Shown here piece by piece: positions 1-64,000 of a stretch of DNA of 64,000 bases; position 1 is the first letter of the stretch; every line of letters begins with the position of its first letter. Both the position numbers and the translations under genes were made by a program. The stretch lies in assembly GCA_002162685.1 (NCBI GenBank), contig MAAQ01000008.1, positions 1-64,000 of the forward strand, in the 5' to 3' direction. This stretch comes from Flavobacteriales bacterium 33_180_T64. GTDB taxonomy: Bacteria; Bacteroidota; Bacteroidia; Flavobacteriales; Flavobacteriaceae. A model generated the notes under the pieces. That model made no database searches, was not told the origin of the DNA, and was given only the letters and a program-made list of their open reading frames with translations.

Positions 1-3000
1 GTGGTTCTTACACATATTGTGGAGGAACATTAGAGGTAGACTGGACTTACACTGATGATTGTCAGAGAACAATCACAGCTAAGAAAGTAATTACAGTATT
101 ACCAGCACCAATAGCTGAATTTGATGAAATTGATGATACTTCAATACAATGTGAAGAATTACCAACTTACCAACCTCAGTTCTTATCATATACAAATGGA
201 GGAACAGGAGCTTGTGAGATTTCAGGATCAGTTCAAGGTGAAGCACAACCTTTCGATGGAAGTTGTGGTACTTTTGATGTAGACTTTACTTATACTGATG
301 ATTGTGGACGTACTATTACAGCTAAACATACAATTACTGTAATTGACGAAACTGCTCCAGAATTAGTTGGAGAATTACCTCAAGGTGAATCTAATTTAGA
401 TTTATGTTTTGAAAATCGTCCATTAGGACCAACTGAAGCAGAAATTGCTGCTTTATTTGATGATAACTGTGGTAACGTAAATGTTACTAAAACAGAATCT
501 GCTCCTCAAGAAGATGATTGTCATTGGGCAGTAATGTACAGATATGAAATCCAAGATGATTGTGGAAACTTTGCTAATCCAGTAAAAGTATTCTATAATG
601 GTGGAGATTATTCTGCTCCTGAATTAACAGGGACATTACCAGAAGGTACTACAGGTTTACAGTGTTTAAGCGAAAATCCTGGTGCTCCGGCATTAGCTGA
701 TATTGAAGCGGCATATACTGATAACTGTGGAACTGTTATAGTTACTGCATTAGATCCTTCAATTGTAGGTGATGATTGTGGATGGACTGCAACATATACG
801 TATACTGTACAGGATGCTTGTGAGAACTTTGCTGATAACGTAGTAATCGTTAATAGTGGAGCAGATACAATGCCTCCAATGTTAGAAGGTGAATTACCAA
901 TGGGTCAAAATACTTTAGACTTATGCATCGATTCTGATTTAGGAGAACCTTCTGAAGAAGATATCGCAGCACTTTTCGGAGATAACTGTAGTGAAGTAAC
1001 TGTAGTTAAAGAAGAGAAGACTTACGGTACAGACTGTGAGTGGATAAGAGTATTTGAATATACTGCAGAAGATGCTTGTGGAAACAAAGCAGCTCTTGTG
1101 AAAGTGAACTACCAAGGTGGTGATAATACTGCGCCTCAACCAACAGGAGAATGTGATAACGAAGTTATTATAATCGGAACTGAAAATGGTGCAGATTGTC
1201 CTCAAGATGCTTCAATTTCATTACTAATTGGTGATGAGATTTCAGCAGGAGATAACTCTTGGTCTGTTGCAGGTTTAACTGTAGCACAAATGAATGGTAC
1301 ATTGATACCATGTTATGCAGATAACTGTGCAGAGGTTGAAGAGTTAGTATATAGAGTGATTGGAAAAGATGAAGATAAAGGTGACTGTTCTACAACACTT
1401 ACTGTAACTTTTGAAGTTGAAGATAACTGTGAAAATGTATCTGAACCTTTTGTTTGTACATTTATTATAGTAGATGATACTGCTCCAGTTGTTGAGTGCC
1501 CAGATGGTCAAGACTTTGGTCTTATTGATGAAGCGCCAACGTCATTAGCTGATAAAGCGCCTTATACAGATAACTGTCAAGGAGCTGGTCAAACTCATGA
1601 TTTCACTGATGTAATAAGTTCATCTACAAATAGTGATACAGGAATTGAAGAGTATACTTTAGTAAGAACATTTACAGCAGATGATGGATGTGGTAACACA
1701 GGTTCGTGTGATGTAACTTATACTTGGTCTATTGATCCATTCGATCCATGTCTAGATGCTGATGTATTAGAATGTGGAGATACTGTATTAGGAGATACAT
1801 CTGATGCAGGAGCTGAAGATGTTGCAGGTCCTAATGGAGGTGTTGGAAACTGGTACACGTTTATAGGTACAGGTCAAGATATGGTTGTATTGAGTACATG
1901 TAATACAGCAGATTATGATACACGTATCACAATCTTTACTGACTGTGGAGAAACTCAAGTTGCTGATAATGATGATGCAGCAGGTTGTGCGTCGTTCTCA
2001 TCTGAAGTTAGTTTCTTTGCTGAGTTAGATGTTGTATACAACGTATTCATGAGAGGATTCTTATCTGATACTGGTGCATATGAATTAAGTGTGATTTGTC
2101 CAGAACCAGTATGTGAATTACCATCTTTAGGTGAGTTATTCTGTGGAGACTCTGTAATAGGAGATACATCAGATGCAGGAGCAGAAGATGTTGCAGGTCC
2201 TAACGGAGGTATTGGAAACTGGTACACATTTATAGGTACAGGTCAAGATATGGTTGTATTGAGTACATGTGATACAGCAGATTATGATACACGTATCACA
2301 ATCTTTACTGACTGTGGAGAAACTCAAGTAGCTGATAACGATGATGATTTTGCTAATTGTAGCGGATTTACATCTCAAGTTAGTTTCTTTGCTGAGTTAG
2401 ATGTTGAGTACAATGTGTTCATGAGAGGATTCTTATCTGAGACAGGTAATTATGAATTGAGTGTAATATGTCCAGAACCAGTATGTGAATTACCATCTTT
2501 AGGTGAGTTATTCTGTGGAGATACTGTATTTGGAGATACGTCTGATGCAGGAGCAGAAGATGTTGCAGGTCCTAACGGAGGTATTGGAAACTGGTATACA
2601 TTTACAGGAACAGGTGATGATATGACTGTGTTTAGTACATGTAATACAGCAGATTATGATACTCGTATCACAATCTTTACAGACTGTGGAGAAACTCAAG
2701 TAGCTGATAATGATGATGGTTCAGGATGTTCAGGATTCTCATCTGAAGTTGCGTTCTTTGCGGAAGATGGTGTTGTGTATAATATCTTTATGAGAGGATT
2801 CTTGTCTAATACTGGTAATTATGAGTTGAATGTAAGCTGTAATAGTGTATTAAGAGAGTCTGAGTTAGCTCAAGAAGATGTGAAAATCGACTTTACTGCT
2901 TATCCAGTACCATTTGATAAAGAAGTTAATATAGCTTACTCATTTGAGTTTGAAACTAAAGTAACTATTGAGTTATTCGATACTAAAGGTCTATTGATCT

Positions 3001-3149
3001 TAACAGAGAATAATAACAACTATGTTGCTGGTTCTAAAGGTAGATCTACATTTGATTTATCAAGAATCTCAAACCAAATGTTCTATGTGAAGTTAACGAC
3101 GAATCAAGGTTCTGTTACTAAGAAAATTGTTTCTTCTGGTAAGAAGTAA
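1..3149 (+). CDS. Large T9SS-secreted adhesin-like protein, 3' part
   Basis: The reading frame is open from base 3, so the gene begins before the window; the ATG at 534 is internal. The visible part has several roughly 100-residue modules rich in Cys and Asp (recurring DDCG and DNCG) that resemble the HYR-like repeats of Bacteroidota surface proteins. Three near-identical modules of about 123 residues follow (1773-2840), each with a NWYTF strand, an ADYDTRITIFTDCG stretch and a MRGFLS strand, resembling a PPC-type beta-sandwich. The last about 80 residues, from the YPVPF motif to VTKKIV, form a type A T9SS sorting domain, so the protein should be exported and anchored at the surface. The adhesin role is inferred from architecture. 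A hairpin terminator follows at once. Confidence 0.9.
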   Translation, partial: GSYTYCGGTLEVDWTYTDDCQRTITAKKVITVLPAPIAEFDEIDDTSIQCEELPTYQPQFLSYTNGGTGACEISGSVQGEAQPFDGSCGTFDVDFTYTDDCGRTITAKHTITVIDETAPELVGELPQGESNLDLCFENRPLGPTEAEIAALFDDNCGNVNVTKTESAPQEDDCHWAVMYRYEIQDDCGNFANPVKVFYNGGDYSAPELTGTLPEGTTGLQCLSENPGAPALADIEAAYTDNCGTVIVTALDPSIVGDDCGWTATYTYTVQDACENFADNVVIVNSGADTMPPMLEGELPMGQNTLDLCIDSDLGEPSEEDIAALFGDNCSEVTVVKEEKTYGTDCEWIRVFEYTAEDACGNKAALVKVNYQGGDNTAPQPTGECDNEVIIIGTENGADCPQDASISLLIGDEISAGDNSWSVAGLTVAQMNGTLIPCYADNCAEVEELVYRVIGKDEDKGDCSTTLTVTFEVEDNCENVSEPFVCTFIIVDDTAPVVECPDGQDFGLIDEAPTSLADKAPYTDNCQGAGQTHDFTDVISSSTNSDTGIEEYTLVRTFTADDGCGNTGSCDVTYTWSIDPFDPCLDADVLECGDTVLGDTSDAGAEDVAGPNGGVGNWYTFIGTGQDMVVLSTCNTADYDTRITIFTDCGETQVADNDDAAGCASFSSEVSFFAELDVVYNVFMRGFLSDTGAYELSVICPEPVCELPSLGELFCGDSVIGDTSDAGAEDVAGPNGGIGNWYTFIGTGQDMVVLSTCDTADYDTRITIFTDCGETQVADNDDDFANCSGFTSQVSFFAELDVEYNVFMRGFLSETGNYELSVICPEPVCELPSLGELFCGDTVFGDTSDAGAEDVAGPNGGIGNWYTFTGTGDDMTVFSTCNTADYDTRITIFTDCGETQVADNDDGSGCSGFSSEVAFFAEDGVVYNIFMRGFLSNTGNYELNVSCNSVLRESELAQEDVKIDFTAYPVPFDKEVNIAYSFEFETKVTIELFDTKGLLILTENNNNYVAGSKGRSTFDLSRISNQMFYVKLTTNQGSVTKKIVSSGKK
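1773..2840 (+). repeat. Three tandem ~370-bp coding repeats (PPC-like modules)
   Basis: Units begin at the Cys codons at 1773, 2142 and 2514. The first two periods are 369 and 372 bp; the third ends at the Cys codon at 2838. Long stretches are nearly identical at DNA level, for example the segment encoding DTRITIFTDCGETQVADND. This points to recent duplication or homogenisation. Confidence 0.9.
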
Positions 3150-3189
3150 TTGATAAATAATTAGGGAATTATCCCTAAGGGTCATATTA

Positions 3190-3220
3190 AAGGCAGCTAT
3201 TTTATAGCTGCCTTTTTTTT
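3190..3220 (+). terminator. Rho-independent terminator of the adhesin gene
   Basis: A 10-bp stem (AAGGCAGCTA / TAGCTGCCTT) with a short T-rich loop is followed by a run of eight T. It lies 40 bp after the adhesin stop codon. Confidence 0.9.
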
Positions 3221-3360
3221 GCTTAGATGTTATATCTCTTAATTAGATAATAGTATAGATGTAATCTTTCTTATTAAATAAAGTGTTCTTTCTATCAAAA
3301 AAGAATAGTATAAAGTAATAGTTTTAAAGGAAGAATTTCCGAAATGGAAAAATAAAGTGT

Positions 3361-3732
3361 TTAGTGGATTACAGATTTTGTCCAACTGATAGCTTCTTCG
3401 AGTGTGTCAAAAATTTCAAAAGGGATGGTATTTAAAAATAGTTTTTCTATTTCAGCAGTACTCTTTGCCATGAAGTTTTTAGAGACCACACAAAACCCTA
3501 CAAGATTATTGATTTTTGCTGTTTCTTTATATGTAGAAGGATCTACAGAATAGGAGTTTATGCGATGCGTGATATAGACAAATGGTTTGTTTTTGAAATA
3601 AGAATCAGCAACACCTTTCAGGATATTATTATGATACACTGTCATGTTTATTCCCATATTTACAGTAACTACCATATAGTAATCATAAATATGAACCTTG
3701 CAAAAATCAAGTGTAATTTGATCTGTCATCAT
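3361..3732 (-). CDS. Small SpoIIAA/STAS-like hypothetical protein
   Basis: A 123-residue soluble protein with no signal peptide. The pattern of alternating strands and helices, with FVYITHRINSYSVDP in the middle and a closing helix FDTLEEAISWTKS, resembles the SpoIIAA-like (STAS fold) proteins often seen in Flavobacteriaceae. I assign this by impression of the fold only. It is a single gene between the adhesin terminator and the clpC terminator, reading in the clpC direction but separated from clpC by a strong hairpin. Several Met codons near the N-terminus leave the start uncertain. Function unknown. Confidence 0.65.
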   Translation of the reverse strand: MMTDQITLDFCKVHIYDYYMVVTVNMGINMTVYHNNILKGVADSYFKNKPFVYITHRINSYSVDPSTYKETAKINNLVGFCVVSKNFMAKSTAEIEKLFLNTIPFEIFDTLEEAISWTKSVIH

Positions 3733-3762
3733 TTAAAGTTACTGATTATAAAAGCTTGAAAC

Positions 3763-3796
3763 AAAAAAAAAGCCTCTTATTTAAAGAGGCTTTTTT
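3763..3796 (-). terminator. Terminator of clpC
   Basis: A 9-bp stem AAGCCTCTT / AAGAGGCTT with a 5-nt loop. On the minus strand it is followed by a run of T (the A run at 3763-3770). It lies 17 bp past the clpC stop codon. Confidence 0.85.
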
Positions 3797-3812
3797 AAAT
3801 TTTAAGCTAATA

Positions 3813-6362
3813 CTATGATTCTGTTTGCGTTTCAGATTTAACAATTTTGATGGTTAATTCCTCAGATTTGGTATCTAAGTCCATTTGAATTGTATCCCCT
3901 TCTTGCAATTGAGAATTGATGATTTCTTCAGCTAGTGCATCTTCAATATATTTTTGAATAGCTCTTTTTAAAGGTCTAGCGCCATACTCTTTGTCAAAGC
4001 CTTTATCGGCAATATAATCTTTAGCTTTTTTACTAAGTTTTAATTGGTAACCTAGATCCTCTATTCTTTTAATAAGATGCGCCAACTCAATATCAATAAT
4101 TTTGTTGATGTCTTCTCTTTCTAAAGCATTAAAGACCATAACATCGTCAATTCTATTTAAGAATTCAGGAGCAAATGCTTTTTTAAGCGCATTTTCAATA
4201 ATACTTCTTGAATTATCATTTGCTTGAGCAGCTTTAGCAGAAGTGCCAAAACCTACACCTTGACCAAAGTCTTTTAATTTTCTAGCTCCAATATTAGATG
4301 TCATAATAATGATTGTATTTCTAAAATCAATTTTGCGACCAAGACTATCAGTTAAGTAACCATCATCTAAGACTTGTAAAAGCATATTAAAGACATCTGG
4401 GTGTGCTTTTTCAATTTCGTCTAAAAGAATTACAGCATAAGGTTTTCTTCTAACTTTTTCTGTTAACTGCCCGCCTTCCTCATAGCCAACGTATCCTGGA
4501 GGTGCTCCAACTAATCTAGAAATAGCAAATTTTTCCATGTATTCACTCATATCTATTCTAACAAGTGATTCTTCACTGTCAAAAAGTTCACGGGCTAATA
4601 CTTTTGCTAATTGTGTTTTACCAACTCCTGTTTGACCTAAAAATATAAATGAACCAATTGGCTTGTTTGGATCTTTAAGTCCAGCACGATTACGCTGAAT
4701 TGCTTTTACGACCTTTGAGACAGCTTCATCTTGGCCAATCACTTTGCCTTTAATAAGTTCAGGTAATTGTGCTAGTTTGTTACTTTCAGTTTGTGCTATT
4801 CTATTTACAGGAATTCCAGTCATCATAGAGACAACGTCTGCTACATTGTCTTCGGTTACAACTTCTCTATGTTGTTTCGTTTCTTCTTCCCATTTTTCTT
4901 GAGCAATAGCTAATTCTTTTTCAATGCGTTTTTCATCATCTCTTAATTTTGCAGCTTCCTCATACTTTTGTTTTTTAACAACTGTATTTTTTGTTTCCTT
5001 AACTTCTTCAAGTTTATTCTCGAGTTCAAGAATTTGCTTAGGAACATCTATATTAGTAATATGAACACGAGATCCTGCTTCATCTAAAGCATCAATAGCT
5101 TTATCTGGTAAGAATCGTTCTGTCATATATCTATTTGTTAATTTAACACATGCTTCAATAGCTTCAGAGGTGTAATTAACATTGTGATGTTCTTCGTATT
5201 TGCCTTTAATATTGTTAAGAATTTCTATAGTTTCTTCAACTGTTGTTGGTTCTACGATCACTTTTTGAAAACGACGCTCTAAAGCACCATCTTTTTCAAT
5301 GTACTGTCTATATTCATCAAGTGTTGTTGCCCCAATACATTGAATTTCTCCTCTTGCGAGAGCAGGTTTAAACATATTAGAAGCATCTAAGCTACCTGTA
5401 GCTCCACCAGCACCAACAATAGTATGAATTTCATCAATAAAAAGAATAATATCATCATTCTTTTCAAGTTCATTCATAACCGCTTTCATACGTTCCTCAA
5501 ACTGTCCTCTATATTTAGTTCCAGCAACTAAGCTTGCTAAGTCTAAGGTTACAACGCGTTTATTAAATAATGTTCTTGATACTTTTCTTTTAATTATTCT
5601 AAGTGCTAAGCCTTCAGCAATAGCAGATTTACCTACTCCTGGTTCTCCAATTAATAATGGGTTATTCTTTTTTCGTCTACTCAAAATTTGAGATACACGT
5701 TGTATTTCTTTTTCCCGTCCAACTACTGGATCAAGTTTGCCTTCTTCAGCAAATACAGTTAAGTCTCTTCCAAAGTTATCTAGAACTGGAGTTTTAGATT
5801 TTTTTGTTGATTTTGCTGAAGACTGACCAAAAGGGTTTTCTTTAGCTTCTCCTTCATTATTTGGTTCGTCATCAGAAAATGATTCTGCTTTTGGAAGATC
5901 TAAATAATCATCGTCATTTGTAATCATAAATTTGAATTGTTCTTTTACGTTATCATAATCTACCTTTAACTTGTTTAAAAGTTTGGTGGTAGGATCGTTT
6001 TCATTTCTTAAAATACACAACAGTAAATGTGCAGTATTAATAGATGTGCTTTGAAATAATTTAGCTTCTAAAAAAGTTGTTTTAAGAGCACGTTCAGCTT
6101 GTCTAGTAAGATGTAAATTCTTTTTTTCATTAGAAGCTACTGTAATATTGGGGTTTGCCGGACTTAAAATCTCAACTTTTCTTCTTAAATGATTAAGGTC
6201 AATATCTAGCGCATTTAGAATATCTATAGCTTTACCATTGCCATCGCGAAGCAGACCTAGCATTAAATGCTCGGTACCAATGAAGTCGTGACCTAAACGC
6301 AGGGCTTCTTCTTTGCTATATGCAATTACATCTTTAACTCTTGGGGAAAAATTATCATCCAT
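3813..6362 (-). CDS. clpC: ATP-dependent Clp protease ATPase subunit ClpC
   Basis: HSP100 unfoldase that feeds substrates to ClpP. Numbered from the chosen start MDDNFSPRV, it has two N-terminal Clp_N repeats (about 1-145), AAA module 1 with Walker A GEPGVGKS (239-246) and Walker B IILFIDE (305-311), and a UVR-like coiled segment KYEEAAKLRDDE. AAA module 2 has Walker A GQTGVGKT (576-583) and Walker B VILLDE. A VGF tripeptide in the second module fits the ClpP-docking loop. The C-terminus is a D2-small domain. The frame allows an ATG at 6380 (six residues longer), but homologs of this family typically begin at MDDNFSPRV, and an AAAGAG stretch precedes that codon. It is divergent from gyrA. Confidence 0.95.
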   Translation of the reverse strand: MDDNFSPRVKDVIAYSKEEALRLGHDFIGTEHLMLGLLRDGNGKAIDILNALDIDLNHLRRKVEILSPANPNITVASNEKKNLHLTRQAERALKTTFLEAKLFQSTSINTAHLLLCILRNENDPTTKLLNKLKVDYDNVKEQFKFMITNDDDYLDLPKAESFSDDEPNNEGEAKENPFGQSSAKSTKKSKTPVLDNFGRDLTVFAEEGKLDPVVGREKEIQRVSQILSRRKKNNPLLIGEPGVGKSAIAEGLALRIIKRKVSRTLFNKRVVTLDLASLVAGTKYRGQFEERMKAVMNELEKNDDIILFIDEIHTIVGAGGATGSLDASNMFKPALARGEIQCIGATTLDEYRQYIEKDGALERRFQKVIVEPTTVEETIEILNNIKGKYEEHHNVNYTSEAIEACVKLTNRYMTERFLPDKAIDALDEAGSRVHITNIDVPKQILELENKLEEVKETKNTVVKKQKYEEAAKLRDDEKRIEKELAIAQEKWEEETKQHREVVTEDNVADVVSMMTGIPVNRIAQTESNKLAQLPELIKGKVIGQDEAVSKVVKAIQRNRAGLKDPNKPIGSFIFLGQTGVGKTQLAKVLARELFDSEESLVRIDMSEYMEKFAISRLVGAPPGYVGYEEGGQLTEKVRRKPYAVILLDEIEKAHPDVFNMLLQVLDDGYLTDSLGRKIDFRNTIIIMTSNIGARKLKDFGQGVGFGTSAKAAQANDNSRSIIENALKKAFAPEFLNRIDDVMVFNALEREDINKIIDIELAHLIKRIEDLGYQLKLSKKAKDYIADKGFDKEYGARPLKRAIQKYIEDALAEEIINSQLQEGDTIQMDLDTKSEELTIKIVKSETQTES

Positions 6363-6619
6363 AGTAATCTCTTTCTGCATTAAAAATAATAAAATCTACC
6401 TATAAAAGGGCAAAAATTATACCTTAAATATAGGACTGCTACTAATAGAGTGAAAAAACTTTACAAATTCAAAGTTTTTAACAACATACTTATTAAAAAT
6501 AAAGTTAAAATTTGTTAATAAAAAGTTTCAAATTTCGAAGATATAAAACGCTTAAACACTATGGAAATCGTTATCTTAGCACGATTTGAAAACCTACAAA
6601 AATCTAATTTATAATATAT

Positions 6620-9166
6620 ATGGAAGACGGAGAGAAATTGATCCCTATTAACATTGAAGATGAAATGAAATCAGCTTACATTGATTATTCAATGTCGGTC
6701 ATTGTGTCACGTGCATTACCAGATGTGAGAGACGGTTTAAAACCTGTTCACAGACGTGTACTTTATGGAATGCATGAATTAGGTGTTAGATCAAATACTG
6801 CTCATAAAAAATCAGCAAGAATAGTTGGTGAAGTTTTAGGTAAGTACCATCCTCATGGTGATACATCAGTTTATGATGCTATGGTTCGTATGGCTCAAGA
6901 ATGGAGTTTACGTTACATGTTAGTAGATGGCCAAGGTAACTTTGGTTCAATTGATGGCGATAGTCCTGCAGCAATGCGTTATACTGAAGCAAGAATGAAG
7001 AAGATCTCGGAAGAGATGCTTGCAGATATTGATAAGGAAACTGTAGATCACAAATTAAACTTTGATGATACATTACAAGAACCAACAGTTTTGCCTACAA
7101 GAATACCTGGGCTTTTAGTAAATGGTGCTTCAGGTATTGCAGTTGGGATGGCTACAAATATGCCACCACATAATTTATCTGAAGTTATTGATGGTACAAT
7201 TGCTTATATTGAAAATAATGACATTGAAATTGATGAGCTAATTCAGCACGTAAAAGCTCCAGATTTTCCTACAGGAGGAACAATTTATGGGTATGATGGT
7301 GTTCGAGAAGCTTTTAAGACTGGACGTGGGCGAATTGTTATTCGTGGAAAAGCCAGAATAGAAGAAGTTCAAGGACGAGAAAGTATTATTGTTACTGAAA
7401 TACCTTACCAAGTTAACAAGGCAGACATGATTAAAAAGACTGCCGATTTAGTTAATGACAAAAAGATTGATGGGATATCTCTAATAAGGGATGAATCTGA
7501 TAGAAATGGTATGCGTATTGTTTACGTTTTAAAACGTGATGCTATTCCTAATATTGTATTAAATATGTTGTATAAATATACAGCATTACAGTCGTCTTTT
7601 AGTGTCAATAATATTGCATTAGTAAATGGACGTCCACAATTATTGAATCTAAAAGAAATGATTCATTATTTCGTTGAGCATAGACATGAAGTTGTTGTTA
7701 GACGAACTAAATATGAATTACGTAAAGCAGAAGAACGGGCTCATATATTAGAAGGGTTAATTATAGCTTCAGATAATATTGATGAAGTTATTGCTCTTAT
7801 TAGAGCCTCTTCAAATGCTGATGAAGCTCGTGCTAAATTAATTGAAAGATTTGAACTTTCAGAAATACAAGCTAAAGCAATCGTTGAAATGAGATTGCGT
7901 CAACTTACAGGGTTAGAACAAGATAAATTGCGTTCTGAGTATGATGAGTTGATGAAAACTATTGAAAACTTAAAAGATATTCTTGATAAGCAAGAACGTC
8001 GTTATGACATTATTAAAGAAGAGCTTTTAGTTGTTAAAGATAAATATGGTGATGAGCGTCGTTCATTAATTGAATATGCTGGAGGGGATTTAAGTATCGA
8101 AGACATGATTCCAGATGAACAAGTTGTAATTACTATTTCTCACGCTGGATATATTAAGAGAACATCTCTAACCGAATACAAAACTCAAAATAGAGGAGGT
8201 GTTGGTCAAAAAGCATCTACAACTCGAAATGAAGATTTCTTAGAACATCTGTTTGTTGGTACAAATCACCAATACATGTTATTCTTTACTCAAAAAGGAA
8301 AATGTTTCTGGATGCGTGTTTATGAAATACCAGAAGGCAGTAAAACGTCTAAGGGTAGAGCGATTCAAAACTTAATAAATATTGAGCAAGATGATAAAGT
8401 AAAAGCATTTATCTGTACTCAAGATCTAAAAGATGAAGACTATATTAACAATCATTATGTGATTATGGCGACCAAGCAAGGTCAAGTTAAGAAGACATCG
8501 TTAGAACAATATTCAAGACCTCGAACAAATGGTATTAACGCCATTACAATTAAAGAAGGAGATGAACTACTTGAAGCTAAATTAACAACAGGTAATAGCC
8601 AAGTAATGTTAGCTTTGAAATCTGGTAAAGCCATTCGATTTGAAGAAGCAAAAACGAGACCAATGGGTAGAAATGCTTCAGGTGTTAGAGGTATTCGTTT
8701 AACCAATGATACTGATGAAGTAATAGGTATGATCGCTATAGAAAGCCCTCAAGAAGAATCTGTTTTAGTTGTTTCTGAAAAAGGCTATGGAAAACGAAGT
8801 TATATTGACGATCCAGAAGATGGAGAGGCAGTATATAGAATTACAAATCGAGGAGGGAAAGGTGTTAAAACCATTTCTATTACTGAAAAAACAGGTCATT
8901 TAGTCGCTATTAAAAGCGTTACTGATGAAGATGATTTAATGATTATTAATAGATCTGGAATAGCTATTAGAATGGAAGTTAAAGATTTAAGAGTGATGGG
9001 TAGAGCAACACAAGGTGTAAAGCTTATTAACTTAAAAGGAAATGATTCTATAGCAGCAGTTGCTAAAGTAATGAAAGAAGACGAAGAGGAAATAGACCCT
9101 GAAAACATTGATATTGAAGATGTTAATGAGGATGGCACAACTCTTGATATTAACGAAGAAGAATAA
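6620..9166 (+). CDS. gyrA: DNA gyrase subunit A
   Basis: Breakage-reunion subunit of gyrase, which introduces negative supercoils with GyrB. The catalytic tyrosine is Tyr121 in AMRYTEARM. The quinolone-determining region reads [10 protein letters not shown], so the residue equivalent to E. coli Ser83 is Thr82 and Asp87 is Asp86. The C-terminal beta-pinwheel contains a degenerate GyrA box, QNRGGVG (residues 523-529, bases 8186-8206), instead of the canonical QRRGGKG. The last about 30 residues are very acidic. At 848 residues the length is typical. A TPR gene follows 28 bp downstream, probably cotranscribed. Confidence 0.98.
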
Positions 9167-9194
9167 CCATTAACCCTAATAAAAATAACTAAAA

Positions 9195-10469
9195 ATGAAA
9201 AAACAAATTGTAGTTGCTCTATCACTTTTGGTAAGTACCATTTCATTTTCACAAAAAAGCGAAATTAAAGCTGCTGAAAAGGCAATTAAAACTGGAAATT
9301 TTGCAGATGCTAAATCTGCAATTCAATCTGCTGAATCTTTAATTGGAAGTGCAGATGCTAAAATGAAAGCAAAATTCTATTACCTTAAAGGACAAGCTCT
9401 ATATGCAAACGGAAGTGCTTCTAACGAAGATATTTCTAAAGCAGTAGAGAGTTTCAATATGGTACAAGAAATCGAAGGTTCTGCTAAAGGAAAATACTCT
9501 GGAGGTGTTACCGAATTAAAGTCTAAAATCATAAACAATTATCTAACTAAAGCCAATTCTGCTTTAGGGAGTAAAGATTATGCTAGAGCTTCAATAGGTT
9601 TTGATTATGCCTATAGAATGTCTCCTAAAGATACTTTGTATTTATACTATGCTGCATCAACTGCCGTAACAGGTCAAGATTATGTTACATCTTTAAAGTT
9701 CTATGAAGAACTTAGAGACTTAGATTATCAAGGTGTTGGTATGTTATATACGGCAACTAATAAAGAGTCTGGAGAAGAAGAAGTATTTGATAATCAAATT
9801 ATACGTGATACTTCAGTGAAATCTGGAGCTTACATTGCGCCGAAAGAAAAGCAAACAGAATCAAAATCTGCAGAGATAGTTAAAAATATTGCACTTATTC
9901 ATATTAGTAATGGTGATAATGAAAGAGCTATTGCTTCTATGAAAGCCGCTAGGGAGCAAAATCCAGATGACTTAGGTTTATTAATTTCAGAAGCAAATGT
10001 TCAACTCAAAATGGGGAACAGAGAGAGGTTTAAGGAATTAATGCAAGAGGCTACAACTATGGATCCTGACAATGCGGAATTACAATATAACTTAGGTGTG
10101 ATTTCGGCAGAGGCAGGAGATAATGACGCAGCAAAAGTGTATTATGAGAAGGCAATTTCATTAGATCCTTCTTATGCTGATGCATATAACAATATGGCCG
10201 TATTAATATTAAGTACTGAGCAACCAATTGTTGAAGAAATGAATTCGTTAGGAACATCATCGGCAGACAATAAACGTTATGATGAGTTAAGAGCTAAACG
10301 TAATGATTTGTATTTGTCAGCGATTCCTTTTTTGGAAACTACTCTAAAGTTAAAGCCAAAGAATATTCAAGCTGCACAAACACTTATGAATATTTATAGT
10401 ACTACATCTCAAATGGATAAGTTTAAAGCTATGAAAGCAAAAATTGATGAGATGGAAGCAGGAAACTAG
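9195..10469 (+). CDS. Secreted TPR-repeat protein
   Basis: A 424-residue protein with a clear signal peptide (MKKQIVVALSLLVSTISFS-Q). At least five tetratricopeptide units follow; the best are around AELQYNLGVISAEAGDNDAAKVYYEKAISLDP and DAYNNMAVL. TPRs usually mediate protein-protein contacts, so a periplasmic or outer-membrane scaffold role is likely, but the partner is unknown. It starts 28 bp after gyrA with no terminator between them, and ends at a strong bidirectional hairpin. The gyrA-TPR pairing is common in Flavobacteriaceae as far as I recall. Confidence 0.88.
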   Translation: MKKQIVVALSLLVSTISFSQKSEIKAAEKAIKTGNFADAKSAIQSAESLIGSADAKMKAKFYYLKGQALYANGSASNEDISKAVESFNMVQEIEGSAKGKYSGGVTELKSKIINNYLTKANSALGSKDYARASIGFDYAYRMSPKDTLYLYYAASTAVTGQDYVTSLKFYEELRDLDYQGVGMLYTATNKESGEEEVFDNQIIRDTSVKSGAYIAPKEKQTESKSAEIVKNIALIHISNGDNERAIASMKAAREQNPDDLGLLISEANVQLKMGNRERFKELMQEATTMDPDNAELQYNLGVISAEAGDNDAAKVYYEKAISLDPSYADAYNNMAVLILSTEQPIVEEMNSLGTSSADNKRYDELRAKRNDLYLSAIPFLETTLKLKPKNIQAAQTLMNIYSTTSQMDKFKAMKAKIDEMEAGN

Positions 10470-10492
10470 TTTATTATAAAAGTAATTAAGAA

Positions 10493-10522
10493 AAAAAGCG
10501 ATTAGTATAACTAATCGCTTTT
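10493..10522. terminator. Bidirectional terminator
   Basis: A 10-bp stem AAGCGATTAG / CTAATCGCTT is flanked by an A run on the left and a run of eight T on the right. It serves the TPR gene on the plus strand and the NlpC/P60 gene on the minus strand. Confidence 0.9.
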
Positions 10523-10524
10523 TT

Positions 10525-11274
10525 TTATATAATTTTTTTTATCACTCTCAATTTATGAGTGTGAATTTGTTTATCAACATTGTAAATACCAGAATGATCA
10601 AGTCTGTCAATTCTCACTTTACCATGAGCATGGATTATATAGTTGTCTTTCATGATGATACCTACATGAGTTATCAATCCTTCTGCATTATCAAAAAAAG
10701 CTAAGTCACCAGGTTCGCTTTCTTCAATAAAACTCAAAGCTTGTCCTTGAGTAGCTTGCTGTGAAGCATCACGCAAGATAGGATAGCCATTGAGTTTATA
10801 GACCATTTGAGTAAAACCAGAACAGTCAATACCAAAAGGTGTTTTTCCTCCCCAAAGATAAGGCGCATTTAAATAAGTAAATGCCGTCTCAATTAGGCTA
10901 GATTTATCTTGTTTAGAAGAAATTGAATTCCCATCAAATGTATGATTCAATATCTCTAAACCATTTAAAGAAGAACCTAGTGGAATTGTATGTAATTGCT
11001 GGTTTTTATCTTGAATATATTCTATTAAATCTGTAGATAAAATATAATCTTGCTCTTTAATTTCTTTGTAAGTGTTTTCATTAATTTCTAGATATTGTTT
11101 ATTATCTATCCATCCTTCGTACTTGTCAAAATTTAATCGAATTCTACTCCAAGATTTACGTTGCTCTAATACTTTAAAAATTTCACCATAGAGTACCTGA
11201 GAGACTAACTCACACGAATCACTAGGTTCAACTCTAAGTGGAACAATACTCAGATTACAAATTCCATATTGCAT
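10525..11274 (-). CDS. NlpC/P60 family cell-wall endopeptidase with SH3-like domain
   Basis: A 249-residue protein. An SH3b-like N-terminal region (about 1-70, with the WSRIRL and GWIDNKQYLEI strands) precedes an NlpC/P60 catalytic domain (about 125-249). The likely catalytic triad is Cys151 (GIDCSGF), His203 (THVGIIM) and His215 (IIHAHGKV). This layout matches gamma-D-glutamyl-L-diamino-acid endopeptidases that trim peptidoglycan stem peptides. No signal peptide is visible, which suggests a cytoplasmic role in recycling murein peptides, as in dipeptidyl-peptidase VI. It begins 9 bp after the thiolase stop and is probably cotranscribed with it. Confidence 0.92.
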   Translation of the reverse strand: MQYGICNLSIVPLRVEPSDSCELVSQVLYGEIFKVLEQRKSWSRIRLNFDKYEGWIDNKQYLEINENTYKEIKEQDYILSTDLIEYIQDKNQQLHTIPLGSSLNGLEILNHTFDGNSISSKQDKSSLIETAFTYLNAPYLWGGKTPFGIDCSGFTQMVYKLNGYPILRDASQQATQGQALSFIEESEPGDLAFFDNAEGLITHVGIIMKDNYIIHAHGKVRIDRLDHSGIYNVDKQIHTHKLRVIKKII

Positions 11275-11283
11275 TAAACTATC

Positions 11284-12462
11284 TTAATTACGTTCTATTA
11301 CAATTGCAGAAGCACCACCACCACCATTACATATAGCAGCAGCACCAATTTTCGCATCGTTTTGTTCTAAGACACTTAATAATGTTATAACAATTCTTAC
11401 TCCAGAGCATCCTAAAGGATGTCCTAAAGATACAGCGCCACCATTAACATTAACATTACTGTCATCTAAACCTAATATTTTCATATTAGCCAAACCTACT
11501 ATAGAAAAGGCTTCATTAAATTCAAAAAAATCAACATCATTAATAGCAATACCTGCTTTATTTAAGGCTTTAGGCAATGCTTTTGCGGGAGCTGTAGTAA
11601 ACCATTTTGGTTCTTGAGCAGCATCTGCATAACTTTTTATAGTAGCTAAAGGCGTTAAACCTAATTCATTTGCTTTTTCTTTACTCATCAAAACCATTGC
11701 TCCAGCACCATCATTAATAGTAGAAGCATTGGCAGCAGTAACAGTACCTTCTTTAGTAAATGCAGACCTTAAAGCTGGAATTTTTTCCATCTTAACATTA
11801 GTGTACTCTTCATCTTTAGAAACAATAACAGATTCTCCACGACGTTGAGGTACTTCAACAGAAACAACTTCATTATTAAACTTTCCCGCATCCCAAGCAG
11901 CAGCAGAACGTGTATAAGATTGTATTGCATAAGCATCTTGATCTTCTCTTGAAAACTCATACTCTGTAGCACATGCGTCAGCACAAACACCCATAGCATT
12001 TTGGTCATAGGCATCAACTAATCCGTCTTTTTGCATACCATCAATTAAGCTAGCAGGTCCAAATTTTGTTGCAGTTCTTGCATGAAAATAATGAGGAATC
12101 ATACTCATGTTTTCCATTCCGCCAGCAACAACAATATCAGTGTCGCCAAGTGCAATAGATTGAGCGGCTTGCATAACAGCTTTCATGCCAGAAGCACAAA
12201 CTTTATTTATAGTAGTACATGGAACCGTATTAGGAATACCAGCATAAATAGCAGCCTGACGTGCAGGAGCTTGACCGGTTCCAGCTTGAACAACATTCCC
12301 CATTAAAACTTCTTCTACCAGTTCAGGTTTTAAATTAATTTTATCTAAAGCACCTTTTATGGCAATAGCGCCTAGTTTTGGTGCAGGAATGGTTGATAAA
12401 GCTCCTAAAAAACTTCCTATAGGAGTTCTTGCAGTTGATACAATTACGACGTCTCTACTCAT
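11284..12462 (-). CDS. Acetyl-CoA C-acetyltransferase (thiolase)
   Basis: A 392-residue thiolase that condenses or cleaves acetoacetyl-CoA and acetyl-CoA units. The acyl-enzyme nucleophile is Cys89 in INKVCASGMKA. The other catalytic residues are His348 in the SLGHPLGCSG loop and Cys378 in CNGGGGASAIV. The NEAFS motif is present. Length is normal for the family. It is first gene of a two-gene unit with the NlpC/P60 gene; no pathway partner lies next to it, so degradative or biosynthetic use cannot be decided here. Confidence 0.96.
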   Translation of the reverse strand: MSRDVVIVSTARTPIGSFLGALSTIPAPKLGAIAIKGALDKINLKPELVEEVLMGNVVQAGTGQAPARQAAIYAGIPNTVPCTTINKVCASGMKAVMQAAQSIALGDTDIVVAGGMENMSMIPHYFHARTATKFGPASLIDGMQKDGLVDAYDQNAMGVCADACATEYEFSREDQDAYAIQSYTRSAAAWDAGKFNNEVVSVEVPQRRGESVIVSKDEEYTNVKMEKIPALRSAFTKEGTVTAANASTINDGAGAMVLMSKEKANELGLTPLATIKSYADAAQEPKWFTTAPAKALPKALNKAGIAINDVDFFEFNEAFSIVGLANMKILGLDDSNVNVNGGAVSLGHPLGCSGVRIVITLLSVLEQNDAKIGAAAICNGGGGASAIVIERN

Positions 12463-12632
12463 TTTTAAGTCTATTTTGTTTTATAGCTGCAAAATTAATC
12501 ATTTTTTTAATTAAATGACCGCTAAGATTTGATAACATAAGTTCTATTATATTTTCTTACTTTTGAATGCCTAAGCATACATTAAAGTTGTAGAATTCTC
12601 TATTAATAATTTGTGCTTTAATAGTTGCTGTA

Positions 12633-14678
12633 ATGAATGACTTAATTAATAAATGGTATAAAAATCATGCACTTTTATATAAAGTGCTTTTGTTTTTAAG
12701 TACCACCTTTTTAATTGTTTATCTATTTCCGAAGAGCGGGAAATTTAGATACGATTTTGATAAAGGAAAACCTTGGCAATCCGAAAGCCTTTTAGCTCCT
12801 TTTGATTTTGCTATAAAAAAATCTTCTGAAGAAATAGAAAAAGAACAAATTGAAGCATCAAATGAGAGTGCCGTTTATTTTGATATCGATGCCTCAGTAA
12901 AGTCTTCTGTTTTAAACGACTATTCTGAAAAGTTCAAGGCTTCATTTGTCGATAGTATAATTAGTGAAAATAAAGCGCTATTAGGAGTTGGTATATCTGC
13001 AATAAATGCTATTTATAAATATGGAGTATTAGATGAAGAGTATGAGTATTTAGATAATAAAAATGTAATATTATTAGATGCCCAAACCCAATATGGAGAG
13101 ACTGAATTTTCTAGCCTTACTAAAATTGATGGATTTAGAAGTGTTATTGAAGATCAGTTAAAAAATAATGACCTAGAAAGTTTTGATGCTACTTTTGTGT
13201 CTATATTTTTTGATGTTATAAAACCTAATTTAAAATTAAACTCTTCATTAACCCAAAATGCTCTCAATGAAAATCTTGAAGAGATTTCTAGCGTAAGAGG
13301 TCGTATAGAAAAGGGAACACTTATTATATCTAAAGGGGAAATTGTAGAAGGTAATAAATATGATGTTTTAAAATCATTAGAAATAGAATATGAATCTCAA
13401 GTATGGAACGAGTCTAATTATAATCTCATCATATTTGCTTATGCCTTATTAGTCGCTCTTGCATTATTAATGCTACTCTTATTTTTAAGAAAATATAGAA
13501 TGGAAGTCTTCTTAGATAATACTAAAGTAACCTTCATATTTTTCAATATATTATTGATGATTTTATTAACCACTTTAGTGATTAATTATAATTCTCAATA
13601 CGTATATGTTGTACCGTTATGTATCCTTCCTTTGGTATTGAAAGCTTTTTTTGATGCACGATTAGGATTATTTGCACATGTACTTACGGTGCTTTTATTA
13701 GGGTTTATTGTGCCTAATAGTTACGAGTATATGTTTCTTCAAATAATTGCTGGAATCGTAACAATTTTAACAGTTTCCGAATTATATAAACGCGCAAATC
13801 TATTTATTTCTGTAGGACAAATTACACTAATATATATTATTGCTTATTTTGCTTTTTTTGTAATTCAAGAAGGCGATATTACTAATTTAGATCCTTCTAC
13901 TTTTGGCCTTTTTGTTCTTTGTGGATTAGCAACATTATTTGTACAGCCTTTAATTTATATCTATGAAAAATTATTTGGGTTGGTTTCCGATGTCTCTTTA
14001 CTAGAGCTGTCTGATACAAATAGTAAACTATTAAAAGAACTCTCTAATAAAGCACCAGGAACGTTTCATCATTCATTAAATGTTGCAAATTTAGCTGAAG
14101 CGTCTGCAAATGAAATTGGAGCAAATGCTATGCTAATTAGAGTAGGCGCATTGTATCATGATATTGGGAAGATGAAGAATCCTACTTATTTCACTGAAAA
14201 TCAAGCCACAGGTATAAATCCGCATGATGAATTGTCATCTCGTGAAAGTGCAAAGATTATAATAGACCATACACTTGACGGCATAGAGATTGCGAAAAAA
14301 TATAATTTACCAGATAGGGTTATAGATTTTATAAGGACACATCACGGGAATAGTTTGGTGTATTATTTTTACAGAAAGGAAAAAGATTTAAATGAGAATA
14401 CCAATGAAGCCGATTTTAGATACCCTGGACCAAAGCCATTTAGTAAAGAAACAGCTATATTAATGATGTGTGATAGTGTTGAAGCAGCTTCTAAAAGTTT
14501 AAAAGAACCAACCACAACAAAGATTGATAAATTTGTAGAATCAATAATTAGTAAACAAATGGAAGATGGTCAATTTTTGAATGCTAATATTACATTTAAA
14601 GAAATACAATCGATAAAGAAAGTACTAAAAACTAAACTAGCTAACATCTTCCATCTCAGGATAGAATACCCAGAATAA
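12633..14678 (+). CDS. PgpH-like HD-domain c-di-AMP phosphodiesterase
   Basis: A 681-residue membrane protein of the 7TMR-HD family. One N-terminal membrane segment (about 16-33) precedes an extracytoplasmic 7TMR-HDED sensor domain (about 55-255), then a group of seven membrane spans (about 265-455) and a cytoplasmic HD phosphohydrolase domain. Metal-binding signatures are TFHHSLNVANLAE, the HD pair His509-Asp510 in LYHDIGKMKNPTYF, and IRTHHGNSLVYYF. Characterised PgpH proteins hydrolyse c-di-AMP, so turnover of that nucleotide is the likely role. It is divergent from the thiolase and single; the tRNA cluster follows. Confidence 0.93.
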   Translation: MNDLINKWYKNHALLYKVLLFLSTTFLIVYLFPKSGKFRYDFDKGKPWQSESLLAPFDFAIKKSSEEIEKEQIEASNESAVYFDIDASVKSSVLNDYSEKFKASFVDSIISENKALLGVGISAINAIYKYGVLDEEYEYLDNKNVILLDAQTQYGETEFSSLTKIDGFRSVIEDQLKNNDLESFDATFVSIFFDVIKPNLKLNSSLTQNALNENLEEISSVRGRIEKGTLIISKGEIVEGNKYDVLKSLEIEYESQVWNESNYNLIIFAYALLVALALLMLLLFLRKYRMEVFLDNTKVTFIFFNILLMILLTTLVINYNSQYVYVVPLCILPLVLKAFFDARLGLFAHVLTVLLLGFIVPNSYEYMFLQIIAGIVTILTVSELYKRANLFISVGQITLIYIIAYFAFFVIQEGDITNLDPSTFGLFVLCGLATLFVQPLIYIYEKLFGLVSDVSLLELSDTNSKLLKELSNKAPGTFHHSLNVANLAEASANEIGANAMLIRVGALYHDIGKMKNPTYFTENQATGINPHDELSSRESAKIIIDHTLDGIEIAKKYNLPDRVIDFIRTHHGNSLVYYFYRKEKDLNENTNEADFRYPGPKPFSKETAILMMCDSVEAASKSLKEPTTTKIDKFVESIISKQMEDGQFLNANITFKEIQSIKKVLKTKLANIFHLRIEYPE

Positions 14679-14707
14679 TTTTTCAATAAAAAAAATGTAA
14701 AAAACTG

Positions 14708-14738
14708 TTGTATTGTTGCTAATGAAAAGTTACATTTG
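14708..14738 (+). promoter_or_regulatory. Bacteroidota-type promoter of the tRNA cluster
   Basis: TTG at 14708-14710, a 20-nt spacer, then a perfect -7 element TACATTTG (14731-14738, consensus TAnnTTTG). It lies 43 bp upstream of tRNA-Ser. Confidence 0.7.
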
Positions 14739-14780
14739 CATCCGCATTTGAGACAAAAATGCTAAGTTCTTAAAAAAATT

Positions 14781-14869
14781 GGAGAGGTGCCTGAGTGGCC
14801 GAAAGGAGCGGTTTGCTAAATCGTCGTACCTAGAAATAGGTACCCAGGGTTCGAATCCCTGTCTCTCCG
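14781..14869 (+). tRNA. tRNA-Ser (anticodon GCU)
   Basis: The acceptor stem GGAGAGG pairs with TCTCTCC (one G-T pair), and discriminator G follows. The anticodon loop TTGCTAA gives GCU, reading AGC and AGU. A long variable arm typical of serine tRNAs (GTACC / GGTAC) and the T loop GGTTCGAATCC are present. No CCA is encoded. Confidence 0.97.
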
Positions 14870-14909
14870 CAAGATGTATTAGAAATTCATTATAAAAGAT
14901 AATCAATTC

Positions 14910-14986
14910 GGGGTGTAGCGTAGCCCGGTTATCGCGCCACGTTTGGGACGTGGAGGCCGCAGGTTCGAATCCTGCCACCCCGACCA
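14910..14986 (+). tRNA. tRNA-Pro (anticodon UGG)
   Basis: The acceptor stem CGGGGTG pairs with CACCCCG, the anticodon stem CCACG with CGTGG, and loop TTTGGGA gives UGG. The T arm is GCAGGTTCGAATCCTGC. Discriminator A is followed by an encoded CCA (14984-14986). The 3' end of this gene is the insertion target of the island that follows. Confidence 0.97.
14968..14984 (+). other. Left attachment site (attL), in tRNA-Pro
   Basis: The 17 bases AATCCTGCCACCCCGAC of the T arm and acceptor end are repeated exactly at 29007-29023. An exact repeat of a tRNA 3' end, next to a tyrosine-integrase fragment, is the normal mark of an integrated element. Confidence 0.8.
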
Positions 14987-15007
14987 AAAGTAATATCAAT
15001 TACGACT

Positions 15008-15041
15008 AAAACCTTGTTAATCATATGATTAACAAGGTTTT
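15008..15041. repeat. Perfect 34-bp palindrome near attL
   Basis: Two 17-bp arms without spacer; the left arm is AAAACCTTGTTAATCAT and the right arm is its exact reverse complement, ending in TTTT. It lies 22 bp past tRNA-Pro. It may terminate the tRNA transcript or be part of the element's recombination end. Confidence 0.8.
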
Positions 15042-15083
15042 CTGGTTTTTAGACTATCATAAGAATTGATATTATATGATTTA

Positions 15084-15124
15084 ATTCGGTTCACAGTTTA
15101 CAAACTAAAAAGTGTGAACCGAAT
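15084..15124. repeat. 12-bp inverted repeat upstream of the integrase remnant
   Basis: Arms ATTCGGTTCACA (15084-15095) and TGTGAACCGAAT (15113-15124) are perfectly complementary around a 17-nt spacer. The position, between attL and the integrase start, fits an operator or an integrase arm-type site; this is a guess from position. Confidence 0.7.
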
Positions 15125-15202
15125 AACCACTTAAAATACTGTTTTTGAAATAGTTGATTTGACTTTCGTCTTGAATGAATGTTTAATTTAAAGACGACAA
15201 CT

Positions 15203-15408
15203 ATGCAATCACAAACCACCTTCAGTTTATCATTTTGGATAAACGCTACAAGAGCTATTAATAATTACTCTCCTGTCTATGCACGTATAACAGTAAACGG
15301 ACAGCGTTCAGAAATTAGCCTTAAAAGGAATGTCCTATTCAAAGAATGGGATAATACTAAAAATCGCGGATGAGGCACTTCTACTAAAATCAGAACCTTA
15401 AACAAACA
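15203..15408 (+). pseudogene. Tyrosine recombinase (integrase), N-terminal remnant
   Basis: Translation from the ATG at 15203 (an in-frame ATG also occurs at 15179) reads as the arm-type DNA-binding N-terminus of Bacteroidota phage-type integrases: MQSQTTFSLSFW, then YARITVNGQRSEISLKR and EWDNTKNRG. A TGA at 15371-15373 interrupts the frame. In the same frame, beyond it, the sequence GTSTKIRTLNKQ continues the usual family pattern, so the stop looks like a point mutation. After about 15408 the similarity ends, so the SAM-like and catalytic domains are lost. Both defects make it non-functional. It lies about 215 bp from tRNA-Pro, the normal place for the integrase of such an element. Confidence 0.8.
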
Positions 15409-15610
15409 AAGCTATTTTAAATACATAATAGCTTGTATTTGAGCGAATTGATAGCTAGTGACATCGCGCAGCGTGTTACCCTCTTGCTTTTCCTCTACAT
15501 TTGCAGAGTAAACTCCAATAGGAAAACAATTTGTAATTGCTATATAGTATCAAAAGCTACCTTTTATTAATTTTTTTTTAATTATTGCATTTACGCTTAT
15601 AACACGTATC

Positions 15611-15632
15611 AAAATAAAGGTTGTTATAACCT
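15611..15632 (-). terminator. Possible weak terminator of the island operon
   Basis: A 5-bp stem AGGTT / AACCT with a 5-nt loop is followed on the minus strand by a T-rich tract. It lies 8 bp after the last gene of the operon. The stem is short. Confidence 0.35.
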
Positions 15633-15639
15633 ATAACTT

Positions 15640-16440
15640 CTACTTGATTACTATCTTTTTTGTTGCGCTTCTTTTATTTGCAAATATTTTTAGAAAATAT
15701 ATCCCTGATTGCAAATGATTGACTTTTAGTTGCGAAGTTTCATTAGTACTTAAAACCTCTTTGCCTAGTACATTGAACACCTTTACTATCTCAATCTCTA
15801 TAGAGGAAGAAATATTAATAAATTCTGAAGCTGGATTTGGGTAAATAGACATATTCTTTAAAATGACAGTATCCTCGATACCTAAAACAGAGAAACTAAA
15901 ACTTTCCATGCCTGAGGCTAAACCTAAAAAATAGTTTTGGGTTGTGGTATTATCTATATTTGATTGAAAAAAACTATCTAAAGCATTAGAGGCATTCATT
16001 GCAATAGTTTCGGTATTTAATAAAAATCGCATGGTTCCTGTTGTTGGAGAATTACTCACATCAAAACTGACCAAATCTATTTGATCTCCTGTATTATGAG
16101 AAAGTAACGTTTGCCCTGGATCAAGAGTTATTAAAAAAGCATCTTCTGTACCATCACCTCCATAGTTAGCCTGAAGAATTGCTGCAGTAGCATTCGAATT
16201 AACTGCCCAAGGCCTTCCGCCTAATAAGCCTGTTAAGTTAGTAACATCTGCATTTCCATCTGGAAGCATTAATGTGAATCCTATGTTAGAAATGTCTGTA
16301 TTTCCAGATGACGTGAAATCTGGTATAGCAACGACTTTAAAAGTATGGTCTGTAATATGGACAATACCAAACTCATAGCCTTGTGAATAACTCAAGGTAG
16401 TAATTAAAAGGACTGTGATAAATGTGTACAATTTTTTCAT
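15640..16440 (-). CDS. T9SS-exported protein with cohesin-like domain
   Basis: A 266-residue protein: signal peptide (MKKLYTFITVLLITTLSYS-Q), one beta-rich domain of about 165 residues, and a type A T9SS sorting domain from about residue 195 (MSIYPNPASEFINI to KKIVIK). The middle domain (ISNIGFTLMLPDGNADV, then DAFLITLDPGQTLLSHNTGDQIDLVSFDVS) has the strand order and wording of cohesin-type beta-sandwiches often found in Bacteroidota T9SS proteins; this is a family impression. It is last gene of the island operon, 20 bp after the gene with a dockerin-like tail, which suggests the two proteins might bind each other. Exported and surface-anchored by inference. Confidence 0.85.
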   Translation of the reverse strand: MKKLYTFITVLLITTLSYSQGYEFGIVHITDHTFKVVAIPDFTSSGNTDISNIGFTLMLPDGNADVTNLTGLLGGRPWAVNSNATAAILQANYGGDGTEDAFLITLDPGQTLLSHNTGDQIDLVSFDVSNSPTTGTMRFLLNTETIAMNASNALDSFFQSNIDNTTTQNYFLGLASGMESFSFSVLGIEDTVILKNMSIYPNPASEFINISSSIEIEIVKVFNVLGKEVLSTNETSQLKVNHLQSGIYFLKIFANKRSATKKIVIK

Positions 16441-16460
16441 GATTTGTTGTTTTTTAGTGA

Positions 16461-17462
16461 TTAATTTTCTGGTGGCACAGTTGTGTTTATTGTAAATGTT
16501 GGGAAATTCAAAAAGTTTGCAGGATGTTGCAATACATTGTCTTTTATAATATTACTATCATCTCCTGATCCTGAAAATCGTCCAATTCCATCAAGATTTA
16601 CGTCCACATTTAAATAAGCTGTGGATGAATAGGTGATGAAATTTAAAAAGTTTCCTAAATCAGCAAGAATGTAGTCTTTAATAATATCTGCGCTACTTCC
16701 TGCACCTAGAAATTTTATTTGACTTGAATCATTTGTACTACCAGTCCAAAGTGCCATTACTCCAGAACCGACATCTACACGGGCATTACTGCCATAAGTT
16801 AAAAGTGCATTGTTTTTAAAATCTACAGAAGTTGTACTCGATTCAGATAAAGTCATAACAGTTGAAGTCATTGCGCCTAAATGATTTCTGTGTTTTACAA
16901 CTACATAATAATTGGTTGGTGCTGCGTTTATTTTTAAGGTTGATATTCCGTCTAAACCCACAATATCACCATCGCGCTGTAAAAGAACAGATTGTGCTCT
17001 CACAACTTTAGTATTGTCATTTGCTTGGCGAATTTCTAACCAAACCCAATCTACAATATCATCTTGTGCTAAACCTGTTCCAGAAGTTCCTCCTGTATTA
17101 AATACCGTTGAAACAACTGTTACTGCATCTGCATAAGGACTTGTAGTTGGTAAATAACTACTTGCTCTTAAATTATCATTCATCAATCCTACAGTCATTG
17201 GGTTTAATAAAGGGCCTTGTAAAAATACTTGTGGATTGATGTTTACTTTAAAATTGGTGTTTATAAATCCTTCAGAAACCGAAATTCCTCCAGCGTTTAA
17301 TTCTTGTACATTTACTTCGCCAATAGTATAGAGTATTTCTATGCCTCCAACTGTGGTTGCATCTCCTCCTGAGTCGATGCTATATTTCTCGATGGATTGT
17401 GCATGTCCATAAATTGAGCATAATGTAATCAAGAGAACTAACTGTATTTGTTTTGTTTTCAT
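16461..17462 (-). CDS. Secreted hemagglutinin-like protein with dockerin-like C-terminus
   Basis: The chosen start MKTKQIQLVLLITLC gives a signal peptide (cut near GHA-QS) and avoids overlap with the preceding gene; an in-frame ATG at 17492 would overlap it by 20 bp. About 333 residues. An N-terminal module (SIDSGGDATTVGGIEILYTIGEV, then SEGFIN) is common at the start of secreted Bacteroidota proteins annotated as hemagglutinin. Near the C-terminus a motif occurs twice: GAGSSADIIKDYIL with GNFLNF, and DVNLDG...GDDSNIIKDNVL with ANFLNF. The D-x-N-x-D-G loop plus helix resembles a dockerin repeat. There is no T9SS sorting domain, so partner-mediated attachment is plausible. Confidence 0.8.
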   Translation of the reverse strand: MKTKQIQLVLLITLCSIYGHAQSIEKYSIDSGGDATTVGGIEILYTIGEVNVQELNAGGISVSEGFINTNFKVNINPQVFLQGPLLNPMTVGLMNDNLRASSYLPTTSPYADAVTVVSTVFNTGGTSGTGLAQDDIVDWVWLEIRQANDNTKVVRAQSVLLQRDGDIVGLDGISTLKINAAPTNYYVVVKHRNHLGAMTSTVMTLSESSTTSVDFKNNALLTYGSNARVDVGSGVMALWTGSTNDSSQIKFLGAGSSADIIKDYILADLGNFLNFITYSSTAYLNVDVNLDGIGRFSGSGDDSNIIKDNVLQHPANFLNFPTFTINTTVPPEN

Positions 17463-17472
17463 AGTTTTTTTA

Positions 17473-18921
17473 TTAAAGTTTATAAATGACAAATTGAAAT
17501 CTCACAGGTGCTAAACTACCAGAACTGTTAAATATTCTAACTTGAATATCACCACCAACCATTCCATTAGATGAGGTTCTGAATGCTGTAGAATATGGAG
17601 TAATTATACAAAAAGTATTAAACGGAGTCATATATTCTCCACTAATGCTTATATCAAATACATTACTATTAATACTAGCAGTAAAATTACCTGTACCACT
17701 TAATACGTTACCAGTAAATTCTATAGTGCCATATGCTAGAGGTATTAAATTTGAAGATTCTGTTAAATAATTTGAGTCAGCATATTCTTTGGTTATTAGT
17801 GCTTTATCACCTGCTGTATTTATAAGATTATTAGTTAATGATGGCGCTGTAATAGTCCCATTTTTTAAAACCGTTAATGCGTTATTTCTATTAGAATTGC
17901 TTAGCCCATTACCAATAACAAAGAGCCTGTCATCTACATCCCAATCTATTGCGTTGTCTGGCGTGTAATTTGTATTATTCCTGCCAATTACAGTTTCTGC
18001 ATAGGATGGTGCTGTTGTATTGTATCCCATTGCTGTGGAAAAATCTCCTGAAGCGGTTGTATCACTTCCCATTGCTGTAGAAGCAACCCCTGATGCTGTT
18101 GTATTGAATCCCATAGCAGTGGAACGAGTTCCTGATGCTGTTGTATAACTTCCCATTGCAGTGGAACCAGCGCCTGATGCTGTTGTATAATTTCCCATTG
18201 CTGTAGAACTATATCCAGATGCCTTTGTAGCATCTCCCATTGCTATGGAAATAATCCCAGAAGCAGTTGTATAACTTCCCATTGCTGTAGAATTAATTCC
18301 TATGGCTCCTCGTCCAGTTGATGCTTCAGGTGATATACTTATATCTACTGCGTTTAAACCAATATTTCCATAATTTGCAGGCTCTGCACCAATCAATCGC
18401 CAACCATAGATGGGAAGTCCAGTTCCAGAATCTATGCTATCTGTAACTTTTTCTAAACCTGTAGGTAGTGTTGTTGGTTGGTTGGTTAAGTCGTTATAAT
18501 CGCCACTAAAAACATTGGCTGCTATTTCTGCGGTTTTGGCATGTTTTGCGTATGGTACTGCTTTAAACTCGGTAGCATCAAAGTTTATAGTTCCACCACT
18601 ATAAGTTACACTTGTTTGTAAAAAATGCAAGCCTGTTGCCCAATCTATTGCGGTAAATGTGCCTACACTTGGAGAACTGTCTGTACCAATAGTAAGTACC
18701 ACTAAACCGTTGGCGTTTGTTGTGTAATTGTGGTCTTCTTGATATACTATAGTTCCTGCTACTGTGCTTTGATGTATGGTAAATTGCACATTCATAAAAG
18801 TACTAGCCAATACATTGCCATTTGTATCTTTTAGAATAGCCTTATAATTAATTCCTTGCTGTGCAAAACTTGAAATTGGTATTAAAATAGAAATCAATAA
18901 TGTTATTAAAGTATTTTTCAT
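17473..18921 (-). CDS. Secreted protein with YadA-like head repeats
   Basis: 482 residues with a signal peptide (MKNTLITLLISILIPISSFA-Q). A domain of about 110 residues (QQGINYKA to TEFKAVPYAKHA) is shared with the S74 fibre protein of the same operon. Seven tandem 14-residue repeats of type STAMGxxTTASGxx lie at 211-308, the signature of left-handed beta-roll heads in trimeric adhesins. A second shared stretch (NALTVLKNGTITAPS) and a short C-terminal beta domain end the protein. There is no YadA beta-barrel anchor and no T9SS tail, so the way it is displayed is unclear. Trimeric assembly is inferred from the repeat type. Confidence 0.88.
   Translation of the reverse strand: MKNTLITLLISILIPISSFAQQGINYKAILKDTNGNVLASTFMNVQFTIHQSTVAGTIVYQEDHNYTTNANGLVVLTIGTDSSPSVGTFTAIDWATGLHFLQTSVTYSGGTINFDATEFKAVPYAKHAKTAEIAANVFSGDYNDLTNQPTTLPTGLEKVTDSIDSGTGLPIYGWRLIGAEPANYGNIGLNAVDISISPEASTGRGAIGINSTAMGSYTTASGIISIAMGDATKASGYSSTAMGNYTTASGAGSTAMGSYTTASGTRSTAMGFNTTASGVASTAMGSDTTASGDFSTAMGYNTTAPSYAETVIGRNNTNYTPDNAIDWDVDDRLFVIGNGLSNSNRNNALTVLKNGTITAPSLTNNLINTAGDKALITKEYADSNYLTESSNLIPLAYGTIEFTGNVLSGTGNFTASINSNVFDISISGEYMTPFNTFCIITPYSTAFRTSSNGMVGGDIQVRIFNSSGSLAPVRFQFVIYKL
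17998..18291 (-). repeat. Seven 42-bp tandem repeats encoding beta-roll units
   Basis: Seven units of exactly 42 bp, no spacer, encode STAMG(S/N/F/Y)xTTASGxx; the second unit is more diverged (SIAMGDATKASGYS). The near identity at DNA level makes copy-number change by slippage or recombination possible without breaking the frame. Confidence 0.9.
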
Positions 18922-18934
18922 AATAAGTTTAGTT

Positions 18935-20656
18935 TTAATTAGGTACGACTAAGATTTCCACTCGTCTATTTTTACTTCTGTTTTTATCAGAGTCGTTTTT
19001 TACCAATGGTTTGGATTCTCCATAACCTTTTTCAACCCATTTAAAGTTTATACTTGGTATAAATTGTCTTAATGTTTTAGATACGCTTTTGGCTCTTGCC
19101 AAAGACAATGCATTGTTTGTAGATTCACTGCCTACATCATCGGTATGACCTTCAACGATTACTTTACCTTTTTTTAGTACAGTAATACTATGTACTAATT
19201 CTTTTAAGGCTTCAATGCCTTCATGTTTTAAAACACTTTTCCCAGAATCAAATAGCACTTGACTATCAAGATTTAAACGCATGGCAGAGCCTATGGCAGC
19301 AATGGCATCTACATCGGCACCTGCTAAGGCACTTTGCTTTTTTAAGTCTGTAAGCCGCACGTAATAGAATAGTTCACCTTGTTTTACAAATTTTTCAATA
19401 TCAACCTCTGCAACACCGCCATCTATCTTGCCTACTTTAATCCATTTTTTACCATCTTTTGAGATTTCTAAATTGGTAGGTTCTATTTGTCCGATTTCAA
19501 AAATGTATAAATCAGGACCATTTACATTGGTCAGAGCATTATCTGTAAACTGTATAGTGAGGCTTCCGCCAAGTCCTAGACTGTGAATTCCTGTAATATC
19601 CTCTGGAAGAAAACCTTTGATTACATCTGGTTCGTGCAATACATTTTTTACTTGCTGGGTCATTAATTGTGGATGATTGACCTTTACTACCTTATCTGCA
19701 AATGAGAGTTTGCCTAAGGGTAGGTAGACCGCTTTTTGCATGTGGCCTACATAGGTTCTGCCAATTTCTTCCCCAAAGTATAAATCGGGATTAAGTTGTT
19801 GAAATTTCTTCTTTGCAGTTTTAGCCTTTCTAACAAAGCTTTTATGAAAAATTTTGACGATTTTTTTCCGATGCTCTATAGTTACTTTGTATTTAGGACT
19901 AACCTTTAAATTACCTGAGGCAATGTCTTTTTCTGTTTTATTAAGTTCAGCAAGCAGTTGTTCAGCTTCTTTTACGCTATGCATTTGCCCAGATATTTTT
20001 TTTAGTGTCTTGATTTTTTCTTCTTCTTCAGGGCTTGCTTTAACTTCATTTTTGCGCTCTACATCTCTCATTACATAAGCCGCTTCCTTCAGATCTAGCT
20101 GTTCCATAACATTGGTGCCAGCCAAAGAATCTATCTTTTTTAATTTGGCCATAGTAGCTTCTGGTCCTGATTCTGCTTGTACTAAAAGAATAGCTTCTTC
20201 TAAAGAAACACCAGTAGATGTATTTTTAGATGCCAATTGCGCTTTTGATATTTTTCCTTTTAGAACAGGATCGTCTTGTTGGGCTTCCTCTCTGTCTTTT
20301 ATTGCTTGTTGAGCAAGTACCTTAAGGCTGTCTGGATTGTTAACCAGTTTTTCCATTTCTTCACGAGAAACGCCGCTTTGCTCTAACATATCAAGTAATG
20401 AAGCCGTGTCAAAATGGATTCCTGATCCCTCATTTTTTTCAGACTCTTCTAGTAGGTCTTTACTCATATTAAGAAGGTTGTTTAATTCAGAACTAGAATC
20501 TTCACTTGAAGCATCAACAGTTTCATTTATTAAAACCTCTGAGTCTGGGTTCGTTTTAGAAGATGAATTCACATCAGCATCTTTAGGTTTTTCTGACTTG
20601 TTACCACAGGAATATGCAGCAAAGACAAGTACTAAAAGGAAAATTATTTTTTTCAT
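18935..20656 (-). CDS. OmpA-family lipoprotein
   Basis: 573 residues. Lipoprotein signal with lipobox AAYSC (Cys17), then a long charged, helix-rich region (about 25-330). A beta domain follows (LGLGGSLTIQFTDNALTNVNGPDLYIFEIG ... EISKDGKKWIKVG ... AGADVDAIAAIG), a discoidin-like module known from other secreted proteins. The C-terminal OmpA domain (about 460-573: GHTDDVGSE, ARAKSV, KNRRVEILV) is expected to bind peptidoglycan. The protein should therefore link the outer membrane to the cell wall and could serve as base for the fibre proteins encoded next to it. Spacing of 9 and 13 bp to its neighbours. Confidence 0.9.
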   Translation of the reverse strand: MKKIIFLLVLVFAAYSCGNKSEKPKDADVNSSSKTNPDSEVLINETVDASSEDSSSELNNLLNMSKDLLEESEKNEGSGIHFDTASLLDMLEQSGVSREEMEKLVNNPDSLKVLAQQAIKDREEAQQDDPVLKGKISKAQLASKNTSTGVSLEEAILLVQAESGPEATMAKLKKIDSLAGTNVMEQLDLKEAAYVMRDVERKNEVKASPEEEEKIKTLKKISGQMHSVKEAEQLLAELNKTEKDIASGNLKVSPKYKVTIEHRKKIVKIFHKSFVRKAKTAKKKFQQLNPDLYFGEEIGRTYVGHMQKAVYLPLGKLSFADKVVKVNHPQLMTQQVKNVLHEPDVIKGFLPEDITGIHSLGLGGSLTIQFTDNALTNVNGPDLYIFEIGQIEPTNLEISKDGKKWIKVGKIDGGVAEVDIEKFVKQGELFYYVRLTDLKKQSALAGADVDAIAAIGSAMRLNLDSQVLFDSGKSVLKHEGIEALKELVHSITVLKKGKVIVEGHTDDVGSESTNNALSLARAKSVSKTLRQFIPSINFKWVEKGYGESKPLVKNDSDKNRSKNRRVEILVVPN

Positions 20657-20665
20657 AATTGTTCA

Positions 20666-22264
20666 TTATTTATAAATTCTTGACGCTTTTAATGCTTCTA
20701 AAACACTAAACATCTGTGCTTCATATCCAGCTCTGCTATTAAACCTACCATTTGGACCTCCGTAACATGCGCTAATGCCTTCAAGATCTTCCTCCATTGA
20801 TGCTATATACCCATCAAATCTTTCATTATAAACTTCTGTTAACTTATCCATTGATGGTCTCACTTTATAAAGTAAAATGGGACCCCAGGCCATCCCTCCG
20901 CCACCAGGAAGCGCAGACATTGCGTTACCATATTCTATCCATTGATTTAAGACGGTTACTCTTCTCAAATAGTATTTTTGCATAAAATCAAAATAAGCAC
21001 GATGTTTGGAGAAAGCGAGTAATGTTCGCTCTAGACATCGTTGGCAAGCTTGTATGTCTTCACAATAAAGCAGCATTTCGCCACCGCCGCCATCATCTCT
21101 ATCATAATCTTCATCATCTTGTGACAATAAATCAACTTGCTGCTGTAATTGTTGCACTTGCCGTCTTAGCGCGTCTAATTCCTCCTGAGTTATATCAACT
21201 GGCAGTGTTCTTTGATCACCCTCAGTATTTTCTCCAGGGCTATCTTCTCCATAATTTGTGCTAAACTCTTCATCTGAGGCTCCCATTCTTCTTGTAAGGT
21301 CTTCAACGTCTTGAGGTGATAATTCTATAGAATCTGGATTGGATTCTATACGTACTGGCCTAGTTTCTATAAAAGTACCAGACTCATCTAGAGGTATTGT
21401 TACATTTGTATCACGAACACGTGGTTTAAGTATAGGAACTGTTTTTTGACTTTCCACATTTTGAGTACTGTATTCATAAAAAACTGGTGAATTTCCTTGT
21501 CCATCAACGGGTACTAGTTTAGGTTCAAGCATTTGTGCATAGCAAAATTGTGTTGAACATAAAAGGGTGAGTATTAGTGTCGTGTGTTTTTGGCTTTTTC
21601 TTTTTAATAAAAAGACAGCAAGAAGAATGATAATAATTGATAAAAGCCCTATAATAATATAGTTAAGCGCGCTATTACCTCCATTTGAATTATTGTTTTC
21701 TCCGCTTGAGGGGGCAGAATAATTTGAATTATCATCTTCAAAAAGCTGACCACTAAAGCCCATTCTTCTCATATGTCGCACATATTCCTCTTTGTTATCT
21801 GTTACACGAATTAAAGATTGGGTGGAGGGAAACTGTAAGCCTACTTTTACGGTAATTAAATATGGAATTCCAGCCACTTTAGAAGATACGCCTAGTCCTG
21901 CTTCATTCATAGTTCTAAAGATTTTGTCTACAAACTTATCTCCATTTGTAGAGATTTTAGACTCCACGATGTCCCACTTATTTTTATGAAAACTGAGGTC
22001 AATATTATGGTCTGGAGCTTTAGAAATGATCCTAACCATTACCGGAGATTTAATATCGAGCCCACTTATAACAAATCGTTGCAGAGAATCTAAGCCGCCA
22101 GTAGCCCATTCTATGGCACCGGCACGGGTACCATCTTTTAATTTTTTGAGTTTAATTTCATGTGTTATTACTTTTCCAAATGGATCTATTAATTGTGCGT
22201 TACCAATAAAAGTTATTGTTAAAAAGGCAAGAATTAATAACAGTTTTATTTTATGAAATTCCAT
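20666..22264 (-). CDS. Membrane protein of unknown family, two-part architecture
   Basis: 532 residues, not recognised. It has an N-terminal signal peptide (LILAFLTITFIGNAQ), an exported domain of about 150 residues (DPFGKVITHEIKLKKL to RRMGFSGQ), an Asn/Ser-rich linker and a strong membrane span (about 202-220, LNYIIIGLLSIIIILLAVF) with KRKSQK behind it. Then comes a second hydrophobic stretch that looks like another signal peptide (TTLILTLLCSTQFCYAQ). The second half contains a Gln-rich coiled coil (ELDALRRQVQQLQQQVDLL) and a Cys-containing helical domain (YCEDIQACQRCLERTL). It reads like two secreted proteins fused in frame. Its place in the operon suggests an envelope-spanning part of the same machinery. 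Confidence 0.8.
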   Translation of the reverse strand: MEFHKIKLLLILAFLTITFIGNAQLIDPFGKVITHEIKLKKLKDGTRAGAIEWATGGLDSLQRFVISGLDIKSPVMVRIISKAPDHNIDLSFHKNKWDIVESKISTNGDKFVDKIFRTMNEAGLGVSSKVAGIPYLITVKVGLQFPSTQSLIRVTDNKEEYVRHMRRMGFSGQLFEDDNSNYSAPSSGENNNSNGGNSALNYIIIGLLSIIIILLAVFLLKRKSQKHTTLILTLLCSTQFCYAQMLEPKLVPVDGQGNSPVFYEYSTQNVESQKTVPILKPRVRDTNVTIPLDESGTFIETRPVRIESNPDSIELSPQDVEDLTRRMGASDEEFSTNYGEDSPGENTEGDQRTLPVDITQEELDALRRQVQQLQQQVDLLSQDDEDYDRDDGGGGEMLLYCEDIQACQRCLERTLLAFSKHRAYFDFMQKYYLRRVTVLNQWIEYGNAMSALPGGGGMAWGPILLYKVRPSMDKLTEVYNERFDGYIASMEEDLEGISACYGGPNGRFNSRAGYEAQMFSVLEALKASRIYK

Positions 22265-22282
22265 AGTTTTTATTTTGATTGG

Positions 22283-22873
22283 TTACTTAAATAAATTATC
22301 AGTATCAGAATATCCAATATTCTCAAATTTTAAACCTGTTATGGTTAGGACTGCGTTTTCAAGGTTTTTAAGGTTTTCTTTTTCATAATTAATATTGAGA
22401 TTTTTTATTTCTGCGGTACCTGAAGCACTAGATGCATTCGATAAATCGATACTTCCAGACAGTTCACTTTCTGGATGACGTTTTCGCGTTTCAGGTTTTA
22501 GATCATAATAGCAGGTGAATAGACTACCATCTTTTTTTGGGAATTTTAATTGTAACGATGCGGCTATGAGTTGAAAAGTATCAGCATCATAAGTTAATTG
22601 AAGATGTTCACTGCCTTTTTCTAGTTTCTTTTTGAAGGTAATTAAAGCTGTACGTTTTTTAGTTTTTGCGTGTGTTGATAAAATGCCTGAAGCTTTAGTA
22701 TAAGCCCAATCTATATCGTTTATTTTACATAGATAAGTAGTATTGCCTTTAGGTTTTACATTGGTTGTAATTTCTGTTATTTCGTCCTTTACAGTTTCAT
22801 TGGTATCTTTTTTTGTTTCCGATTTACAGGCAACTAATAGTAGTATTGCAATGAGTATTATGTATTTATACAT
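22283..22873 (-). CDS. Small lipoprotein, unknown function
   Basis: 196 residues with a lipoprotein signal (LIAILLLVACKSE; Cys16). The mature part is mostly beta strands (WAYTKASGILSTH, RTALITFKKKL, AASLQLKFPKKDGSLFTCYYDLKP, ELSGSIDLSNAS, NAVLTITGLKFENI). I know no named family for it. It lies between the S74 fibre gene (13 bp upstream) and the 532-residue membrane protein gene (18 bp downstream), so it is surely cotranscribed with them. Confidence 0.8.
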   Translation of the reverse strand: MYKYIILIAILLLVACKSETKKDTNETVKDEITEITTNVKPKGNTTYLCKINDIDWAYTKASGILSTHAKTKKRTALITFKKKLEKGSEHLQLTYDADTFQLIAASLQLKFPKKDGSLFTCYYDLKPETRKRHPESELSGSIDLSNASSASGTAEIKNLNINYEKENLKNLENAVLTITGLKFENIGYSDTDNLFK

Positions 22874-22886
22874 GGCTGTTTATGTT

Positions 22887-25247
22887 TTAGTTATTAATTG
22901 CTTCGAGATTTTCTAAACGTTTTAATAACGCTGACATTTGATCTTCGAACGTGTCGATTTTTGTGTTTTGTGAACCTATAATGTTTTGCTGTTCTTGTAG
23001 TGCTTTTATAAGAATAGGAATGAGTTCTGTATAAGATAATGCTAACACATCTACTTCCTTATTATAGTAGACTATGCTTGGAAATAATTCTTGTACCTCT
23101 TGTGATATTAAACCTAAATTACGTTTGGTATCTGTTTGGTCTTTCATGAGGTAACTTACGGGTTTAAGTTGCATTACTTTTTCTAGAGTTCCGTTATTTA
23201 AAGATGTGATGTCTTTTTTTACTCTTCTGTCTGATGCTTGTACATAAGCACCGCTTGTAGCATTCCAAGAGCCTTTAAAAACTCCATTTCTATATAGGTT
23301 TAAGTAGCTAGTAGTATGAAACTGCCAAGCGTTATTAGTATCTGTATTTAAAACACTTAATGATTGGGATAATGCAGAACCATTTGTATGCGCGACTTCC
23401 AATAAACTAGCTGGTTGGTGTCTGCCAATACCAACCTTACCATTTTTTAAAACGGTTAAAGCATTGCTTCTAGAACTATTCTTCCCATTACCAATTTCGA
23501 ACAAAGGGTCTGTTTCTACCCAACTTAAAGTTGAACCTGGGTTATTAGGAACACCTGCATATCCACCACCAATATTAAGTCTCCCAATAGCAACTGACGA
23601 AAAAGATTCAGAAATAGTTCCAACTCCTAATGCTGTCGAATATATTCCAGATGCATTTGTCTCTATACCAATTGCGGTTGAATTTTTTCCAGAGGCAGTT
23701 GCATTTCTCCCAAATGCTACTGAATGCTCACCAGTTGCTCCACGAGTTGTTGATTGATTATGACTAACGCTTAAATCTACAGCGTCTTCACCTATATTTC
23801 CATGATTTGCAGGTTCTGTACCAATCAATCGCCAACCTATATTGCCTCCTTCAGTAATTTTTTCAAGGCCTGAATTACTAAGGTGGCTTAAACTTATAGA
23901 AGTATTTGAACTCCCATGACTTATACTTAAATTGTTTGTCGCTTGACTATAGGCAAAGGAATATTGGTAGTTGAAATCTGAGAACTCTTTTGTAACCAAT
24001 GCTTTGTCATCTATAATTTCTGCTATATCAAAACTTGGTGCAGTAATAGTCCCATTTTTTAAAACTGTTAAGGCATTGCTTCTATTACTACTATTTAAGC
24101 CATTGCCAATAACAAATAAACGATCTGTTGCTGTATCAGTTGGCGTGTAGTCTGTATTATATCGACCTATAGCGGTTTCAGAAGAAGATGGTGCAGTAGT
24201 ACTAACTCCTAAAGCTGTTGAAGCATAACCAGAAGCATTTGTTTCACTACCAGCAGCAAATGATTGACTTCCAAAGGCTATAGTTCCATTTCCAAAAGCT
24301 GTTGAATAGTTACCAATATTATCATAATTCCACTCATCACCTGCTGTAAATGAAACTTTACCTGCTCTAAAAGCGCCTTTTTGACCGCTAAAAAAGAATT
24401 TTACATCGTCGTTTTGTGTTGTTGGGTCATCATCAAATTGAGAATTACCAATAATAAAATCGACACCAGAGCCAAAACCTACATTTAGTGTTAAAGCATT
24501 TTTCCTTTCAGGACCACTTCCAACATCTGGAGATCCATTTCCTACAGCAAAAATTGTACTTGCGTTATCCACGTTATATGCTCCTAATGCTGTAGAATTA
24601 GCTCCACTTGCTATAGTACCATTACCCATAGCCATCGAATAAGAGCCTGAAACTTTTGTATTTAACCCTGCGGCAAAAGACGCAAAAGCTGTAGCTCCAT
24701 TCTCGTTTGTATTAATCTGCTGGTGGCTTAAATCTACAGCCCATTGTCCTGTATCTCCATAGTTATTTGTATCTGTATTTAACAATCTCCAACCTGTATT
24801 TCCATTTTCCGTAATTTTTTCTAAACCACTAACATTGGCTGCAGTTGTGGCATGCTTTGCATAAGGGACAGCCTTAAACTCAGTAGTTCCCATATCTTCA
24901 AAATTTAGTCCGCCAGTAATGTCTATTCCTACTTGTAGGTAATGCGAATGGCTCCTCCAATCTATGTCATTAAACAACCCATAACTTAAAGATTGTGTAC
25001 CTTCACCAATATTGGCAATGACGATACCGTTAGTATCAGTCATAACTGTATAATGGGTTTCTTGAGACTCAATATTGCCACCTGTAAGCGCATCTAATAT
25101 GGTAAACCGGATGGCTACATTTTGATTGCCAACTACATTTCCCAGATTGTCTTTAATAAGAGCTTTGTAATTAATGCCTTGTTGTGCCGTTGCTGTATAG
25201 GTTAGTAATAATACCAACCCTAAAATGAGATGCTTAGGTGTTTTCAT
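22887..25247 (-). CDS. Phage-fibre-like surface protein with Peptidase_S74 chaperone domain
   Basis: 786 residues with signal peptide (LILGLVLLLTYTATA-Q). The N-terminal domain (QQGINYKALIKD to TTEFKAVPYAKHA) is shared with the 482-residue head-repeat protein. The middle holds several beta-roll units (SMAMGNGTIASGANSTALGAY; NSTAIGIETNASGIYSTALG) and two copies of a GLEKITE...NTGWRL / NIGWRL segment. The C-terminal about 120 residues, from ASDRRVKKDI to LGLISQEVQELFP and a closing coiled coil, are a Peptidase_S74 intramolecular chaperone, which in phage fibres trimerises the shaft and then cuts itself off before the Ser of SDRR. Trimer formation and self-cleavage are inferred from the family. 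First gene of the island operon. Confidence 0.92.
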   Translation of the reverse strand: MKTPKHLILGLVLLLTYTATAQQGINYKALIKDNLGNVVGNQNVAIRFTILDALTGGNIESQETHYTVMTDTNGIVIANIGEGTQSLSYGLFNDIDWRSHSHYLQVGIDITGGLNFEDMGTTEFKAVPYAKHATTAANVSGLEKITENGNTGWRLLNTDTNNYGDTGQWAVDLSHQQINTNENGATAFASFAAGLNTKVSGSYSMAMGNGTIASGANSTALGAYNVDNASTIFAVGNGSPDVGSGPERKNALTLNVGFGSGVDFIIGNSQFDDDPTTQNDDVKFFFSGQKGAFRAGKVSFTAGDEWNYDNIGNYSTAFGNGTIAFGSQSFAAGSETNASGYASTALGVSTTAPSSSETAIGRYNTDYTPTDTATDRLFVIGNGLNSSNRSNALTVLKNGTITAPSFDIAEIIDDKALVTKEFSDFNYQYSFAYSQATNNLSISHGSSNTSISLSHLSNSGLEKITEGGNIGWRLIGTEPANHGNIGEDAVDLSVSHNQSTTRGATGEHSVAFGRNATASGKNSTAIGIETNASGIYSTALGVGTISESFSSVAIGRLNIGGGYAGVPNNPGSTLSWVETDPLFEIGNGKNSSRSNALTVLKNGKVGIGRHQPASLLEVAHTNGSALSQSLSVLNTDTNNAWQFHTTSYLNLYRNGVFKGSWNATSGAYVQASDRRVKKDITSLNNGTLEKVMQLKPVSYLMKDQTDTKRNLGLISQEVQELFPSIVYYNKEVDVLALSYTELIPILIKALQEQQNIIGSQNTKIDTFEDQMSALLKRLENLEAINN

Positions 25248-25254
25248 TATTTCG

Positions 25255-25404
25255 CTAATTTTTTTTGAACTTTGTTTTTTTTATTACTTTATTTTTATTT
25301 ATAATTTTTAAAGTGTAAACGCCTTTCTTCAAATTATTTACATTTATATATATATTATCTGAGGGTACAACTTGTAATTTTCCTTCATATTTTTTTTTTT
25401 TCAT
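25255..25404 (-). pseudogene. Orphan T9SS type A sorting-domain remnant
   Basis: A 49-codon frame, ATG at 25404 to TAG at 25255, too short for routine calling. The product begins MKKKK (from a run of 12 A) and continues with YEGKLQVVPSDNIYINVNNL, KKGVYTLKIIN and KVIKKTK, the second half of a type A T9SS sorting domain. An in-frame stop stands four codons upstream of the ATG, so no cargo domain remains. It ends 7 bp before the S74 gene start. Most likely it is the left-over 3' end of a deleted secreted-protein gene; translation is possible but not shown. Confidence 0.6.
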
Positions 25405-25476
25405 ATGAATGTTTTATTCCGTTTTTTGAATAAACTAAAATATTGGTAGTAAATGTATTACACTATAAATGGGAAG

Positions 25477-25515
25477 GTTGTAACTCATGTAACAAAAGTT
25501 ATAACTCATGTAACA
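25477..25515. promoter_or_regulatory. Direct-repeat operator upstream of the island operon
   Basis: Two 18-bp copies, GTTGTAACTCATGTAACA at 25477 and GTTATAACTCATGTAACA at 25498, repeat with a 21-bp period, two helical turns. Each holds two (T/A)GTAAC-like half-sites 9 bp apart. They lie between the regulator gene and the operon, about 230 bp upstream of the S74 gene. AraC-type regulators bind such direct repeats, so the neighbouring kinase/AraC protein is the likely binder. Confidence 0.6.
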
Positions 25516-25549
25516 TGGTTGAAAAAAGGAAAAAACCTGGTTGTATAAA

Positions 25550-25575
25550 AAGAAAAACCTCCTTAAAAAGGAGGT
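25550..25575 (-). terminator. Terminator of the hybrid regulator gene
   Basis: An 8-bp stem ACCTCCTT / AAGGAGGT with a 3-nt loop is followed on the minus strand by TTTTTCTTTTT. It lies 27 bp after the regulator stop codon, so the operon beyond it needs its own promoter. Confidence 0.85.
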
Positions 25576-25601
25576 CAATACTATAATGTATGTAGTAGAA
25601 G

Positions 25602-28559
25602 CTAACTTTTATTAATGTACTCTGTTGGTGTACAATGATACATCTCTTTAAAACATTTACTAAAATAGGCATGGTCATTAAAGCCAACACTATAACCAAC
25701 TTGAGACACATTGATTTTAGATTTTTTTAATAATTGTGCTGCTAGTTTTAAACGTTGAGAACGAATAAATTCTGTTGCCGATAACCCCGTTAATGCTTTT
25801 AGTTTTCTGTGTAATTGCATCCTGCTCATACCAAGTGTATTACTAAAATCTTCAATACTAAATGAAGATTCTATTAGTTTATTGTCTAATACTTTTTGCA
25901 AACGCTTTAAGAATTGTTCATCAATAGGTGTGATGGCAACATCTTTAGGTCTTAAAATTACTTCTTGACTGTAACGCAGTTGTAATTTTTTTCTAATTTC
26001 TATTAATTTTTCAACTCGTAAGTGCAATAATTCTTCATTAAAGGGCTTGGTTACATAATCATCTGCACCTGTTTTTACACCTTCAATTTTATTTTCTTCG
26101 CCTGCTTTTGCTGTGAGTAATATAATAGGAATATGACTTGTACGCTCGTCTGCCTTTAAGGTATTACATAGGTCAATTCCGTTTTTAATGGGCATCATAA
26201 TATCACTAATGATGATATCTGGTATATGCTCTATGGCTAAATCTACACCTTCTTGACCATCTTTGGCTTTTAAAATTGTATAGGTGCTTTTAAATAAATG
26301 ACTTACATATGTTCTTATATCGGCATTATCGTCTACAATTAATAAAATAGGATTTTCTTCTTTTTCTTCTACATCATTACCAATTTCAATAGTATTATAA
26401 GCTTGCTTGTCACTTATTTCTTGCTTAGATTTTATACTTACATCTTGAGATACAAACTCGTTTTTCGCAAAACTCTCTTTACCAATTGGGATGACTACTT
26501 TAAAAGTTGTCCAATCATTTGGTATGCTTTCAACGGTAATAGACCCTTTATGTAAAGCCACCAATTCTTTTACTAATGCCAAACCAATACCAACACCTTG
26601 AGCATTCTCATTGATTTGATAAAAACGTTCAAAAATAGTAGTAATATCTTCTTTAGATAATCCTTTCCCTGTATTTTTAACAGCGAAATGTAATGCGTTC
26701 TTTTTTATAGTAATATTACAAACAATAGCACCTTTTTCTGGAGTATATTTTATAGCATTTGAGAGTAGGTTTACTACTATTTTCTCCATAATATCGACAT
26801 CAAAATAGGTGTCAACTTCGGTAGGGTTATGATGTATTATATAATCTATTTCTTTTTCATGTGCTTTAAATGTAAACCCATCAGCTAACGAACCTATAAA
26901 AGGAGTCAACCTATTTTCAGAAACTTTTAATTGCAAATTGCCAGCTTCAATTTTTGAAATATCTAGTAGTTGATCTACCAAAGAGAGCAATCTAGTAGAG
27001 TTTCGATGCATCATTTTAAAGGTTGATTTATCCTCTTCCTTTAAATTGTCTTTTAGCAACTGACTTTGCAAGGGGCCAGAAATCATGGTCAATGGCGTAC
27101 GAAACTCATGTGAAATATTAGCGAAAAAATTTGACTTTGCCTTGTCTAACTCTTGTAACTTCTTTGTCGTTTTTTGACGATTACGGAATAAAAAGAAAAA
27201 GAACAAACCTGCCAAAGATGTTAATCCTGCAACTCCTAATAATTGATTACGTTGATTTTTTTGTTGTTGCTCAACCAATTCATTTTGAGATTTTAAAATG
27301 ACAATTTGTTGTTCCTTCTTTTCTGTTTGATATTTGGCTTCTAGTTCTTTAGTTATTGCAATATTATTCTTTTTATAGATACTATCATTAATCTGCAAAT
27401 AAAGTTGGCTGTACTTCAGAGCATTTTTATAATCCTTTTTTCCTATATAGGCATTAGTTAGTCCTTTCTTTACTTCTTTATTATGAGCAATAAAAAAATC
27501 ATTTTCATTTTTATTAATAATACCATAAGCTTTATTGAAAAAAATTATTGCTTTTTCATATTGCTTCATATCTAAATATAATTGACCTCCATTTAAATAA
27601 AAAGACACAAAATCGTCTTTACCTTCTGAGTTTATTAAATTTTCTTCAACGTCTTTTAAAACTATTTCTGCTTTTTTATAATCTCCTATTGCAGAATAAG
27701 AATTAATTAACCTAGTTTGTGAATCTATCAATCGAAAATCGTCTCCATAACCTTGGTAAAAAACTATTGCTTTTTCAAAATTAGAAATGGCTTGCTTATG
27801 TTCATCAATTGAGCTAAAGTAAATTCCTTTCAATATGTAGTTATAGCCAACTCCTTCTTTATCATTTAAGCGTTGATATATTTTATTACTTTTCTCTATA
27901 TAAATTATCGCTTTTTTATCCTTTATATCTGTGTAAATCGAGCCAATGTTATCATAACTATTAGCTAAAAATCGATCTTCTTCTTTATTTAAAGTGTAAA
28001 GTGAATCTGCTACTAAATAATATTTTAATGATAAATTAAAATCAGTCTTCTTATAAAATTGATTACCCAACATAATGTTAGATGAAGCTATTAGATGCCA
28101 ATCTTTTGTTTTATTAGCAGCTTCTAATGCTAATTTACCATACTTTTCTGCGTCTCCGTAATTGAAATTTCTGCTACTTAATATTGCCAATTTCCTATAT
28201 AAATCCGACTTTAGATTATTGTCTTCCAGTTTTAATGCAATACTAAGTGCCTTTTCAGTAAAATATAGAGAGCTGTCAAGCTGAGATTTATAATAATAAT
28301 ATCTGGAAGAAATGTTAAAAGTGTTGATTAAATCTTTTTCAGTTTTACTTGGAAGTTCTACAATTCTATTTTTATAAACCTTCGCAGAATCTAAATTAGT
28401 AAATAAATAGTCGTTAAAAATTTCAATTAAAACTTCTAATTTAATTTTGTTATCAATACTCTTACTTAACTCGATTTTTAAAGAATCTATTCTTTGTTTA
28501 TCTTGCCCAAAAGATGAAATTGATATAAATAGTAAAAGTAAGGTGGTTAAATATTTCAT
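25602..28559 (-). CDS. Hybrid two-component system: TPR sensor kinase, receiver and AraC domain
   Basis: About 985 residues from the chosen start MKYLTTLLLLFISISSFG (an ATG at 28574 would add five residues before the signal peptide). In order: signal peptide, periplasmic TPR-type sensor (about 40-420), coiled coil, membrane span (LLGVAGLTSLAGLFFFFLF), HisKA with phospho-accepting His484 (ANISHEFRTPL), HATPase (NLLSNAIKYTPEKG), receiver with phospho-Asp786 (ISDIMMP), and an AraC helix-turn-helix (FSNTLGMSRMQLHRKLKALTG; VSQVGYSVGFNDHAYFSKCFKE). It should turn an envelope signal directly into transcription control. The TPR sensor differs from the Reg_prop propeller of polysaccharide-type HTCS. 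Its own terminator separates it from the operon it probably controls. Confidence 0.95.
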   Translation of the reverse strand: MKYLTTLLLLFISISSFGQDKQRIDSLKIELSKSIDNKIKLEVLIEIFNDYLFTNLDSAKVYKNRIVELPSKTEKDLINTFNISSRYYYYKSQLDSSLYFTEKALSIALKLEDNNLKSDLYRKLAILSSRNFNYGDAEKYGKLALEAANKTKDWHLIASSNIMLGNQFYKKTDFNLSLKYYLVADSLYTLNKEEDRFLANSYDNIGSIYTDIKDKKAIIYIEKSNKIYQRLNDKEGVGYNYILKGIYFSSIDEHKQAISNFEKAIVFYQGYGDDFRLIDSQTRLINSYSAIGDYKKAEIVLKDVEENLINSEGKDDFVSFYLNGGQLYLDMKQYEKAIIFFNKAYGIINKNENDFFIAHNKEVKKGLTNAYIGKKDYKNALKYSQLYLQINDSIYKKNNIAITKELEAKYQTEKKEQQIVILKSQNELVEQQQKNQRNQLLGVAGLTSLAGLFFFFLFRNRQKTTKKLQELDKAKSNFFANISHEFRTPLTMISGPLQSQLLKDNLKEEDKSTFKMMHRNSTRLLSLVDQLLDISKIEAGNLQLKVSENRLTPFIGSLADGFTFKAHEKEIDYIIHHNPTEVDTYFDVDIMEKIVVNLLSNAIKYTPEKGAIVCNITIKKNALHFAVKNTGKGLSKEDITTIFERFYQINENAQGVGIGLALVKELVALHKGSITVESIPNDWTTFKVVIPIGKESFAKNEFVSQDVSIKSKQEISDKQAYNTIEIGNDVEEKEENPILLIVDDNADIRTYVSHLFKSTYTILKAKDGQEGVDLAIEHIPDIIISDIMMPIKNGIDLCNTLKADERTSHIPIILLTAKAGEENKIEGVKTGADDYVTKPFNEELLHLRVEKLIEIRKKLQLRYSQEVILRPKDVAITPIDEQFLKRLQKVLDNKLIESSFSIEDFSNTLGMSRMQLHRKLKALTGLSATEFIRSQRLKLAAQLLKKSKINVSQVGYSVGFNDHAYFSKCFKEMYHCTPTEYINKS

Positions 28560-28634
28560 AGTTAAGAGACTCATTTGCTAATTCTATAAATTTATGCAAT
28601 TATATGTAAATGAGTTATTTAAACTTATAATATA

Positions 28635-28653
28635 TGTAACCATTTTTGTTACA
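28635..28653. promoter_or_regulatory. TGTAAC inverted repeat upstream of the hybrid regulator
   Basis: TGTAAC and GTTACA face each other with 7 nt between. The minus-strand copy reads TGTAACAAAA, ten bases identical to 25488-25497 in the operon's operator. The site lies about 75 bp before the regulator start codon and may serve autoregulation. Confidence 0.5.
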
Positions 28654-29006
28654 AAATTTATAGATTATAAAAAAAAGCTGTTTTGTTGGTTTAAGCTTTA
28701 TTAAGATACGATAGACTTCATTTCATACTCATTAATTCAGAGTAAATCATTTTTTTTTTTTTTTTTTTTGATTAAAATTGATAATAAATTTAAAGACTAA
28801 AACCAGTTCTAATTGCAAGCAATTTTTAGATTTTAACAACTATATTCTGCTTACATTTTTAATCTACAAAGTGTAATTTTATTTATCTCTTTTTAATACA
28901 ATTTGTTTTTAAATAGTTCTTTTTGACTTTATTGTACAATTAGGTGAACATATATTGTTGAGAGTTTCTAAAATACTATAAAACAATGGGTTATGTGATT
29001 TTAATT
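28654..29006. other. AT-rich island end without genes
   Basis: Between the regulator's upstream region and attR I see no plausible coding frame, only AT-rich DNA with a run of 20 T (28750-28769). It probably holds the regulator promoter at its left and decayed island DNA otherwise. Confidence 0.5.
28750..28769 (+). repeat. Homopolymer of 20 T
   Basis: Twenty consecutive T in the gene-free stretch between the hybrid regulator and attR. It may be length-variable or a place of sequencing error. Confidence 0.9.
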
Positions 29007-29023
29007 AATCCTGCCACCCCGAC
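29007..29023 (+). other. Right attachment site (attR)
   Basis: AATCCTGCCACCCCGAC, identical to tRNA-Pro bases 14968-14984. The rest of the tRNA is absent here, as expected at the distal end of an element inserted into the tRNA 3' end. Confidence 0.8.
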
Positions 29024-29027
29024 TAAA

Positions 29028-29056
29028 AAAACCGAACATTTTGTTCGGCTTTTTTA
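29028..29056 (+). terminator. Probable original terminator of the tRNA cluster
   Basis: A 7-bp stem CCGAACA / TGTTCGG with a 3-nt loop, then a T run. It sits 8 bp after attR, with no gene in front of it on the plus strand. Joining attL to attR would place it directly behind tRNA-Pro. Confidence 0.75.
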
Positions 29057-29118
29057 TTTGTATGAATTTTAAGTTTACTTATAAATGAAGTGCAAGTACA
29101 AATAAAACTTTACTTTTT

Positions 29119-29595
29119 TTATTCTATTCGTTTATAATTTTCAGCATAAATTCTATTGCCATCCTCATCAATTTCTATTTGACTAAATGAATTGCCATTA
29201 ATAATGAGTTCATGCTTAAATTCTTTTTTCTCTTGAATTATTTTACTCATCATATCTGATCCATATTCTAAGACTTCAATAAGCTCAGTTCCATTTACTG
29301 TATAACTTCCATAACCAAACCATTCAGAAGAATCTGCGGGAACTTGTTTGCTCCACATTACTTTTGACGGTGTATACATTTTTACCTGTCTATAGCCTTT
29401 ACTAGTTTTAAAAGAATCTATAACCTTATTATCCATGTAATTATAATAACCAACTAATTCCCAAGTCCCTTCAAGTGGATTAGAAATTTCAGTTTCCGAA
29501 GTGGCTATTTTAGGTTCTGATACTTCTTTTTCGGGCTTTTGATTACAGGAAAAAATCAACAATATAATTAAGAGAGACGAAATTGTAGCTTTCAT
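29119..29595 (-). CDS. Lipocalin-like lipoprotein, unknown function
   Basis: 158 residues with lipoprotein signal (LLIILLIFSCNQ; Cys17). The mature part starts with the motif NPLEGTWELVGYYNYMDN, typical of lipocalin-like small beta-barrels, followed by strands such as YRQVKMYTPSKVMWSKQ, WFGYGSYTVNGTELIEVLEYG and FKHELIINGNSFSQIEID. Ligand and role are unknown. It lies just outside attR and reads toward it. It is a single gene, divergent from trxB. Confidence 0.78.
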   Translation of the reverse strand: MKATISSLLIILLIFSCNQKPEKEVSEPKIATSETEISNPLEGTWELVGYYNYMDNKVIDSFKTSKGYRQVKMYTPSKVMWSKQVPADSSEWFGYGSYTVNGTELIEVLEYGSDMMSKIIQEKKEFKHELIINGNSFSQIEIDEDGNRIYAENYKRIE

Positions 29596-29775
29596 AATGA
29601 GATGATTTTAAGACGTGAGTTACTTTAAATTTACGAAAAAACTGTCAGTATTGCTAAAATTGCCTCATCATAATGAAAATTAAATGATTACTATTCCCAA
29701 TTTATAGTATTGAGAAATCTAATGTAACTATTATAACTGTTAATAACTTTGATGTAAGTTATTATTCAAAAAACC

Positions 29776-29783
29776 TACTTTTG
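29776..29783 (+). promoter_or_regulatory. -7 element of trxB
   Basis: TACTTTTG matches TAnnTTTG exactly and lies 23 bp before the start codon. A TTTG at 29748-29751 could be the -33 element, but its 24-nt spacing is slightly long. Confidence 0.55.
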
Positions 29784-29806
29784 TCTATACTAAATTGAAA
29801 TAAAAT

Positions 29807-30784
29807 ATGTCTGATACAATAGAAAATGTAAAATGCCTTATTATTGGCTCTGGTCCTGCAGGTTATACTGCAGCAATATATGCCGCAAGAGCAAATATGG
29901 CACCTGTACTTTATCAAGGAACACAACCTGGAGGTCAATTAACAACGACTAATGATGTTGAAAATTTCCCTGGATATCCGGATGGTATTACTGGTCCAGA
30001 AATGATGATAGAATTGCAAAATCAAGCAACTCGCTTTGGTACTGACGTTCGTGATGGTTGGATTACTAAAGTTGATTTTTCAGGAGATATTCATAAAGTT
30101 TGGGTTAACGAAACTAAAGAAATTCATTGTCAGACTATAATTATATCTACTGGAGCATCTGCAAAGTATTTAGGATTAGATTCTGAACAGAAATATTTAA
30201 AATTAGGTGGAGGTGTTTCTGCTTGTGCTGTATGTGATGGATTCTTTTATAGAAACCAAGAAGTGGTTCTTGTTGGAGCAGGAGATAGTGCGGCAGAGGA
30301 AGCACATTATTTGTCAAAGCTTTGTACTAAAGTTACCATGTTAGTTCGTAGAGATGAGTTTAGAGCTTCAAAAATTATGGCTAGTCGTGTTATTAACACA
30401 CCTAATATTGAAATTCTTTACAATACCGAAACTGATGAAGTTTTAGGTGATGGTCAAGTTGTGACTGGTGTAAGAGCTTTTAATAACAAAACAGAAGAGA
30501 AATTTGAGATTCCTGCAACTGGTTTTTTTGTAGCTATTGGTCATAAGCCCAACACAGATATCTTTAAAGATTACCTTAAATTAGATGACACTGGATATAT
30601 TATCAATGTTCCTGGTACTGCTAAAACGAATGTGGAAGGGGTATTTGTATCTGGAGATGCTGCTGATCATGTGTATCGTCAAGCAGTAACTGCTGCAGGT
30701 ACAGGTTGTATGGCAGCTTTAGATGCCGAACGCTATTTGGCTGCTAAAGAATCTGATTTTGAGATTTCTACTCCTGTGTACTAA
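29807..30784 (+). CDS. trxB: Thioredoxin reductase
   Basis: 325-residue flavoenzyme that passes electrons from NADPH through FAD to thioredoxin. The FAD-binding motif is GSGPAGY (14-20), the NADPH-binding motif GAGDSAAEE (157-165), the redox-active pair Cys140-Cys143 (ACAVCDG), and the second FAD contact GVFVSGDAAD near the C-terminus. Length and order match the low-molecular-weight class. It is a single gene with a clear -7 element in front and a strong terminator behind. Confidence 0.97.
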   Translation: MSDTIENVKCLIIGSGPAGYTAAIYAARANMAPVLYQGTQPGGQLTTTNDVENFPGYPDGITGPEMMIELQNQATRFGTDVRDGWITKVDFSGDIHKVWVNETKEIHCQTIIISTGASAKYLGLDSEQKYLKLGGGVSACAVCDGFFYRNQEVVLVGAGDSAAEEAHYLSKLCTKVTMLVRRDEFRASKIMASRVINTPNIEILYNTETDEVLGDGQVVTGVRAFNNKTEEKFEIPATGFFVAIGHKPNTDIFKDYLKLDDTGYIINVPGTAKTNVEGVFVSGDAADHVYRQAVTAAGTGCMAALDAERYLAAKESDFEISTPVY

Positions 30785-30806
30785 AAAATAAATTTATATA
30801 AATAGA

Positions 30807-30838
30807 AAAATCCGAAGTTTTGAGCTTCGGATTTTTTT
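30807..30838. terminator. Bidirectional terminator after trxB
   Basis: A 10-bp stem AAATCCGAAG / CTTCGGATTT with a 7-nt loop is bounded by A and T runs. It lies between trxB and the convergent DUF2807 gene. Confidence 0.9.
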
Positions 30839-30858
30839 ATGAGTACTTCGGAACTATT

Positions 30859-31695
30859 TTACTTCTCTTTCTTCTGAAGTTTAACAGTATCCGTAAATTT
30901 ATTGATTGTTATTTTTGGGTTTCCATAAAGGTATACTTGACTAGACCCTGAAGCTTCTATGGTAATATTATCGATAACTTCGAGATAAATATTACTTGCC
31001 ATTTCAGCAATAACATTGCAGGTTTTACTAGTAAAATTTTTTCCATTAAACTGCGCATTATTATCTGTTCGCAATATTAGGTTGTCAATAAGGCCTTCAA
31101 CATCAGCACTTGTTCGTTGATATAAATCCATCTTAACTTCAGTAGCATTAATTAGTGCATCCATTTTTGTATTATCACTAATTTCAACCGTTACATTAAC
31201 AGCAGTAATGTTTAATTTTACTTTGGCTTTATCTGTGCTAATAAATTTAAAATTATCAGTTTTAATATTTAAATAAGCTCTTGATGCTCCTGTCGTTTTT
31301 AGTGAGGCATTATTTAATTCTAGAGATGTAAGAGACCTTACTTCGCCATTATCGTTGACTTCAATATCAGAAAAAGAATCACTATAATTAATTTTAATAT
31401 TTAGTTTTTTAGCTCTAATCTCTTTGGTCGTTGTTAATGTAAGTATGCTATCAATAATTTGGATATTTATATACTCATGTAGATTGTCATCCGTTTCAAT
31501 TTCTACCGATGGTTTTTTATTGTAAAATAATTCTACTTTAAAATTTTCGCCAACTACAATTTTTTTAAAATCATCGACATAAGTTTGTTTGATGGTTAAA
31601 TTTCTATCACCTTTTACTTTTTCAGCATCTTGAGCAAAACCTACTACAGTATAGCCTAAAACCATTAATAGAAATAAAGTAATGTTTTTCATCAT
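30859..31695 (-). CDS. DUF2807 (head GIN domain) secreted protein
   Basis: 278 residues with signal peptide (ITLFLLMVLGYTVVGFA-Q). The mature part is a beta-helix-like DUF2807 domain that starts with the FKKIVVGENFKVELFYNKKPSVEIETDDNLHEYI pattern and continues as many short strands with regularly spaced V/I/L residues. The fold is known; the function is not. It is a paralog of the next gene upstream, which belongs to the padR-pspC operon. A hairpin between the two means that this gene is transcribed partly or wholly on its own. Confidence 0.85.
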   Translation of the reverse strand: MMKNITLFLLMVLGYTVVGFAQDAEKVKGDRNLTIKQTYVDDFKKIVVGENFKVELFYNKKPSVEIETDDNLHEYINIQIIDSILTLTTTKEIRAKKLNIKINYSDSFSDIEVNDNGEVRSLTSLELNNASLKTTGASRAYLNIKTDNFKFISTDKAKVKLNITAVNVTVEISDNTKMDALINATEVKMDLYQRTSADVEGLIDNLILRTDNNAQFNGKNFTSKTCNVIAEMASNIYLEVIDNITIEASGSSQVYLYGNPKITINKFTDTVKLQKKEK

Positions 31696-31724
31696 TATAA
31701 ATTAAGTGTTACAACAAATATAAA

Positions 31725-31764
31725 ACAAAAACCATCCCAAACTTAGAATTAAGTTTGAAATGGT
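31725..31764 (-). terminator. Terminator of the padR-pspC-DUF2807 operon
   Basis: The minus strand forms a long stem (ACCAT and CAAACTTA arms with a small internal loop, ATTC apex) followed by TTTTTGTTTT. It lies about 36 bp after the stop of the DUF2807 lipoprotein gene. Confidence 0.75.
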
Positions 31765-31800
31765 TTCAAAACGGTTGGTTAGCTAATTGTTTTTATACTC

Positions 31801-32529
31801 TTATTGTTGTCTAATGCTACCTGAAACACCATCACTTTTATTCACAGTTTTTGGGTTTCCGTAGTATTTAATATCGCCACCACTAGTTGCATTAGCTTTT
31901 AAGTTTTCTGCTGCATAAACAGTAATATCTGCACCACTTGTTACATTAGCTGTGCACTTTTGAGCGATTAAATCTTTTGCTTTTATATCACTACCACTTG
32001 TTGCTGAAGCACTTAAGCTATGTGTTTTTCCTGATACTTTTATGTCACTTCCACTAGTTGATGCTAAGGTTGTTGATTGTGCATCAATAACAAGTTCTAA
32101 ATCAGCACCACTTGTAGTCATTAATTTGATGTCATCTGCAATAATTGTGTTTGTTGAGTATACATCGCTTCCGCTATTAGAAGCAATAAGCTTGAGATTT
32201 GTCACATTGACCATTACTTTTTTAGATTCTGATGAACTTATATTTTCATCGGCATAGATTTTTAAAACGCCTTCTTCAATTTCTGTAATAATAAGGTCAT
32301 GTAAGTTTTCGTCTGCTTGTACTTTTAGCATTGGTGTATCACTTTGAGTTAAATACACATCTAAGCCTCTACTTACTACAATTTGATTAAAATCGTCTTC
32401 AAGTGTTCGTTCTACAGTTGAGACATTTCCATTACCTGTAACTCCTGGAGATAGGTTGATGTCAAAGTTACAAGACGTAAGTAGTAAGCTTAATACTACT
32501 GCGATTGTGATTTTTGTTAATGTTGTCAT
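31801..32529 (-). CDS. DUF2807 lipoprotein
   Basis: 242 residues. The signal peptide ends in a lipobox (LLLTSCNFDIN; Cys20). The DUF2807 domain begins FNQIVVSRGLDVYLTQSDTPMLKVQADENLHDLI. The C-terminal half is a regular repeat rich in TSGSDIK and TSGADI, one copy per 18-20 residues, as expected for the rungs of a parallel beta-helix. It is the last gene of the padR-pspC unit. It probably sits on the outer membrane; function unknown. Confidence 0.87.
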   Translation of the reverse strand: MTTLTKITIAVVLSLLLTSCNFDINLSPGVTGNGNVSTVERTLEDDFNQIVVSRGLDVYLTQSDTPMLKVQADENLHDLIITEIEEGVLKIYADENISSSESKKVMVNVTNLKLIASNSGSDVYSTNTIIADDIKLMTTSGADLELVIDAQSTTLASTSGSDIKVSGKTHSLSASATSGSDIKAKDLIAQKCTANVTSGADITVYAAENLKANATSGGDIKYYGNPKTVNKSDGVSGSIRQQ

Positions 32530-32565
32530 GATTGATTTTTTTTAATTGATGAATAGTGTTATGAT

Positions 32566-33357
32566 TTATTGTTTTATAGCTTCTTCAACTATTTTGCTAT
32601 GTTCTCTTACAATGAATTTTTGAGTATTTCCTTTAGAATCTACTATAAACTCAAAAGTAAGTGGTGCTTTTTGATGCGTAAATAGCGTTTGTGATTTTGC
32701 ATAAATATCTGCTTCCATTCCTTCAGCATTAATATGTAAACCTTTTTCAGTTCTTGAAATAATAATTAAACCAGAATCTTCAGCTTGATATTGACCTAAA
32801 TAAGAATCAAGTATTACATCTGATACTTCTATGTCTTCTGCAATTGGTGTCTCTTGCATTTGATGATCAAAACTAATTACTCGTTTTAAAAACCACTGTC
32901 CGTTTTCTAAAATCCATAAGTGAGAAAATTTGGCAACACTTCCTGTAATTTCTTTTCCGTTTGTGGTTTCAAAAAACTTGTGAGTTCCATTCTGTAAAGC
33001 TCCATAGAGTTGACCATTATTTTTTAGCGGGAAAACAGCTAGACTACCGTCAACTAATTCTCGTCTTGATTTGGTTGTGTTATTAGGGTTGCAAATGCCA
33101 TTTTGCATTACTTTAATAAATGCTTCTTTTGATTCTTGCACACCAGATTTATCATGATAAAACTCAAAATCATCTGCGATTAATTGGTCAAGAAATTGTG
33201 TTTCACATTTATTAAATGAGCGTTCAAAAAGCAAACTGTCTTTTGCTTTTAAAATAGTGTAAACTTCAGAATGATCCTCTTTTTGTACATTGATATTAAA
33301 TAATATACTAAAGCATATTAAAGTAATCATGATTAATTTATAAGTTAACTGAAACAT
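32566..33357 (-). CDS. Secreted DUF4440/NTF2-like protein
   Basis: 263 residues, short hydrophobic N-terminus (LIMITLICFSILFNINVQ) likely to be a signal peptide. About residues 30-165 form an NTF2-like cone (DSLLFERSFNKCETQFLDQLIADDFEFYHDKSG, then FSHLWILENGQWFLKRVISFDHQ), matching DUF4440-type proteins. A further beta region (VSDVILDSYLGQYQAEDSGLIIISR) resembles the small C-terminal domain that follows some beta-lactamase-like and NTF2-like proteins. Role unknown. It lies 36 bp upstream of the DUF2807 lipoprotein gene and 89 bp after the pspC stop. Confidence 0.78.
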   Translation of the reverse strand: MFQLTYKLIMITLICFSILFNINVQKEDHSEVYTILKAKDSLLFERSFNKCETQFLDQLIADDFEFYHDKSGVQESKEAFIKVMQNGICNPNNTTKSRRELVDGSLAVFPLKNNGQLYGALQNGTHKFFETTNGKEITGSVAKFSHLWILENGQWFLKRVISFDHQMQETPIAEDIEVSDVILDSYLGQYQAEDSGLIIISRTEKGLHINAEGMEADIYAKSQTLFTHQKAPLTFEFIVDSKGNTQKFIVREHSKIVEEAIKQ

Positions 33358-33373
33358 TTTTTGATTGATTAGG

Positions 33374-33423
33374 GTTCAAATATTTAAAAATTGGTTGGTT
33401 AGTTGAAATTTAAATATCTGAAC
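33374..33423. repeat. 15-bp inverted repeat between pspC and DUF4440 genes
   Basis: Arms GTTCAAATATTTAAA (33374-33388) and TTTAAATATCTGAAC (33409-33423) are complementary at 14 of 15 positions around a 20-nt loop. It has no T run on the minus strand, so attenuation, mRNA processing or protein binding is as likely as termination. Confidence 0.7.
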
Positions 33424-33446
33424 CGTTGATTATTTATGATGAATTG

Positions 33447-35300
33447 TTAATTATTATTGTCTTCTGTTGTAATTTCAATACCGTCATTGTCAATGTTTAC
33501 TTTAACATCGTCGGTTTTAGCTCTTAGTCCATCACTATCAATTTGAAGACTACTATTATCAGATTTAGCTTGTAGCCCGTCCTCGTCAATTTTAAAACTA
33601 GAGTCTTCATCGTTGATATTTACTTTAACTTTGAATTCTTCATCCTCAGGACAGTCTAAACATTCGACACCATTGGAAATAATTTTAAGATGACGTTCTT
33701 CCATGTTATGGTCTAATATATCGTTGAAATAAGATTCATTACTATGAAAGTTGTACGTATTTTTATCGGCATAAAGTACAGTGCCTTCAGGTAAGTATAC
33801 TGTTATATTCACTTCTTGACCTTTACGAGATTCATCTAGTGGGATAGTTAGATAACTATCTAAAATCAGTTCTTTATCTGTTAAATTAAAGTTATAGTTA
33901 ATACGTTTAGCTCTAGTTTTAGCATCTTCAAAATCAAATCCTCTTGCGCTACGTTCAATACGTATTTTCGCAATACTATCTTTTGTAGATCTTACAATAA
34001 GTCTAACACCTCTTGAGAATAATACTTTCGTATCGCTTTCATTATAGGCAGTATCAAAACCATAACTTCTATAGTAACTGTGATTTGTATATAAATCATT
34101 ATTGTTCATTCTAATTCGAATAGTATCATTTGCAGTAATAGAGACTAGTTTTTCGGTTTTAATAACCGACCCTTCTTCTTTAAAACTTAAACCAAATCTT
34201 GCCGATAAAATGATTAATGATATAAATGAAATTAACCATAAACCTAACAACGTGTATTTAGCAATGTTACCAATAGATTTTAAATTAGTGATCAATATTT
34301 TTAATCCTAAATAGAATATAAAAAATGCTATAATCCCTATAAAGAAAAATACTAAAAGCGACATCAACCAAAGAGGGACATTAGTTGCTTCGGCAATATC
34401 AAAGAAATTAGTTCCAGGAATATGCACAGAATCGAGTAGGCTTACACTTATTAAGCTTACCACTAGAGAAACAATAGTAACAGCACCAACAAACATTAAG
34501 ATAACTCCAAAAAACTTGGCAAATAATTTTAAAAAGAACATGATAATATCACCTATAGTTTCAAAAAAGGAACTCGATGTTGATTTTATACGTTCACCTT
34601 GACGAGGTAAATCGGCTTTTTTTACACCTTCGGAAATAGAATCGGATACAGAGTCAAAGCCTTCTTTTATTTTGTCGCCATGTTTTTTTAAATCTACATT
34701 TTGAACCGCATTAGTGACACTATCAAATCCGTCTTTGATTTTTTTTTCAATGTTGGAAATATTCACTTGCTTTCCCTTCATCATTAATTTTTCTGAAGTA
34801 GTTGATGCTTCTGGAAGAAAAATCCATAGTAAGATATATAATAATACTCCTGTACCAGCACCAAAGATGAGCAGTATCCAAACTAAACGAATCCAAACCG
34901 CATCAATACCAAAATAATGACCTAATCCAGACGATACACCACCAACATATGAGTTGTCTGTATCTCTATATAGTTTTTTTGAAGTAGAGGTGCTTTTAGT
35001 ATAGGTGCGTTGAGGTTCATCTTCAAATATTTCATCGTCAACAAGGTAATCTTCAGGTTGTCCCATGATTGTAATCACATCATCAACTTCTTTATTACCA
35101 ATAACTTGTTTTTCGTTTTGAACACGTTCACTAAATAATTCTGCAATACGTGCTTCAATATCTGATATAATTTCTGATCGACCTTGAGAGTCTGTAAATG
35201 AACGTTTTATAGCCTCAAGATAGCGCTGTAATTTTAAGTATGCATCTTCATCTATATGAAAGAATATACCTGCTAAATTTATGTTGACTGTTTTATTCAT
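33447..35300 (-). CDS. PspC-domain membrane protein
   Basis: 617 residues. N-terminal region MNKTVNINLAGIFFHIDEDAYLKLQRYLEAI with the acidic helix SEIISDIEARIAELF, then a PspC domain (about 108-170; SYVGGVSSGLGHYFGIDAVWIRLVW plus a membrane span). Further spans lie near 250-360 and an extracytoplasmic C-terminal domain follows. The extreme C-terminus repeats a phrase three times: FKIDEDGLQAKSD, LQIDSDGLRAKTD, VNIDNDGIEITTE. PspC proteins respond to envelope stress. The start overlaps the upstream padR by 8 bp, so the repressor and its likely target are translationally linked. Confidence 0.9.
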   Translation of the reverse strand: MNKTVNINLAGIFFHIDEDAYLKLQRYLEAIKRSFTDSQGRSEIISDIEARIAELFSERVQNEKQVIGNKEVDDVITIMGQPEDYLVDDEIFEDEPQRTYTKSTSTSKKLYRDTDNSYVGGVSSGLGHYFGIDAVWIRLVWILLIFGAGTGVLLYILLWIFLPEASTTSEKLMMKGKQVNISNIEKKIKDGFDSVTNAVQNVDLKKHGDKIKEGFDSVSDSISEGVKKADLPRQGERIKSTSSSFFETIGDIIMFFLKLFAKFFGVILMFVGAVTIVSLVVSLISVSLLDSVHIPGTNFFDIAEATNVPLWLMSLLVFFFIGIIAFFIFYLGLKILITNLKSIGNIAKYTLLGLWLISFISLIILSARFGLSFKEEGSVIKTEKLVSITANDTIRIRMNNNDLYTNHSYYRSYGFDTAYNESDTKVLFSRGVRLIVRSTKDSIAKIRIERSARGFDFEDAKTRAKRINYNFNLTDKELILDSYLTIPLDESRKGQEVNITVYLPEGTVLYADKNTYNFHSNESYFNDILDHNMEERHLKIISNGVECLDCPEDEEFKVKVNINDEDSSFKIDEDGLQAKSDNSSLQIDSDGLRAKTDDVKVNIDNDGIEITTEDNNN

Positions 35301-35637
35301 TATTTTGTGTTTTTTCTCTTGTTACTATATTAACTGCGTTTTGTAATTCGTTCCAGGTTGTATTTAGTTCTTTTAAAAATAATTGACCTGTCTCTGTAAG
35401 ACCATAATATTTTCTTGGTGGTCCTGATGTAGATTCTTCCCAACGATAATTGAGTAATCCAGCATTTTTAAGCCTTGTGAGAAGTGGATAAATTGTCCCT
35501 TCAACCACAAGTAATTTTGCGTCTTTTAATGTGCCTAAGATTTCTGCTACATAAGCATCGTCATCTTTTAATACTGATAAAATACAGTATTCTAAAACAC
35601 CTTTTCGCATTTGTGCTTTTGTGTTTTCTATTTTCAT
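35293..35637 (-). CDS. PadR-family transcriptional regulator
   Basis: 114 residues, the small type of PadR: a winged helix (EYCILSVLKDDDAYVAEILGTLKDAKLLVVEGTIYPLLTRLKNAGLLNYRWEES...GPPRKYYGLTETG) followed by a dimerisation helix. PadR proteins of this size usually repress their own operon. It is first in the padR-pspC-DUF4440-DUF2807 unit and overlaps pspC by 8 bp, so control of this envelope operon is the natural inference. The signal is unknown. Confidence 0.92.
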   Translation of the reverse strand: MKIENTKAQMRKGVLEYCILSVLKDDDAYVAEILGTLKDAKLLVVEGTIYPLLTRLKNAGLLNYRWEESTSGPPRKYYGLTETGQLFLKELNTTWNELQNAVNIVTREKTQNNE

Positions 35638-35770
35638 AAGTCTTTTCTAATTTTTTTTAAAGGTCTTATGCTATTCGCGTCTAAGACATTTAGATCGTTT
35701 GACAATAAATGGGATGATGCTCGTGTCATACTTTAATGAGATTAAGTTTTAATAAACTGTTCGTTTTTTG

Positions 35771-35793
35771 ATTGATTGATTGATTGATTGATG
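35771..35793. repeat. (GATT)n microsatellite, about 5.75 units
   Basis: A tract of GATT units directly abuts the stop codon of the DUF4870 gene and lies about 130 bp upstream of padR. A longer tract of the same unit occurs at 45187-45221. Confidence 0.95.
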
Positions 35794-36243
35794 CTATTTT
35801 AAAAAATTGATGGTTAAAGGATATTCATAAAGTTTCCCATCTCTTGCTTTTAAACTTGCAATTACAATAAATACGAGTTCAAGTATAAATCCTACTACAG
35901 CTAAAAAGCCTAAAATACCTCCTGAGATTAATAAGAGGGGAGAGAATTCATTAACATTGATATGAAAATCATGAATACCATGAAAATCTATAAAATCTAA
36001 GCCATTAAAAACTTTAAAGATGAAAAACGGAATTGTTAGTGTTCCAATAATTAATGTATAGAGTAATATGCTTACCTGAAAATTTATGGCTTGTTTCCCA
36101 TGAGCGTCTATAAATTCTGATTTGTCTTTATTTATCATCCATAATATTATAGGTCCAATAAAGTTTCCTAATGGAATTATAAACCTACTAAAGGTTGATA
36201 AATGAATAAATGTTGCGATGTTTTTTTGATGATTGTCTAGCAT
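35794..36243 (-). CDS. DUF4870 membrane protein
   Basis: 149 residues with several membrane spans. The pattern NIATFIHLSTFSRFIIPLGNFIGPIILWMINKDKSEFIDAHGKQAINFQVSILLY is diagnostic for DUF4870 proteins (the HGKQAINFQ motif in particular). The C-terminal IVIASLKARDGKLYEYPLTINFLK is also typical. Function unknown. It lies upstream of padR in the same direction, with a (GATT)n tract between them. Confidence 0.9.
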   Translation of the reverse strand: MLDNHQKNIATFIHLSTFSRFIIPLGNFIGPIILWMINKDKSEFIDAHGKQAINFQVSILLYTLIIGTLTIPFFIFKVFNGLDFIDFHGIHDFHINVNEFSPLLLISGGILGFLAVVGFILELVFIVIASLKARDGKLYEYPLTINFLK

Positions 36244-36387
36244 GATTTTAAAGCATATAGTAATTTCTTATACAAATATATGTCTAAAAAAAGGTATTAT
36301 GTTACGCATAGTACTTTAATTTAACATAAAATTAACATATTGTGATATCAATTATTTTCAATAAATTAGCTGAAATATCTAGTAAAC

Positions 36388-36843
36388 ATGAGTATTTCAC
36401 CAAGGAAATTGAACGCATTCTTATTATTTAAATTACCATCAGCTTATTTTTGTGGTGTACGTACAATTGCACTTAATGATACCACTTGTGTGGTTTCAGT
36501 GAAGCATAGATGGTTTAACCAAAACCCTTTTAAATCTATGTTTTGGGCTGTTCAAGGCATGGCTGCAGAGCTCACAACGGGAGCTTTAGTAATGTCGAAA
36601 ATTAGAACAAGTGGTAAAAAAATATCTATGTTAGTCGCAACTAATAATGGCGCTTTTACTAAAAAAGCTATTGGTAGAATTACATTTACCTGTGACCAAG
36701 GCGCTACTATTGATCAAGCTATAAAAAAAGCAATTGAAACTGGAGAAGGACAAACCGTTTGGTTAAACTCTAAAGGAATTAATAGCGAAGGTATTCAAGT
36801 ATCCGATTTTAATTTTGAATGGACACTTAAAGTAAAAAGCTAA
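36388..36843 (+). CDS. DUF4442 (hotdog-fold) protein
   Basis: 151 residues, cytoplasmic, no signal. The length and features ([53 protein letters not shown]) match DUF4442, a hotdog-fold family related to acyl-CoA thioesterases. Thioesterase activity is a family-level suggestion only. The next gene (AIM24-like) follows after 61 bp in the same direction. Confidence 0.85.
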
Positions 36844-36904
36844 AACTATTGTAACAAATAGCAGGTACTATAAACATATAAGTAATCAATTAAAAAATAC
36901 AAAC

Positions 36905-37702
36905 ATGACATCACACGAAATCGATTACAGAATTTACGGAGAAGAAATGCAATATGTTGAGATAGAACTCGACCCTCAAGAAGGTGTTATTGCAGAATCT
37001 GGTAGCTTTATGATGATGGATGATGGAATCAAAATGGAAACTATTTTTGGTGATGGTTCTCAAAAAGATTCTGGATTCTTTGGGAAAATATTAGGCGCAG
37101 GGAAACGTATTCTCACAGGAGAGAACTTATTTATGACTGCTTTTTATAATGATCTTTCAGGAAAGCGTAACGTTTCGTTCGCTTCGCCTTATCCTGGAAA
37201 AATAGTACCAATAGATTTAACTGAATATAATGGAAAATTTATCTGCCAGAAAGATGCTTTCCTCTGTGCTGCGAAAGGGGTAAGTATAGGAATCGAGTTT
37301 TCTAAAAAATTAGGTCGCGGACTTTTTGGAGGCGAAGGTTTTATCATGCAAAAATTGGAAGGTGACGGGATGGCATTTGTACATGCAGGCGGTACTTTGG
37401 CTAGAAAAGTATTGCAAGCAGGAGAAACCTTGCGTGTAGATACAGGTTGTATTGTAGGGTTTACCCAAGATGTCGATTATGATATTGAGTTTGTAGGCGG
37501 TATTAAAAATACCATTTTTGGAGGTGAAGGCTTATTTTTTGCAAAGCTTCAAGGACCAGGAGTAGTTTATATACAATCCTTACCGTTTAGTAGATTAGCA
37601 GGCCGTATAATTGCTTCTTTACCAAAAGGAGGAAATAGTAAAGGAGAAGGCAGTATACTTGGTGGTTTAGGTGATTTACTGGATGGAGATAATCGGTTTT
37701 AA
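36905..37702 (+). CDS. TIGR00266/AIM24 family protein
   Basis: 265 residues. The family hallmarks are visible: an N-terminal [32 protein letters not shown], a Gly-rich centre with [24 protein letters not shown] and [23 protein letters not shown]. The two GGEG-L-x-GPG repeats reflect the internal duplication of this beta-rich fold. The bacterial function is not known. No signal peptide. Confidence 0.92.
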
Positions 37703-37834
37703 CAAATAATTGGCTGTTAAAATCTAAAGCGAATTGCCTAGAGAATCGTTTTTTTTCACTACATTTAAAATGTAATACTAAAACAAAAGCCTATACCGTA
37801 AATCTACTTTTTTAACCCTAAACCCAATTAAAGA

Positions 37835-38032
37835 ATGGCAAGAGCAATGTTTGAGTACACTAAAACTGTACTTAATAAAGTGAGTTTTGACACAACATTG
37901 TTCTGTAAAGAATTACAAAAAGCACTTCAACGATTATTACCTTATGAAATTGAAGAGCTTAAGATTTATATTAAATCTTTAATTTTACAGAACCCAGAAT
38001 TAGATCAATGTTTAATCTTATTAAATGAATAA
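37835..38032 (+). CDS. Small conserved hypothetical protein
   Basis: 65 residues, start MARAMFEYTKTVLNKVSFD. Mostly helical, with a LLPYEIEELKIYIKSLI segment. Small proteins of this pattern recur in Flavobacteriaceae as I recall, and the gene has clean ends: ATG after a free upstream region, stop immediately followed by a strong terminator. I know of no function. Confidence 0.75.
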   Translation: MARAMFEYTKTVLNKVSFDTTLFCKELQKALQRLLPYEIEELKIYIKSLILQNPELDQCLILLNE

Positions 38033-38061
38033 AAAAAAGCGACTTACGAGTCGCTTTTTTT
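38033..38061. terminator. Bidirectional terminator
   Basis: An 8-bp stem AAGCGACT / AGTCGCTT with TACG loop is flanked by A and T runs. It lies between the small 65-residue gene and the convergent oxyR. Confidence 0.9.
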
Positions 38062-38076
38062 GTTTATCGATGTCAT

Positions 38077-39015
38077 TTATTTAGGTAGCGGACTTATAAT
38101 TTCTACATTTTGAAACGCGATAGCACCTCTTATGATTCCAGAGATTACATTATGTAGCGCATCAATGATTTGCATTTTGAGTTCACTCTTGTGGTAAATA
38201 ATACTAACCTCTCGTGCTGGAGAAGGTTCGTTGAAATGGTGTAATTGATTTGCCATTTTTTCATTTAAATCTAAAGTATTTAAATAAGGAAGAAGTGTCA
38301 TTCCTAAGCCCTCATTAGACAATTTTACTAAGGTTTCTATACTACCACTTTCGAGTTGAAACTGATCGTCTCCTTGTGTTTTAAATGCTTTACATAAATT
38401 AATGACTCCATCTCTGAAACAATGTCCATCTTCTAAAAGTAGCATGTCGTTTATATTCAAATCTGAGACATCAATTTTTTTCTTGTCTTTTAATCTATGA
38501 TCATTAGGGATGTAACCAACAAATGGTTCGTAATATAAAACACGTTCTTTTATGTTTTCATGCTCTAAAGGTGTTGCAGCAATAGCAGCATCTAAATGAC
38601 CGTCATTAATTCTTGTAATGATTTCTTCAGTAGTTAACTCTTCAATCTTGAGCTTTACTTTAGGATATTTTTTAATAAAGCTTTTGAGAAACATTGGTAA
38701 TAATGTTGGCATTACTGTTGGTATTATTCCAATTTTAAATTCGCCTCCAATAAAGCCTTTTTGTTGATCGACAATATCTTGTATTCTATCAGATTCGTCA
38801 ACAATATTTTTAGCTTGTAATACAATCTTTTGACCAACATCAGTAAGTTCTATTGGTTTTTTGCTTCTATCAAAGATGAGAATATCTAATTCTTCTTCTA
38901 ATTTTTGAATCTGAGTGCTTAATGTTGGTTGTGTAACAAAGCATTTCTCTGCTGCTTTAGTGAAATTTTTATGTTCAGCAATTGCTAATACGTAATGTAA
39001 TTGTGTTATCGTCAT
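38077..39015 (-). CDS. oxyR: Hydrogen peroxide-sensing regulator OxyR
   Basis: 312-residue LysR-type regulator. N-terminal winged helix (TQLHYVLAIAEHKNFTKAAEKCFVTQPTLSTQIQKLEEEL), then a two-lobed sensor domain. The peroxide-reactive Cys199 and its disulphide partner Cys208 in LLLEDGHCFRDGVINLC have the same spacing, and here even the same numbers, as E. coli OxyR. This separates it from general LysR proteins. It is divergent from dps across a 100-bp spacer that holds repeated CTAT/ATAG half-sites, so it probably activates dps and regulates itself. Confidence 0.95.
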   Translation of the reverse strand: MTITQLHYVLAIAEHKNFTKAAEKCFVTQPTLSTQIQKLEEELDILIFDRSKKPIELTDVGQKIVLQAKNIVDESDRIQDIVDQQKGFIGGEFKIGIIPTVMPTLLPMFLKSFIKKYPKVKLKIEELTTEEIITRINDGHLDAAIAATPLEHENIKERVLYYEPFVGYIPNDHRLKDKKKIDVSDLNINDMLLLEDGHCFRDGVINLCKAFKTQGDDQFQLESGSIETLVKLSNEGLGMTLLPYLNTLDLNEKMANQLHHFNEPSPAREVSIIYHKSELKMQIIDALHNVISGIIRGAIAFQNVEIISPLPK

Positions 39016-39016
39016 G

Positions 39017-39071
39017 ATTATTCATTTAAACTATAAAGATATAAAAATTATTCATAAAAACTATAATAGTT
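39017..39071. promoter_or_regulatory. Putative OxyR operator region
   Basis: Two 20-bp direct repeats (39017-39036 and 39047-39066; 18 of 20 identical; each ends AAACTATAA) start 30 bp apart, about three helical turns. The second overlaps a perfect inverted repeat AACTAT-A-ATAGTT (39059-39071). CTAT and ATAG half-sites recall the ATAG/CTAT elements of OxyR sites. Confidence 0.65.
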
Positions 39072-39087
39072 AATAATTATTATAAAA

Positions 39088-39095
39088 TATATTTG
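39088..39095 (+). promoter_or_regulatory. -7 element of dps
   Basis: TATATTTG, perfect TAnnTTTG, 20 bp before the ATG. No TTG is seen in the -33 region; the inverted repeat ends 16 bp upstream instead, as at an activator-dependent promoter. Confidence 0.7.
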
Positions 39096-39115
39096 CATTA
39101 ATAAAAACAATATAT

Positions 39116-39595
39116 ATGACACTAAATAGTATAGGTTTAGATACCAAAAAGACAAAATTGATAGCAGGAGATTTAAATAATCTTCTAGCAAATTTCCAAG
39201 TATATTATCAAAATCTACGTGGTATTCATTGGAATATCAAAGGAAAAGGATTTTTTGATTTGCATGTAAAATTTGAAGAGTTATATACAGAGGCCAATAT
39301 GAAAGTAGATGAGATTGCTGAACGTATATTAACATTAGGAGAAACACCTTTACATACATTTGAAGATTATACCAAAGCGGCAAAAGTGCCTGTAGGTAAG
39401 GCTATTTCTAAAGATGAAAAAGCAGTAAAATTAATTATTGAATCGCTTAGTGAATTATTGAAAATTGAGCGTCAAATTTTAGAAACTTCAGGAGAAGCTA
39501 ATGATGAAGGGACTAATGCAATGATGAGTGATTTTATTACGCAACAAGAAAAAACGGTTTGGATGATGAAAGCTTGGTTGGGAGAAAGTGTTTAG
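39116..39595 (+). CDS. dps: Dps ferritin-like DNA-protection protein
   Basis: 159-residue four-helix ferritin-like subunit that oxidises and stores iron with hydrogen peroxide and so limits Fenton damage. The intersubunit ferroxidase ligands are visible with Dps spacing: His38 (RGIHWNIKG), His50 (FFDLHVKFEEL), Asp65 and Glu69 (MKVDEIAERI). The C-terminal EKTVWMMKAWL helix is typical. It is transcribed away from oxyR and ends at a strong hairpin. Confidence 0.95.
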   Translation: MTLNSIGLDTKKTKLIAGDLNNLLANFQVYYQNLRGIHWNIKGKGFFDLHVKFEELYTEANMKVDEIAERILTLGETPLHTFEDYTKAAKVPVGKAISKDEKAVKLIIESLSELLKIERQILETSGEANDEGTNAMMSDFITQQEKTVWMMKAWLGESV

Positions 39596-39614
39596 TAGTA
39601 AATTCACAAAAAAA

Positions 39615-39650
39615 AATAAACCCTTTAAAACTAACATTAAAGGGTTTATT
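39615..39650. terminator. Terminator between dps and the Kazal-like lipoprotein gene
   Basis: A perfect 14-bp stem (AATAAACCCTTTAA and its complement) with an 8-nt loop, preceded by an A run that serves the convergent minus-strand gene. Confidence 0.85.
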
Positions 39651-39671
39651 CTAACATAATTAGCAATATAA

Positions 39672-41234
39672 TTAATCACAATTTTCTAAAAGCTCAGCTA
39701 ATTCATTTGGAGACGTTATGGTTACAACATCACCACCATTAAGCATTACATTAAAAGGATAAACAAAATTAGAAGTAGCAGGATTGTAAAGGTTATTTAA
39801 TTCTTCATCAGAGTTTACAGTTATTACTGTGCTACCTTGAACAACAATGCTTATTGGGTATTGGAAGTCGATACAATCTGTAATTACAGTAGTGTTATTT
39901 CCATTACAGTCTTGTTCAAAAAGGATAGATTCATCTCCAGACTCTAAGCCTAATAAACCTTCTTCACAAATAGTAACTGTCCAATCATAATTAGATATAA
40001 CATCATAAGGTGCTGGTAAATTAAAGAAGATATAAACCTCTCCAGTTTCATCATTTCTAATAATCTCCCAAGTTCCATCAATAGGTTCATCAGTATTTGT
40101 GTTTTCTGTAAGGATTAATGTGCCATCTTCATTAAATTCAAAACCAATAACATTATTCATTAAACTTGTAAAAGAAAACCAAGTACATTCAATTAAATTT
40201 TCAATGATTTCTTGATCATTACAGGTTCCTTGTTGAGTTTCACAATCAATAAAATCACTTTCATCAAAGCCTTCACACTCAGCTAGGCAAGCATTATTAA
40301 AAGTTAATATTTGTATACCTCCAATTGGTGTTTCGGCTTCAACGCAAACAGGATCAAATACTTCATCTTCACAGTCACATTCTGGGACTTCGTAATCATA
40401 GCAATCATCATAGATGTCTTCAAAATCTTCACTAGTTTCTATGGTAACGACTTCATCATCTTCTTCTAAAGTCACATCAAATGGATATACAAAATCAAAA
40501 TAATAAGAATTGTATAAAGCATTGTCTAATTCTTCTTGAGAATTTACCGTTATGGTTTCATTATTATCTGTAATGATAGTTAATGGGAAATTAAATTCAA
40601 AGCATTCATAACCACCTGTATTATTATAATCGTCTTCACAGTTTTCTGCAAAATCATTTGGAGTAAACCCATCACATATTGCAAGACATTCATTTGGATA
40701 GCTTACTAAAAATAGTTCACCATCTGGAGCTTCAATTTCAACACAAACAGGATTATAATCATCTCCACATTCGCAATCAAAGTCATCAAAAGTACAGTCG
40801 TCTAATAAATCAATAAATGCTTCTTCATTGTTAATAGTAACAACCTCAATGGCGTCAGAATCTTCATTGTAAACTTCTACATCAAAAGGAAAAGCGATAC
40901 CATCAATATATAATTGATCATTAGAATTGATCATAATATCAATTAAATCTTCAAGACTGTCTACAGTTACTGTAGTGCCATTATTGTAAGATAAATTTAA
41001 TGGATATACAAAATCAAAACAGAAATCAAAAACAATATTACCAGTTGGGTTTGTTGTTGGAATGACGTAACCTTCATTATTAAATTGTTGTCTAAGTTGA
41101 GTAAGCGTAGTAGTAATAGATGGGCTTTCAGCAATATTTTGTTCTTCTACAACGGGTTCGTTGTTTGTACAAGATGTCATAAAACCAGCTATTATAGCAA
41201 AGCTTAAAAGGAGTAATTTAAATTTTTTCATCAT
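39672..41234 (-). CDS. Lipoprotein with repeated beta modules and two Kazal-like domains
   Basis: 520 residues with lipobox FMTSC (Cys22). Three times a pair of short modules of the form CFDFVYPLNLxx...TVxSxEDL / FDFVYPFDVTL...TIxSxEDF occurs. The first two pairs are followed by Cys-rich segments: CECGDDYNPVCVE...YPNECLAICDGF...C and CDCEDEVFDPVCVE...FNNACLAECEGF...C. These match the Cys spacing and PVC / N-x-C-x-A-x-C signature of Kazal-type protease inhibitors. A lipocalin-like stretch (VIGFEFNEDGTLILTENT ... DGTWEIIR) precedes the third pair. Very acidic. It is divergent from a FecI-type sigma gene, so it may belong to that regulon. Confidence 0.85.
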   Translation of the reverse strand: MMKKFKLLLLSFAIIAGFMTSCTNNEPVVEEQNIAESPSITTTLTQLRQQFNNEGYVIPTTNPTGNIVFDFCFDFVYPLNLSYNNGTTVTVDSLEDLIDIMINSNDQLYIDGIAFPFDVEVYNEDSDAIEVVTINNEEAFIDLLDDCTFDDFDCECGDDYNPVCVEIEAPDGELFLVSYPNECLAICDGFTPNDFAENCEDDYNNTGGYECFEFNFPLTIITDNNETITVNSQEELDNALYNSYYFDFVYPFDVTLEEDDEVVTIETSEDFEDIYDDCYDYEVPECDCEDEVFDPVCVEAETPIGGIQILTFNNACLAECEGFDESDFIDCETQQGTCNDQEIIENLIECTWFSFTSLMNNVIGFEFNEDGTLILTENTNTDEPIDGTWEIIRNDETGEVYIFFNLPAPYDVISNYDWTVTICEEGLLGLESGDESILFEQDCNGNNTTVITDCIDFQYPISIVVQGSTVITVNSDEELNNLYNPATSNFVYPFNVMLNGGDVVTITSPNELAELLENCD

Positions 41235-41363
41235 AGTAATTTTTAAGATTTTTTTCTTTTTCGTCGATTAATCATAACTAAGACAATGCGAAAAATAAAA
41301 ACCCTACTTTTTTCTCTAACTTTTTTTTATTTAGTTTTGGAGCATTCATTTTCAATCTTAATA

Positions 41364-41876
41364 ATGTCCAAAGATCAATCTAATATATGTCATTCTAAAA
41401 CCTTTGAAACGCTATACAATACGTATTCAAAAGATTTAAGGCGTTTTATTTTTTTTAAAACTCAAGATATTGATAAAGCCGAAGATATCTTACAGGAAAC
41501 ATTTATAAAGCTCTGGGATAACTGTGGCAAAGTAACTTACGAAAAAACAAAAAGCTATTTATATACTGTTGCTACAAATACGTTTTTAAATACTGTAAAG
41601 CACGAAAAGGTAGTTAGAAAACACCAACAACAAATTTCTAGTTTGGAAACAAATGAGTCTCCAGAATTTATTATGCTAGAAAAAGAATTTATGGATAAAT
41701 TAGAGCGTACAATAAATGCACTTCCCGAAAAACAAAAAGAAGTGTTTTTATTGAATAGAATTGAAAAAAAGAGATACCAAGATATAGCAGAACAATTAGA
41801 TATTTCGGTTAAAGCTGTAGAAAAACGAATGCATTTAGCATTGGTAGTGATGCGGAAAGAAATAGGAAATGTTTAA
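41364..41876 (+). CDS. FecI-type ECF sigma factor
   Basis: 170 residues from the chosen start MSKDQSN. The frame also allows an ATG at 41286, but the extra 26 residues are hydrophobic and unlike the family. Region 2 is FETLYNTYSKDLRRFIFFKTQDIDKAEDILQETFIKLWDN; region 4 is ALPEKQKEVFLLNRIEKKRYQDIAEQLDISVKAVEKRMHLAL. It forms an operon with a FecR-like anti-sigma gene and a TonB-dependent receptor with an STN domain, the classical arrangement for cell-surface signalling. The lipoprotein gene opposite may be a target. Confidence 0.9.
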   Translation: MSKDQSNICHSKTFETLYNTYSKDLRRFIFFKTQDIDKAEDILQETFIKLWDNCGKVTYEKTKSYLYTVATNTFLNTVKHEKVVRKHQQQISSLETNESPEFIMLEKEFMDKLERTINALPEKQKEVFLLNRIEKKRYQDIAEQLDISVKAVEKRMHLALVVMRKEIGNV

Positions 41877-41934
41877 AAAAAAAAATTTAAAGTAGGGTTT
41901 TAAGAACCTAAGTTGTCTTAATAATAGATAAAGC

Positions 41935-42861
41935 ATGAAAACACAAAATTTACATAGCGATAAAGACACTTTTTTAGCCAAATGGTTAGAAGGAGAACTC
42001 TCTAATGGTGAGCTACAGTCTTTAGTTTCTGAAGCAGATTATAATGCCTTTTTAAAAATTAAAAAGGGGATTGATGCTTATGAAACTTTAGAAGCTTCTA
42101 CTGAAACGACATTTGTTAAAATTCAAGATGAAATTTCACAAAAAAAGCCTAAGGTTCGTAAACTTAATTCTAATACATGGTATATAGGTATTGCTGCCTC
42201 TATTGTATTGCTTTTTGGATTATTTACCTTTCTTGATGATAATATGGTGACCGTTACAACAAATTATGGCGAGCAAAAAACGATTGCTTTATTAGATGGT
42301 TCTGAAGTGGTATTAAACTCCAAATCTACCTTAACTTATAATGAAGATAATTGGGAAACCAATAGAACCTTAAACCTTAGTGGTGAGGCTTATTTTAAAG
42401 TTGAAAAAGGAAGTACTTTTACTGTAGTTACTACAAACGGGGATGTTAAGGTTTTAGGAACTCAATTTAATGTAAACTCGGTGAGTGATTTTTTTGAAGT
42501 CGCATGTTTTGAAGGAAAAGTAAAGGTTCAAACCAAAAATGAAAATTATGTTTTATTGCCAGCAAATTCAGTAAGACGAATTAATGGTAATGCTATTGAA
42601 CAATGGAAAATTAAAACTTCTAATCCTTCATGGATTTCTGGAGAACGTACCTTTAAAAGCGTACCTTTAAAGTATGTAGTAGCTGCTTTAGAAACACAAT
42701 ATGACATTACAATACATTCAAAATCCATTGATAATACTATAATCTATACAGGTAGTTTTACTCACAATGACCTAGATACAGCGTTAAAAACTGTATTTAA
42801 GTCTTTGCAAATACGATACATTGAAAAAGAAAAAGGAAACATCTATTTGAGCATAAAGTGA
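41935..42861 (+). CDS. FecR-like anti-sigma factor
   Basis: 308 residues. A cytoplasmic N-terminus (DTFLAKWLEGELSNGELQSLV), one membrane span (about 79-98, WYIGIAASIVLLFGLFTFL), a periplasmic FecR beta domain (YGEQKTIALLDGSEVVLNSKSTLTYNEDNW, LSGEAYFKVEKGSTFTVVT) and a C-terminal DUF4974-type domain (FKSVPLKYVVAALETQYDITIHS). It should hold the upstream sigma factor until the receptor signals. Its stop overlaps the GTG start of the receptor gene (GTGA). Confidence 0.94.
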   Translation: MKTQNLHSDKDTFLAKWLEGELSNGELQSLVSEADYNAFLKIKKGIDAYETLEASTETTFVKIQDEISQKKPKVRKLNSNTWYIGIAASIVLLFGLFTFLDDNMVTVTTNYGEQKTIALLDGSEVVLNSKSTLTYNEDNWETNRTLNLSGEAYFKVEKGSTFTVVTTNGDVKVLGTQFNVNSVSDFFEVACFEGKVKVQTKNENYVLLPANSVRRINGNAIEQWKIKTSNPSWISGERTFKSVPLKYVVAALETQYDITIHSKSIDNTIIYTGSFTHNDLDTALKTVFKSLQIRYIEKEKGNIYLSIK

Positions 42862-45152
42862 AAAAATTGATTATCAGCATTTTATTAATTCTACCTTTTT
42901 TAGCCTTTTCGCAAGAAGAGGCTAAATTTTATATCTATTTTGATAACGAAACTATTGAAGACGCTTTTGAGCTTATCGAAGCTATTTATGATGTTCGGTT
43001 TTCTTATAATAATGATGTTTTAAAACAAAAAAGAATTGATCTAAAAAAAGAAAAACGATCCTTAACTCAGTTGCTCAGGATCTTAGAAACACAAACGGGT
43101 CTTAGTTTTGAAATTGTTGCTAATAGATATATTATTGTTAATAAAACGAAAACTAATGTGGTCATTGAAGCATTAGATAAAATTATTATTAATGGATATT
43201 TAACCAAAGGCATATCTAAACGAAAAGATGCTTCTTATCAAATAAGTCCGAAAAGTTTAGGGATTTTGCCTGGACTTACTGAGTCAGATGTTTTAGAAAG
43301 CGTTCAATTATTACCAGGAGTTGTGAGTCCAAACGAAACAGCTTCTGGCTATTTAGTTAGAGGCGGAAAGGTGGACCAAAACAGATTAATTTGGGATGGT
43401 ATAAATATGTATCATAAAGGACATCTCTTTGGAATGATTTCGCCCTTTAATCCTAATGCAACTAAAGGCGTTACATTTATAAATAAAGGATCACATCCTA
43501 GATATGGAGAACGCGCTTCTAGTGTCATTTCAATGACAACTAATACCGCTATTGAAAATAGGTTTAAAGCACAATTAGGCCTTAATGGGATTAATGGAGA
43601 TGCATTTATAGAAACCCCAATTATAAACAATACATTAGGGATTCAAGCTTCTATTAGGTCTAGTTATACAAATACATATCAATCGTATACTTTTAATAGA
43701 TTGGCAGATAAAGTATTTGAAAGTACCAAAATTGAAAATGGGGATAATCCAAATAATGATTTTAGTTTTTTAGACTATAATATCAAATTGAATTATAAGC
43801 CTAATGCCTCTAATAGTTTTTATGCAAGTGTGATTTCTATTGATAATAATTTAGATTATACTGTTAGTGATGCAACAGCAACGTTTAATGATCGAATGTC
43901 GATTAAAAACACCGGTTATGGTTTAGGTTGGGATAAAATATGGAATGCTAATTTAAAGCAACATACATCGGCATATTTTTCAGAATATAAACTGAATTAT
44001 AATTTTATTACATCGGATGATGGAGTAATGACTTCAGATTTTGATAAACGGAATGTTATTTTCGATTCTGGAATTTCTACTGAATTTAGTAAGAGAATAA
44101 ATGATGATAATAGTATAACTCTTGGCTATCAGTATGTATTGAAAGATGTTGGCTTCGCATTTTTAAATACTACTAATTTAGAATTCATTTTAGATGAAGA
44201 TAAAACGGTTGTTCAAACGCATAGTTTATATGGTAATTATAAGTATAAAAACCCAAAATTATTTGATCTTTCTTTAGGGTTTAGAGCAAGCTATTTTGAA
44301 GAATTAAAAGCTTTTAGGGTTGAGCCTAGACTTTTGTTGTATAAACAGCTTTTTAAAAATGTCAAGCTTCAAGTTTCTGGAGAAATTAAAAATCAAATCA
44401 TTAGTGAAATCGATGAAACAATCATTAGTGATTTATCTTTAGAAAATCGACTTTGGCGTTTGGCTAATGGCAATGAATTTCCAATTATTAATAGTAAGCA
44501 GGTGTCTGTAGGTTTTATTTATACCAATAATGGCTGGACCTTAGATGTCGATAATTATTATAAAACTTTAGACAATATCACAGCATTATCTTTTGGGTTT
44601 TTAAATCCAAATAATAGTCAGTTTAATATTGGAGAACAACGAATTTATGGCGTTGATGTGTTTTTGAGAAAACGATTTAATGGTTTTAATTCTTGGGTGA
44701 GTTATTCGTTTAATAATTCTGAAAGTAAATATCAGAACCTTAATAATGAATCATTTTTTACATCGAGATCCAATGTAATCCATTCGGTAACAGCATCATT
44801 GGTTTATAAGTTGGCTAATTTTCAATTGGCTTTAGGCTGGAGGTGGCAAAACGGAAAACCTTATACAGCATCAACAACTAGTTCTAATGGGTTAGAATTT
44901 AATGACGGAATAAATACAAAACGTCTACCAGATTACCATCGATTAGATTTTTCTTCAACATACAAGTTTAAATTTTCAAGAGATAGTAGATTGCGTGCTA
45001 AGGTTGGTTTTTCAATTAGAAATGTTTACAATAAGAATAACTTTATAAGTCGTGAGTATTTTGGTAATAATGATTTAAATAGTGAGATAGAATTAGTAGA
45101 TAAATTTTCTATTGGTTTTACACCAAATTTAATGTTTAGATTATATTGGTAA
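42858..45152 (+). CDS. TonB-dependent receptor with STN signalling domain
   Basis: 764 residues, GTG start overlapping the fecR stop by 4 bp. It has a signal peptide (LIISILLILPFLAFS-Q), an STN domain (about 22-95: YIYFDNETIEDAFELIEAIYDVRFSYNNDVL ... LLRILETQTGLSFEI) that contacts FecR, a plug domain (GLTESDVLESVQLLPGVVSPNETASGYLVRGGKVDQNRLIWDGI), and a beta-barrel that ends in the aromatic FSIGFTPNLMFRLYW. Typical SusC features and a SusD partner are missing, so the substrate is probably not a glycan handled by a SusCD pair; it cannot be named from sequence. Confidence 0.94.
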   Translation: MKKLIISILLILPFLAFSQEEAKFYIYFDNETIEDAFELIEAIYDVRFSYNNDVLKQKRIDLKKEKRSLTQLLRILETQTGLSFEIVANRYIIVNKTKTNVVIEALDKIIINGYLTKGISKRKDASYQISPKSLGILPGLTESDVLESVQLLPGVVSPNETASGYLVRGGKVDQNRLIWDGINMYHKGHLFGMISPFNPNATKGVTFINKGSHPRYGERASSVISMTTNTAIENRFKAQLGLNGINGDAFIETPIINNTLGIQASIRSSYTNTYQSYTFNRLADKVFESTKIENGDNPNNDFSFLDYNIKLNYKPNASNSFYASVISIDNNLDYTVSDATATFNDRMSIKNTGYGLGWDKIWNANLKQHTSAYFSEYKLNYNFITSDDGVMTSDFDKRNVIFDSGISTEFSKRINDDNSITLGYQYVLKDVGFAFLNTTNLEFILDEDKTVVQTHSLYGNYKYKNPKLFDLSLGFRASYFEELKAFRVEPRLLLYKQLFKNVKLQVSGEIKNQIISEIDETIISDLSLENRLWRLANGNEFPIINSKQVSVGFIYTNNGWTLDVDNYYKTLDNITALSFGFLNPNNSQFNIGEQRIYGVDVFLRKRFNGFNSWVSYSFNNSESKYQNLNNESFFTSRSNVIHSVTASLVYKLANFQLALGWRWQNGKPYTASTTSSNGLEFNDGINTKRLPDYHRLDFSSTYKFKFSRDSRLRAKVGFSIRNVYNKNNFISREYFGNNDLNSEIELVDKFSIGFTPNLMFRLYW

Positions 45153-45155
45153 AAA

Positions 45156-45221
<66 letters not shown>

Positions 45222-45232
45222 GTGTTTTTTAT

Positions 45233-45652
45233 TTAAAATCGAATGGATAATTTTAAATCTTCACTACCGACTTCAAATTTAGCATCTTCATAAACTGGAG
45301 GACCAAAAGCTCTTACGTTGTTTGATGTACCATAAGATTCTTTAGGCATTCCGCTACTTTCGTAATCCATTCTACCATTTTCATTTTTATCGTGTAGTGC
45401 CATAAGGGCATAGTTGCCAGCAGTAACGTTTTCAAAGGTAAATGTAGCTTTCCCATCAATAATTTTAGCTTCTTGATTCTGTACACCAGGACCTTTCATA
45501 AATGTATCTGAAGAATGTAATGCCAATATTACTTTTCCATCGGCACTTAATATGTTTTCTACAGTAACTGTAATTGTGCTTCCTTTTTTGCCTTGAGCGA
45601 ATCCCAAAATTGAAATAAAAATTAATGCGATTGATAAAAATAAAGTTTTCAT
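45233..45652 (-). CDS. DUF2141 secreted protein
   Basis: 139 residues with signal peptide (LFLSIALIFISILGFA-Q). The mature domain ITVTVENILSADGKVILALHSSDTFM ... GKATFTFENVTAGNYALMALHDKNENGRMDYESSGMPKESYGTSNN is the DUF2141 signature, a small beta-sandwich with a possible Ca-binding DKNENGRMD loop. Function unknown. Single gene. Confidence 0.9.
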   Translation of the reverse strand: MKTLFLSIALIFISILGFAQGKKGSTITVTVENILSADGKVILALHSSDTFMKGPGVQNQEAKIIDGKATFTFENVTAGNYALMALHDKNENGRMDYESSGMPKESYGTSNNVRAFGPPVYEDAKFEVGSEDLKLSIRF

Positions 45653-45845
45653 AATTATTATATTTTAATGGTTTGATTGTTATTGATGAGTCAAATATCA
45701 AACAAAATGGAAAGTTTATATAAAGAGACTAACCGAATCGTCATTTTTTATGGACGAGTTGTAGAAAAGGAGGTGTTTTAGATTTTAAATAGCAAGAATA
45801 GAGAGTAGTAGCTCCTTTACGAGTGTGCTAAAAGTATAAAGCGTT

Positions 45846-46205
45846 TTATTGATTTTCGAGATTTAATTTTTCTTTTTTAGTAAGTTTCGCAACCACCAAA
45901 CTATATGAAATATCCAGCCATTCATAAAGATGTTGGTCTGAAATTGTATTGTCCATTATTACATTACTCCAATGTTTTTTACTGAAATAAGACGGTTCTT
46001 GCATTGCAGGATACTCTGCTCTTAATTCTTCAATAGTTTCAGGCTTACATTTTATACTAAAACTAGAAAAGGTAGTAATATTTGTAGCAGTAAACATTTT
46101 TCCAGCGACTTTAAAAACTAATACATCTTCAAGTTTTGGAAAAGGTAAAGATTCGGTAACCCCTTTTTTAGATAAGCAATATGTCCTGTAATCTTCTATA
46201 TTCAA
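45846..46205 (-). CDS. MmcQ/YjbR family DNA-binding-like protein
   Basis: 119 residues. Family features are YRTYCLSKKGVTESLPFPKLEDVLVFKVAGKMFTAT at the start, SFSIKCKPETIEELRAEYPAMQEPSYFSKKHWSNV in the middle and the closing helix YSLVVAKLTKK. The CyaY-like fold of this family is known but the function is not. It lies 21 bp after the DUF58 gene in the same direction and is probably the last gene of that operon. Confidence 0.92.
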   Translation of the reverse strand: MNIEDYRTYCLSKKGVTESLPFPKLEDVLVFKVAGKMFTATNITTFSSFSIKCKPETIEELRAEYPAMQEPSYFSKKHWSNVIMDNTISDQHLYEWLDISYSLVVAKLTKKEKLNLENQ

Positions 46206-46226
46206 AATAAGATTTTTAACTATTAA

Positions 46227-47558
46227 CTACAATAATCCACGAGCTTTAATCTCCAGATATTTATTTATGGTATCTATTGTTAAATCTTGAGGCGAGGTTA
46301 ATATGGATTGGATGCCATATTTTTGAAGTTCATTAACAATTAGTCGTTTTTCAAAAGCAAACTTCTCTGCAATAACTTTATCATAAGCTTGTTGAACGGT
46401 TTCTGCTTTTTTAGTAATAATCGTGTTGAGTTCCGTATTTTTAAAGAAAATGACAACTAATAAATGGTTTTTAGCAATGCCTTTTAAATACGGTAATTGT
46501 CTGTGTAAACTCTCAAGTGTTTCAAAATTGGTATACAAAAGCATTAAACTTCTATGTGTTATGTTTCGTTTACAATCTGCGTAAAGTCTGCTATAATCAC
46601 TTTCATAAAAATCGGTACTAATATTATATAGATTTTCTAAAATAAGATTCATTTGAGAGGTCCGTTTCTGAGCTACAACGATATTTTCTACTTTTTTAGA
46701 GAAAGCTAAAATTCCGGCTTTATCTTGCTTTTTTAATGCGACATTAGAAATAACTAAAGCTGCATTAATAGCGTAATCTAAAAGTGTTAAACTATCAAAA
46801 GGCATTTTCATCATCCGTCCTTTATCAATGATAGAATATACAGGTTGAGATTTTTCATCCTGAAATTGATTCACCATTAATTGATTCCGTTTTGCAGTCG
46901 CTTTCCAGTTAATGGTTCGTAAATCATCACCTAACACATAGTCTTTGATTTGTTCAAACTCCATGGTATGACCAATTTTTCTAATTTTTTTAATGCCGTA
47001 TTGATGTAAATTATTACTAATAGCCATCAAGTCATATTTACGTAATTGCATAAAACTAGGGTAGGTTGGTACCATAGCATTATCATCTGATGTAAATCGA
47101 CGCGCAATTAATCCAAAAACCGAAGTGACATAAATATTTAATTTTCCAAAGTGATATTCACCTCGTTCAACAGGTCGTAATTTGTATTGAATTTCTGAAG
47201 TGCTAGAAGCTTGCAATTTTCTTTGAATACTAAAATTACGGACTTGAAACTGCTCAGGAATTTCATCAATAATATTGACATTAACATTGAATGTATAGTA
47301 GTTGTTGATGACAAGATTTACAGGATTTTCATCACCATTAGAAAACTTCTCAGGGACTATTCTAGTGCCTTTTACACCATTTTTAGCAGCAAATAAAATA
47401 ATGGTATCTAAGACCGTTAGGGTTATTAGAAGTAAGAGTATTAGTTTGACAACAGCAAAACCTCTAGGAAAGATAAAACTCAATACGAACAATACCATTA
47501 TGGATATGCATGCATAGAAAAATCTGTTTTGTAAATAAAAAGGTTTAATGCGTTTCAA
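46227..47558 (-). CDS. DUF58 family protein
   Basis: 443 residues with two membrane spans at the N-terminus (about 12-55), a beta domain, and the DUF58 core GDDLRTINWKATAKRNQLMVNQFQDEKSQPVYSIIDKGRMM, which leads into a von Willebrand A-like region. DUF58 proteins are regularly encoded with MoxR ATPases and are thought to be their partners or substrates. That is the case here, with one small gene between them. Confidence 0.93.
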   Translation of the reverse strand: MKRIKPFYLQNRFFYACISIMVLFVLSFIFPRGFAVVKLILLLLITLTVLDTIILFAAKNGVKGTRIVPEKFSNGDENPVNLVINNYYTFNVNVNIIDEIPEQFQVRNFSIQRKLQASSTSEIQYKLRPVERGEYHFGKLNIYVTSVFGLIARRFTSDDNAMVPTYPSFMQLRKYDLMAISNNLHQYGIKKIRKIGHTMEFEQIKDYVLGDDLRTINWKATAKRNQLMVNQFQDEKSQPVYSIIDKGRMMKMPFDSLTLLDYAINAALVISNVALKKQDKAGILAFSKKVENIVVAQKRTSQMNLILENLYNISTDFYESDYSRLYADCKRNITHRSLMLLYTNFETLESLHRQLPYLKGIAKNHLLVVIFFKNTELNTIITKKAETVQQAYDKVIAEKFAFEKRLIVNELQKYGIQSILTSPQDLTIDTINKYLEIKARGLL

Positions 47559-47573
47559 ATTGATGCTGTGTTG

Positions 47574-48104
47574 TTAAAATGTATTACTGGTTTTTCTGAT
47601 TTTTAAATTGGTATCGTATGATTTATTTCCCAAACTATCTTTTAAATGTGTAATATCGATATCATAATCAAAGCCATACATTTGAGATAGCGTATCTAAG
47701 ATTGTTTTCTTTTTCTTAGCAATCTTTAAGTTTGTGTTATAGAGGTTTAAAGGTCCAAAAGCTATTGCCAAAGGGCCAAATCCTAATCCCATTATTATTA
47801 AGGGGACGGTAGATATAACACCTTTTTCAAATATATATTTTCCAACAAGAAAACCTCCTAAAAATAAAGCTAAAGCTATAATTGAATACAGAACTAAATG
47901 TCCAAAGGTATCTGTTTTAGTTTTGAGCACTGCTTCATGTTCTATATTTACGTTTTCAATTTCTGATTTATATTCAGTGTCTAATTGTATGACACCACAT
48001 TTGTTTTGAAAGTCAGGTTTTTTACTAGTCAAACCGCAAAGAGTACCTGTCTTAAAATCGATAATTTTATGATCACAAAGTTTACAATGTTGCGTTAATT
48101 CCAT
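47574..48104 (-). CDS. Small membrane protein with Cys-rich N-terminus
   Basis: 176 residues, no recognised family. N-terminal segment HCKLCDHKIIDFKTGTLCGLTSKKPDFQNKCGVI has four Cys in a zinc-ribbon-like arrangement, followed by two membrane spans (about 70-92 and 97-120) and a basic cytoplasmic tail. It lies between the moxR-like gene (5 bp) and the DUF58 gene (15 bp), so it belongs to this operon. A role in the MoxR/DUF58 complex is inferred from position only. Confidence 0.8.
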   Translation of the reverse strand: MELTQHCKLCDHKIIDFKTGTLCGLTSKKPDFQNKCGVIQLDTEYKSEIENVNIEHEAVLKTKTDTFGHLVLYSIIALALFLGGFLVGKYIFEKGVISTVPLIIMGLGFGPLAIAFGPLNLYNTNLKIAKKKKTILDTLSQMYGFDYDIDITHLKDSLGNKSYDTNLKIRKTSNTF

Positions 48105-48109
48105 ATAAA

Positions 48110-49213
48110 TTATCTAGGTATTTCTACGGCTTCAATAATTTGTTTAATAATTTGTTTTGTTGTTACACCTTCCATTTCTCGTTCTGGTGTTACGATGACA
48201 CGATGCTGTAACACTGGTATTGCTGCACGTTTAATATCTTCAGGAGTTACAAAATCTCTTCCGCTCATAGCGGCAAATGCTTTACTTGCTTTTAAGATGG
48301 CAATCGAAGCTCTTGGCGAAGCTCCTAAATATAAAAAAGGATTACTTCGCGTACTTACAATTATATCTGCAATGTATTTGATAAGGTGAGATTCAATAAT
48401 AATTTGCTCTATCAAACCTTGAAACTTATTTATTTGTGCTTTACTCAAATGTGCTTTTATCTGCTCCATTTTAGTTGCTCCTTGTAAATTTTGCTCTCTA
48501 TTCAGGATTTCTATTTCTTCACTCAAATTAGGATAGTCAATATCAATTTTGAACAAGAAACGATCTAATTGAGCTTCTGGTAAACGATAGGTTCCTTCTT
48601 GTTCTATAGGGTTTTGTGTCGCTAAAACAATAAATGGTAATTCCATTTTGAATTTATTCCCGTCGATAGTGATTTGTCGTTCTTCCATAACTTCAAATAA
48701 AGCTGCTTGGGTTTTCGCTGGAGCTCTATTAATTTCATCTATAAGAATCATATTAGAAAAAATAGGACCTTGTTTAAATTCAAATTCTGAGTTTTTCATA
48801 TTGAAAATCGATGTTCCTAAAATATCACTAGGCATTAAATCTGGGGTAAATTGAATTCTACTAAATCCAATATCTAGGGACTTCGCTAATAGTTTTGCTG
48901 AAATTGTTTTTGCTACTCCTGGAACACCTTCAATAAGAGAATGACCATTTGCTAAAACAGAAGCAATGAGCATATCTATCATTCCTTTTTGACCAACGAT
49001 GACTTTGCCTATTTCATTTTTTATGAGTGCAATGCCTTCTTGAAGTTCAGTTAAATCAATACGATTTTTAAAGCTGATGTCACTGTCGTTAGCATCAAGA
49101 TTTTTAGCATTTTCAGTAGCTTGTAAAGCATTAGGATCTCCTAATAATGACTCATCAAATTGCTCGATTTTTGATGTTAAATCTTCGTTTTTGTTGTCGT
49201 CTAAATGTTCCAT
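48110..49213 (-). CDS. MoxR-type AAA ATPase
   Basis: 367 residues. Walker A-like GVPGVAKT (SLIEGVPGVAKTISAKLLAKSL), Walker B ILIDEINRAPAKTQAALFEVMEE, sensor 1 LATQNPIEQEGTYRLPEAQLDRFLF and arginine-rich ASPRASIAILKASKAFA are all characteristic of MoxR. A charged N-terminal extension of about 50 residues (EDLTSKIEQFDESLLGDP) precedes the core. MoxR ATPases act as chaperones for membrane or von Willebrand A partners; the neighbours DUF58, DUF4129 and DUF4350 are the usual company. Confidence 0.95.
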   Translation of the reverse strand: MEHLDDNKNEDLTSKIEQFDESLLGDPNALQATENAKNLDANDSDISFKNRIDLTELQEGIALIKNEIGKVIVGQKGMIDMLIASVLANGHSLIEGVPGVAKTISAKLLAKSLDIGFSRIQFTPDLMPSDILGTSIFNMKNSEFEFKQGPIFSNMILIDEINRAPAKTQAALFEVMEERQITIDGNKFKMELPFIVLATQNPIEQEGTYRLPEAQLDRFLFKIDIDYPNLSEEIEILNREQNLQGATKMEQIKAHLSKAQINKFQGLIEQIIIESHLIKYIADIIVSTRSNPFLYLGASPRASIAILKASKAFAAMSGRDFVTPEDIKRAAIPVLQHRVIVTPEREMEGVTTKQIIKQIIEAVEIPR

Positions 49214-49216
49214 AAT

Positions 49217-50413
49217 TTATGTGGTATAAAAATCTTCAATAGCTTTATTTAATCGCAATAAATCACCTTCGTTACACGTTGTTTTTGCTTTTAAATATAC
49301 AATTTGATTAATTAATTTTTTAACATCACCTGCATCTTTTCCAGATTTTAAAGTTAAATTCTTTGCAAATTTATCATCTAGTAATTGTGTGTCTAGATAA
49401 TAGACGCGACGTATATATTCTAAGAAGTAAGTGATTTTTTTCTCTATTAAATTATCATGGTCTTTTGTTTCATAATACAAATTACCAATCGTTTTTGTGA
49501 AATCTACAGTTGTATTTCTAAGCGGTTCAATAACATTAACAATACGCTGTTTACGCTTCGCATTAAAAATCATAAAACATATGGTAGTAATAAGAGCAAA
49601 AAACCAAGCCCAACGTAAAGCTGGTTGACTTAGTATAAAACGAAGTGGAGATTGACCAAGCGTTTTTCCTATTTTATTTCTAGAATCAAAATAGATGGTA
49701 TCATCACCTAAATATGACATCACGCTAGAGGCGTATTTTTTATTAGATTTTTTAAGTAAGTTATAATTAGTAAATACTGTAGGTTGTAAATGAATATAGA
49801 AATTGCCATCTCCCCAGCCTGCTTTTATAAAGTTGGTATACGTTGAATCTGCAAATTTTTGGTGTCCTAATACTGTCGTGTATAAGGTGTCAATAGTTGA
49901 AAAATAAATATTACTCAATCCTTTTTCTATAGTGATAGAATCGTTTTTAAAAGCAGGATTAGTAAATGAAAGTTCAGCTTTACCTTTAAAATTATAATCG
50001 TTTTGCGTATCAAATCCTAGTGAATCTAATAATCTGTCTGGGAAATAATTACTAGATATAAAAATGTCATTTCCATGAGATGCGAAATCTAATAATTCTT
50101 GGGCAGATGTATTATCTATATTTGGATAATCATCAATTATGATATACGTGCCTGTAGTAAGATATGTGCTATCTTCCCAGCTATAATAATCATCAAAGTA
50201 CTCGTAAGGAGTTATGTTTATGTTTTCAACTTGACTTTCAGGAAACAATACGTCTAGTTCTTCGTAAAATATAAATGTGCCATATGGAATTTTGTGGGTT
50301 TCATTATAGGTTTTTTGCCAATTTACAGGAAGCGGTGTCGAGAAATCGATAGCAATTATGCCTATAATAAGCAGTGCTAAAATCCCAATGTATATTTTTA
50401 GTGGTTTACTCAT
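49217..50413 (-). CDS. DUF4350 domain membrane protein
   Basis: 398 residues. Membrane span near the N-terminus (IYIGILALLIIGIIAIDFS), DUF4350 region (YGTFIFYEELDVLFPESQVENINITPYEY ... YIIIDDYPNIDNTSAQELLDFASHGNDIFISSNYFP) and a second span near residue 270 (WAWFFALITTICFMIFNA) with a cytoplasmic helical tail. The start overlaps the DUF4129 stop by 4 bp, and the moxR-like gene follows after 3 bp. Known operon partner of MoxR systems; activity unknown. Confidence 0.9.
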   Translation of the reverse strand: MSKPLKIYIGILALLIIGIIAIDFSTPLPVNWQKTYNETHKIPYGTFIFYEELDVLFPESQVENINITPYEYFDDYYSWEDSTYLTTGTYIIIDDYPNIDNTSAQELLDFASHGNDIFISSNYFPDRLLDSLGFDTQNDYNFKGKAELSFTNPAFKNDSITIEKGLSNIYFSTIDTLYTTVLGHQKFADSTYTNFIKAGWGDGNFYIHLQPTVFTNYNLLKKSNKKYASSVMSYLGDDTIYFDSRNKIGKTLGQSPLRFILSQPALRWAWFFALITTICFMIFNAKRKQRIVNVIEPLRNTTVDFTKTIGNLYYETKDHDNLIEKKITYFLEYIRRVYYLDTQLLDDKFAKNLTLKSGKDAGDVKKLINQIVYLKAKTTCNEGDLLRLNKAIEDFYTT

Positions 50414-51165
50414 TTTTTAAGAGAATTTAAAAATTGAGTAAAAGCGTCTTTGGCTTTGTTGTATTTACTTGTGTCAATATCAAATTCGCCATACCAAATA
50501 TAATTGTAGAGATAAGAGGTGTATGAATATTCTTTTTTAGTGTTTTCATCTGCAATTTCAATGTAGTAATCACTATTGGTTTTTTCTACATCATAGTCAA
50601 TGATTTCGGCTTCTGAGAGTGTTTTTAATAACCACAAATAATAATATCTAATGGCTAGTCTATGATTGTCTTCACTTTCAGCATTTTTGATAAGCGATTT
50701 AAAATCGGCATCGTGAATATTATTTTCAATATCTGTTACAGGAATAATGCTCTTATCTGACGATTTACCAAACACCCAATTTCCTTCTTTATTAATAATA
50801 GCTTTAACAATAAAAAAGACGACAAGCAGAAATATAATAACATAGAATATTTTTAGTATAATATCTGTAATATCGGCAGCTTTCGCATCAGAATTAATAT
50901 CAAATAAGTTTTTAAAAAAGTCTGAAAGCCATTGCTTAAAGCGAGACCACCATCCTGAATTTTTTACAGTCCGTTCATAGATAAACTCATTACCATCATA
51001 TTTGTCTTTTAGACTTTCAAAGTTGCGCTTATCAATAGGTTCTGTATCTATATAAACCGAATCTTGTAGTGTCTGAACAGGAATGCTAACGTTTGTGCTT
51101 AATGCATTAGCGTGTATTATTCCGAAGAAAAAAAGGATAATATGTATGTGTAAATATCTACTCAC
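50410..51165 (-). CDS. DUF4129 domain protein
   Basis: 251 residues: signal peptide or first span (HIILFFFGIIHANALS), exported stretch, one central span (ITDIILKIFYVIIFLLVVFFIVKAI) and a cytoplasmic DUF4129 tail (ESEDNHRLAIRYYYLWLLKTLSEAEIIDYDVEKTNSDYYIEI). Some DUF4129 proteins carry a transglutaminase domain; here there is none. It overlaps both neighbours (8 bp upstream, 4 bp downstream), so translation is coupled. Confidence 0.9.
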   Translation of the reverse strand: MSRYLHIHIILFFFGIIHANALSTNVSIPVQTLQDSVYIDTEPIDKRNFESLKDKYDGNEFIYERTVKNSGWWSRFKQWLSDFFKNLFDINSDAKAADITDIILKIFYVIIFLLVVFFIVKAIINKEGNWVFGKSSDKSIIPVTDIENNIHDADFKSLIKNAESEDNHRLAIRYYYLWLLKTLSEAEIIDYDVEKTNSDYYIEIADENTKKEYSYTSYLYNYIWYGEFDIDTSKYNKAKDAFTQFLNSLKK

Positions 51166-52099
51166 CTGATCCTATTAAGTCAATATCACTTTTGGTATTT
51201 ATATTTTCATTGTCTTCTTTAAGACTATAAAACACAATACCTTGATTAAGTTGTAGAATAAGATTTAAAATACTGCTCAAAAGAAATGTCAATAGAAAGA
51301 TAATCAACATCATTATTGTCATGGATTTTCCAAGTTCTTGAGGATCTGGAGTAATACCAGGTTCTATATCTGTAAAAATATTAATCATTTCTAATACATA
51401 AACGATAATTGTTATTGTGTTTTGCGCTAAGTAACTCATTAAATAAAAAAGCCCAACACAAGCGACAGCTGCCCAAAATTTGGAACTCATGAGTTTCCAT
51501 GAATAACCAAAACTCTCCCAAATACCTTTTTTATTTTCCAGGTATTCCATTAAAGTTCCTTGATAATAGAGACTTACACCTCCTATTAATAAAGGCAAAG
51601 CTAGTATGCCTATAATTGTAATTGTTAATATAAATGCTAATAAGCCAACAAAAAGTATAATAGGAATACCAATTAGTAGTCCGCAAACTAAAAAGATTAA
51701 AATCTTGCCAACGTTAGCTTTATAAATAGTAATGATATCTGTTGTAGTAAAATGTTTTCCGTTATGTTTAATATATAATTTTAAATAAATAGGAATAAAT
51801 GCATAGGAAATCGTTGCTGAGATTAAAGCAACAATTAAGAATATAAAAAATAAAGAAATAAATAGGACTGCATTTTCATTTAAATAATCTTCAACAACAC
51901 TCGTAGAGTTTATTCCAAAACTACTAAATACGATATCGGTATAAAATTTACTAAAGAAGTAAGTCATAACCATTAAAATCAATAGGAAAATACCATTAAT
52001 GATAAAGAAATGTTTAAATAGATGTTTCCCATTTTGCTTTAAAAATGCAAATGTATCTTGAAAATATTCACCAAACCCTCTTGATTTATATAGCTGCAT
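51158..52099 (-). CDS. Polytopic membrane protein of the MoxR cluster
   Basis: 313 residues with about six membrane spans (strong ones at about 30-48, 73-105, 136-175, 205-225 and 250-275). The N-terminus YKSRGFGEYFQDTFAFLKQNGKHLFKHFFIINGIFLLILMV is the conserved start of this family in Bacteroidota MoxR operons. I know no functional name. It overlaps the SpoIIM-like gene by 14 bp and the DUF4129 gene by 8 bp. Confidence 0.85.
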   Translation of the reverse strand: MQLYKSRGFGEYFQDTFAFLKQNGKHLFKHFFIINGIFLLILMVMTYFFSKFYTDIVFSSFGINSTSVVEDYLNENAVLFISLFFIFLIVALISATISYAFIPIYLKLYIKHNGKHFTTTDIITIYKANVGKILIFLVCGLLIGIPIILFVGLLAFILTITIIGILALPLLIGGVSLYYQGTLMEYLENKKGIWESFGYSWKLMSSKFWAAVACVGLFYLMSYLAQNTITIIVYVLEMINIFTDIEPGITPDPQELGKSMTIMMLIIFLLTFLLSSILNLILQLNQGIVFYSLKEDNENINTKSDIDLIGSGE

Positions 52100-53069
52100 A
52101 GATTTTTTTCATTTTAGAGTTCAATATAAAAGGATAAACTAAGTAATAAAACGAAATAAGACTTAGTGTAAACAGTATAATTCCAACCGATAACCAATTA
52201 GGCATTGTATTAGAATATCGTGTAACATAACCCTCTAAAAATCCTGCGGCAATTGTAAATGGGAAGGTGCTAATTAATATTTTGACACCATTTTTAAATC
52301 CCATTTTAAATGAAATCATTCTCGAATACGTTTTAGGAAATAAGATACTTGCTCCAAGTATTAAACCAGCAGCACCTTCGATAACAATGGCAAATATTTC
52401 CATAGAACCATGAATCCAAATTCCTCTAACGCTTTCCCAAAGGACACCTTCTTTGTAGAAAAAAAACTGAAATGCACCAACCATAATTCCGTTATGTAAC
52501 ATATAATAAGCAGTACCTAAACCTCCAAAAATGCCAAGAACGAATGAGTTTATACCTACCATAAGGTTATTGAGAGTAATGCCTATAAAACTGCCCCAAT
52601 TGCTACCGCTTTTGTATACAGCAACGGGATCTCCAGCTTCAATATTTTCTAGTGTTTCATTAACATAACCATCACTTAAAATGAGTCTAACGAATGAATC
52701 ATCATATGCAGCAGATAAAGCTCCAATGGCAACAAAACTTAAAAATATAGCAAACGCATAGAGTACATAACGTCTGTGTTCATAAACAATAAGAGGAACT
52801 TCAATCTTCCAGAAATGTATAAAACGGTTGGTGTCTTCACGTTTGGTTTTATAAATTTTTTGAAAAGCTTTGGCTGCTAAGTTGTTTAAATAAAGAATTG
52901 TTTTACTTTTGGGATAGTATGTTTGAGCATAAGAGAGATCATTTACTAACTGAATATAAAGTGATGCAAGTTCATCTGGATTTTTAAGATTTTTTCCAAA
53001 AATGGACTTTTCAAAATTGAGCCATTTTTCTTTATTTTGTTTAATAAAAGCAACTTCTCTCATAGGCAT
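52086..53069 (-). CDS. SpoIIM-like (stage II sporulation protein M) membrane protein
   Basis: 327 residues. Helical cytoplasmic N-terminus (REVAFIKQNKEKWLNFEKSI ... PDELASLYIQLVNDLSYAQTYYPKSK), then membrane spans and the conserved GSFIGITLNNLMVGINSFVLGIFGGLGTAYYMLHNGIMVGAF and IHGSMEIFAIVIEGAAGLILG stretches of the SpoIIM family. No sporulation is implied; in Bacteroidota this gene travels with RDD and MoxR genes. An alternative start lies two codons in (53063). First gene of the minus-strand operon, 17 bp from the divergent RDD gene. Confidence 0.93.
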   Translation of the reverse strand: MPMREVAFIKQNKEKWLNFEKSIFGKNLKNPDELASLYIQLVNDLSYAQTYYPKSKTILYLNNLAAKAFQKIYKTKREDTNRFIHFWKIEVPLIVYEHRRYVLYAFAIFLSFVAIGALSAAYDDSFVRLILSDGYVNETLENIEAGDPVAVYKSGSNWGSFIGITLNNLMVGINSFVLGIFGGLGTAYYMLHNGIMVGAFQFFFYKEGVLWESVRGIWIHGSMEIFAIVIEGAAGLILGASILFPKTYSRMISFKMGFKNGVKILISTFPFTIAAGFLEGYVTRYSNTMPNWLSVGIILFTLSLISFYYLVYPFILNSKMKKIYAAI

Positions 53070-53086
53070 TCAAATTAAAGCAATTA

Positions 53087-53830
53087 ATGGTAGAGTTACA
53101 AATAAATACGACACAAAACGTTAATATAAATTTCATCGCAGCAAGTGTAGGTGAACGCATATTAGCATACATAATCGATTTGATTATAAAAATTGCTTAT
53201 ATCGTTGTGGCATTTCAAATTGTGTTTAATTTATTTGAATGGGACAAAGCTATTGATGATATGGATGGCTGGTCTCAAAGGGCTATTTATATGAGTTTTT
53301 TATTACCAGTAATGTGCTATTCACTTGTGTTTGAATCTCTCCTAGATGGTCAAACTATTGGCAAACGTATCATGAAAATTAAAGTGGTAAAGATTGATGG
53401 CTATCAGGCTGGTATAGCAGAGTATCTTATGCGTTGGTTTTTTAGGATTGTAGACTTAAATATGATGTCTGGTATTGTGGCTCTAATTGCTATTGTGACT
53501 AGTAAAAAAAGTCAGAGATTAGGGGATATGACTGCTGGAACATCTGTGATTACATTAAAAAATAACGTTACTATAAGTCATACCATTTTAGAAGAACTAG
53601 ATGATAGTTATATCCCAAAATATCCAAATGTGATTAAATTATCTGATAACGATGCACGAATTATTAAAGATACTTATGTAAGAGCAAGAGCGTCTAGAGA
53701 TTATGAGACACTTGTTAAGTTACGTAAAAAAATTATTCAAGTTGTAGAGATTAAAGATTACAATGAAAGTGATATGGAGTTTATTGATAAGATTTTAAAA
53801 GACTACAACTACTATACGCAAGGCATGTAA
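53087..53830 (+). CDS. RDD family membrane protein
   Basis: 247 residues. RDD domain with membrane spans in about residues 20-140: VNINFIAASVGERILAYIIDLIIK (the R..AYIIDL signature) and LLDGQTIGKRIMKIKVVKIDGYQAGIAEYLMRWFFRIVDLN, then KKSQRLGDMTAGTSVI. A cytoplasmic helical tail follows. RDD genes are standard neighbours of SpoIIM/MoxR clusters. Divergent from SpoIIM with only 17 bp between start codons, so each promoter must reach into the other gene. Confidence 0.93.
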   Translation: MVELQINTTQNVNINFIAASVGERILAYIIDLIIKIAYIVVAFQIVFNLFEWDKAIDDMDGWSQRAIYMSFLLPVMCYSLVFESLLDGQTIGKRIMKIKVVKIDGYQAGIAEYLMRWFFRIVDLNMMSGIVALIAIVTSKKSQRLGDMTAGTSVITLKNNVTISHTILEELDDSYIPKYPNVIKLSDNDARIIKDTYVRARASRDYETLVKLRKKIIQVVEIKDYNESDMEFIDKILKDYNYYTQGM

Positions 53831-53980
53831 GTAATGACCCTTTTTTTAGATATAGTGTTGATGGAATTTAGCGAATCACTTATCTCGAATTTATTTCGGA
53901 GTCTCCTCAATAGCGTATTAAAAATAAGATTAACACCAATCTGCAAAGTGCTTTTGCTTATAAAATAGAAACACGATTAT

Positions 53981-54592
53981 ATGTTTTTTCAAGTCATTGA
54001 TATTTTAGGAACTATAGCTTTTGCTATTTCAGGCGTTTTAGTAGCATTAGACAAACGCATGGATGCCTTTGGTGTGCTTATCATTGCATTTGTTACTGCG
54101 GTTGGAGGCGGAACATTACGAGATGTTATGGTTGGTGTTGAACCTGTTTCATGGATGACTAACATGACCTATGTTTATGTTATTATTGCTTCAGCTGTAG
54201 GTGCTGTATTACTTCGGAATAAAATTCAATACCTTCGTAAATCCCTATTTTTGTTTGATACTATAGGTATTGGTTTGTATACTGTTGTTGGTATTGAAAC
54301 AGGAATTGTAGCTGGTCTACATCCTATTATTTGTATCGCGTTAGGAACCATGACAGCCTGTTTTGGTGGTGTGCTTAGAGACCTTTTATGTAATGAAATT
54401 CCTGTGATTTTTAGAAAAGAAATTTATGCAACCGCTTGTATTTTAGGTGGATTTACCTATTTTTTACTTCGAGAATTCGTAGCAGACACCAATTTTATAT
54501 TTGTAATTGCTGGATTAGTGGTTATCGTTGTGCGATTACTTGTCGTGAAGTTTAAGATTAGTTTACCTAGTTTATATAAGATTAAAGATTGA
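53981..54592 (+). CDS. Trimeric intracellular cation (TRIC/UPF0126) channel family protein
   Basis: 203 residues with seven predicted membrane spans arranged as two UPF0126 repeats plus one. The repeat signatures are AFAISGVLVALDKRMDAFGVLIIAFVTAVGGGTLRDVMVG and IETGIVAGLHPIICIALGTMTACFGGVLRDLLCNEIP; both have the GG-x-LRD motif of prokaryotic TRIC channels, which conduct monovalent cations. Its TGA directly abuts the stop codon of the convergent peptidyl-prolyl isomerase gene. Confidence 0.93.
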   Translation: MFFQVIDILGTIAFAISGVLVALDKRMDAFGVLIIAFVTAVGGGTLRDVMVGVEPVSWMTNMTYVYVIIASAVGAVLLRNKIQYLRKSLFLFDTIGIGLYTVVGIETGIVAGLHPIICIALGTMTACFGGVLRDLLCNEIPVIFRKEIYATACILGGFTYFLLREFVADTNFIFVIAGLVVIVVRLLVVKFKISLPSLYKIKD

Positions 54593-55267
54593 TTAGTTTA
54601 AAATTTCAACACGCCTTATATACACATTCTGTAATGGCCAATCTCCATCATCAGTAGCTACCTTCGCAATTTTATCAGCAACATCTAATCCGCTAATCAC
54701 TTTTCCGAAGATGGTATAATCACCATCCAACTGATACACATCTCTTAGCGTGATAAAAAACTCATAAGGCGAAGCCAATTTATACGGATTGTCAATATCG
54801 CTACTTGGCATAGATATCACCCCTCTATCATGTTTAAAACCACGTTTGGTATCTGTTGGTAATAAATATTTACCAATAAAGCGTCGTTTACGCATTACCG
54901 CTCTATCATCTGTACTTCCACCTTGAACGATATAGTTTTCAATAACACGATAAAACTGAGTATCATTAAAATAGCCTTTTTTTGCTAAGTAGATAAAGTT
55001 AGAACGATGAAATTTAGTTTCGTTAAATAGCAAAATGTCAATATTCCCATAATCAGTAACAATACGAACTTTATTCTCTTTGTGTTCCTTATCATATTGA
55101 AGAAAGAACTCCATAGCATTATCTTTTGTAAGTAGAAATGATTGGGAAATAGTATCGGTTTTGACTTTAGTAGAATCTACTGTTTGTGTAGTCGTTTTTT
55201 GTTGAGATGGTTTATTTTTACAATTGACAAGAAAAAAGCAACATGTGAAAAGCATAAAAAATCTCAT
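54593..55267 (-). CDS. Cyclophilin-type peptidyl-prolyl isomerase, lipoprotein
   Basis: 224 residues. The signal peptide has lipobox FLVNC (Cys16), so the protein is probably anchored to a membrane on the periplasmic side. The cyclophilin domain (about 55-224) shows VRIVTDYGNIDILLFNE, FIYLAKKGYFNDTQFYRVIENYIVQGGSTDD, FKHDRGVISMPSS, FFITLRD and YTIFGKVISGLDVADKIA. The active-site Arg is in FYRVI. Role: folding of exported proteins by cis-trans isomerisation. The start codon lies 6 bp from that of the divergent NUDIX gene. Confidence 0.94.
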   Translation of the reverse strand: MRFFMLFTCCFFLVNCKNKPSQQKTTTQTVDSTKVKTDTISQSFLLTKDNAMEFFLQYDKEHKENKVRIVTDYGNIDILLFNETKFHRSNFIYLAKKGYFNDTQFYRVIENYIVQGGSTDDRAVMRKRRFIGKYLLPTDTKRGFKHDRGVISMPSSDIDNPYKLASPYEFFITLRDVYQLDGDYTIFGKVISGLDVADKIAKVATDDGDWPLQNVYIRRVEILN

Positions 55268-55273
55268 AAGTGA

Positions 55274-55915
55274 ATGAATTTTGAAACGTTTATAAAATCG
55301 GTGTCAAAAATAAAGAATCTAAATCTTCCAGGAGAAGACTCTCAATTTAAAATGTCTCCGCCATTCCGAATGGACCTTATTGAAGCGAATAGAGAAAAAA
55401 TGAAATCTGCTAAAAGGGCAGGTGTTATGGCTTTGTTTTACCCTGATTTAAAATCTGAAACACATTTGGTGTTAATTCTAAGAAAGGCATATAAAGGCGT
55501 GCATTCTGCACAAGTCGGTTTTCCAGGTGGAAAATATGAAGCTAACGATCCGCATCTTGAATATACAGCATTAAGAGAAACAGAAGAAGAAATAGGCGTG
55601 CCAATACAGAGTGTTGAGGTCTTAAAACAAATGACACAATTATATATTCCACCAAGTAATTTTACTGTTGCTCCCTTTTTAGGAATTACACACAAGACAC
55701 CATGTTTTATTAAACAAGAGGATGAGGTAGAAGATCTAATAGAGGTGAAGCTTACTGATTTTATGGATGATACCAATACTGCTGATGTCTCTGTGATGAC
55801 ATCTTATGATTTAGAATTAGAAGTTCCTGCTTTTGAACTTAATGGTCATGTGGTTTGGGGAGCAACTGCTATGATGCTAAGCGAATTAAAAGACTTGTTA
55901 AAAATGGTGATCTAA
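55274..55915 (+). CDS. NUDIX hydrolase, CoA pyrophosphatase (NudL) type
   Basis: 213 residues. A Nudix box is visible in GGKYEANDPHLEYTALRETEEEIGVP (RETEEEIG core), preceded by SAQVGFPGGK, the UPF0035/NudL-type motif for enzymes that split coenzyme A and derivatives. The N-terminal FRMDLIEANREKMKSAKRAGVMALFYPD also fits. Start is 6 bp from the divergent isomerase gene; plsC-like gene follows in the same direction with its own promoter-like element. Confidence 0.93.
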   Translation: MNFETFIKSVSKIKNLNLPGEDSQFKMSPPFRMDLIEANREKMKSAKRAGVMALFYPDLKSETHLVLILRKAYKGVHSAQVGFPGGKYEANDPHLEYTALRETEEEIGVPIQSVEVLKQMTQLYIPPSNFTVAPFLGITHKTPCFIKQEDEVEDLIEVKLTDFMDDTNTADVSVMTSYDLELEVPAFELNGHVVWGATAMMLSELKDLLKMVI

Positions 55916-55929
55916 GCATTAGATTTTTG

Positions 55930-55937
55930 TAATTTTG
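55930..55937 (+). promoter_or_regulatory. -7-like element before the acyltransferase gene
   Basis: TAATTTTG matches TAnnTTTG exactly, 24 bp upstream of the start codon. No good -33 element is seen at the usual distance. Confidence 0.45.
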
Positions 55938-55961
55938 TTTTTCCGCTAATAACTAAAATGA

Positions 55962-56759
55962 ATGGGATTATTTAAAAGAAACCCTTTTGGGCATATACTT
56001 TTTGTTAAAAAATGGTTGATTAGAATTTTAGGTGCATTAACCCATCGACGATTTAGAGGTTTTAATGACCTTCAAATAGAAGGTTCTGAGATTATAAAAA
56101 ATCTACCAGATACTAACGTTCTTTTTATTTCCAATCACCAAACGTATTTTGCCGATGTAATAGCTATGTTTCATGTGTTTAACGCAAGTCTTAGTGGGCG
56201 ATTAGATAATATAAAAAATGTAGGTTACCTCTGGAACCCAAAACTTAATATGTATTATGTTGCGGCAAAGGAAACAATGAAATCTGGATTGTTACCTAAA
56301 GTATTAGCTTATGTAGGCTCAGTAAGTATTGAACGTACCTGGAGAGCCGAAGGTAAAAATGTAAATCGCCAAGTGAAAATGAGTGATATTTCTAGTATAG
56401 GAAAAGCATTAGATGATGGTTGGGTGGTAACATTTCCACAAGGCACAACAACGCCTTTTAAACCTATTCGTAAAGGAACAGCTCATATTATTAAAAAATA
56501 CCAACCTATTGTTGTTCCTATTGTTATTGATGGGTTTAGACGATCATTTGATAAAAAAGGATTGCGTATTAAAAAGAAAAATGTATATCAATCTTTTGAA
56601 GTGAAAGCACCTTTAGAAATCGATTATGAAAACGAATCTATTGCTGATATTGTTGAAAAAATTGAATATGCTATTGAGCAACATCCTTCATTTTTAAAGG
56701 TTATTCCACAAAAAGAGTTGGAAGCTAATGAAGCCTTAAACAAAAAACGAGAGTGGTAA
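55962..56759 (+). CDS. PlsC-like lysophospholipid acyltransferase with variant motifs
   Basis: 265 residues. Belongs to the 1-acyl-glycerol-3-phosphate acyltransferase (PlsC) superfamily by order of motifs: motif I FISNHQTYFADVIAMFHVF, motif II region VGSVSIERTWRAEG, motif III VTFPQGTTTPFKPIRKGTAHI and motif IV VVPIVIDGF. Two departures are clear. The catalytic H-x4-D is H-x5-D here (HQTYFAD), and the FPEGTR motif reads FPQGTT. Homologs in Flavobacteriaceae may share this, so a distinct substrate rather than decay is likely. Membrane-associated, no clear signal. Another ATG four bases upstream (55958) is in a different frame. Confidence 0.88.
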   Translation: MGLFKRNPFGHILFVKKWLIRILGALTHRRFRGFNDLQIEGSEIIKNLPDTNVLFISNHQTYFADVIAMFHVFNASLSGRLDNIKNVGYLWNPKLNMYYVAAKETMKSGLLPKVLAYVGSVSIERTWRAEGKNVNRQVKMSDISSIGKALDDGWVVTFPQGTTTPFKPIRKGTAHIIKKYQPIVVPIVIDGFRRSFDKKGLRIKKKNVYQSFEVKAPLEIDYENESIADIVEKIEYAIEQHPSFLKVIPQKELEANEALNKKREW

Positions 56760-56994
56760 CTAGGCGTTAATTTTCTGTCTTTGTCTTATGTCTTGTTATT
56801 TGAGCGTAATGCTTTTGTATTCAACAAACGTTATTTTGAAGTTTCTTTGATAAGTCAAAAATGGTTGATATGTTTTCTTAGAGAATGTTTTTTGATATCA
56901 CATTTCCGTTGAGAACAATAGACTTAATGCCTTACCAATTTACATTATATGTTATTCGCTTGATTTTCAATATAACATGTTATAGATTCCATAA

Positions 56995-57633
56995 TTAAAC
57001 TTCCAATTTTTTAAGTTCTTTGTAGTTTCTATTGAGCCTGCGAAGTAATATACCGTAGATGATACGATAAAAAATCCAAAATACTAATACAAATGCAGCC
57101 GTTGCTAATAGCATTAGTGCCATGGCGAAAAACATTTGCTTATTTGAAAATTTAGCAAATTGCTGTGATATTTCAGGATTTTCATAAATCATATAATACA
57201 ATCCAAAAGCCATTGATAAAAAAGCCATAACAAGATTGTATATCACATAATATTTAATGATTTTGCGTGTTTTTAAAATGCTCTCCATCAATCGTTTAGC
57301 GTTGTCCGTTACAGAGATGGATTTATAAGATTTGTAGAGCAGATAAACAAAGGCTAGTACAACAGCATAGGAGAAAATCGTTACACCTAATAGTATAGAA
57401 TCATTACCATACATAGCTTCTAAATCTAATCGATATTGTTCCGAAGAAAAATAGGGAATACTATTTATAATTACCCAAAATAAAAGTTCTGCAACACTTA
57501 TATAAAATAAGGTTTTGACTATAGAAGATGATTTTTTTAATAGCATTGGATAAATGTCCTTGCTAGATAATCTTGGCTCATCTTGCGCTGTATTGGATTG
57601 CCAATCCTTTTTTAATAATTCTAATTCATCCAT
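56995..57633 (-). CDS. Putative anti-sigma factor, four-span membrane protein
   Basis: 212 residues. A short cytoplasmic N-terminus (MDELELLKKDWQSNTAQDEPRLSSKDIYPMLLKKSSSIVK) precedes four membrane spans (about 41-60, 80-100, 125-146, 168-192) and a basic tail. It begins 4 bp after the stop of an ECF sigma gene. The ELELLKKDWQ start and this position are typical of Bacteroidota membrane anti-sigma proteins, so that is the proposed role; there is no ASD motif I can point to. Often left as hypothetical. Confidence 0.75.
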   Translation of the reverse strand: MDELELLKKDWQSNTAQDEPRLSSKDIYPMLLKKSSSIVKTLFYISVAELLFWVIINSIPYFSSEQYRLDLEAMYGNDSILLGVTIFSYAVVLAFVYLLYKSYKSISVTDNAKRLMESILKTRKIIKYYVIYNLVMAFLSMAFGLYYMIYENPEISQQFAKFSNKQMFFAMALMLLATAAFVLVFWIFYRIIYGILLRRLNRNYKELKKLEV

Positions 57634-57637
57634 ATTA

Positions 57638-58132
57638 TTACGGATTTAATATTGTTTTTATTTTTTTCTTAACCCTATTCATTTTTACTCTGGCATTAAC
57701 TTCACTTATACCAAGGGTTTCACTAATTTCACTGTAGTTTTTGTCTTCTAAATATAAAAAGACTAATGCTTTTTCAATATCGTTTAACTGATGTACAGCT
57801 TTATATAATAATTTGAGTTGTTGTTCTTCGGTATCGTCATAATCTTCAGATTTAATTTTAAAAGAAACGGTTTCAAATTCTTGGGTTTTGATACTGCGTT
57901 TAGATTTTCTATAAAGTGTAATAGCGGTATTTAATCCTACACGATACATCCATGTACTAAACTTGGCATCACCTCTAAATTTTGGGTATGCTTTCCATAA
58001 TTGTATGGTAATCTCTTGAAACAAATCATTGTGCGCATCTTTATTATTAGTATATAATCTACATACTTTGTGCACAATGTTTTGATGCTTCTCAAGCAAT
58101 TCTACAAAACTATGTTCAAGTTCTTTATCCAA
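57638..58132 (-). CDS. ECF-type RNA polymerase sigma factor
   Basis: 164 residues. Region 2 is HQNIVHKVCRLYTNNKDAHNDLFQEITIQLWKAYPKFRGDAKFSTWMYRVGLNTAITLYRK; region 4 is LNDIEKALVFLYLEDKNYSEISETLGISEVNARVKMNRVKKKIK. It is followed after 4 bp by a four-span membrane protein, presumably its anti-sigma factor. The regulon is not visible. Divergent from the NADH dehydrogenase gene. Confidence 0.93.
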   Translation of the reverse strand: MDKELEHSFVELLEKHQNIVHKVCRLYTNNKDAHNDLFQEITIQLWKAYPKFRGDAKFSTWMYRVGLNTAITLYRKSKRSIKTQEFETVSFKIKSEDYDDTEEQQLKLLYKAVHQLNDIEKALVFLYLEDKNYSEISETLGISEVNARVKMNRVKKKIKTILNP

Positions 58133-58232
58133 TTTTTTTATTAGTTAGTTACTTATATGTAGTTATAAGATTTAAAATGTTACAAAGTGATAAACATTAA
58201 TTCAAAAATAAACTTTTAACAGCGTTAAATCG

Positions 58233-58240
58233 TATCTTTG
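58233..58240 (+). promoter_or_regulatory. -7 element of the NADH dehydrogenase gene
   Basis: TATCTTTG is a perfect TAnnTTTG, 28 bp before the ATG. No TTG at the expected -33 distance. Confidence 0.65.
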
Positions 58241-58268
58241 TAAATGTTATTTTAAGAGATTTTTTCTT

Positions 58269-59540
58269 ATGAATATTCCTGAATCTGTTTTTCCTAGAGT
58301 AGTTATAATTGGTGGTGGTTTTGCTGGTATTAATTTAGCTAAGATACTTGCTAACAAAGACCTACAAGTCGTTTTGCTAGATAAGCATAACTACCATACA
58401 TTTCAACCGTTGTTATATCAAGTATCGAGTTCTGGTTTAGAACCAGATTCTATTGCTTACCCTTTAAGGAAAATAATAAAAAAACATAAAAATTCATTTT
58501 TTAGACTTGCTGAGGTAGAATTAATCAATTCTCAAAGCAATGAAATTATAACAAATATAGGGACACTAACGTATGATTATTTAATCATCGCAACAGGGAC
58601 TAAAACCAATTATTTTGGTAGCGCTTCAATTCAAGCCAATAGTATGCCTATGAAAAGTGTGCCTCAAGCTTTAAATATTAGAAGCTTGATCTTGCAAAAT
58701 TTAGAAAAAGCAGCTATTGCTAATTCTGATACCGCTAGAAAAGCATTTCTAAATTTTGTCATTGTTGGAGGAGGTCCAACTGGTGTTGAGCTAGCAGGCG
58801 CCATTGCCGAACTTAAAAACCATATACTTCCTAGAGATTATCGCGATTTAAATAGCGATGATATGCAAATTCATTTGTTAGAAGGCGCAGATAGAGTGTT
58901 GCCTCCAATGAGTGAACATGCTTCAAAAAAAGCCGAGCAGTTTCTCAAAATATTAGGTGTTAATGTACATTCTAAAACTTTTGTAAAAGACTATGATGGT
59001 AAAGTCGTAACAACTAATTCTGATTTAGTGTTGCAAACAGAAACTTTAATTTGGGCCGCAGGAGTTACAGGCGCTCCAATAGAAGGGTTGAATGCATCAG
59101 TTATGCAAGAGCGTACCAACAGATATAAAGTTAATCGGTTTAACCAAATAGAAGGCTATCAAAATATTTTTGCACTTGGTGATATTGCATCTATGGAAAC
59201 TGAAAACTATCCAAATGGGCACCCCCAAGTAGCGCAACCTGCTATTCAACAAGGAAAGCTTTTAGGTAAAAACCTTTTAAAGTTAATTAATAATAAACCA
59301 TTAAAACCATTTGTTTATAACGACAAAGGTTCTATGGCTACCATTGGTCGTAATAAAGCTGTAGTAGACTTAAAATATTTTAAATTCGGAGGCTTTTTTG
59401 CTTGGTTTATATGGATGTTTATTCACTTGATGTCCTTAGTAGGTTTTAGAAATCGCGTTATTATTTTATTTAATTGGACTTACAATTATATCAATTTTGA
59501 TAAAGCAGCTAGGCTAATTATAAGACCGTTTAAAAAGTAA
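58269..59540 (+). CDS. ndh: Type II NADH dehydrogenase
   Basis: 423-residue flavoprotein that oxidises NADH and reduces quinone without pumping protons. FAD motif VVIIGGGFAGINLAKIL (11-27), LLDKHNYHTFQPLLYQVSS quinone-site region, NADH motif FVIVGGGPTGVELAGAIAEL (about 168-187) and the second FAD contact IFALGDIASM. The C-terminus (FFAWFIWMFIHLMSLVGFRNR) is the amphipathic or hydrophobic membrane-binding part. Full length. Single gene. Confidence 0.96.
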   Translation: MNIPESVFPRVVIIGGGFAGINLAKILANKDLQVVLLDKHNYHTFQPLLYQVSSSGLEPDSIAYPLRKIIKKHKNSFFRLAEVELINSQSNEIITNIGTLTYDYLIIATGTKTNYFGSASIQANSMPMKSVPQALNIRSLILQNLEKAAIANSDTARKAFLNFVIVGGGPTGVELAGAIAELKNHILPRDYRDLNSDDMQIHLLEGADRVLPPMSEHASKKAEQFLKILGVNVHSKTFVKDYDGKVVTTNSDLVLQTETLIWAAGVTGAPIEGLNASVMQERTNRYKVNRFNQIEGYQNIFALGDIASMETENYPNGHPQVAQPAIQQGKLLGKNLLKLINNKPLKPFVYNDKGSMATIGRNKAVVDLKYFKFGGFFAWFIWMFIHLMSLVGFRNRVIILFNWTYNYINFDKAARLIIRPFKK

Positions 59541-59545
59541 TATTT

Positions 59546-59629
59546 GGGCGTTTCCTTTCACCTTGTTCAGGCCAGGCTGTACACTATATCTTTTGCACGC
59601 AAAAGGATGTCGTTTCCATCCTTAACGCG
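59546..59629. repeat. Structured intergenic repeat (GCGTT...AACGC element)
   Basis: About 84 bp with nested pairing: outer GCGTT (59548-59552) with AACGC (59624-59628), a perfect hairpin CTTTTGC-AC-GCAAAAG (59590-59605) and AAGGATG with CATCCTT (59603-59609 / 59617-59623). From memory, elements that begin GGGCGTT and end AACGC with internal hairpins are scattered between genes in many Bacteroidota genomes. It is more GC-rich than its surroundings. Its right end contains the stop codon of the minus-strand yhhN-like gene. Confidence 0.6.
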
Positions 59630-60302
59630 AATCTTTTGATAGCTTCAAAATCCCTATAATAATAAAAAATTGTGCTAAGGCATACGTTAACATGATACTT
59701 ATATTTGAATAGGCTAATGGTGCGTAAAATTTATTTAGAGCCAAAATGCTATCCGATACCATAAACATAAGCGCTCCTAAAAAAACAAAAATATAACTGC
59801 GTTTTACAACGTTATTTTTTCTTAAGAAAGCAGTTGTCGACATGCTTAAAATTACTAACATATATACAATTACAGGGATTAACATGTCATTTAAACCTCC
59901 TTTTAAAAGATAGAATAGACCTGAAGCATAGATCAATAAAATAGCAATAAAACCATAAGGTTTAAGAGTTTTGTTTCTATGTGTCAAGAATGCTATACAA
60001 TACATTATATGCGCAAGTAAAAACGAAACCAATCCAAATAGAAAATAATTTGGAGCCACATCAACAAACATGAGTAATAGATCTCCAGTAAGAGAAAATA
60101 AAAGCGCTAATACTATTATTAATCTAAGATTAAACTTAAGGGATGCACTTTTCATCCAAAAAAAGATAAGAAGGGAAACTACAATTGCTGGTTTAAAAAT
60201 ATAATGTAAGTGTTCTAGCGTATCTATTGAACCACAAATTAATTCGGCACTAACAATACCACTAAATAGAATACTAAATGATGTTTCAGATTTGCTTAAC
60301 AT
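59622..60302 (-). CDS. YhhN family membrane protein (lysoplasmalogenase-like)
   Basis: 226 residues, nearly all hydrophobic, about eight membrane spans. Family features are HYIFKPAIVVSLLIFFWMKS, FSLTGDLLLMF, FLFGLVSFLLAHIMYCIAF and the late FLGALMFMVSDSILALNKF. Characterised YhhN/TMEM86 proteins hydrolyse lysoplasmalogen vinyl ether bonds; whether this holds here is unknown. The last residues KDSR and the stop codon come from the intergenic repeat, so the C-terminus was probably remodelled by that insertion. Confidence 0.88.
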   Translation of the reverse strand: MLSKSETSFSILFSGIVSAELICGSIDTLEHLHYIFKPAIVVSLLIFFWMKSASLKFNLRLIIVLALLFSLTGDLLLMFVDVAPNYFLFGLVSFLLAHIMYCIAFLTHRNKTLKPYGFIAILLIYASGLFYLLKGGLNDMLIPVIVYMLVILSMSTTAFLRKNNVVKRSYIFVFLGALMFMVSDSILALNKFYAPLAYSNISIMLTYALAQFFIIIGILKLSKDSR

Positions 60303-60443
60303 AAGTCATAATATGTTGGTGTCTTCCAAAAATATGCAATTCGGTAGTGATTTTTAACAATTCAGTAAAATAGAATTTATAGTTGAGGTGATCTTTAACA
60401 TCTTTGACCTATCAATTAAAAAATAAACAGTAAAAATCAACCA

Positions 60444-62594
60444 ATGAAAAATTTAGTTTCACTTTTAGTAGTTCTAATGTCCACAATTATGTTTTCTCAA
60501 ACAGCAATTAGTGGTAAAGTAACCGACACGAAGGGTCAACCAATTATAGGAGCCAATGTTTATCTCGATGGGACTTACGATGGTGATACTACCGATGAGA
60601 AAGGCGTATTCAGTTTTACAACCGAAGAAACAGGATCACAAGTGTTAACCATTTCTTATTTATCCTATGAAACCAAAGCTATAGTAGGTGATGTGTCAAC
60701 ATTTAAAAATCTACAAATCAAATTACAAGATGATATGGAAGCTTTAGATGCTGTAGTAATTTCAGCCGGAACATTTGAAGCTAGTGATAATAGTAAAGTG
60801 TCAGTTTTAAAACCTTTAGATGTTGTAACAACAGCAAGTGCATTAGGTGATTTTGTTGGTGCTTTACAAACACTCCCAGGAACTACAACTGTTGCCGAGG
60901 ATGGGCGCTTATTTGTTAGAGGAGGCGATGCAAATGAAACACAAATTTTTATTGATGGTATTCGCGTATTTACACCATATACACCTACAGCTAATAATAC
61001 ACCAACTCGTGGCCGTTACTCTCCATTTTTGTTTGATGGGATTACATTTTCTACAGGAGGGTATTCTGCCGAATATGGTAATGCTTTATCAAGTGTTTTA
61101 TTATTAAATACAATTGATGAACCAGATCAAGAAAAAACAGATATTGGTATCATGAGTGTAGGAGCGAGCTTAGGACATACCGAAAAATGGGATAAATCGT
61201 CTTTAAGTGTTAATACATCCTATATTAATTTGGCGCCTTACATCGCAGTATTTGAAGATCGTAATGATTGGGAAAAGCCATACGAAGGTGTACAAGGGGA
61301 AACCGTTTTTCGAAGAAAGTTTGGTACAGGAATGTTAAAACTTTATGCTGCTTTTGATGCCTCTAATTTCGATTTAACACAAGAGGATATCAATGAGTCA
61401 GAAGGTGTACGGTTTAAATTAAACAATAAAAATTTCTATACAAATGCGTCATATCAAGGTCTTTTAGGTAATGGTTGGGCATTACATTCTGGGTTGAGTT
61501 ATACTATAGCAAAAACAGATATCAACGTTTTTGGAGCAGATATTGAAGACGATGAAAACTCTGCACATTTTAAACTAAAATTAAAAAAACGTTTTAATAG
61601 CAGGTTTAAATTGAATTTTGGAGTTGAGCATTTTACAACCAATTTTGATGAAACTTTTGCTTCAGAAGAAATTAATAGTACTTACGGATTTAATAGTAAC
61701 AATACAGCAGTATTTGCAGAATCGGATATTATTTTTAGTAAAAACTTTGCTATGAAATTAGGAATACGAGCAGATAATTATGAGCTTTCTAACGATTTTA
61801 AAGTTGCACCTAGAGCTTCAATTGCCTACAAAACATCAAAAAACGGACAACTATCTTTAGCTTATGGAGACTTTTATCAGAATGCGAATAATAATATTTT
61901 AAAGTTTAATTCTAAAGTAGAAACTCAAAATACCAAGCATTATATAATGAATTATCAGTATGTAAATGACGGACGATTATTTAGAGCTGAAATCTATAGA
62001 AAAGACTATGATAATTTAGTGAAATATGATACAGAATTTGAAAGTTTTGATGCTACATTTGATAACTCTGGAACAGGTTATGCTCAAGGACTAGATATTT
62101 TTTGGAGAGATAATAAAAGTATTAAAAATGTGGATTATTGGTTGAGTTACTCTTACCTTGATACAGAACGTAATTACAAAAATTTTCAAGAACAAGCACA
62201 ACCTAATTTTGCAAATACACATAATTTCTCGGCTGTAGCAAAGTATTGGATTGATGATTGGAAAAGTCAGGTTGGTTTTAGCTATTCTTTTGCTTCCGGA
62301 CGACCATATACCAATCCAAATACCAATGCGTTTCTTGCTGAAAAAACAAAGAGTTATAATAGCGTAAGTTTAAACTGGGCATATTTAATTAGTCCGCAAA
62401 AAATTCTGTATCTATCAGTTAATAATGTATTTGCTTTTAAAAACATAAATGGTTACCAATATGCGAATACACCAGATGTAAATGGCGACTTTGCAAGACG
62501 TTCTTTGCAACCTGCAGCAGATCAGTTTTTCTTTATTGGCTTTTTCTGGACTATAAGTGAAGACGGAACAGATAATCAGTTAGATAACTTATAA
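60444..62594 (+). CDS. TonB-dependent receptor with CarboxypepD-like N-terminus
   Basis: 716 residues with signal peptide (LVSLLVVLMSTIMFS-Q). It has a CarboxypepD_reg-like domain (about 20-100: ISGKVTDTKGQPIIGANVYLDGTYDGDTTDEKGVFSF), then a plug (about 105-220: DVVTTASALGDFVGALQTLPGTTTVAEDGRLFVRGGDANETQIFIDGI) and an outer-membrane beta-barrel with many alternating aromatic strands. There is no SusD gene next to it, so it is a general receptor; the substrate is unknown. A TetR regulator gene follows after 117 bp. Confidence 0.94.
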   Translation: MKNLVSLLVVLMSTIMFSQTAISGKVTDTKGQPIIGANVYLDGTYDGDTTDEKGVFSFTTEETGSQVLTISYLSYETKAIVGDVSTFKNLQIKLQDDMEALDAVVISAGTFEASDNSKVSVLKPLDVVTTASALGDFVGALQTLPGTTTVAEDGRLFVRGGDANETQIFIDGIRVFTPYTPTANNTPTRGRYSPFLFDGITFSTGGYSAEYGNALSSVLLLNTIDEPDQEKTDIGIMSVGASLGHTEKWDKSSLSVNTSYINLAPYIAVFEDRNDWEKPYEGVQGETVFRRKFGTGMLKLYAAFDASNFDLTQEDINESEGVRFKLNNKNFYTNASYQGLLGNGWALHSGLSYTIAKTDINVFGADIEDDENSAHFKLKLKKRFNSRFKLNFGVEHFTTNFDETFASEEINSTYGFNSNNTAVFAESDIIFSKNFAMKLGIRADNYELSNDFKVAPRASIAYKTSKNGQLSLAYGDFYQNANNNILKFNSKVETQNTKHYIMNYQYVNDGRLFRAEIYRKDYDNLVKYDTEFESFDATFDNSGTGYAQGLDIFWRDNKSIKNVDYWLSYSYLDTERNYKNFQEQAQPNFANTHNFSAVAKYWIDDWKSQVGFSYSFASGRPYTNPNTNAFLAEKTKSYNSVSLNWAYLISPQKILYLSVNNVFAFKNINGYQYANTPDVNGDFARRSLQPAADQFFFIGFFWTISEDGTDNQLDNL

Positions 62595-62686
62595 AAAAAA
62601 CAGAGTGCTATGAAGTTTATTACTCTTCAATTAAATAGCTAGGTTAGAATAGACGTGTTAAAGATTTCATAAAGTGTTTTTTATAA

Positions 62687-62703
62687 TGACCAGTCGTCAT
62701 ATA
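62687..62703 (+). promoter_or_regulatory. TetR operator, copy 1 (before tetR)
   Basis: TGACCAGTCGTCATATA, including the imperfect palindrome ATGACCAGTCGTCAT. It matches the reverse complement of 63311-63327 at 16 of 17 bases. It overlaps the -7 element of tetR, as expected for autorepression. Confidence 0.75.
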
Positions 62704-62707
62704 TTTG
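62700..62707 (+). promoter_or_regulatory. -7 element of tetR, next to the start codon
   Basis: TATATTTG, perfect TAnnTTTG. It ends only 4 bp before the tetR ATG, so transcription would begin at or next to the start codon. Confidence 0.6.
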
Positions 62708-62711
62708 AAAT

Positions 62712-63296
62712 ATGAAGCGAAAGATATTTAGAGAAGATATTATAAAAGCAGGTCGTGACTTGATGTTCGTTAATGGTTATTATGCTACAGGAATTAAAGA
62801 AATTACCAGTAGCGTAAATATTCCTAAAGGGTCTTTTTATAATCATTTCTCTAATAAAGAAGAGTTTGGATTAGAAGTCTTGAAAGACTACAGTCTTTCA
62901 GGTCTTGAGTATTTAAAAAATGTATTAATAACATCTGGAGGTTCGCCTTTAAAACGCTTAGATGTATTTTACTCAGGTATTATTGAGTACCAAAATAATA
63001 TTGCGAAATGTAAGTTAGGTTGTATTATGGGAAATTTTTCTTTAGAACTTGGAGATGTCAATGAAGCTTTTAGAGAAGTCCTCGATGAGGAATTTAACGA
63101 ATATGAAGCAATATTTACAGAATGTTTAAAAGAAGCTCAAGAAAAAGAAGAAATTAGAAAAGATCTAGATGTTGATTTATTAGGTGCTTTTCTACTTAAC
63201 AGTTGGCATGGAGCTTTACTAAGAATGAAATCTACAGGAACAACAAAGCCATTGGAAGATTTTAAGACTTTTGTTTTTCAACAACTAAGTAATTAA
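62712..63296 (+). CDS. TetR-family transcriptional regulator
   Basis: 194 residues. N-terminal helix-turn-helix (IIKAGRDLMFVNGYYATGIKEITSSVNIPKGSFYNHFSNKEEFGLEVL) typical of the family's YcdC/AcrR-like members, followed by a ligand-binding helical domain with CKLGCIMGNFSLELGD. Near-identical operators occur before this gene and before the next one, so it probably represses both. Regulators with a KGSFYNHF helix often sense electrophiles or small organic molecules; the ligand is not known here. Confidence 0.93.
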   Translation: MKRKIFREDIIKAGRDLMFVNGYYATGIKEITSSVNIPKGSFYNHFSNKEEFGLEVLKDYSLSGLEYLKNVLITSGGSPLKRLDVFYSGIIEYQNNIAKCKLGCIMGNFSLELGDVNEAFREVLDEEFNEYEAIFTECLKEAQEKEEIRKDLDVDLLGAFLLNSWHGALLRMKSTGTTKPLEDFKTFVFQQLSN

Positions 63297-63310
63297 GTTT
63301 TTTTATTCTT

Positions 63311-63327
63311 TATATGACGACCGGTCA
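63311..63327 (-). promoter_or_regulatory. TetR operator, copy 2 (before the downstream genes)
   Basis: On the minus strand TGACCGGTCGTCATATA, one base different from copy 1. It lies 15 bp after the tetR stop and 80 bp before the next start codon. Confidence 0.75.
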
Positions 63328-63334
63328 CCATTAA

Positions 63335-63389
63335 ATTTAATTAAATAATAATTTAATTAAATAATAATTTAATTAAATAATAATTTAAT
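63335..63389. repeat. 16-bp tandem repeat, 3.4 copies
   Basis: Three exact copies of ATTTAATTAAATAATA plus a partial fourth fill the region between operator copy 2 and the start of the next gene (63408), where the promoter and leader should be. Confidence 0.95.
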
Positions 63390-63407
63390 CAATTAATATA
63401 TATAACA

Positions 63408-63797
63408 ATGAAACACATTTTAATTCTTTTAGTAGCCGTTTTTTCAATGTCTCTTCAAGCTCAAGACAGTAAAAAGGAAACTTTAGAAGCAAAGGAAAAG
63501 AGCTCAAAGTCAATTTTAGTAGTAACTGGTTTGCCTGATTCTAATGAGTCAGAAGCCATGGCCTATTATTCGGAAAGAGCAAAAAAACTTTTTGCTGAAG
63601 CAGGAGGGAAACCCATCTCAAAATATAAAGTGAAAGAGCAGCTTTATGGAAATCATTCAGCAGCATTAGTTTTTATTGCTGAATTCCCTAGTGATCAGGC
63701 CATAAAAAACTTTTTTAATAGCAAGGCTTACAAAGCAATATTGCCTTATAGGAATAAAGCTTTTAAATCTTTAAATATCTATATCGTTAACCAATAA
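63408..63797 (+). CDS. Secreted DUF1330-like small protein
   Basis: 129 residues with signal peptide (ILILLVAVFSMSLQA-Q). The mature part SILVVTGLPDSNESEAMAYYSERAKKLFAEAGGKPISKYKVKEQLYGNHSAALVFIAEFPSDQAIKNFFNSKAYKAILPYRNKAF has the ferredoxin-like alpha-beta pattern of DUF1330 proteins (the FPS...FFNSKAYKAILPYR motif), but is exported, which is less usual. First gene behind the TetR operator; another exported small protein gene starts 8 bp after its stop. Confidence 0.85.
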   Translation: MKHILILLVAVFSMSLQAQDSKKETLEAKEKSSKSILVVTGLPDSNESEAMAYYSERAKKLFAEAGGKPISKYKVKEQLYGNHSAALVFIAEFPSDQAIKNFFNSKAYKAILPYRNKAFKSLNIYIVNQ

Positions 63798-63805
63798 ATA
63801 AGAAT

Positions 63806-64000
63806 ATGAACATGGCAAAATTAAATTTTAGAAGCTTACTGCTAATTATAGTTGCATTTTTAACATTGCAAATGAATGCACAAAAAGAAGGAAAGGAAAT
63901 AAAATTGAAAACTATTAAATATGAAATGGTCGTAAATGTAACAACCCAAAAGGCTTGGGATGTATTAAATAGCTATGGTGATATTGGAAGTTTTCATGCA
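63806..64000 (+). CDS. Exported SRPBCC-like protein, 5' part
   Basis: The frame starts at the ATG at 63806 and runs off the window; 65 codons are visible. It begins with a signal peptide (FRSLLLIIVAFLTLQMNA-Q) and goes on with TIKYEMVVNVTTQKAWDVLNSYGDIGSFHA, the opening strand and helix of SRPBCC (START-like) ligand-binding proteins. It is only 8 bp behind the DUF1330-like gene, hence in the same TetR-controlled transcript. Two small exported ligand-binding-type proteins under one TetR suggest a response to a small hydrophobic compound, which is inference. Confidence 0.8.
   Translation, partial: MNMAKLNFRSLLLIIVAFLTLQMNAQKEGKEIKLKTIKYEMVVNVTTQKAWDVLNSYGDIGSFHA

Follow-up and report, generated by a model that had tools for sequence, protein, structure and literature searches.

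A tyrosine-integrase element, probably decayed, at a flavobacterial tRNA-Pro(TGG) gene, with retained attachment sites and a regulator-linked operon for putative surface fibres

Several described systems resemble parts of the locus analyzed here. CIMEs, as defined in the excerpted text of PMC5704250, whose reference list includes Pavlovic 2004 and Bellanger 2011, have lost their integration and transfer genes and kept attL and attR. Among flavobacteria, the 10K genomic island of Riemerella anatipestifer is described in an excerpt of PMC6764341 as lying beside tRNA-Arg, with a tyrosine integrase that integrates and excises it and a circular form reported. For the cargo, the nearest description is that of fibre proteins with self-cleaving S74 domains, and the corresponding excerpt of PMC10769870 defines a MAT fibre family by a conserved domain, about 130 aa long, that follows the signal peptide, and by a trimeric fibre with an adhesive tip, with an S74 subgroup that has a C-terminal S74 domain containing an SDxxxK motif. 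Among the open-licence PMC papers listed, judged on title and abstract, no description was found of the tRNA-Pro element family considered below.

The window, a stretch of 64,000 bp of flavobacterial DNA, is read here with a probability of roughly 90% as containing a tyrosine-integrase element that inserted at tRNA-Pro(TGG) and decayed to a CIME-like island with a regulator-controlled operon for putative surface fibres. The target, the element ends and the native flank comprise the following features.

14909..14986, + strand: tRNA-Pro(TGG), the integration target (ARAGORN; same tRNA-Ser/tRNA-Pro neighbourhood in empty relatives)
14968..14984, + strand: attL core, 17 bp, exact, within the tRNA-Pro 3' end
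15008..15041, no strand assigned: perfect 34-bp palindrome between attL and the integrase (self match on the other strand)
15083..15125, + strand: arm-type sites, the direct arm AATTCGGTTCACA at 15083-15095 (+113 from the attL core) and the inverted TGTGAACCGAATA at 15113-15125
15203..15373, + strand: integrase relic, first 56 codons and then TGA (PF17293; similarity to intact integrases)
28936..28950, + strand: decayed attR arm site with 3 mismatches; the 13-mer begins 71 bp ahead of the attR core
29007..29023, + strand: attR core, 17 bp, exact, repeat of the tRNA-Pro 3' end
29028..29056, + strand: probable native tRNA-Pro terminator, displaced by 14 kb (by eye)
29119..29595, - strand: flanking gene for a 158-aa lipoprotein (lipo158), neighbour of tRNA-Pro in empty relatives

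The att 17-mer, AATCCTGCCACCCCGAC, occurs at 14968-14984 and 29007-29023 and bounds 14,039 bp, with no third site at up to 3 mismatches on either strand of the 64 kb. As none of 100 dinucleotide shuffles contained two matches to it, the suggestion made in the preliminary description, that an exact repeat of the tRNA-Pro end is unlikely by chance, holds. Across the whole genome one more exact copy is present, in a second tRNA-Pro (C18:86386-86402) that is directly followed by another tRNA-like sequence (by eye). Composition was rejected as evidence for a foreign island, as neither G+C (0.330 in the island against 0.333 and 0.309 in the flanks, i.e., no difference) nor third-position G+C separates the island from its surroundings.

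Comparison with the 22 other genomes of the genus (23 with the window's own) yields 12 empty sites, four with an insertion, three of another kind and three unclassed, and an empty site in 12 of 22 relatives together with a repeat of the tRNA 3' end at both borders is the signature of a tRNA island. In 11 of the 22, tRNA-Pro is immediately followed by a hairpin resembling a terminator and then by the gene for the 158-aa lipoprotein, the empty sites having about 32-120 bp between tRNA-Pro and the stop codon of the lipoprotein gene, and G030, from another genus, has the same empty arrangement. This is the joined configuration that the preliminary description proposed to look for in relatives, and its existence supports the proposed insertion of an integrative element into tRNA-Pro. 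The twelfth empty site, in G011, runs from tRNA-Pro through a hairpin/terminator to trxB, with no match to the 158-aa lipoprotein in that genome. Since a similar hairpin and T run directly follow tRNA-Pro in the empty sites (by eye), the hairpin at 29028-29056 is probably the displaced native terminator. The four relatives with an insertion at this tRNA-Pro or its att are G009 and G001, which have intact elements, and G003 and G010, which have one shared island. Inserts in G006, G007 and G015 were rejected as members of the same family, being located beyond the native terminator and having no second exact att copy. In G002, G016 and G021, which were left unclassed, lipo158 lies elsewhere than at tRNA-Pro on the stretches seen.

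The truncated tyrosine integrase recognised earlier at the tRNA end is confirmed by its coding part (15203-15370), in which 56 codons matching the Arm DNA-binding domain PF17293 (E 1.1e-8) are followed by TGA. Similarity of the relic to intact integrases stops near residue 68 of the 416-aa form, and the rest of the integrase has no match within the window element. The closest copy is that of G074 (75% over 56 aa); identity to the G009 copy is 68%. The left-end DNA is 76-84% identical to that of tRNA-Pro elements, and from the tRNA into the integrase its identity is 80% to G009 (465 bp) and 83% to G001 (373 bp). A palindrome similar to that beside attL, with at most 6 mismatches of 26, is found in 25 of the 32 integrase loci examined (a raw count), including all nine loci with at least 83% integrase identity. 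The arm sites conform to the spacing of the family: in all seven complete elements AATTCGGTTCACA lies at +113 bp from the attL core (one with 1 mismatch), as it does without mismatch in the window, and the attR arm lies at -72 bp (again one with 1 mismatch), compared to -71 bp and 3 mismatches in the window. In G001 one position of the attR core is mismatched as well. At up to 3 mismatches the arm 15-mer has exactly two + strand sites in the 64 kb, at 15081 and 28936, and free shuffling in a test on the right arm gave 2 of 2000. On the genomes compared, insertion by this tyrosine-integrase family at the 3' end of tRNA-Pro(TGG) is established.

Like a CIME as characterised in the excerpt of PMC5704250, the window element keeps attL and attR (the cores exact, the arm sites spaced as in the family, with 3 mismatches in the right one), retains no more of its integration gene than 56 codons and a TGA, and carries cargo. 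It differs in its kin, as the intact G009 relative has no recognised relaxase or conjugation gene in the backbone proteins scanned. The element resembles a CIME, a known kind of att-bounded remnant, and ICE or IME ancestry forms no part of the claim. The reported absence of transfer genes holds for the window proteins scanned but does not alone point to decay, since Pfam and PHROGs recognise no relaxase in the nine proteins scanned as backbone of the intact G009 element, and the label "domesticated" claims more than the open cargo reading frames and the two still intact att cores show. The Riemerella 10K island, as described in the excerpt of PMC6764341, is likewise a flavobacterial island at a tRNA and differs in its tRNA-Arg target, its 53-bp direct repeats and its intact integrase.

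Intact elements of the parent family measure 15-28 kb, and those of G009 (27.9 kb) and G001 (15.5 kb) both have a full-length integrase at tRNA-Pro. A search of 299 family genomes, with at most six candidates scored per genome, gives at least 8 loci whose integrase shares 83% or more identity with the G009 copy, or 10 with G009 and G001. Among the matches listed, 10 of 10 such integrases (at least 83% to the G009 copy, G009 counted) abut tRNA-Pro(TGG). Most of the more distant loci examined (55-70%) lie at tRNA-Pro, -Arg, -Asp or -Lys, and two of this class show no tRNA on the stretch seen. The seven complete members share the order integrase, slot 1, RteC, HTH protein (92 aa, excisionase-like), 229-aa protein (shorter in some), DnaC-like ATPase (220 aa), slot 2, 80-aa protein, DUF5675 protein, 251/261-aa right-end protein, 65-aa protein and attR, with names taken from scans of the G009 copies (PF09357, HTH_17, phrog_50, PF18925). 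Apart from the integrase start, no backbone gene is detected in the window element at E 1e-3, nor a 261-aa protein in the window genome at E 1e-30.

Both slots hold further genes. Those between the integrase and RteC (slot 1) are varied surface, transport and metabolic genes (by eye). Behind the ATPase, a PADLOC scan of 10 slot-2 proteins from five elements recognises Gabija GajA/GajB in G197a, AbiEi in G185 and a type II methylase in G201, with weaker matches to REase_II and PDC-M62A in G009 and no match at 1e-5 for four proteins of G074. Slot 2 of G074 (L139:4173-10340) and of G224 holds a four-gene module, whose 1083-aa protein we take, by eye, to resemble an SMC/Wadjet-type ATPase.

The right-end protein (in G009 L033:16113-16895, starting MAKQTGIIKLKGTIGG) is 86-97% identical in six other tRNA-Pro elements, has no Pfam or PHROG match, and serves as a handy marker of the element family. 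At E 1e-30, 79 of 397 Flavobacteriaceae genomes contain a match to it; among 101 of its loci examined, at least 51 are in genomes with a listed integrase, at least 31 on the same contig and at least 25 within 60 kb, the searches for this protein and for the integrase having sampled different genome sets. Between G009 and G224 the identities are 97% for the 261-aa and HTH proteins, 92% for the ATPase and 45% for RteC, while trxB of G224 is 67% identical to that of the window. By the contrast between the 261-aa protein and trxB, elements of the parent family have crossed genera, and by the low identity of RteC in the same pair the backbone is mosaic. Plasmid p1 of Marivirga sp. BKB1-2 (NZ_CP129969.1, L142; another order), a circular record of 25,320 bp, has backbone relatives of about 37-60% identity in the order DUF5675, 261-aa, 65-aa, integrase, HTH, 229-aa and ATPase, with RteC not detected at E 1e-3 and with the integrase and ATPase split over frames in the record. 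As the right end of the element is there joined to the integrase region, p1 may be an excised circle of a related element rather than a true plasmid. A phage or satellite origin gained no support from single-protein queries suited to close relatives, which confirmed no relative of the integrase or of the 261-aa protein in viral_contigs, and among phages and plasmids the 261-aa protein matched no phage and one plasmid record.

Within the window, the cargo between the repeats consists of a regulator and seven further genes.

15640..16440, - strand: secreted protein with a T9SS type A sorting domain (PF18962, TIGR04183)
16461..17492, - strand: secreted protein of 343 aa, N-terminus like a T9SS protein of the island in G003 and G010
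17473..18921, - strand: fibre-type protein with YadA-head repeats (PF05658)
18935..20656, - strand: OmpA-domain lipoprotein, recurrent operon core (domain scan and relatives)
20666..22264, - strand: g5, 532 aa, recurrent operon core (relatives)
22283..22873, - strand: 196-aa lipoprotein, often in the same operon elsewhere
22887..25247, - strand: fibre-type protein with YadA-head repeats and a C-terminal Peptidase_S74 (PF13884, E 1.3e-14)
25602..28574, - strand: hybrid two-component regulator, 990 aa, with TPR, HisKA, HATPase, receiver and AraC HTH

An operon for secreted proteins inside the repeats, as first described, is evident in the seven genes, which are spaced by -20 to +20 bp, lie downstream of the regulator at a distance of 354 bp, and run opposite to the integrase in the order S74/YadA-head protein, 196-aa lipoprotein, g5, OmpA lipoprotein, YadA-head protein, 343-aa secreted protein and T9SS protein. 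The regulator combines kinase, receiver and AraC DNA-binding domain on one chain, the defining arrangement of an HTCS. The protein g5 matches no family above cut-off and has no solved relative, and the N-terminus of the 343-aa protein is 49% identical to the T9SS protein of the G003/G010 island and weakly similar (E 0.005) to one in G185. The fibre protein at 22887-25247 has the SDxxxK motif at residue 672 and with its PF13884 domain shows the hallmark of the S74 subgroup, with no S74 domain found in that at 17473-18921. It shares with the MAT fibres of Bdellovibrio, as presented in the excerpt of PMC10769870, the C-terminal S74 domain with SDxxxK and the presence of an S74 and a non-S74 protein side by side, and differs in its flavobacterial host and in the adjoining hybrid two-component regulator. 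The MAT N-terminal model NF053851 matches the window fibre at E 2.2e-4 with 21.1 bits, far below the cut-off of 60.

Related regulator, g5 and OmpA genes, sometimes with the 196-aa lipoprotein, occur together in G120 and G234 (other genera), on L090 (a MAG), on L092 and L094 (Winogradskyella) and on the Croceitalea-labelled L093; the contig of MAG L095 ends inside g5, and G094, from another genus, has g5 and OmpA with no regulator match. None of these relatives adjoins tRNA-Pro on the DNA seen, which is short for L090 and L095. Since g5 is present in one of the 23 genomes of the genus, the window's own, and in 16 of 299 genomes of the family sample at E 1e-3 (four nearly full length, the window included), the operon has a patchy distribution, looks foreign to the genus and is not bound to this element. 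An intact element that does carry similar cargo is that of G185, where a LytTR response regulator, two histidine kinases, a small T9SS protein and two S74 proteins lie between the integrase and RteC, the first S74 protein aligning with that of the window over the N-terminus and S74 end (34% over 311 aa). It is the only one of 10 tRNA-Pro loci with full integrase to give a fibre-protein match, G197a, G197b and G060 being partly covered.

A parallel case is the island of G003 and G010 at the same tRNA, which also carries a hybrid regulator (distant, about 40% identity to that of the window), an S74 protein and a T9SS protein. As about 9.5 kb of this island is 98-100% identical between the two genomes, compared to 76-91% for the flanks (250-bp windows), it is judged to have been shared recently between these species. 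Its sharing, with no match to the G009 integrase at E 1e-3, would be consistent with islands of this kind still moving, driven either by integrases that act in trans or by recombination between homologous tRNA flanks. As an account of the window element this is on balance unlikely, as the G003/G010 island is a different one, with no att copy recognised at its right edge, and the window's own genome offers no close helper integrase (none matching that of G009 at E 1e-60). In both G010 (L034:8180-8400) and G003 (L036 reversed, 8068-8290) a second, partial att copy follows the one in tRNA-Pro after about 134 bp. It is exact in G003, has one core mismatch in G010 and is followed by attL-side-like sequence; the high island identity begins at this copy. 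A site-specific route for the transfer was not adopted, given that no right att copy was found and that a single base is all that differs in the tRNA and the 55 bp after it. A single old insertion giving rise to both hybrid-regulator islands was likewise rejected, as the regulator tree, with moderate support, does not join them. The tree places the window with L095 and L090 (support 87/97 and 84/85, below the starred level; long branches make its deeper part unsure), and since it keeps the window apart from G003/G010 it favours separate acquisitions.

Entry of the operon into an existing remnant by a separate, later event would accord with its direction against that of the integrase, with the closest regulators found (L095 and L090) not being seen beside tRNA-Pro, and with only a distant regulator in the G003/G010 island at the same tRNA; it is quite improbable, as the stretch after the integrase is where complete elements hold variable genes and as G185 holds similar cargo there, some of it also reversed. 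That the locus is an old chromosomal operon, with a repeat made by duplication of a tRNA fragment or by homologous recombination and no integrative element involved, would agree with its flank-like G+C and with related operons lying away from tRNA-Pro, but it is scarcely credible: the joined sites of the 12 relatives and the arm sites in effect refute it for the insertion itself, an integrase relic lies with both arm sites at the spacing fixed in the family, and g5 occurs in none of the genus's 22 other genomes.

Under the preferred reading of an integrase-mediated insertion followed by decay, integration left a complete tRNA at the left end and pushed the terminator and lipoprotein gene 14 kb away. 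One or more deletions would then have taken the greater part of the integrase together with the stretch from RteC to the 65-aa right-end gene, so that attL, attR, the two arm regions and a single cargo block remain. Such a remnant should not excise alone, and its ends could still serve a related integrase acting in trans, or one acting in cis once a second element has entered the same tRNA. The TPR hybrid regulator would sense a signal and switch on the seven-gene operon, the predicted products being two trimeric fibres (of which one would mature through its S74 domain), an OmpA-type lipoprotein tethered to peptidoglycan, the 532-aa envelope protein, a lipoprotein and T9SS-exported proteins, with a likely role in attachment or surface recognition. 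Counted against this reading are the 3 mismatches of the attR arm, the at best 75% identity of the relic, the unchanged G+C, the mosaic backbone, the operon relatives away from tRNA-Pro and the fibre match in G185 only of 10.

The ties of this fossil to living relatives extend down to arm-site spacing, so that the event can be reconstructed rather than guessed, and intact elements in the same and other genera show what the remnant used to be. The data suggest that tRNA-Pro elements bearing phage defence genes can also transport flavobacterial fibre operons, which probably encode attachment factors. Tentatively, and with the odds somewhat against so broad a statement, the window could be a fossil of a widespread flavobacterial tRNA-targeting family, undescribed in the literature searched, with two cargo slots, of which the slot beside the integrase would hold surface, transport or metabolic traits (including fibres under two-component control) and that behind the ATPase anti-phage functions. 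If so, attachment fibres and phage defence would be exchanged among flavobacteria as a single package, with stranded copies persisting as att-bounded cargo for later arrivals to pick up.

A further observation concerns the two tRNA-Pro loci, as the left neighbour of the G001 element is that of the other tRNA-Pro locus. In G001 (L098, L084) the arrangements are HD-domain gene/tRNA-Ser/tRNA-Pro/tRNA-Arg and sugar dehydrogenase/tRNA-Pro/element/trxB, and in the window genome (C1, C18) they are tRNA-Ser/tRNA-Pro/element/lipoprotein/trxB and sugar dehydrogenase/tRNA-Pro/tRNA-Arg-like sequence. The different partners of the two loci suggest chromosome rearrangement via the tRNA-Pro copies.
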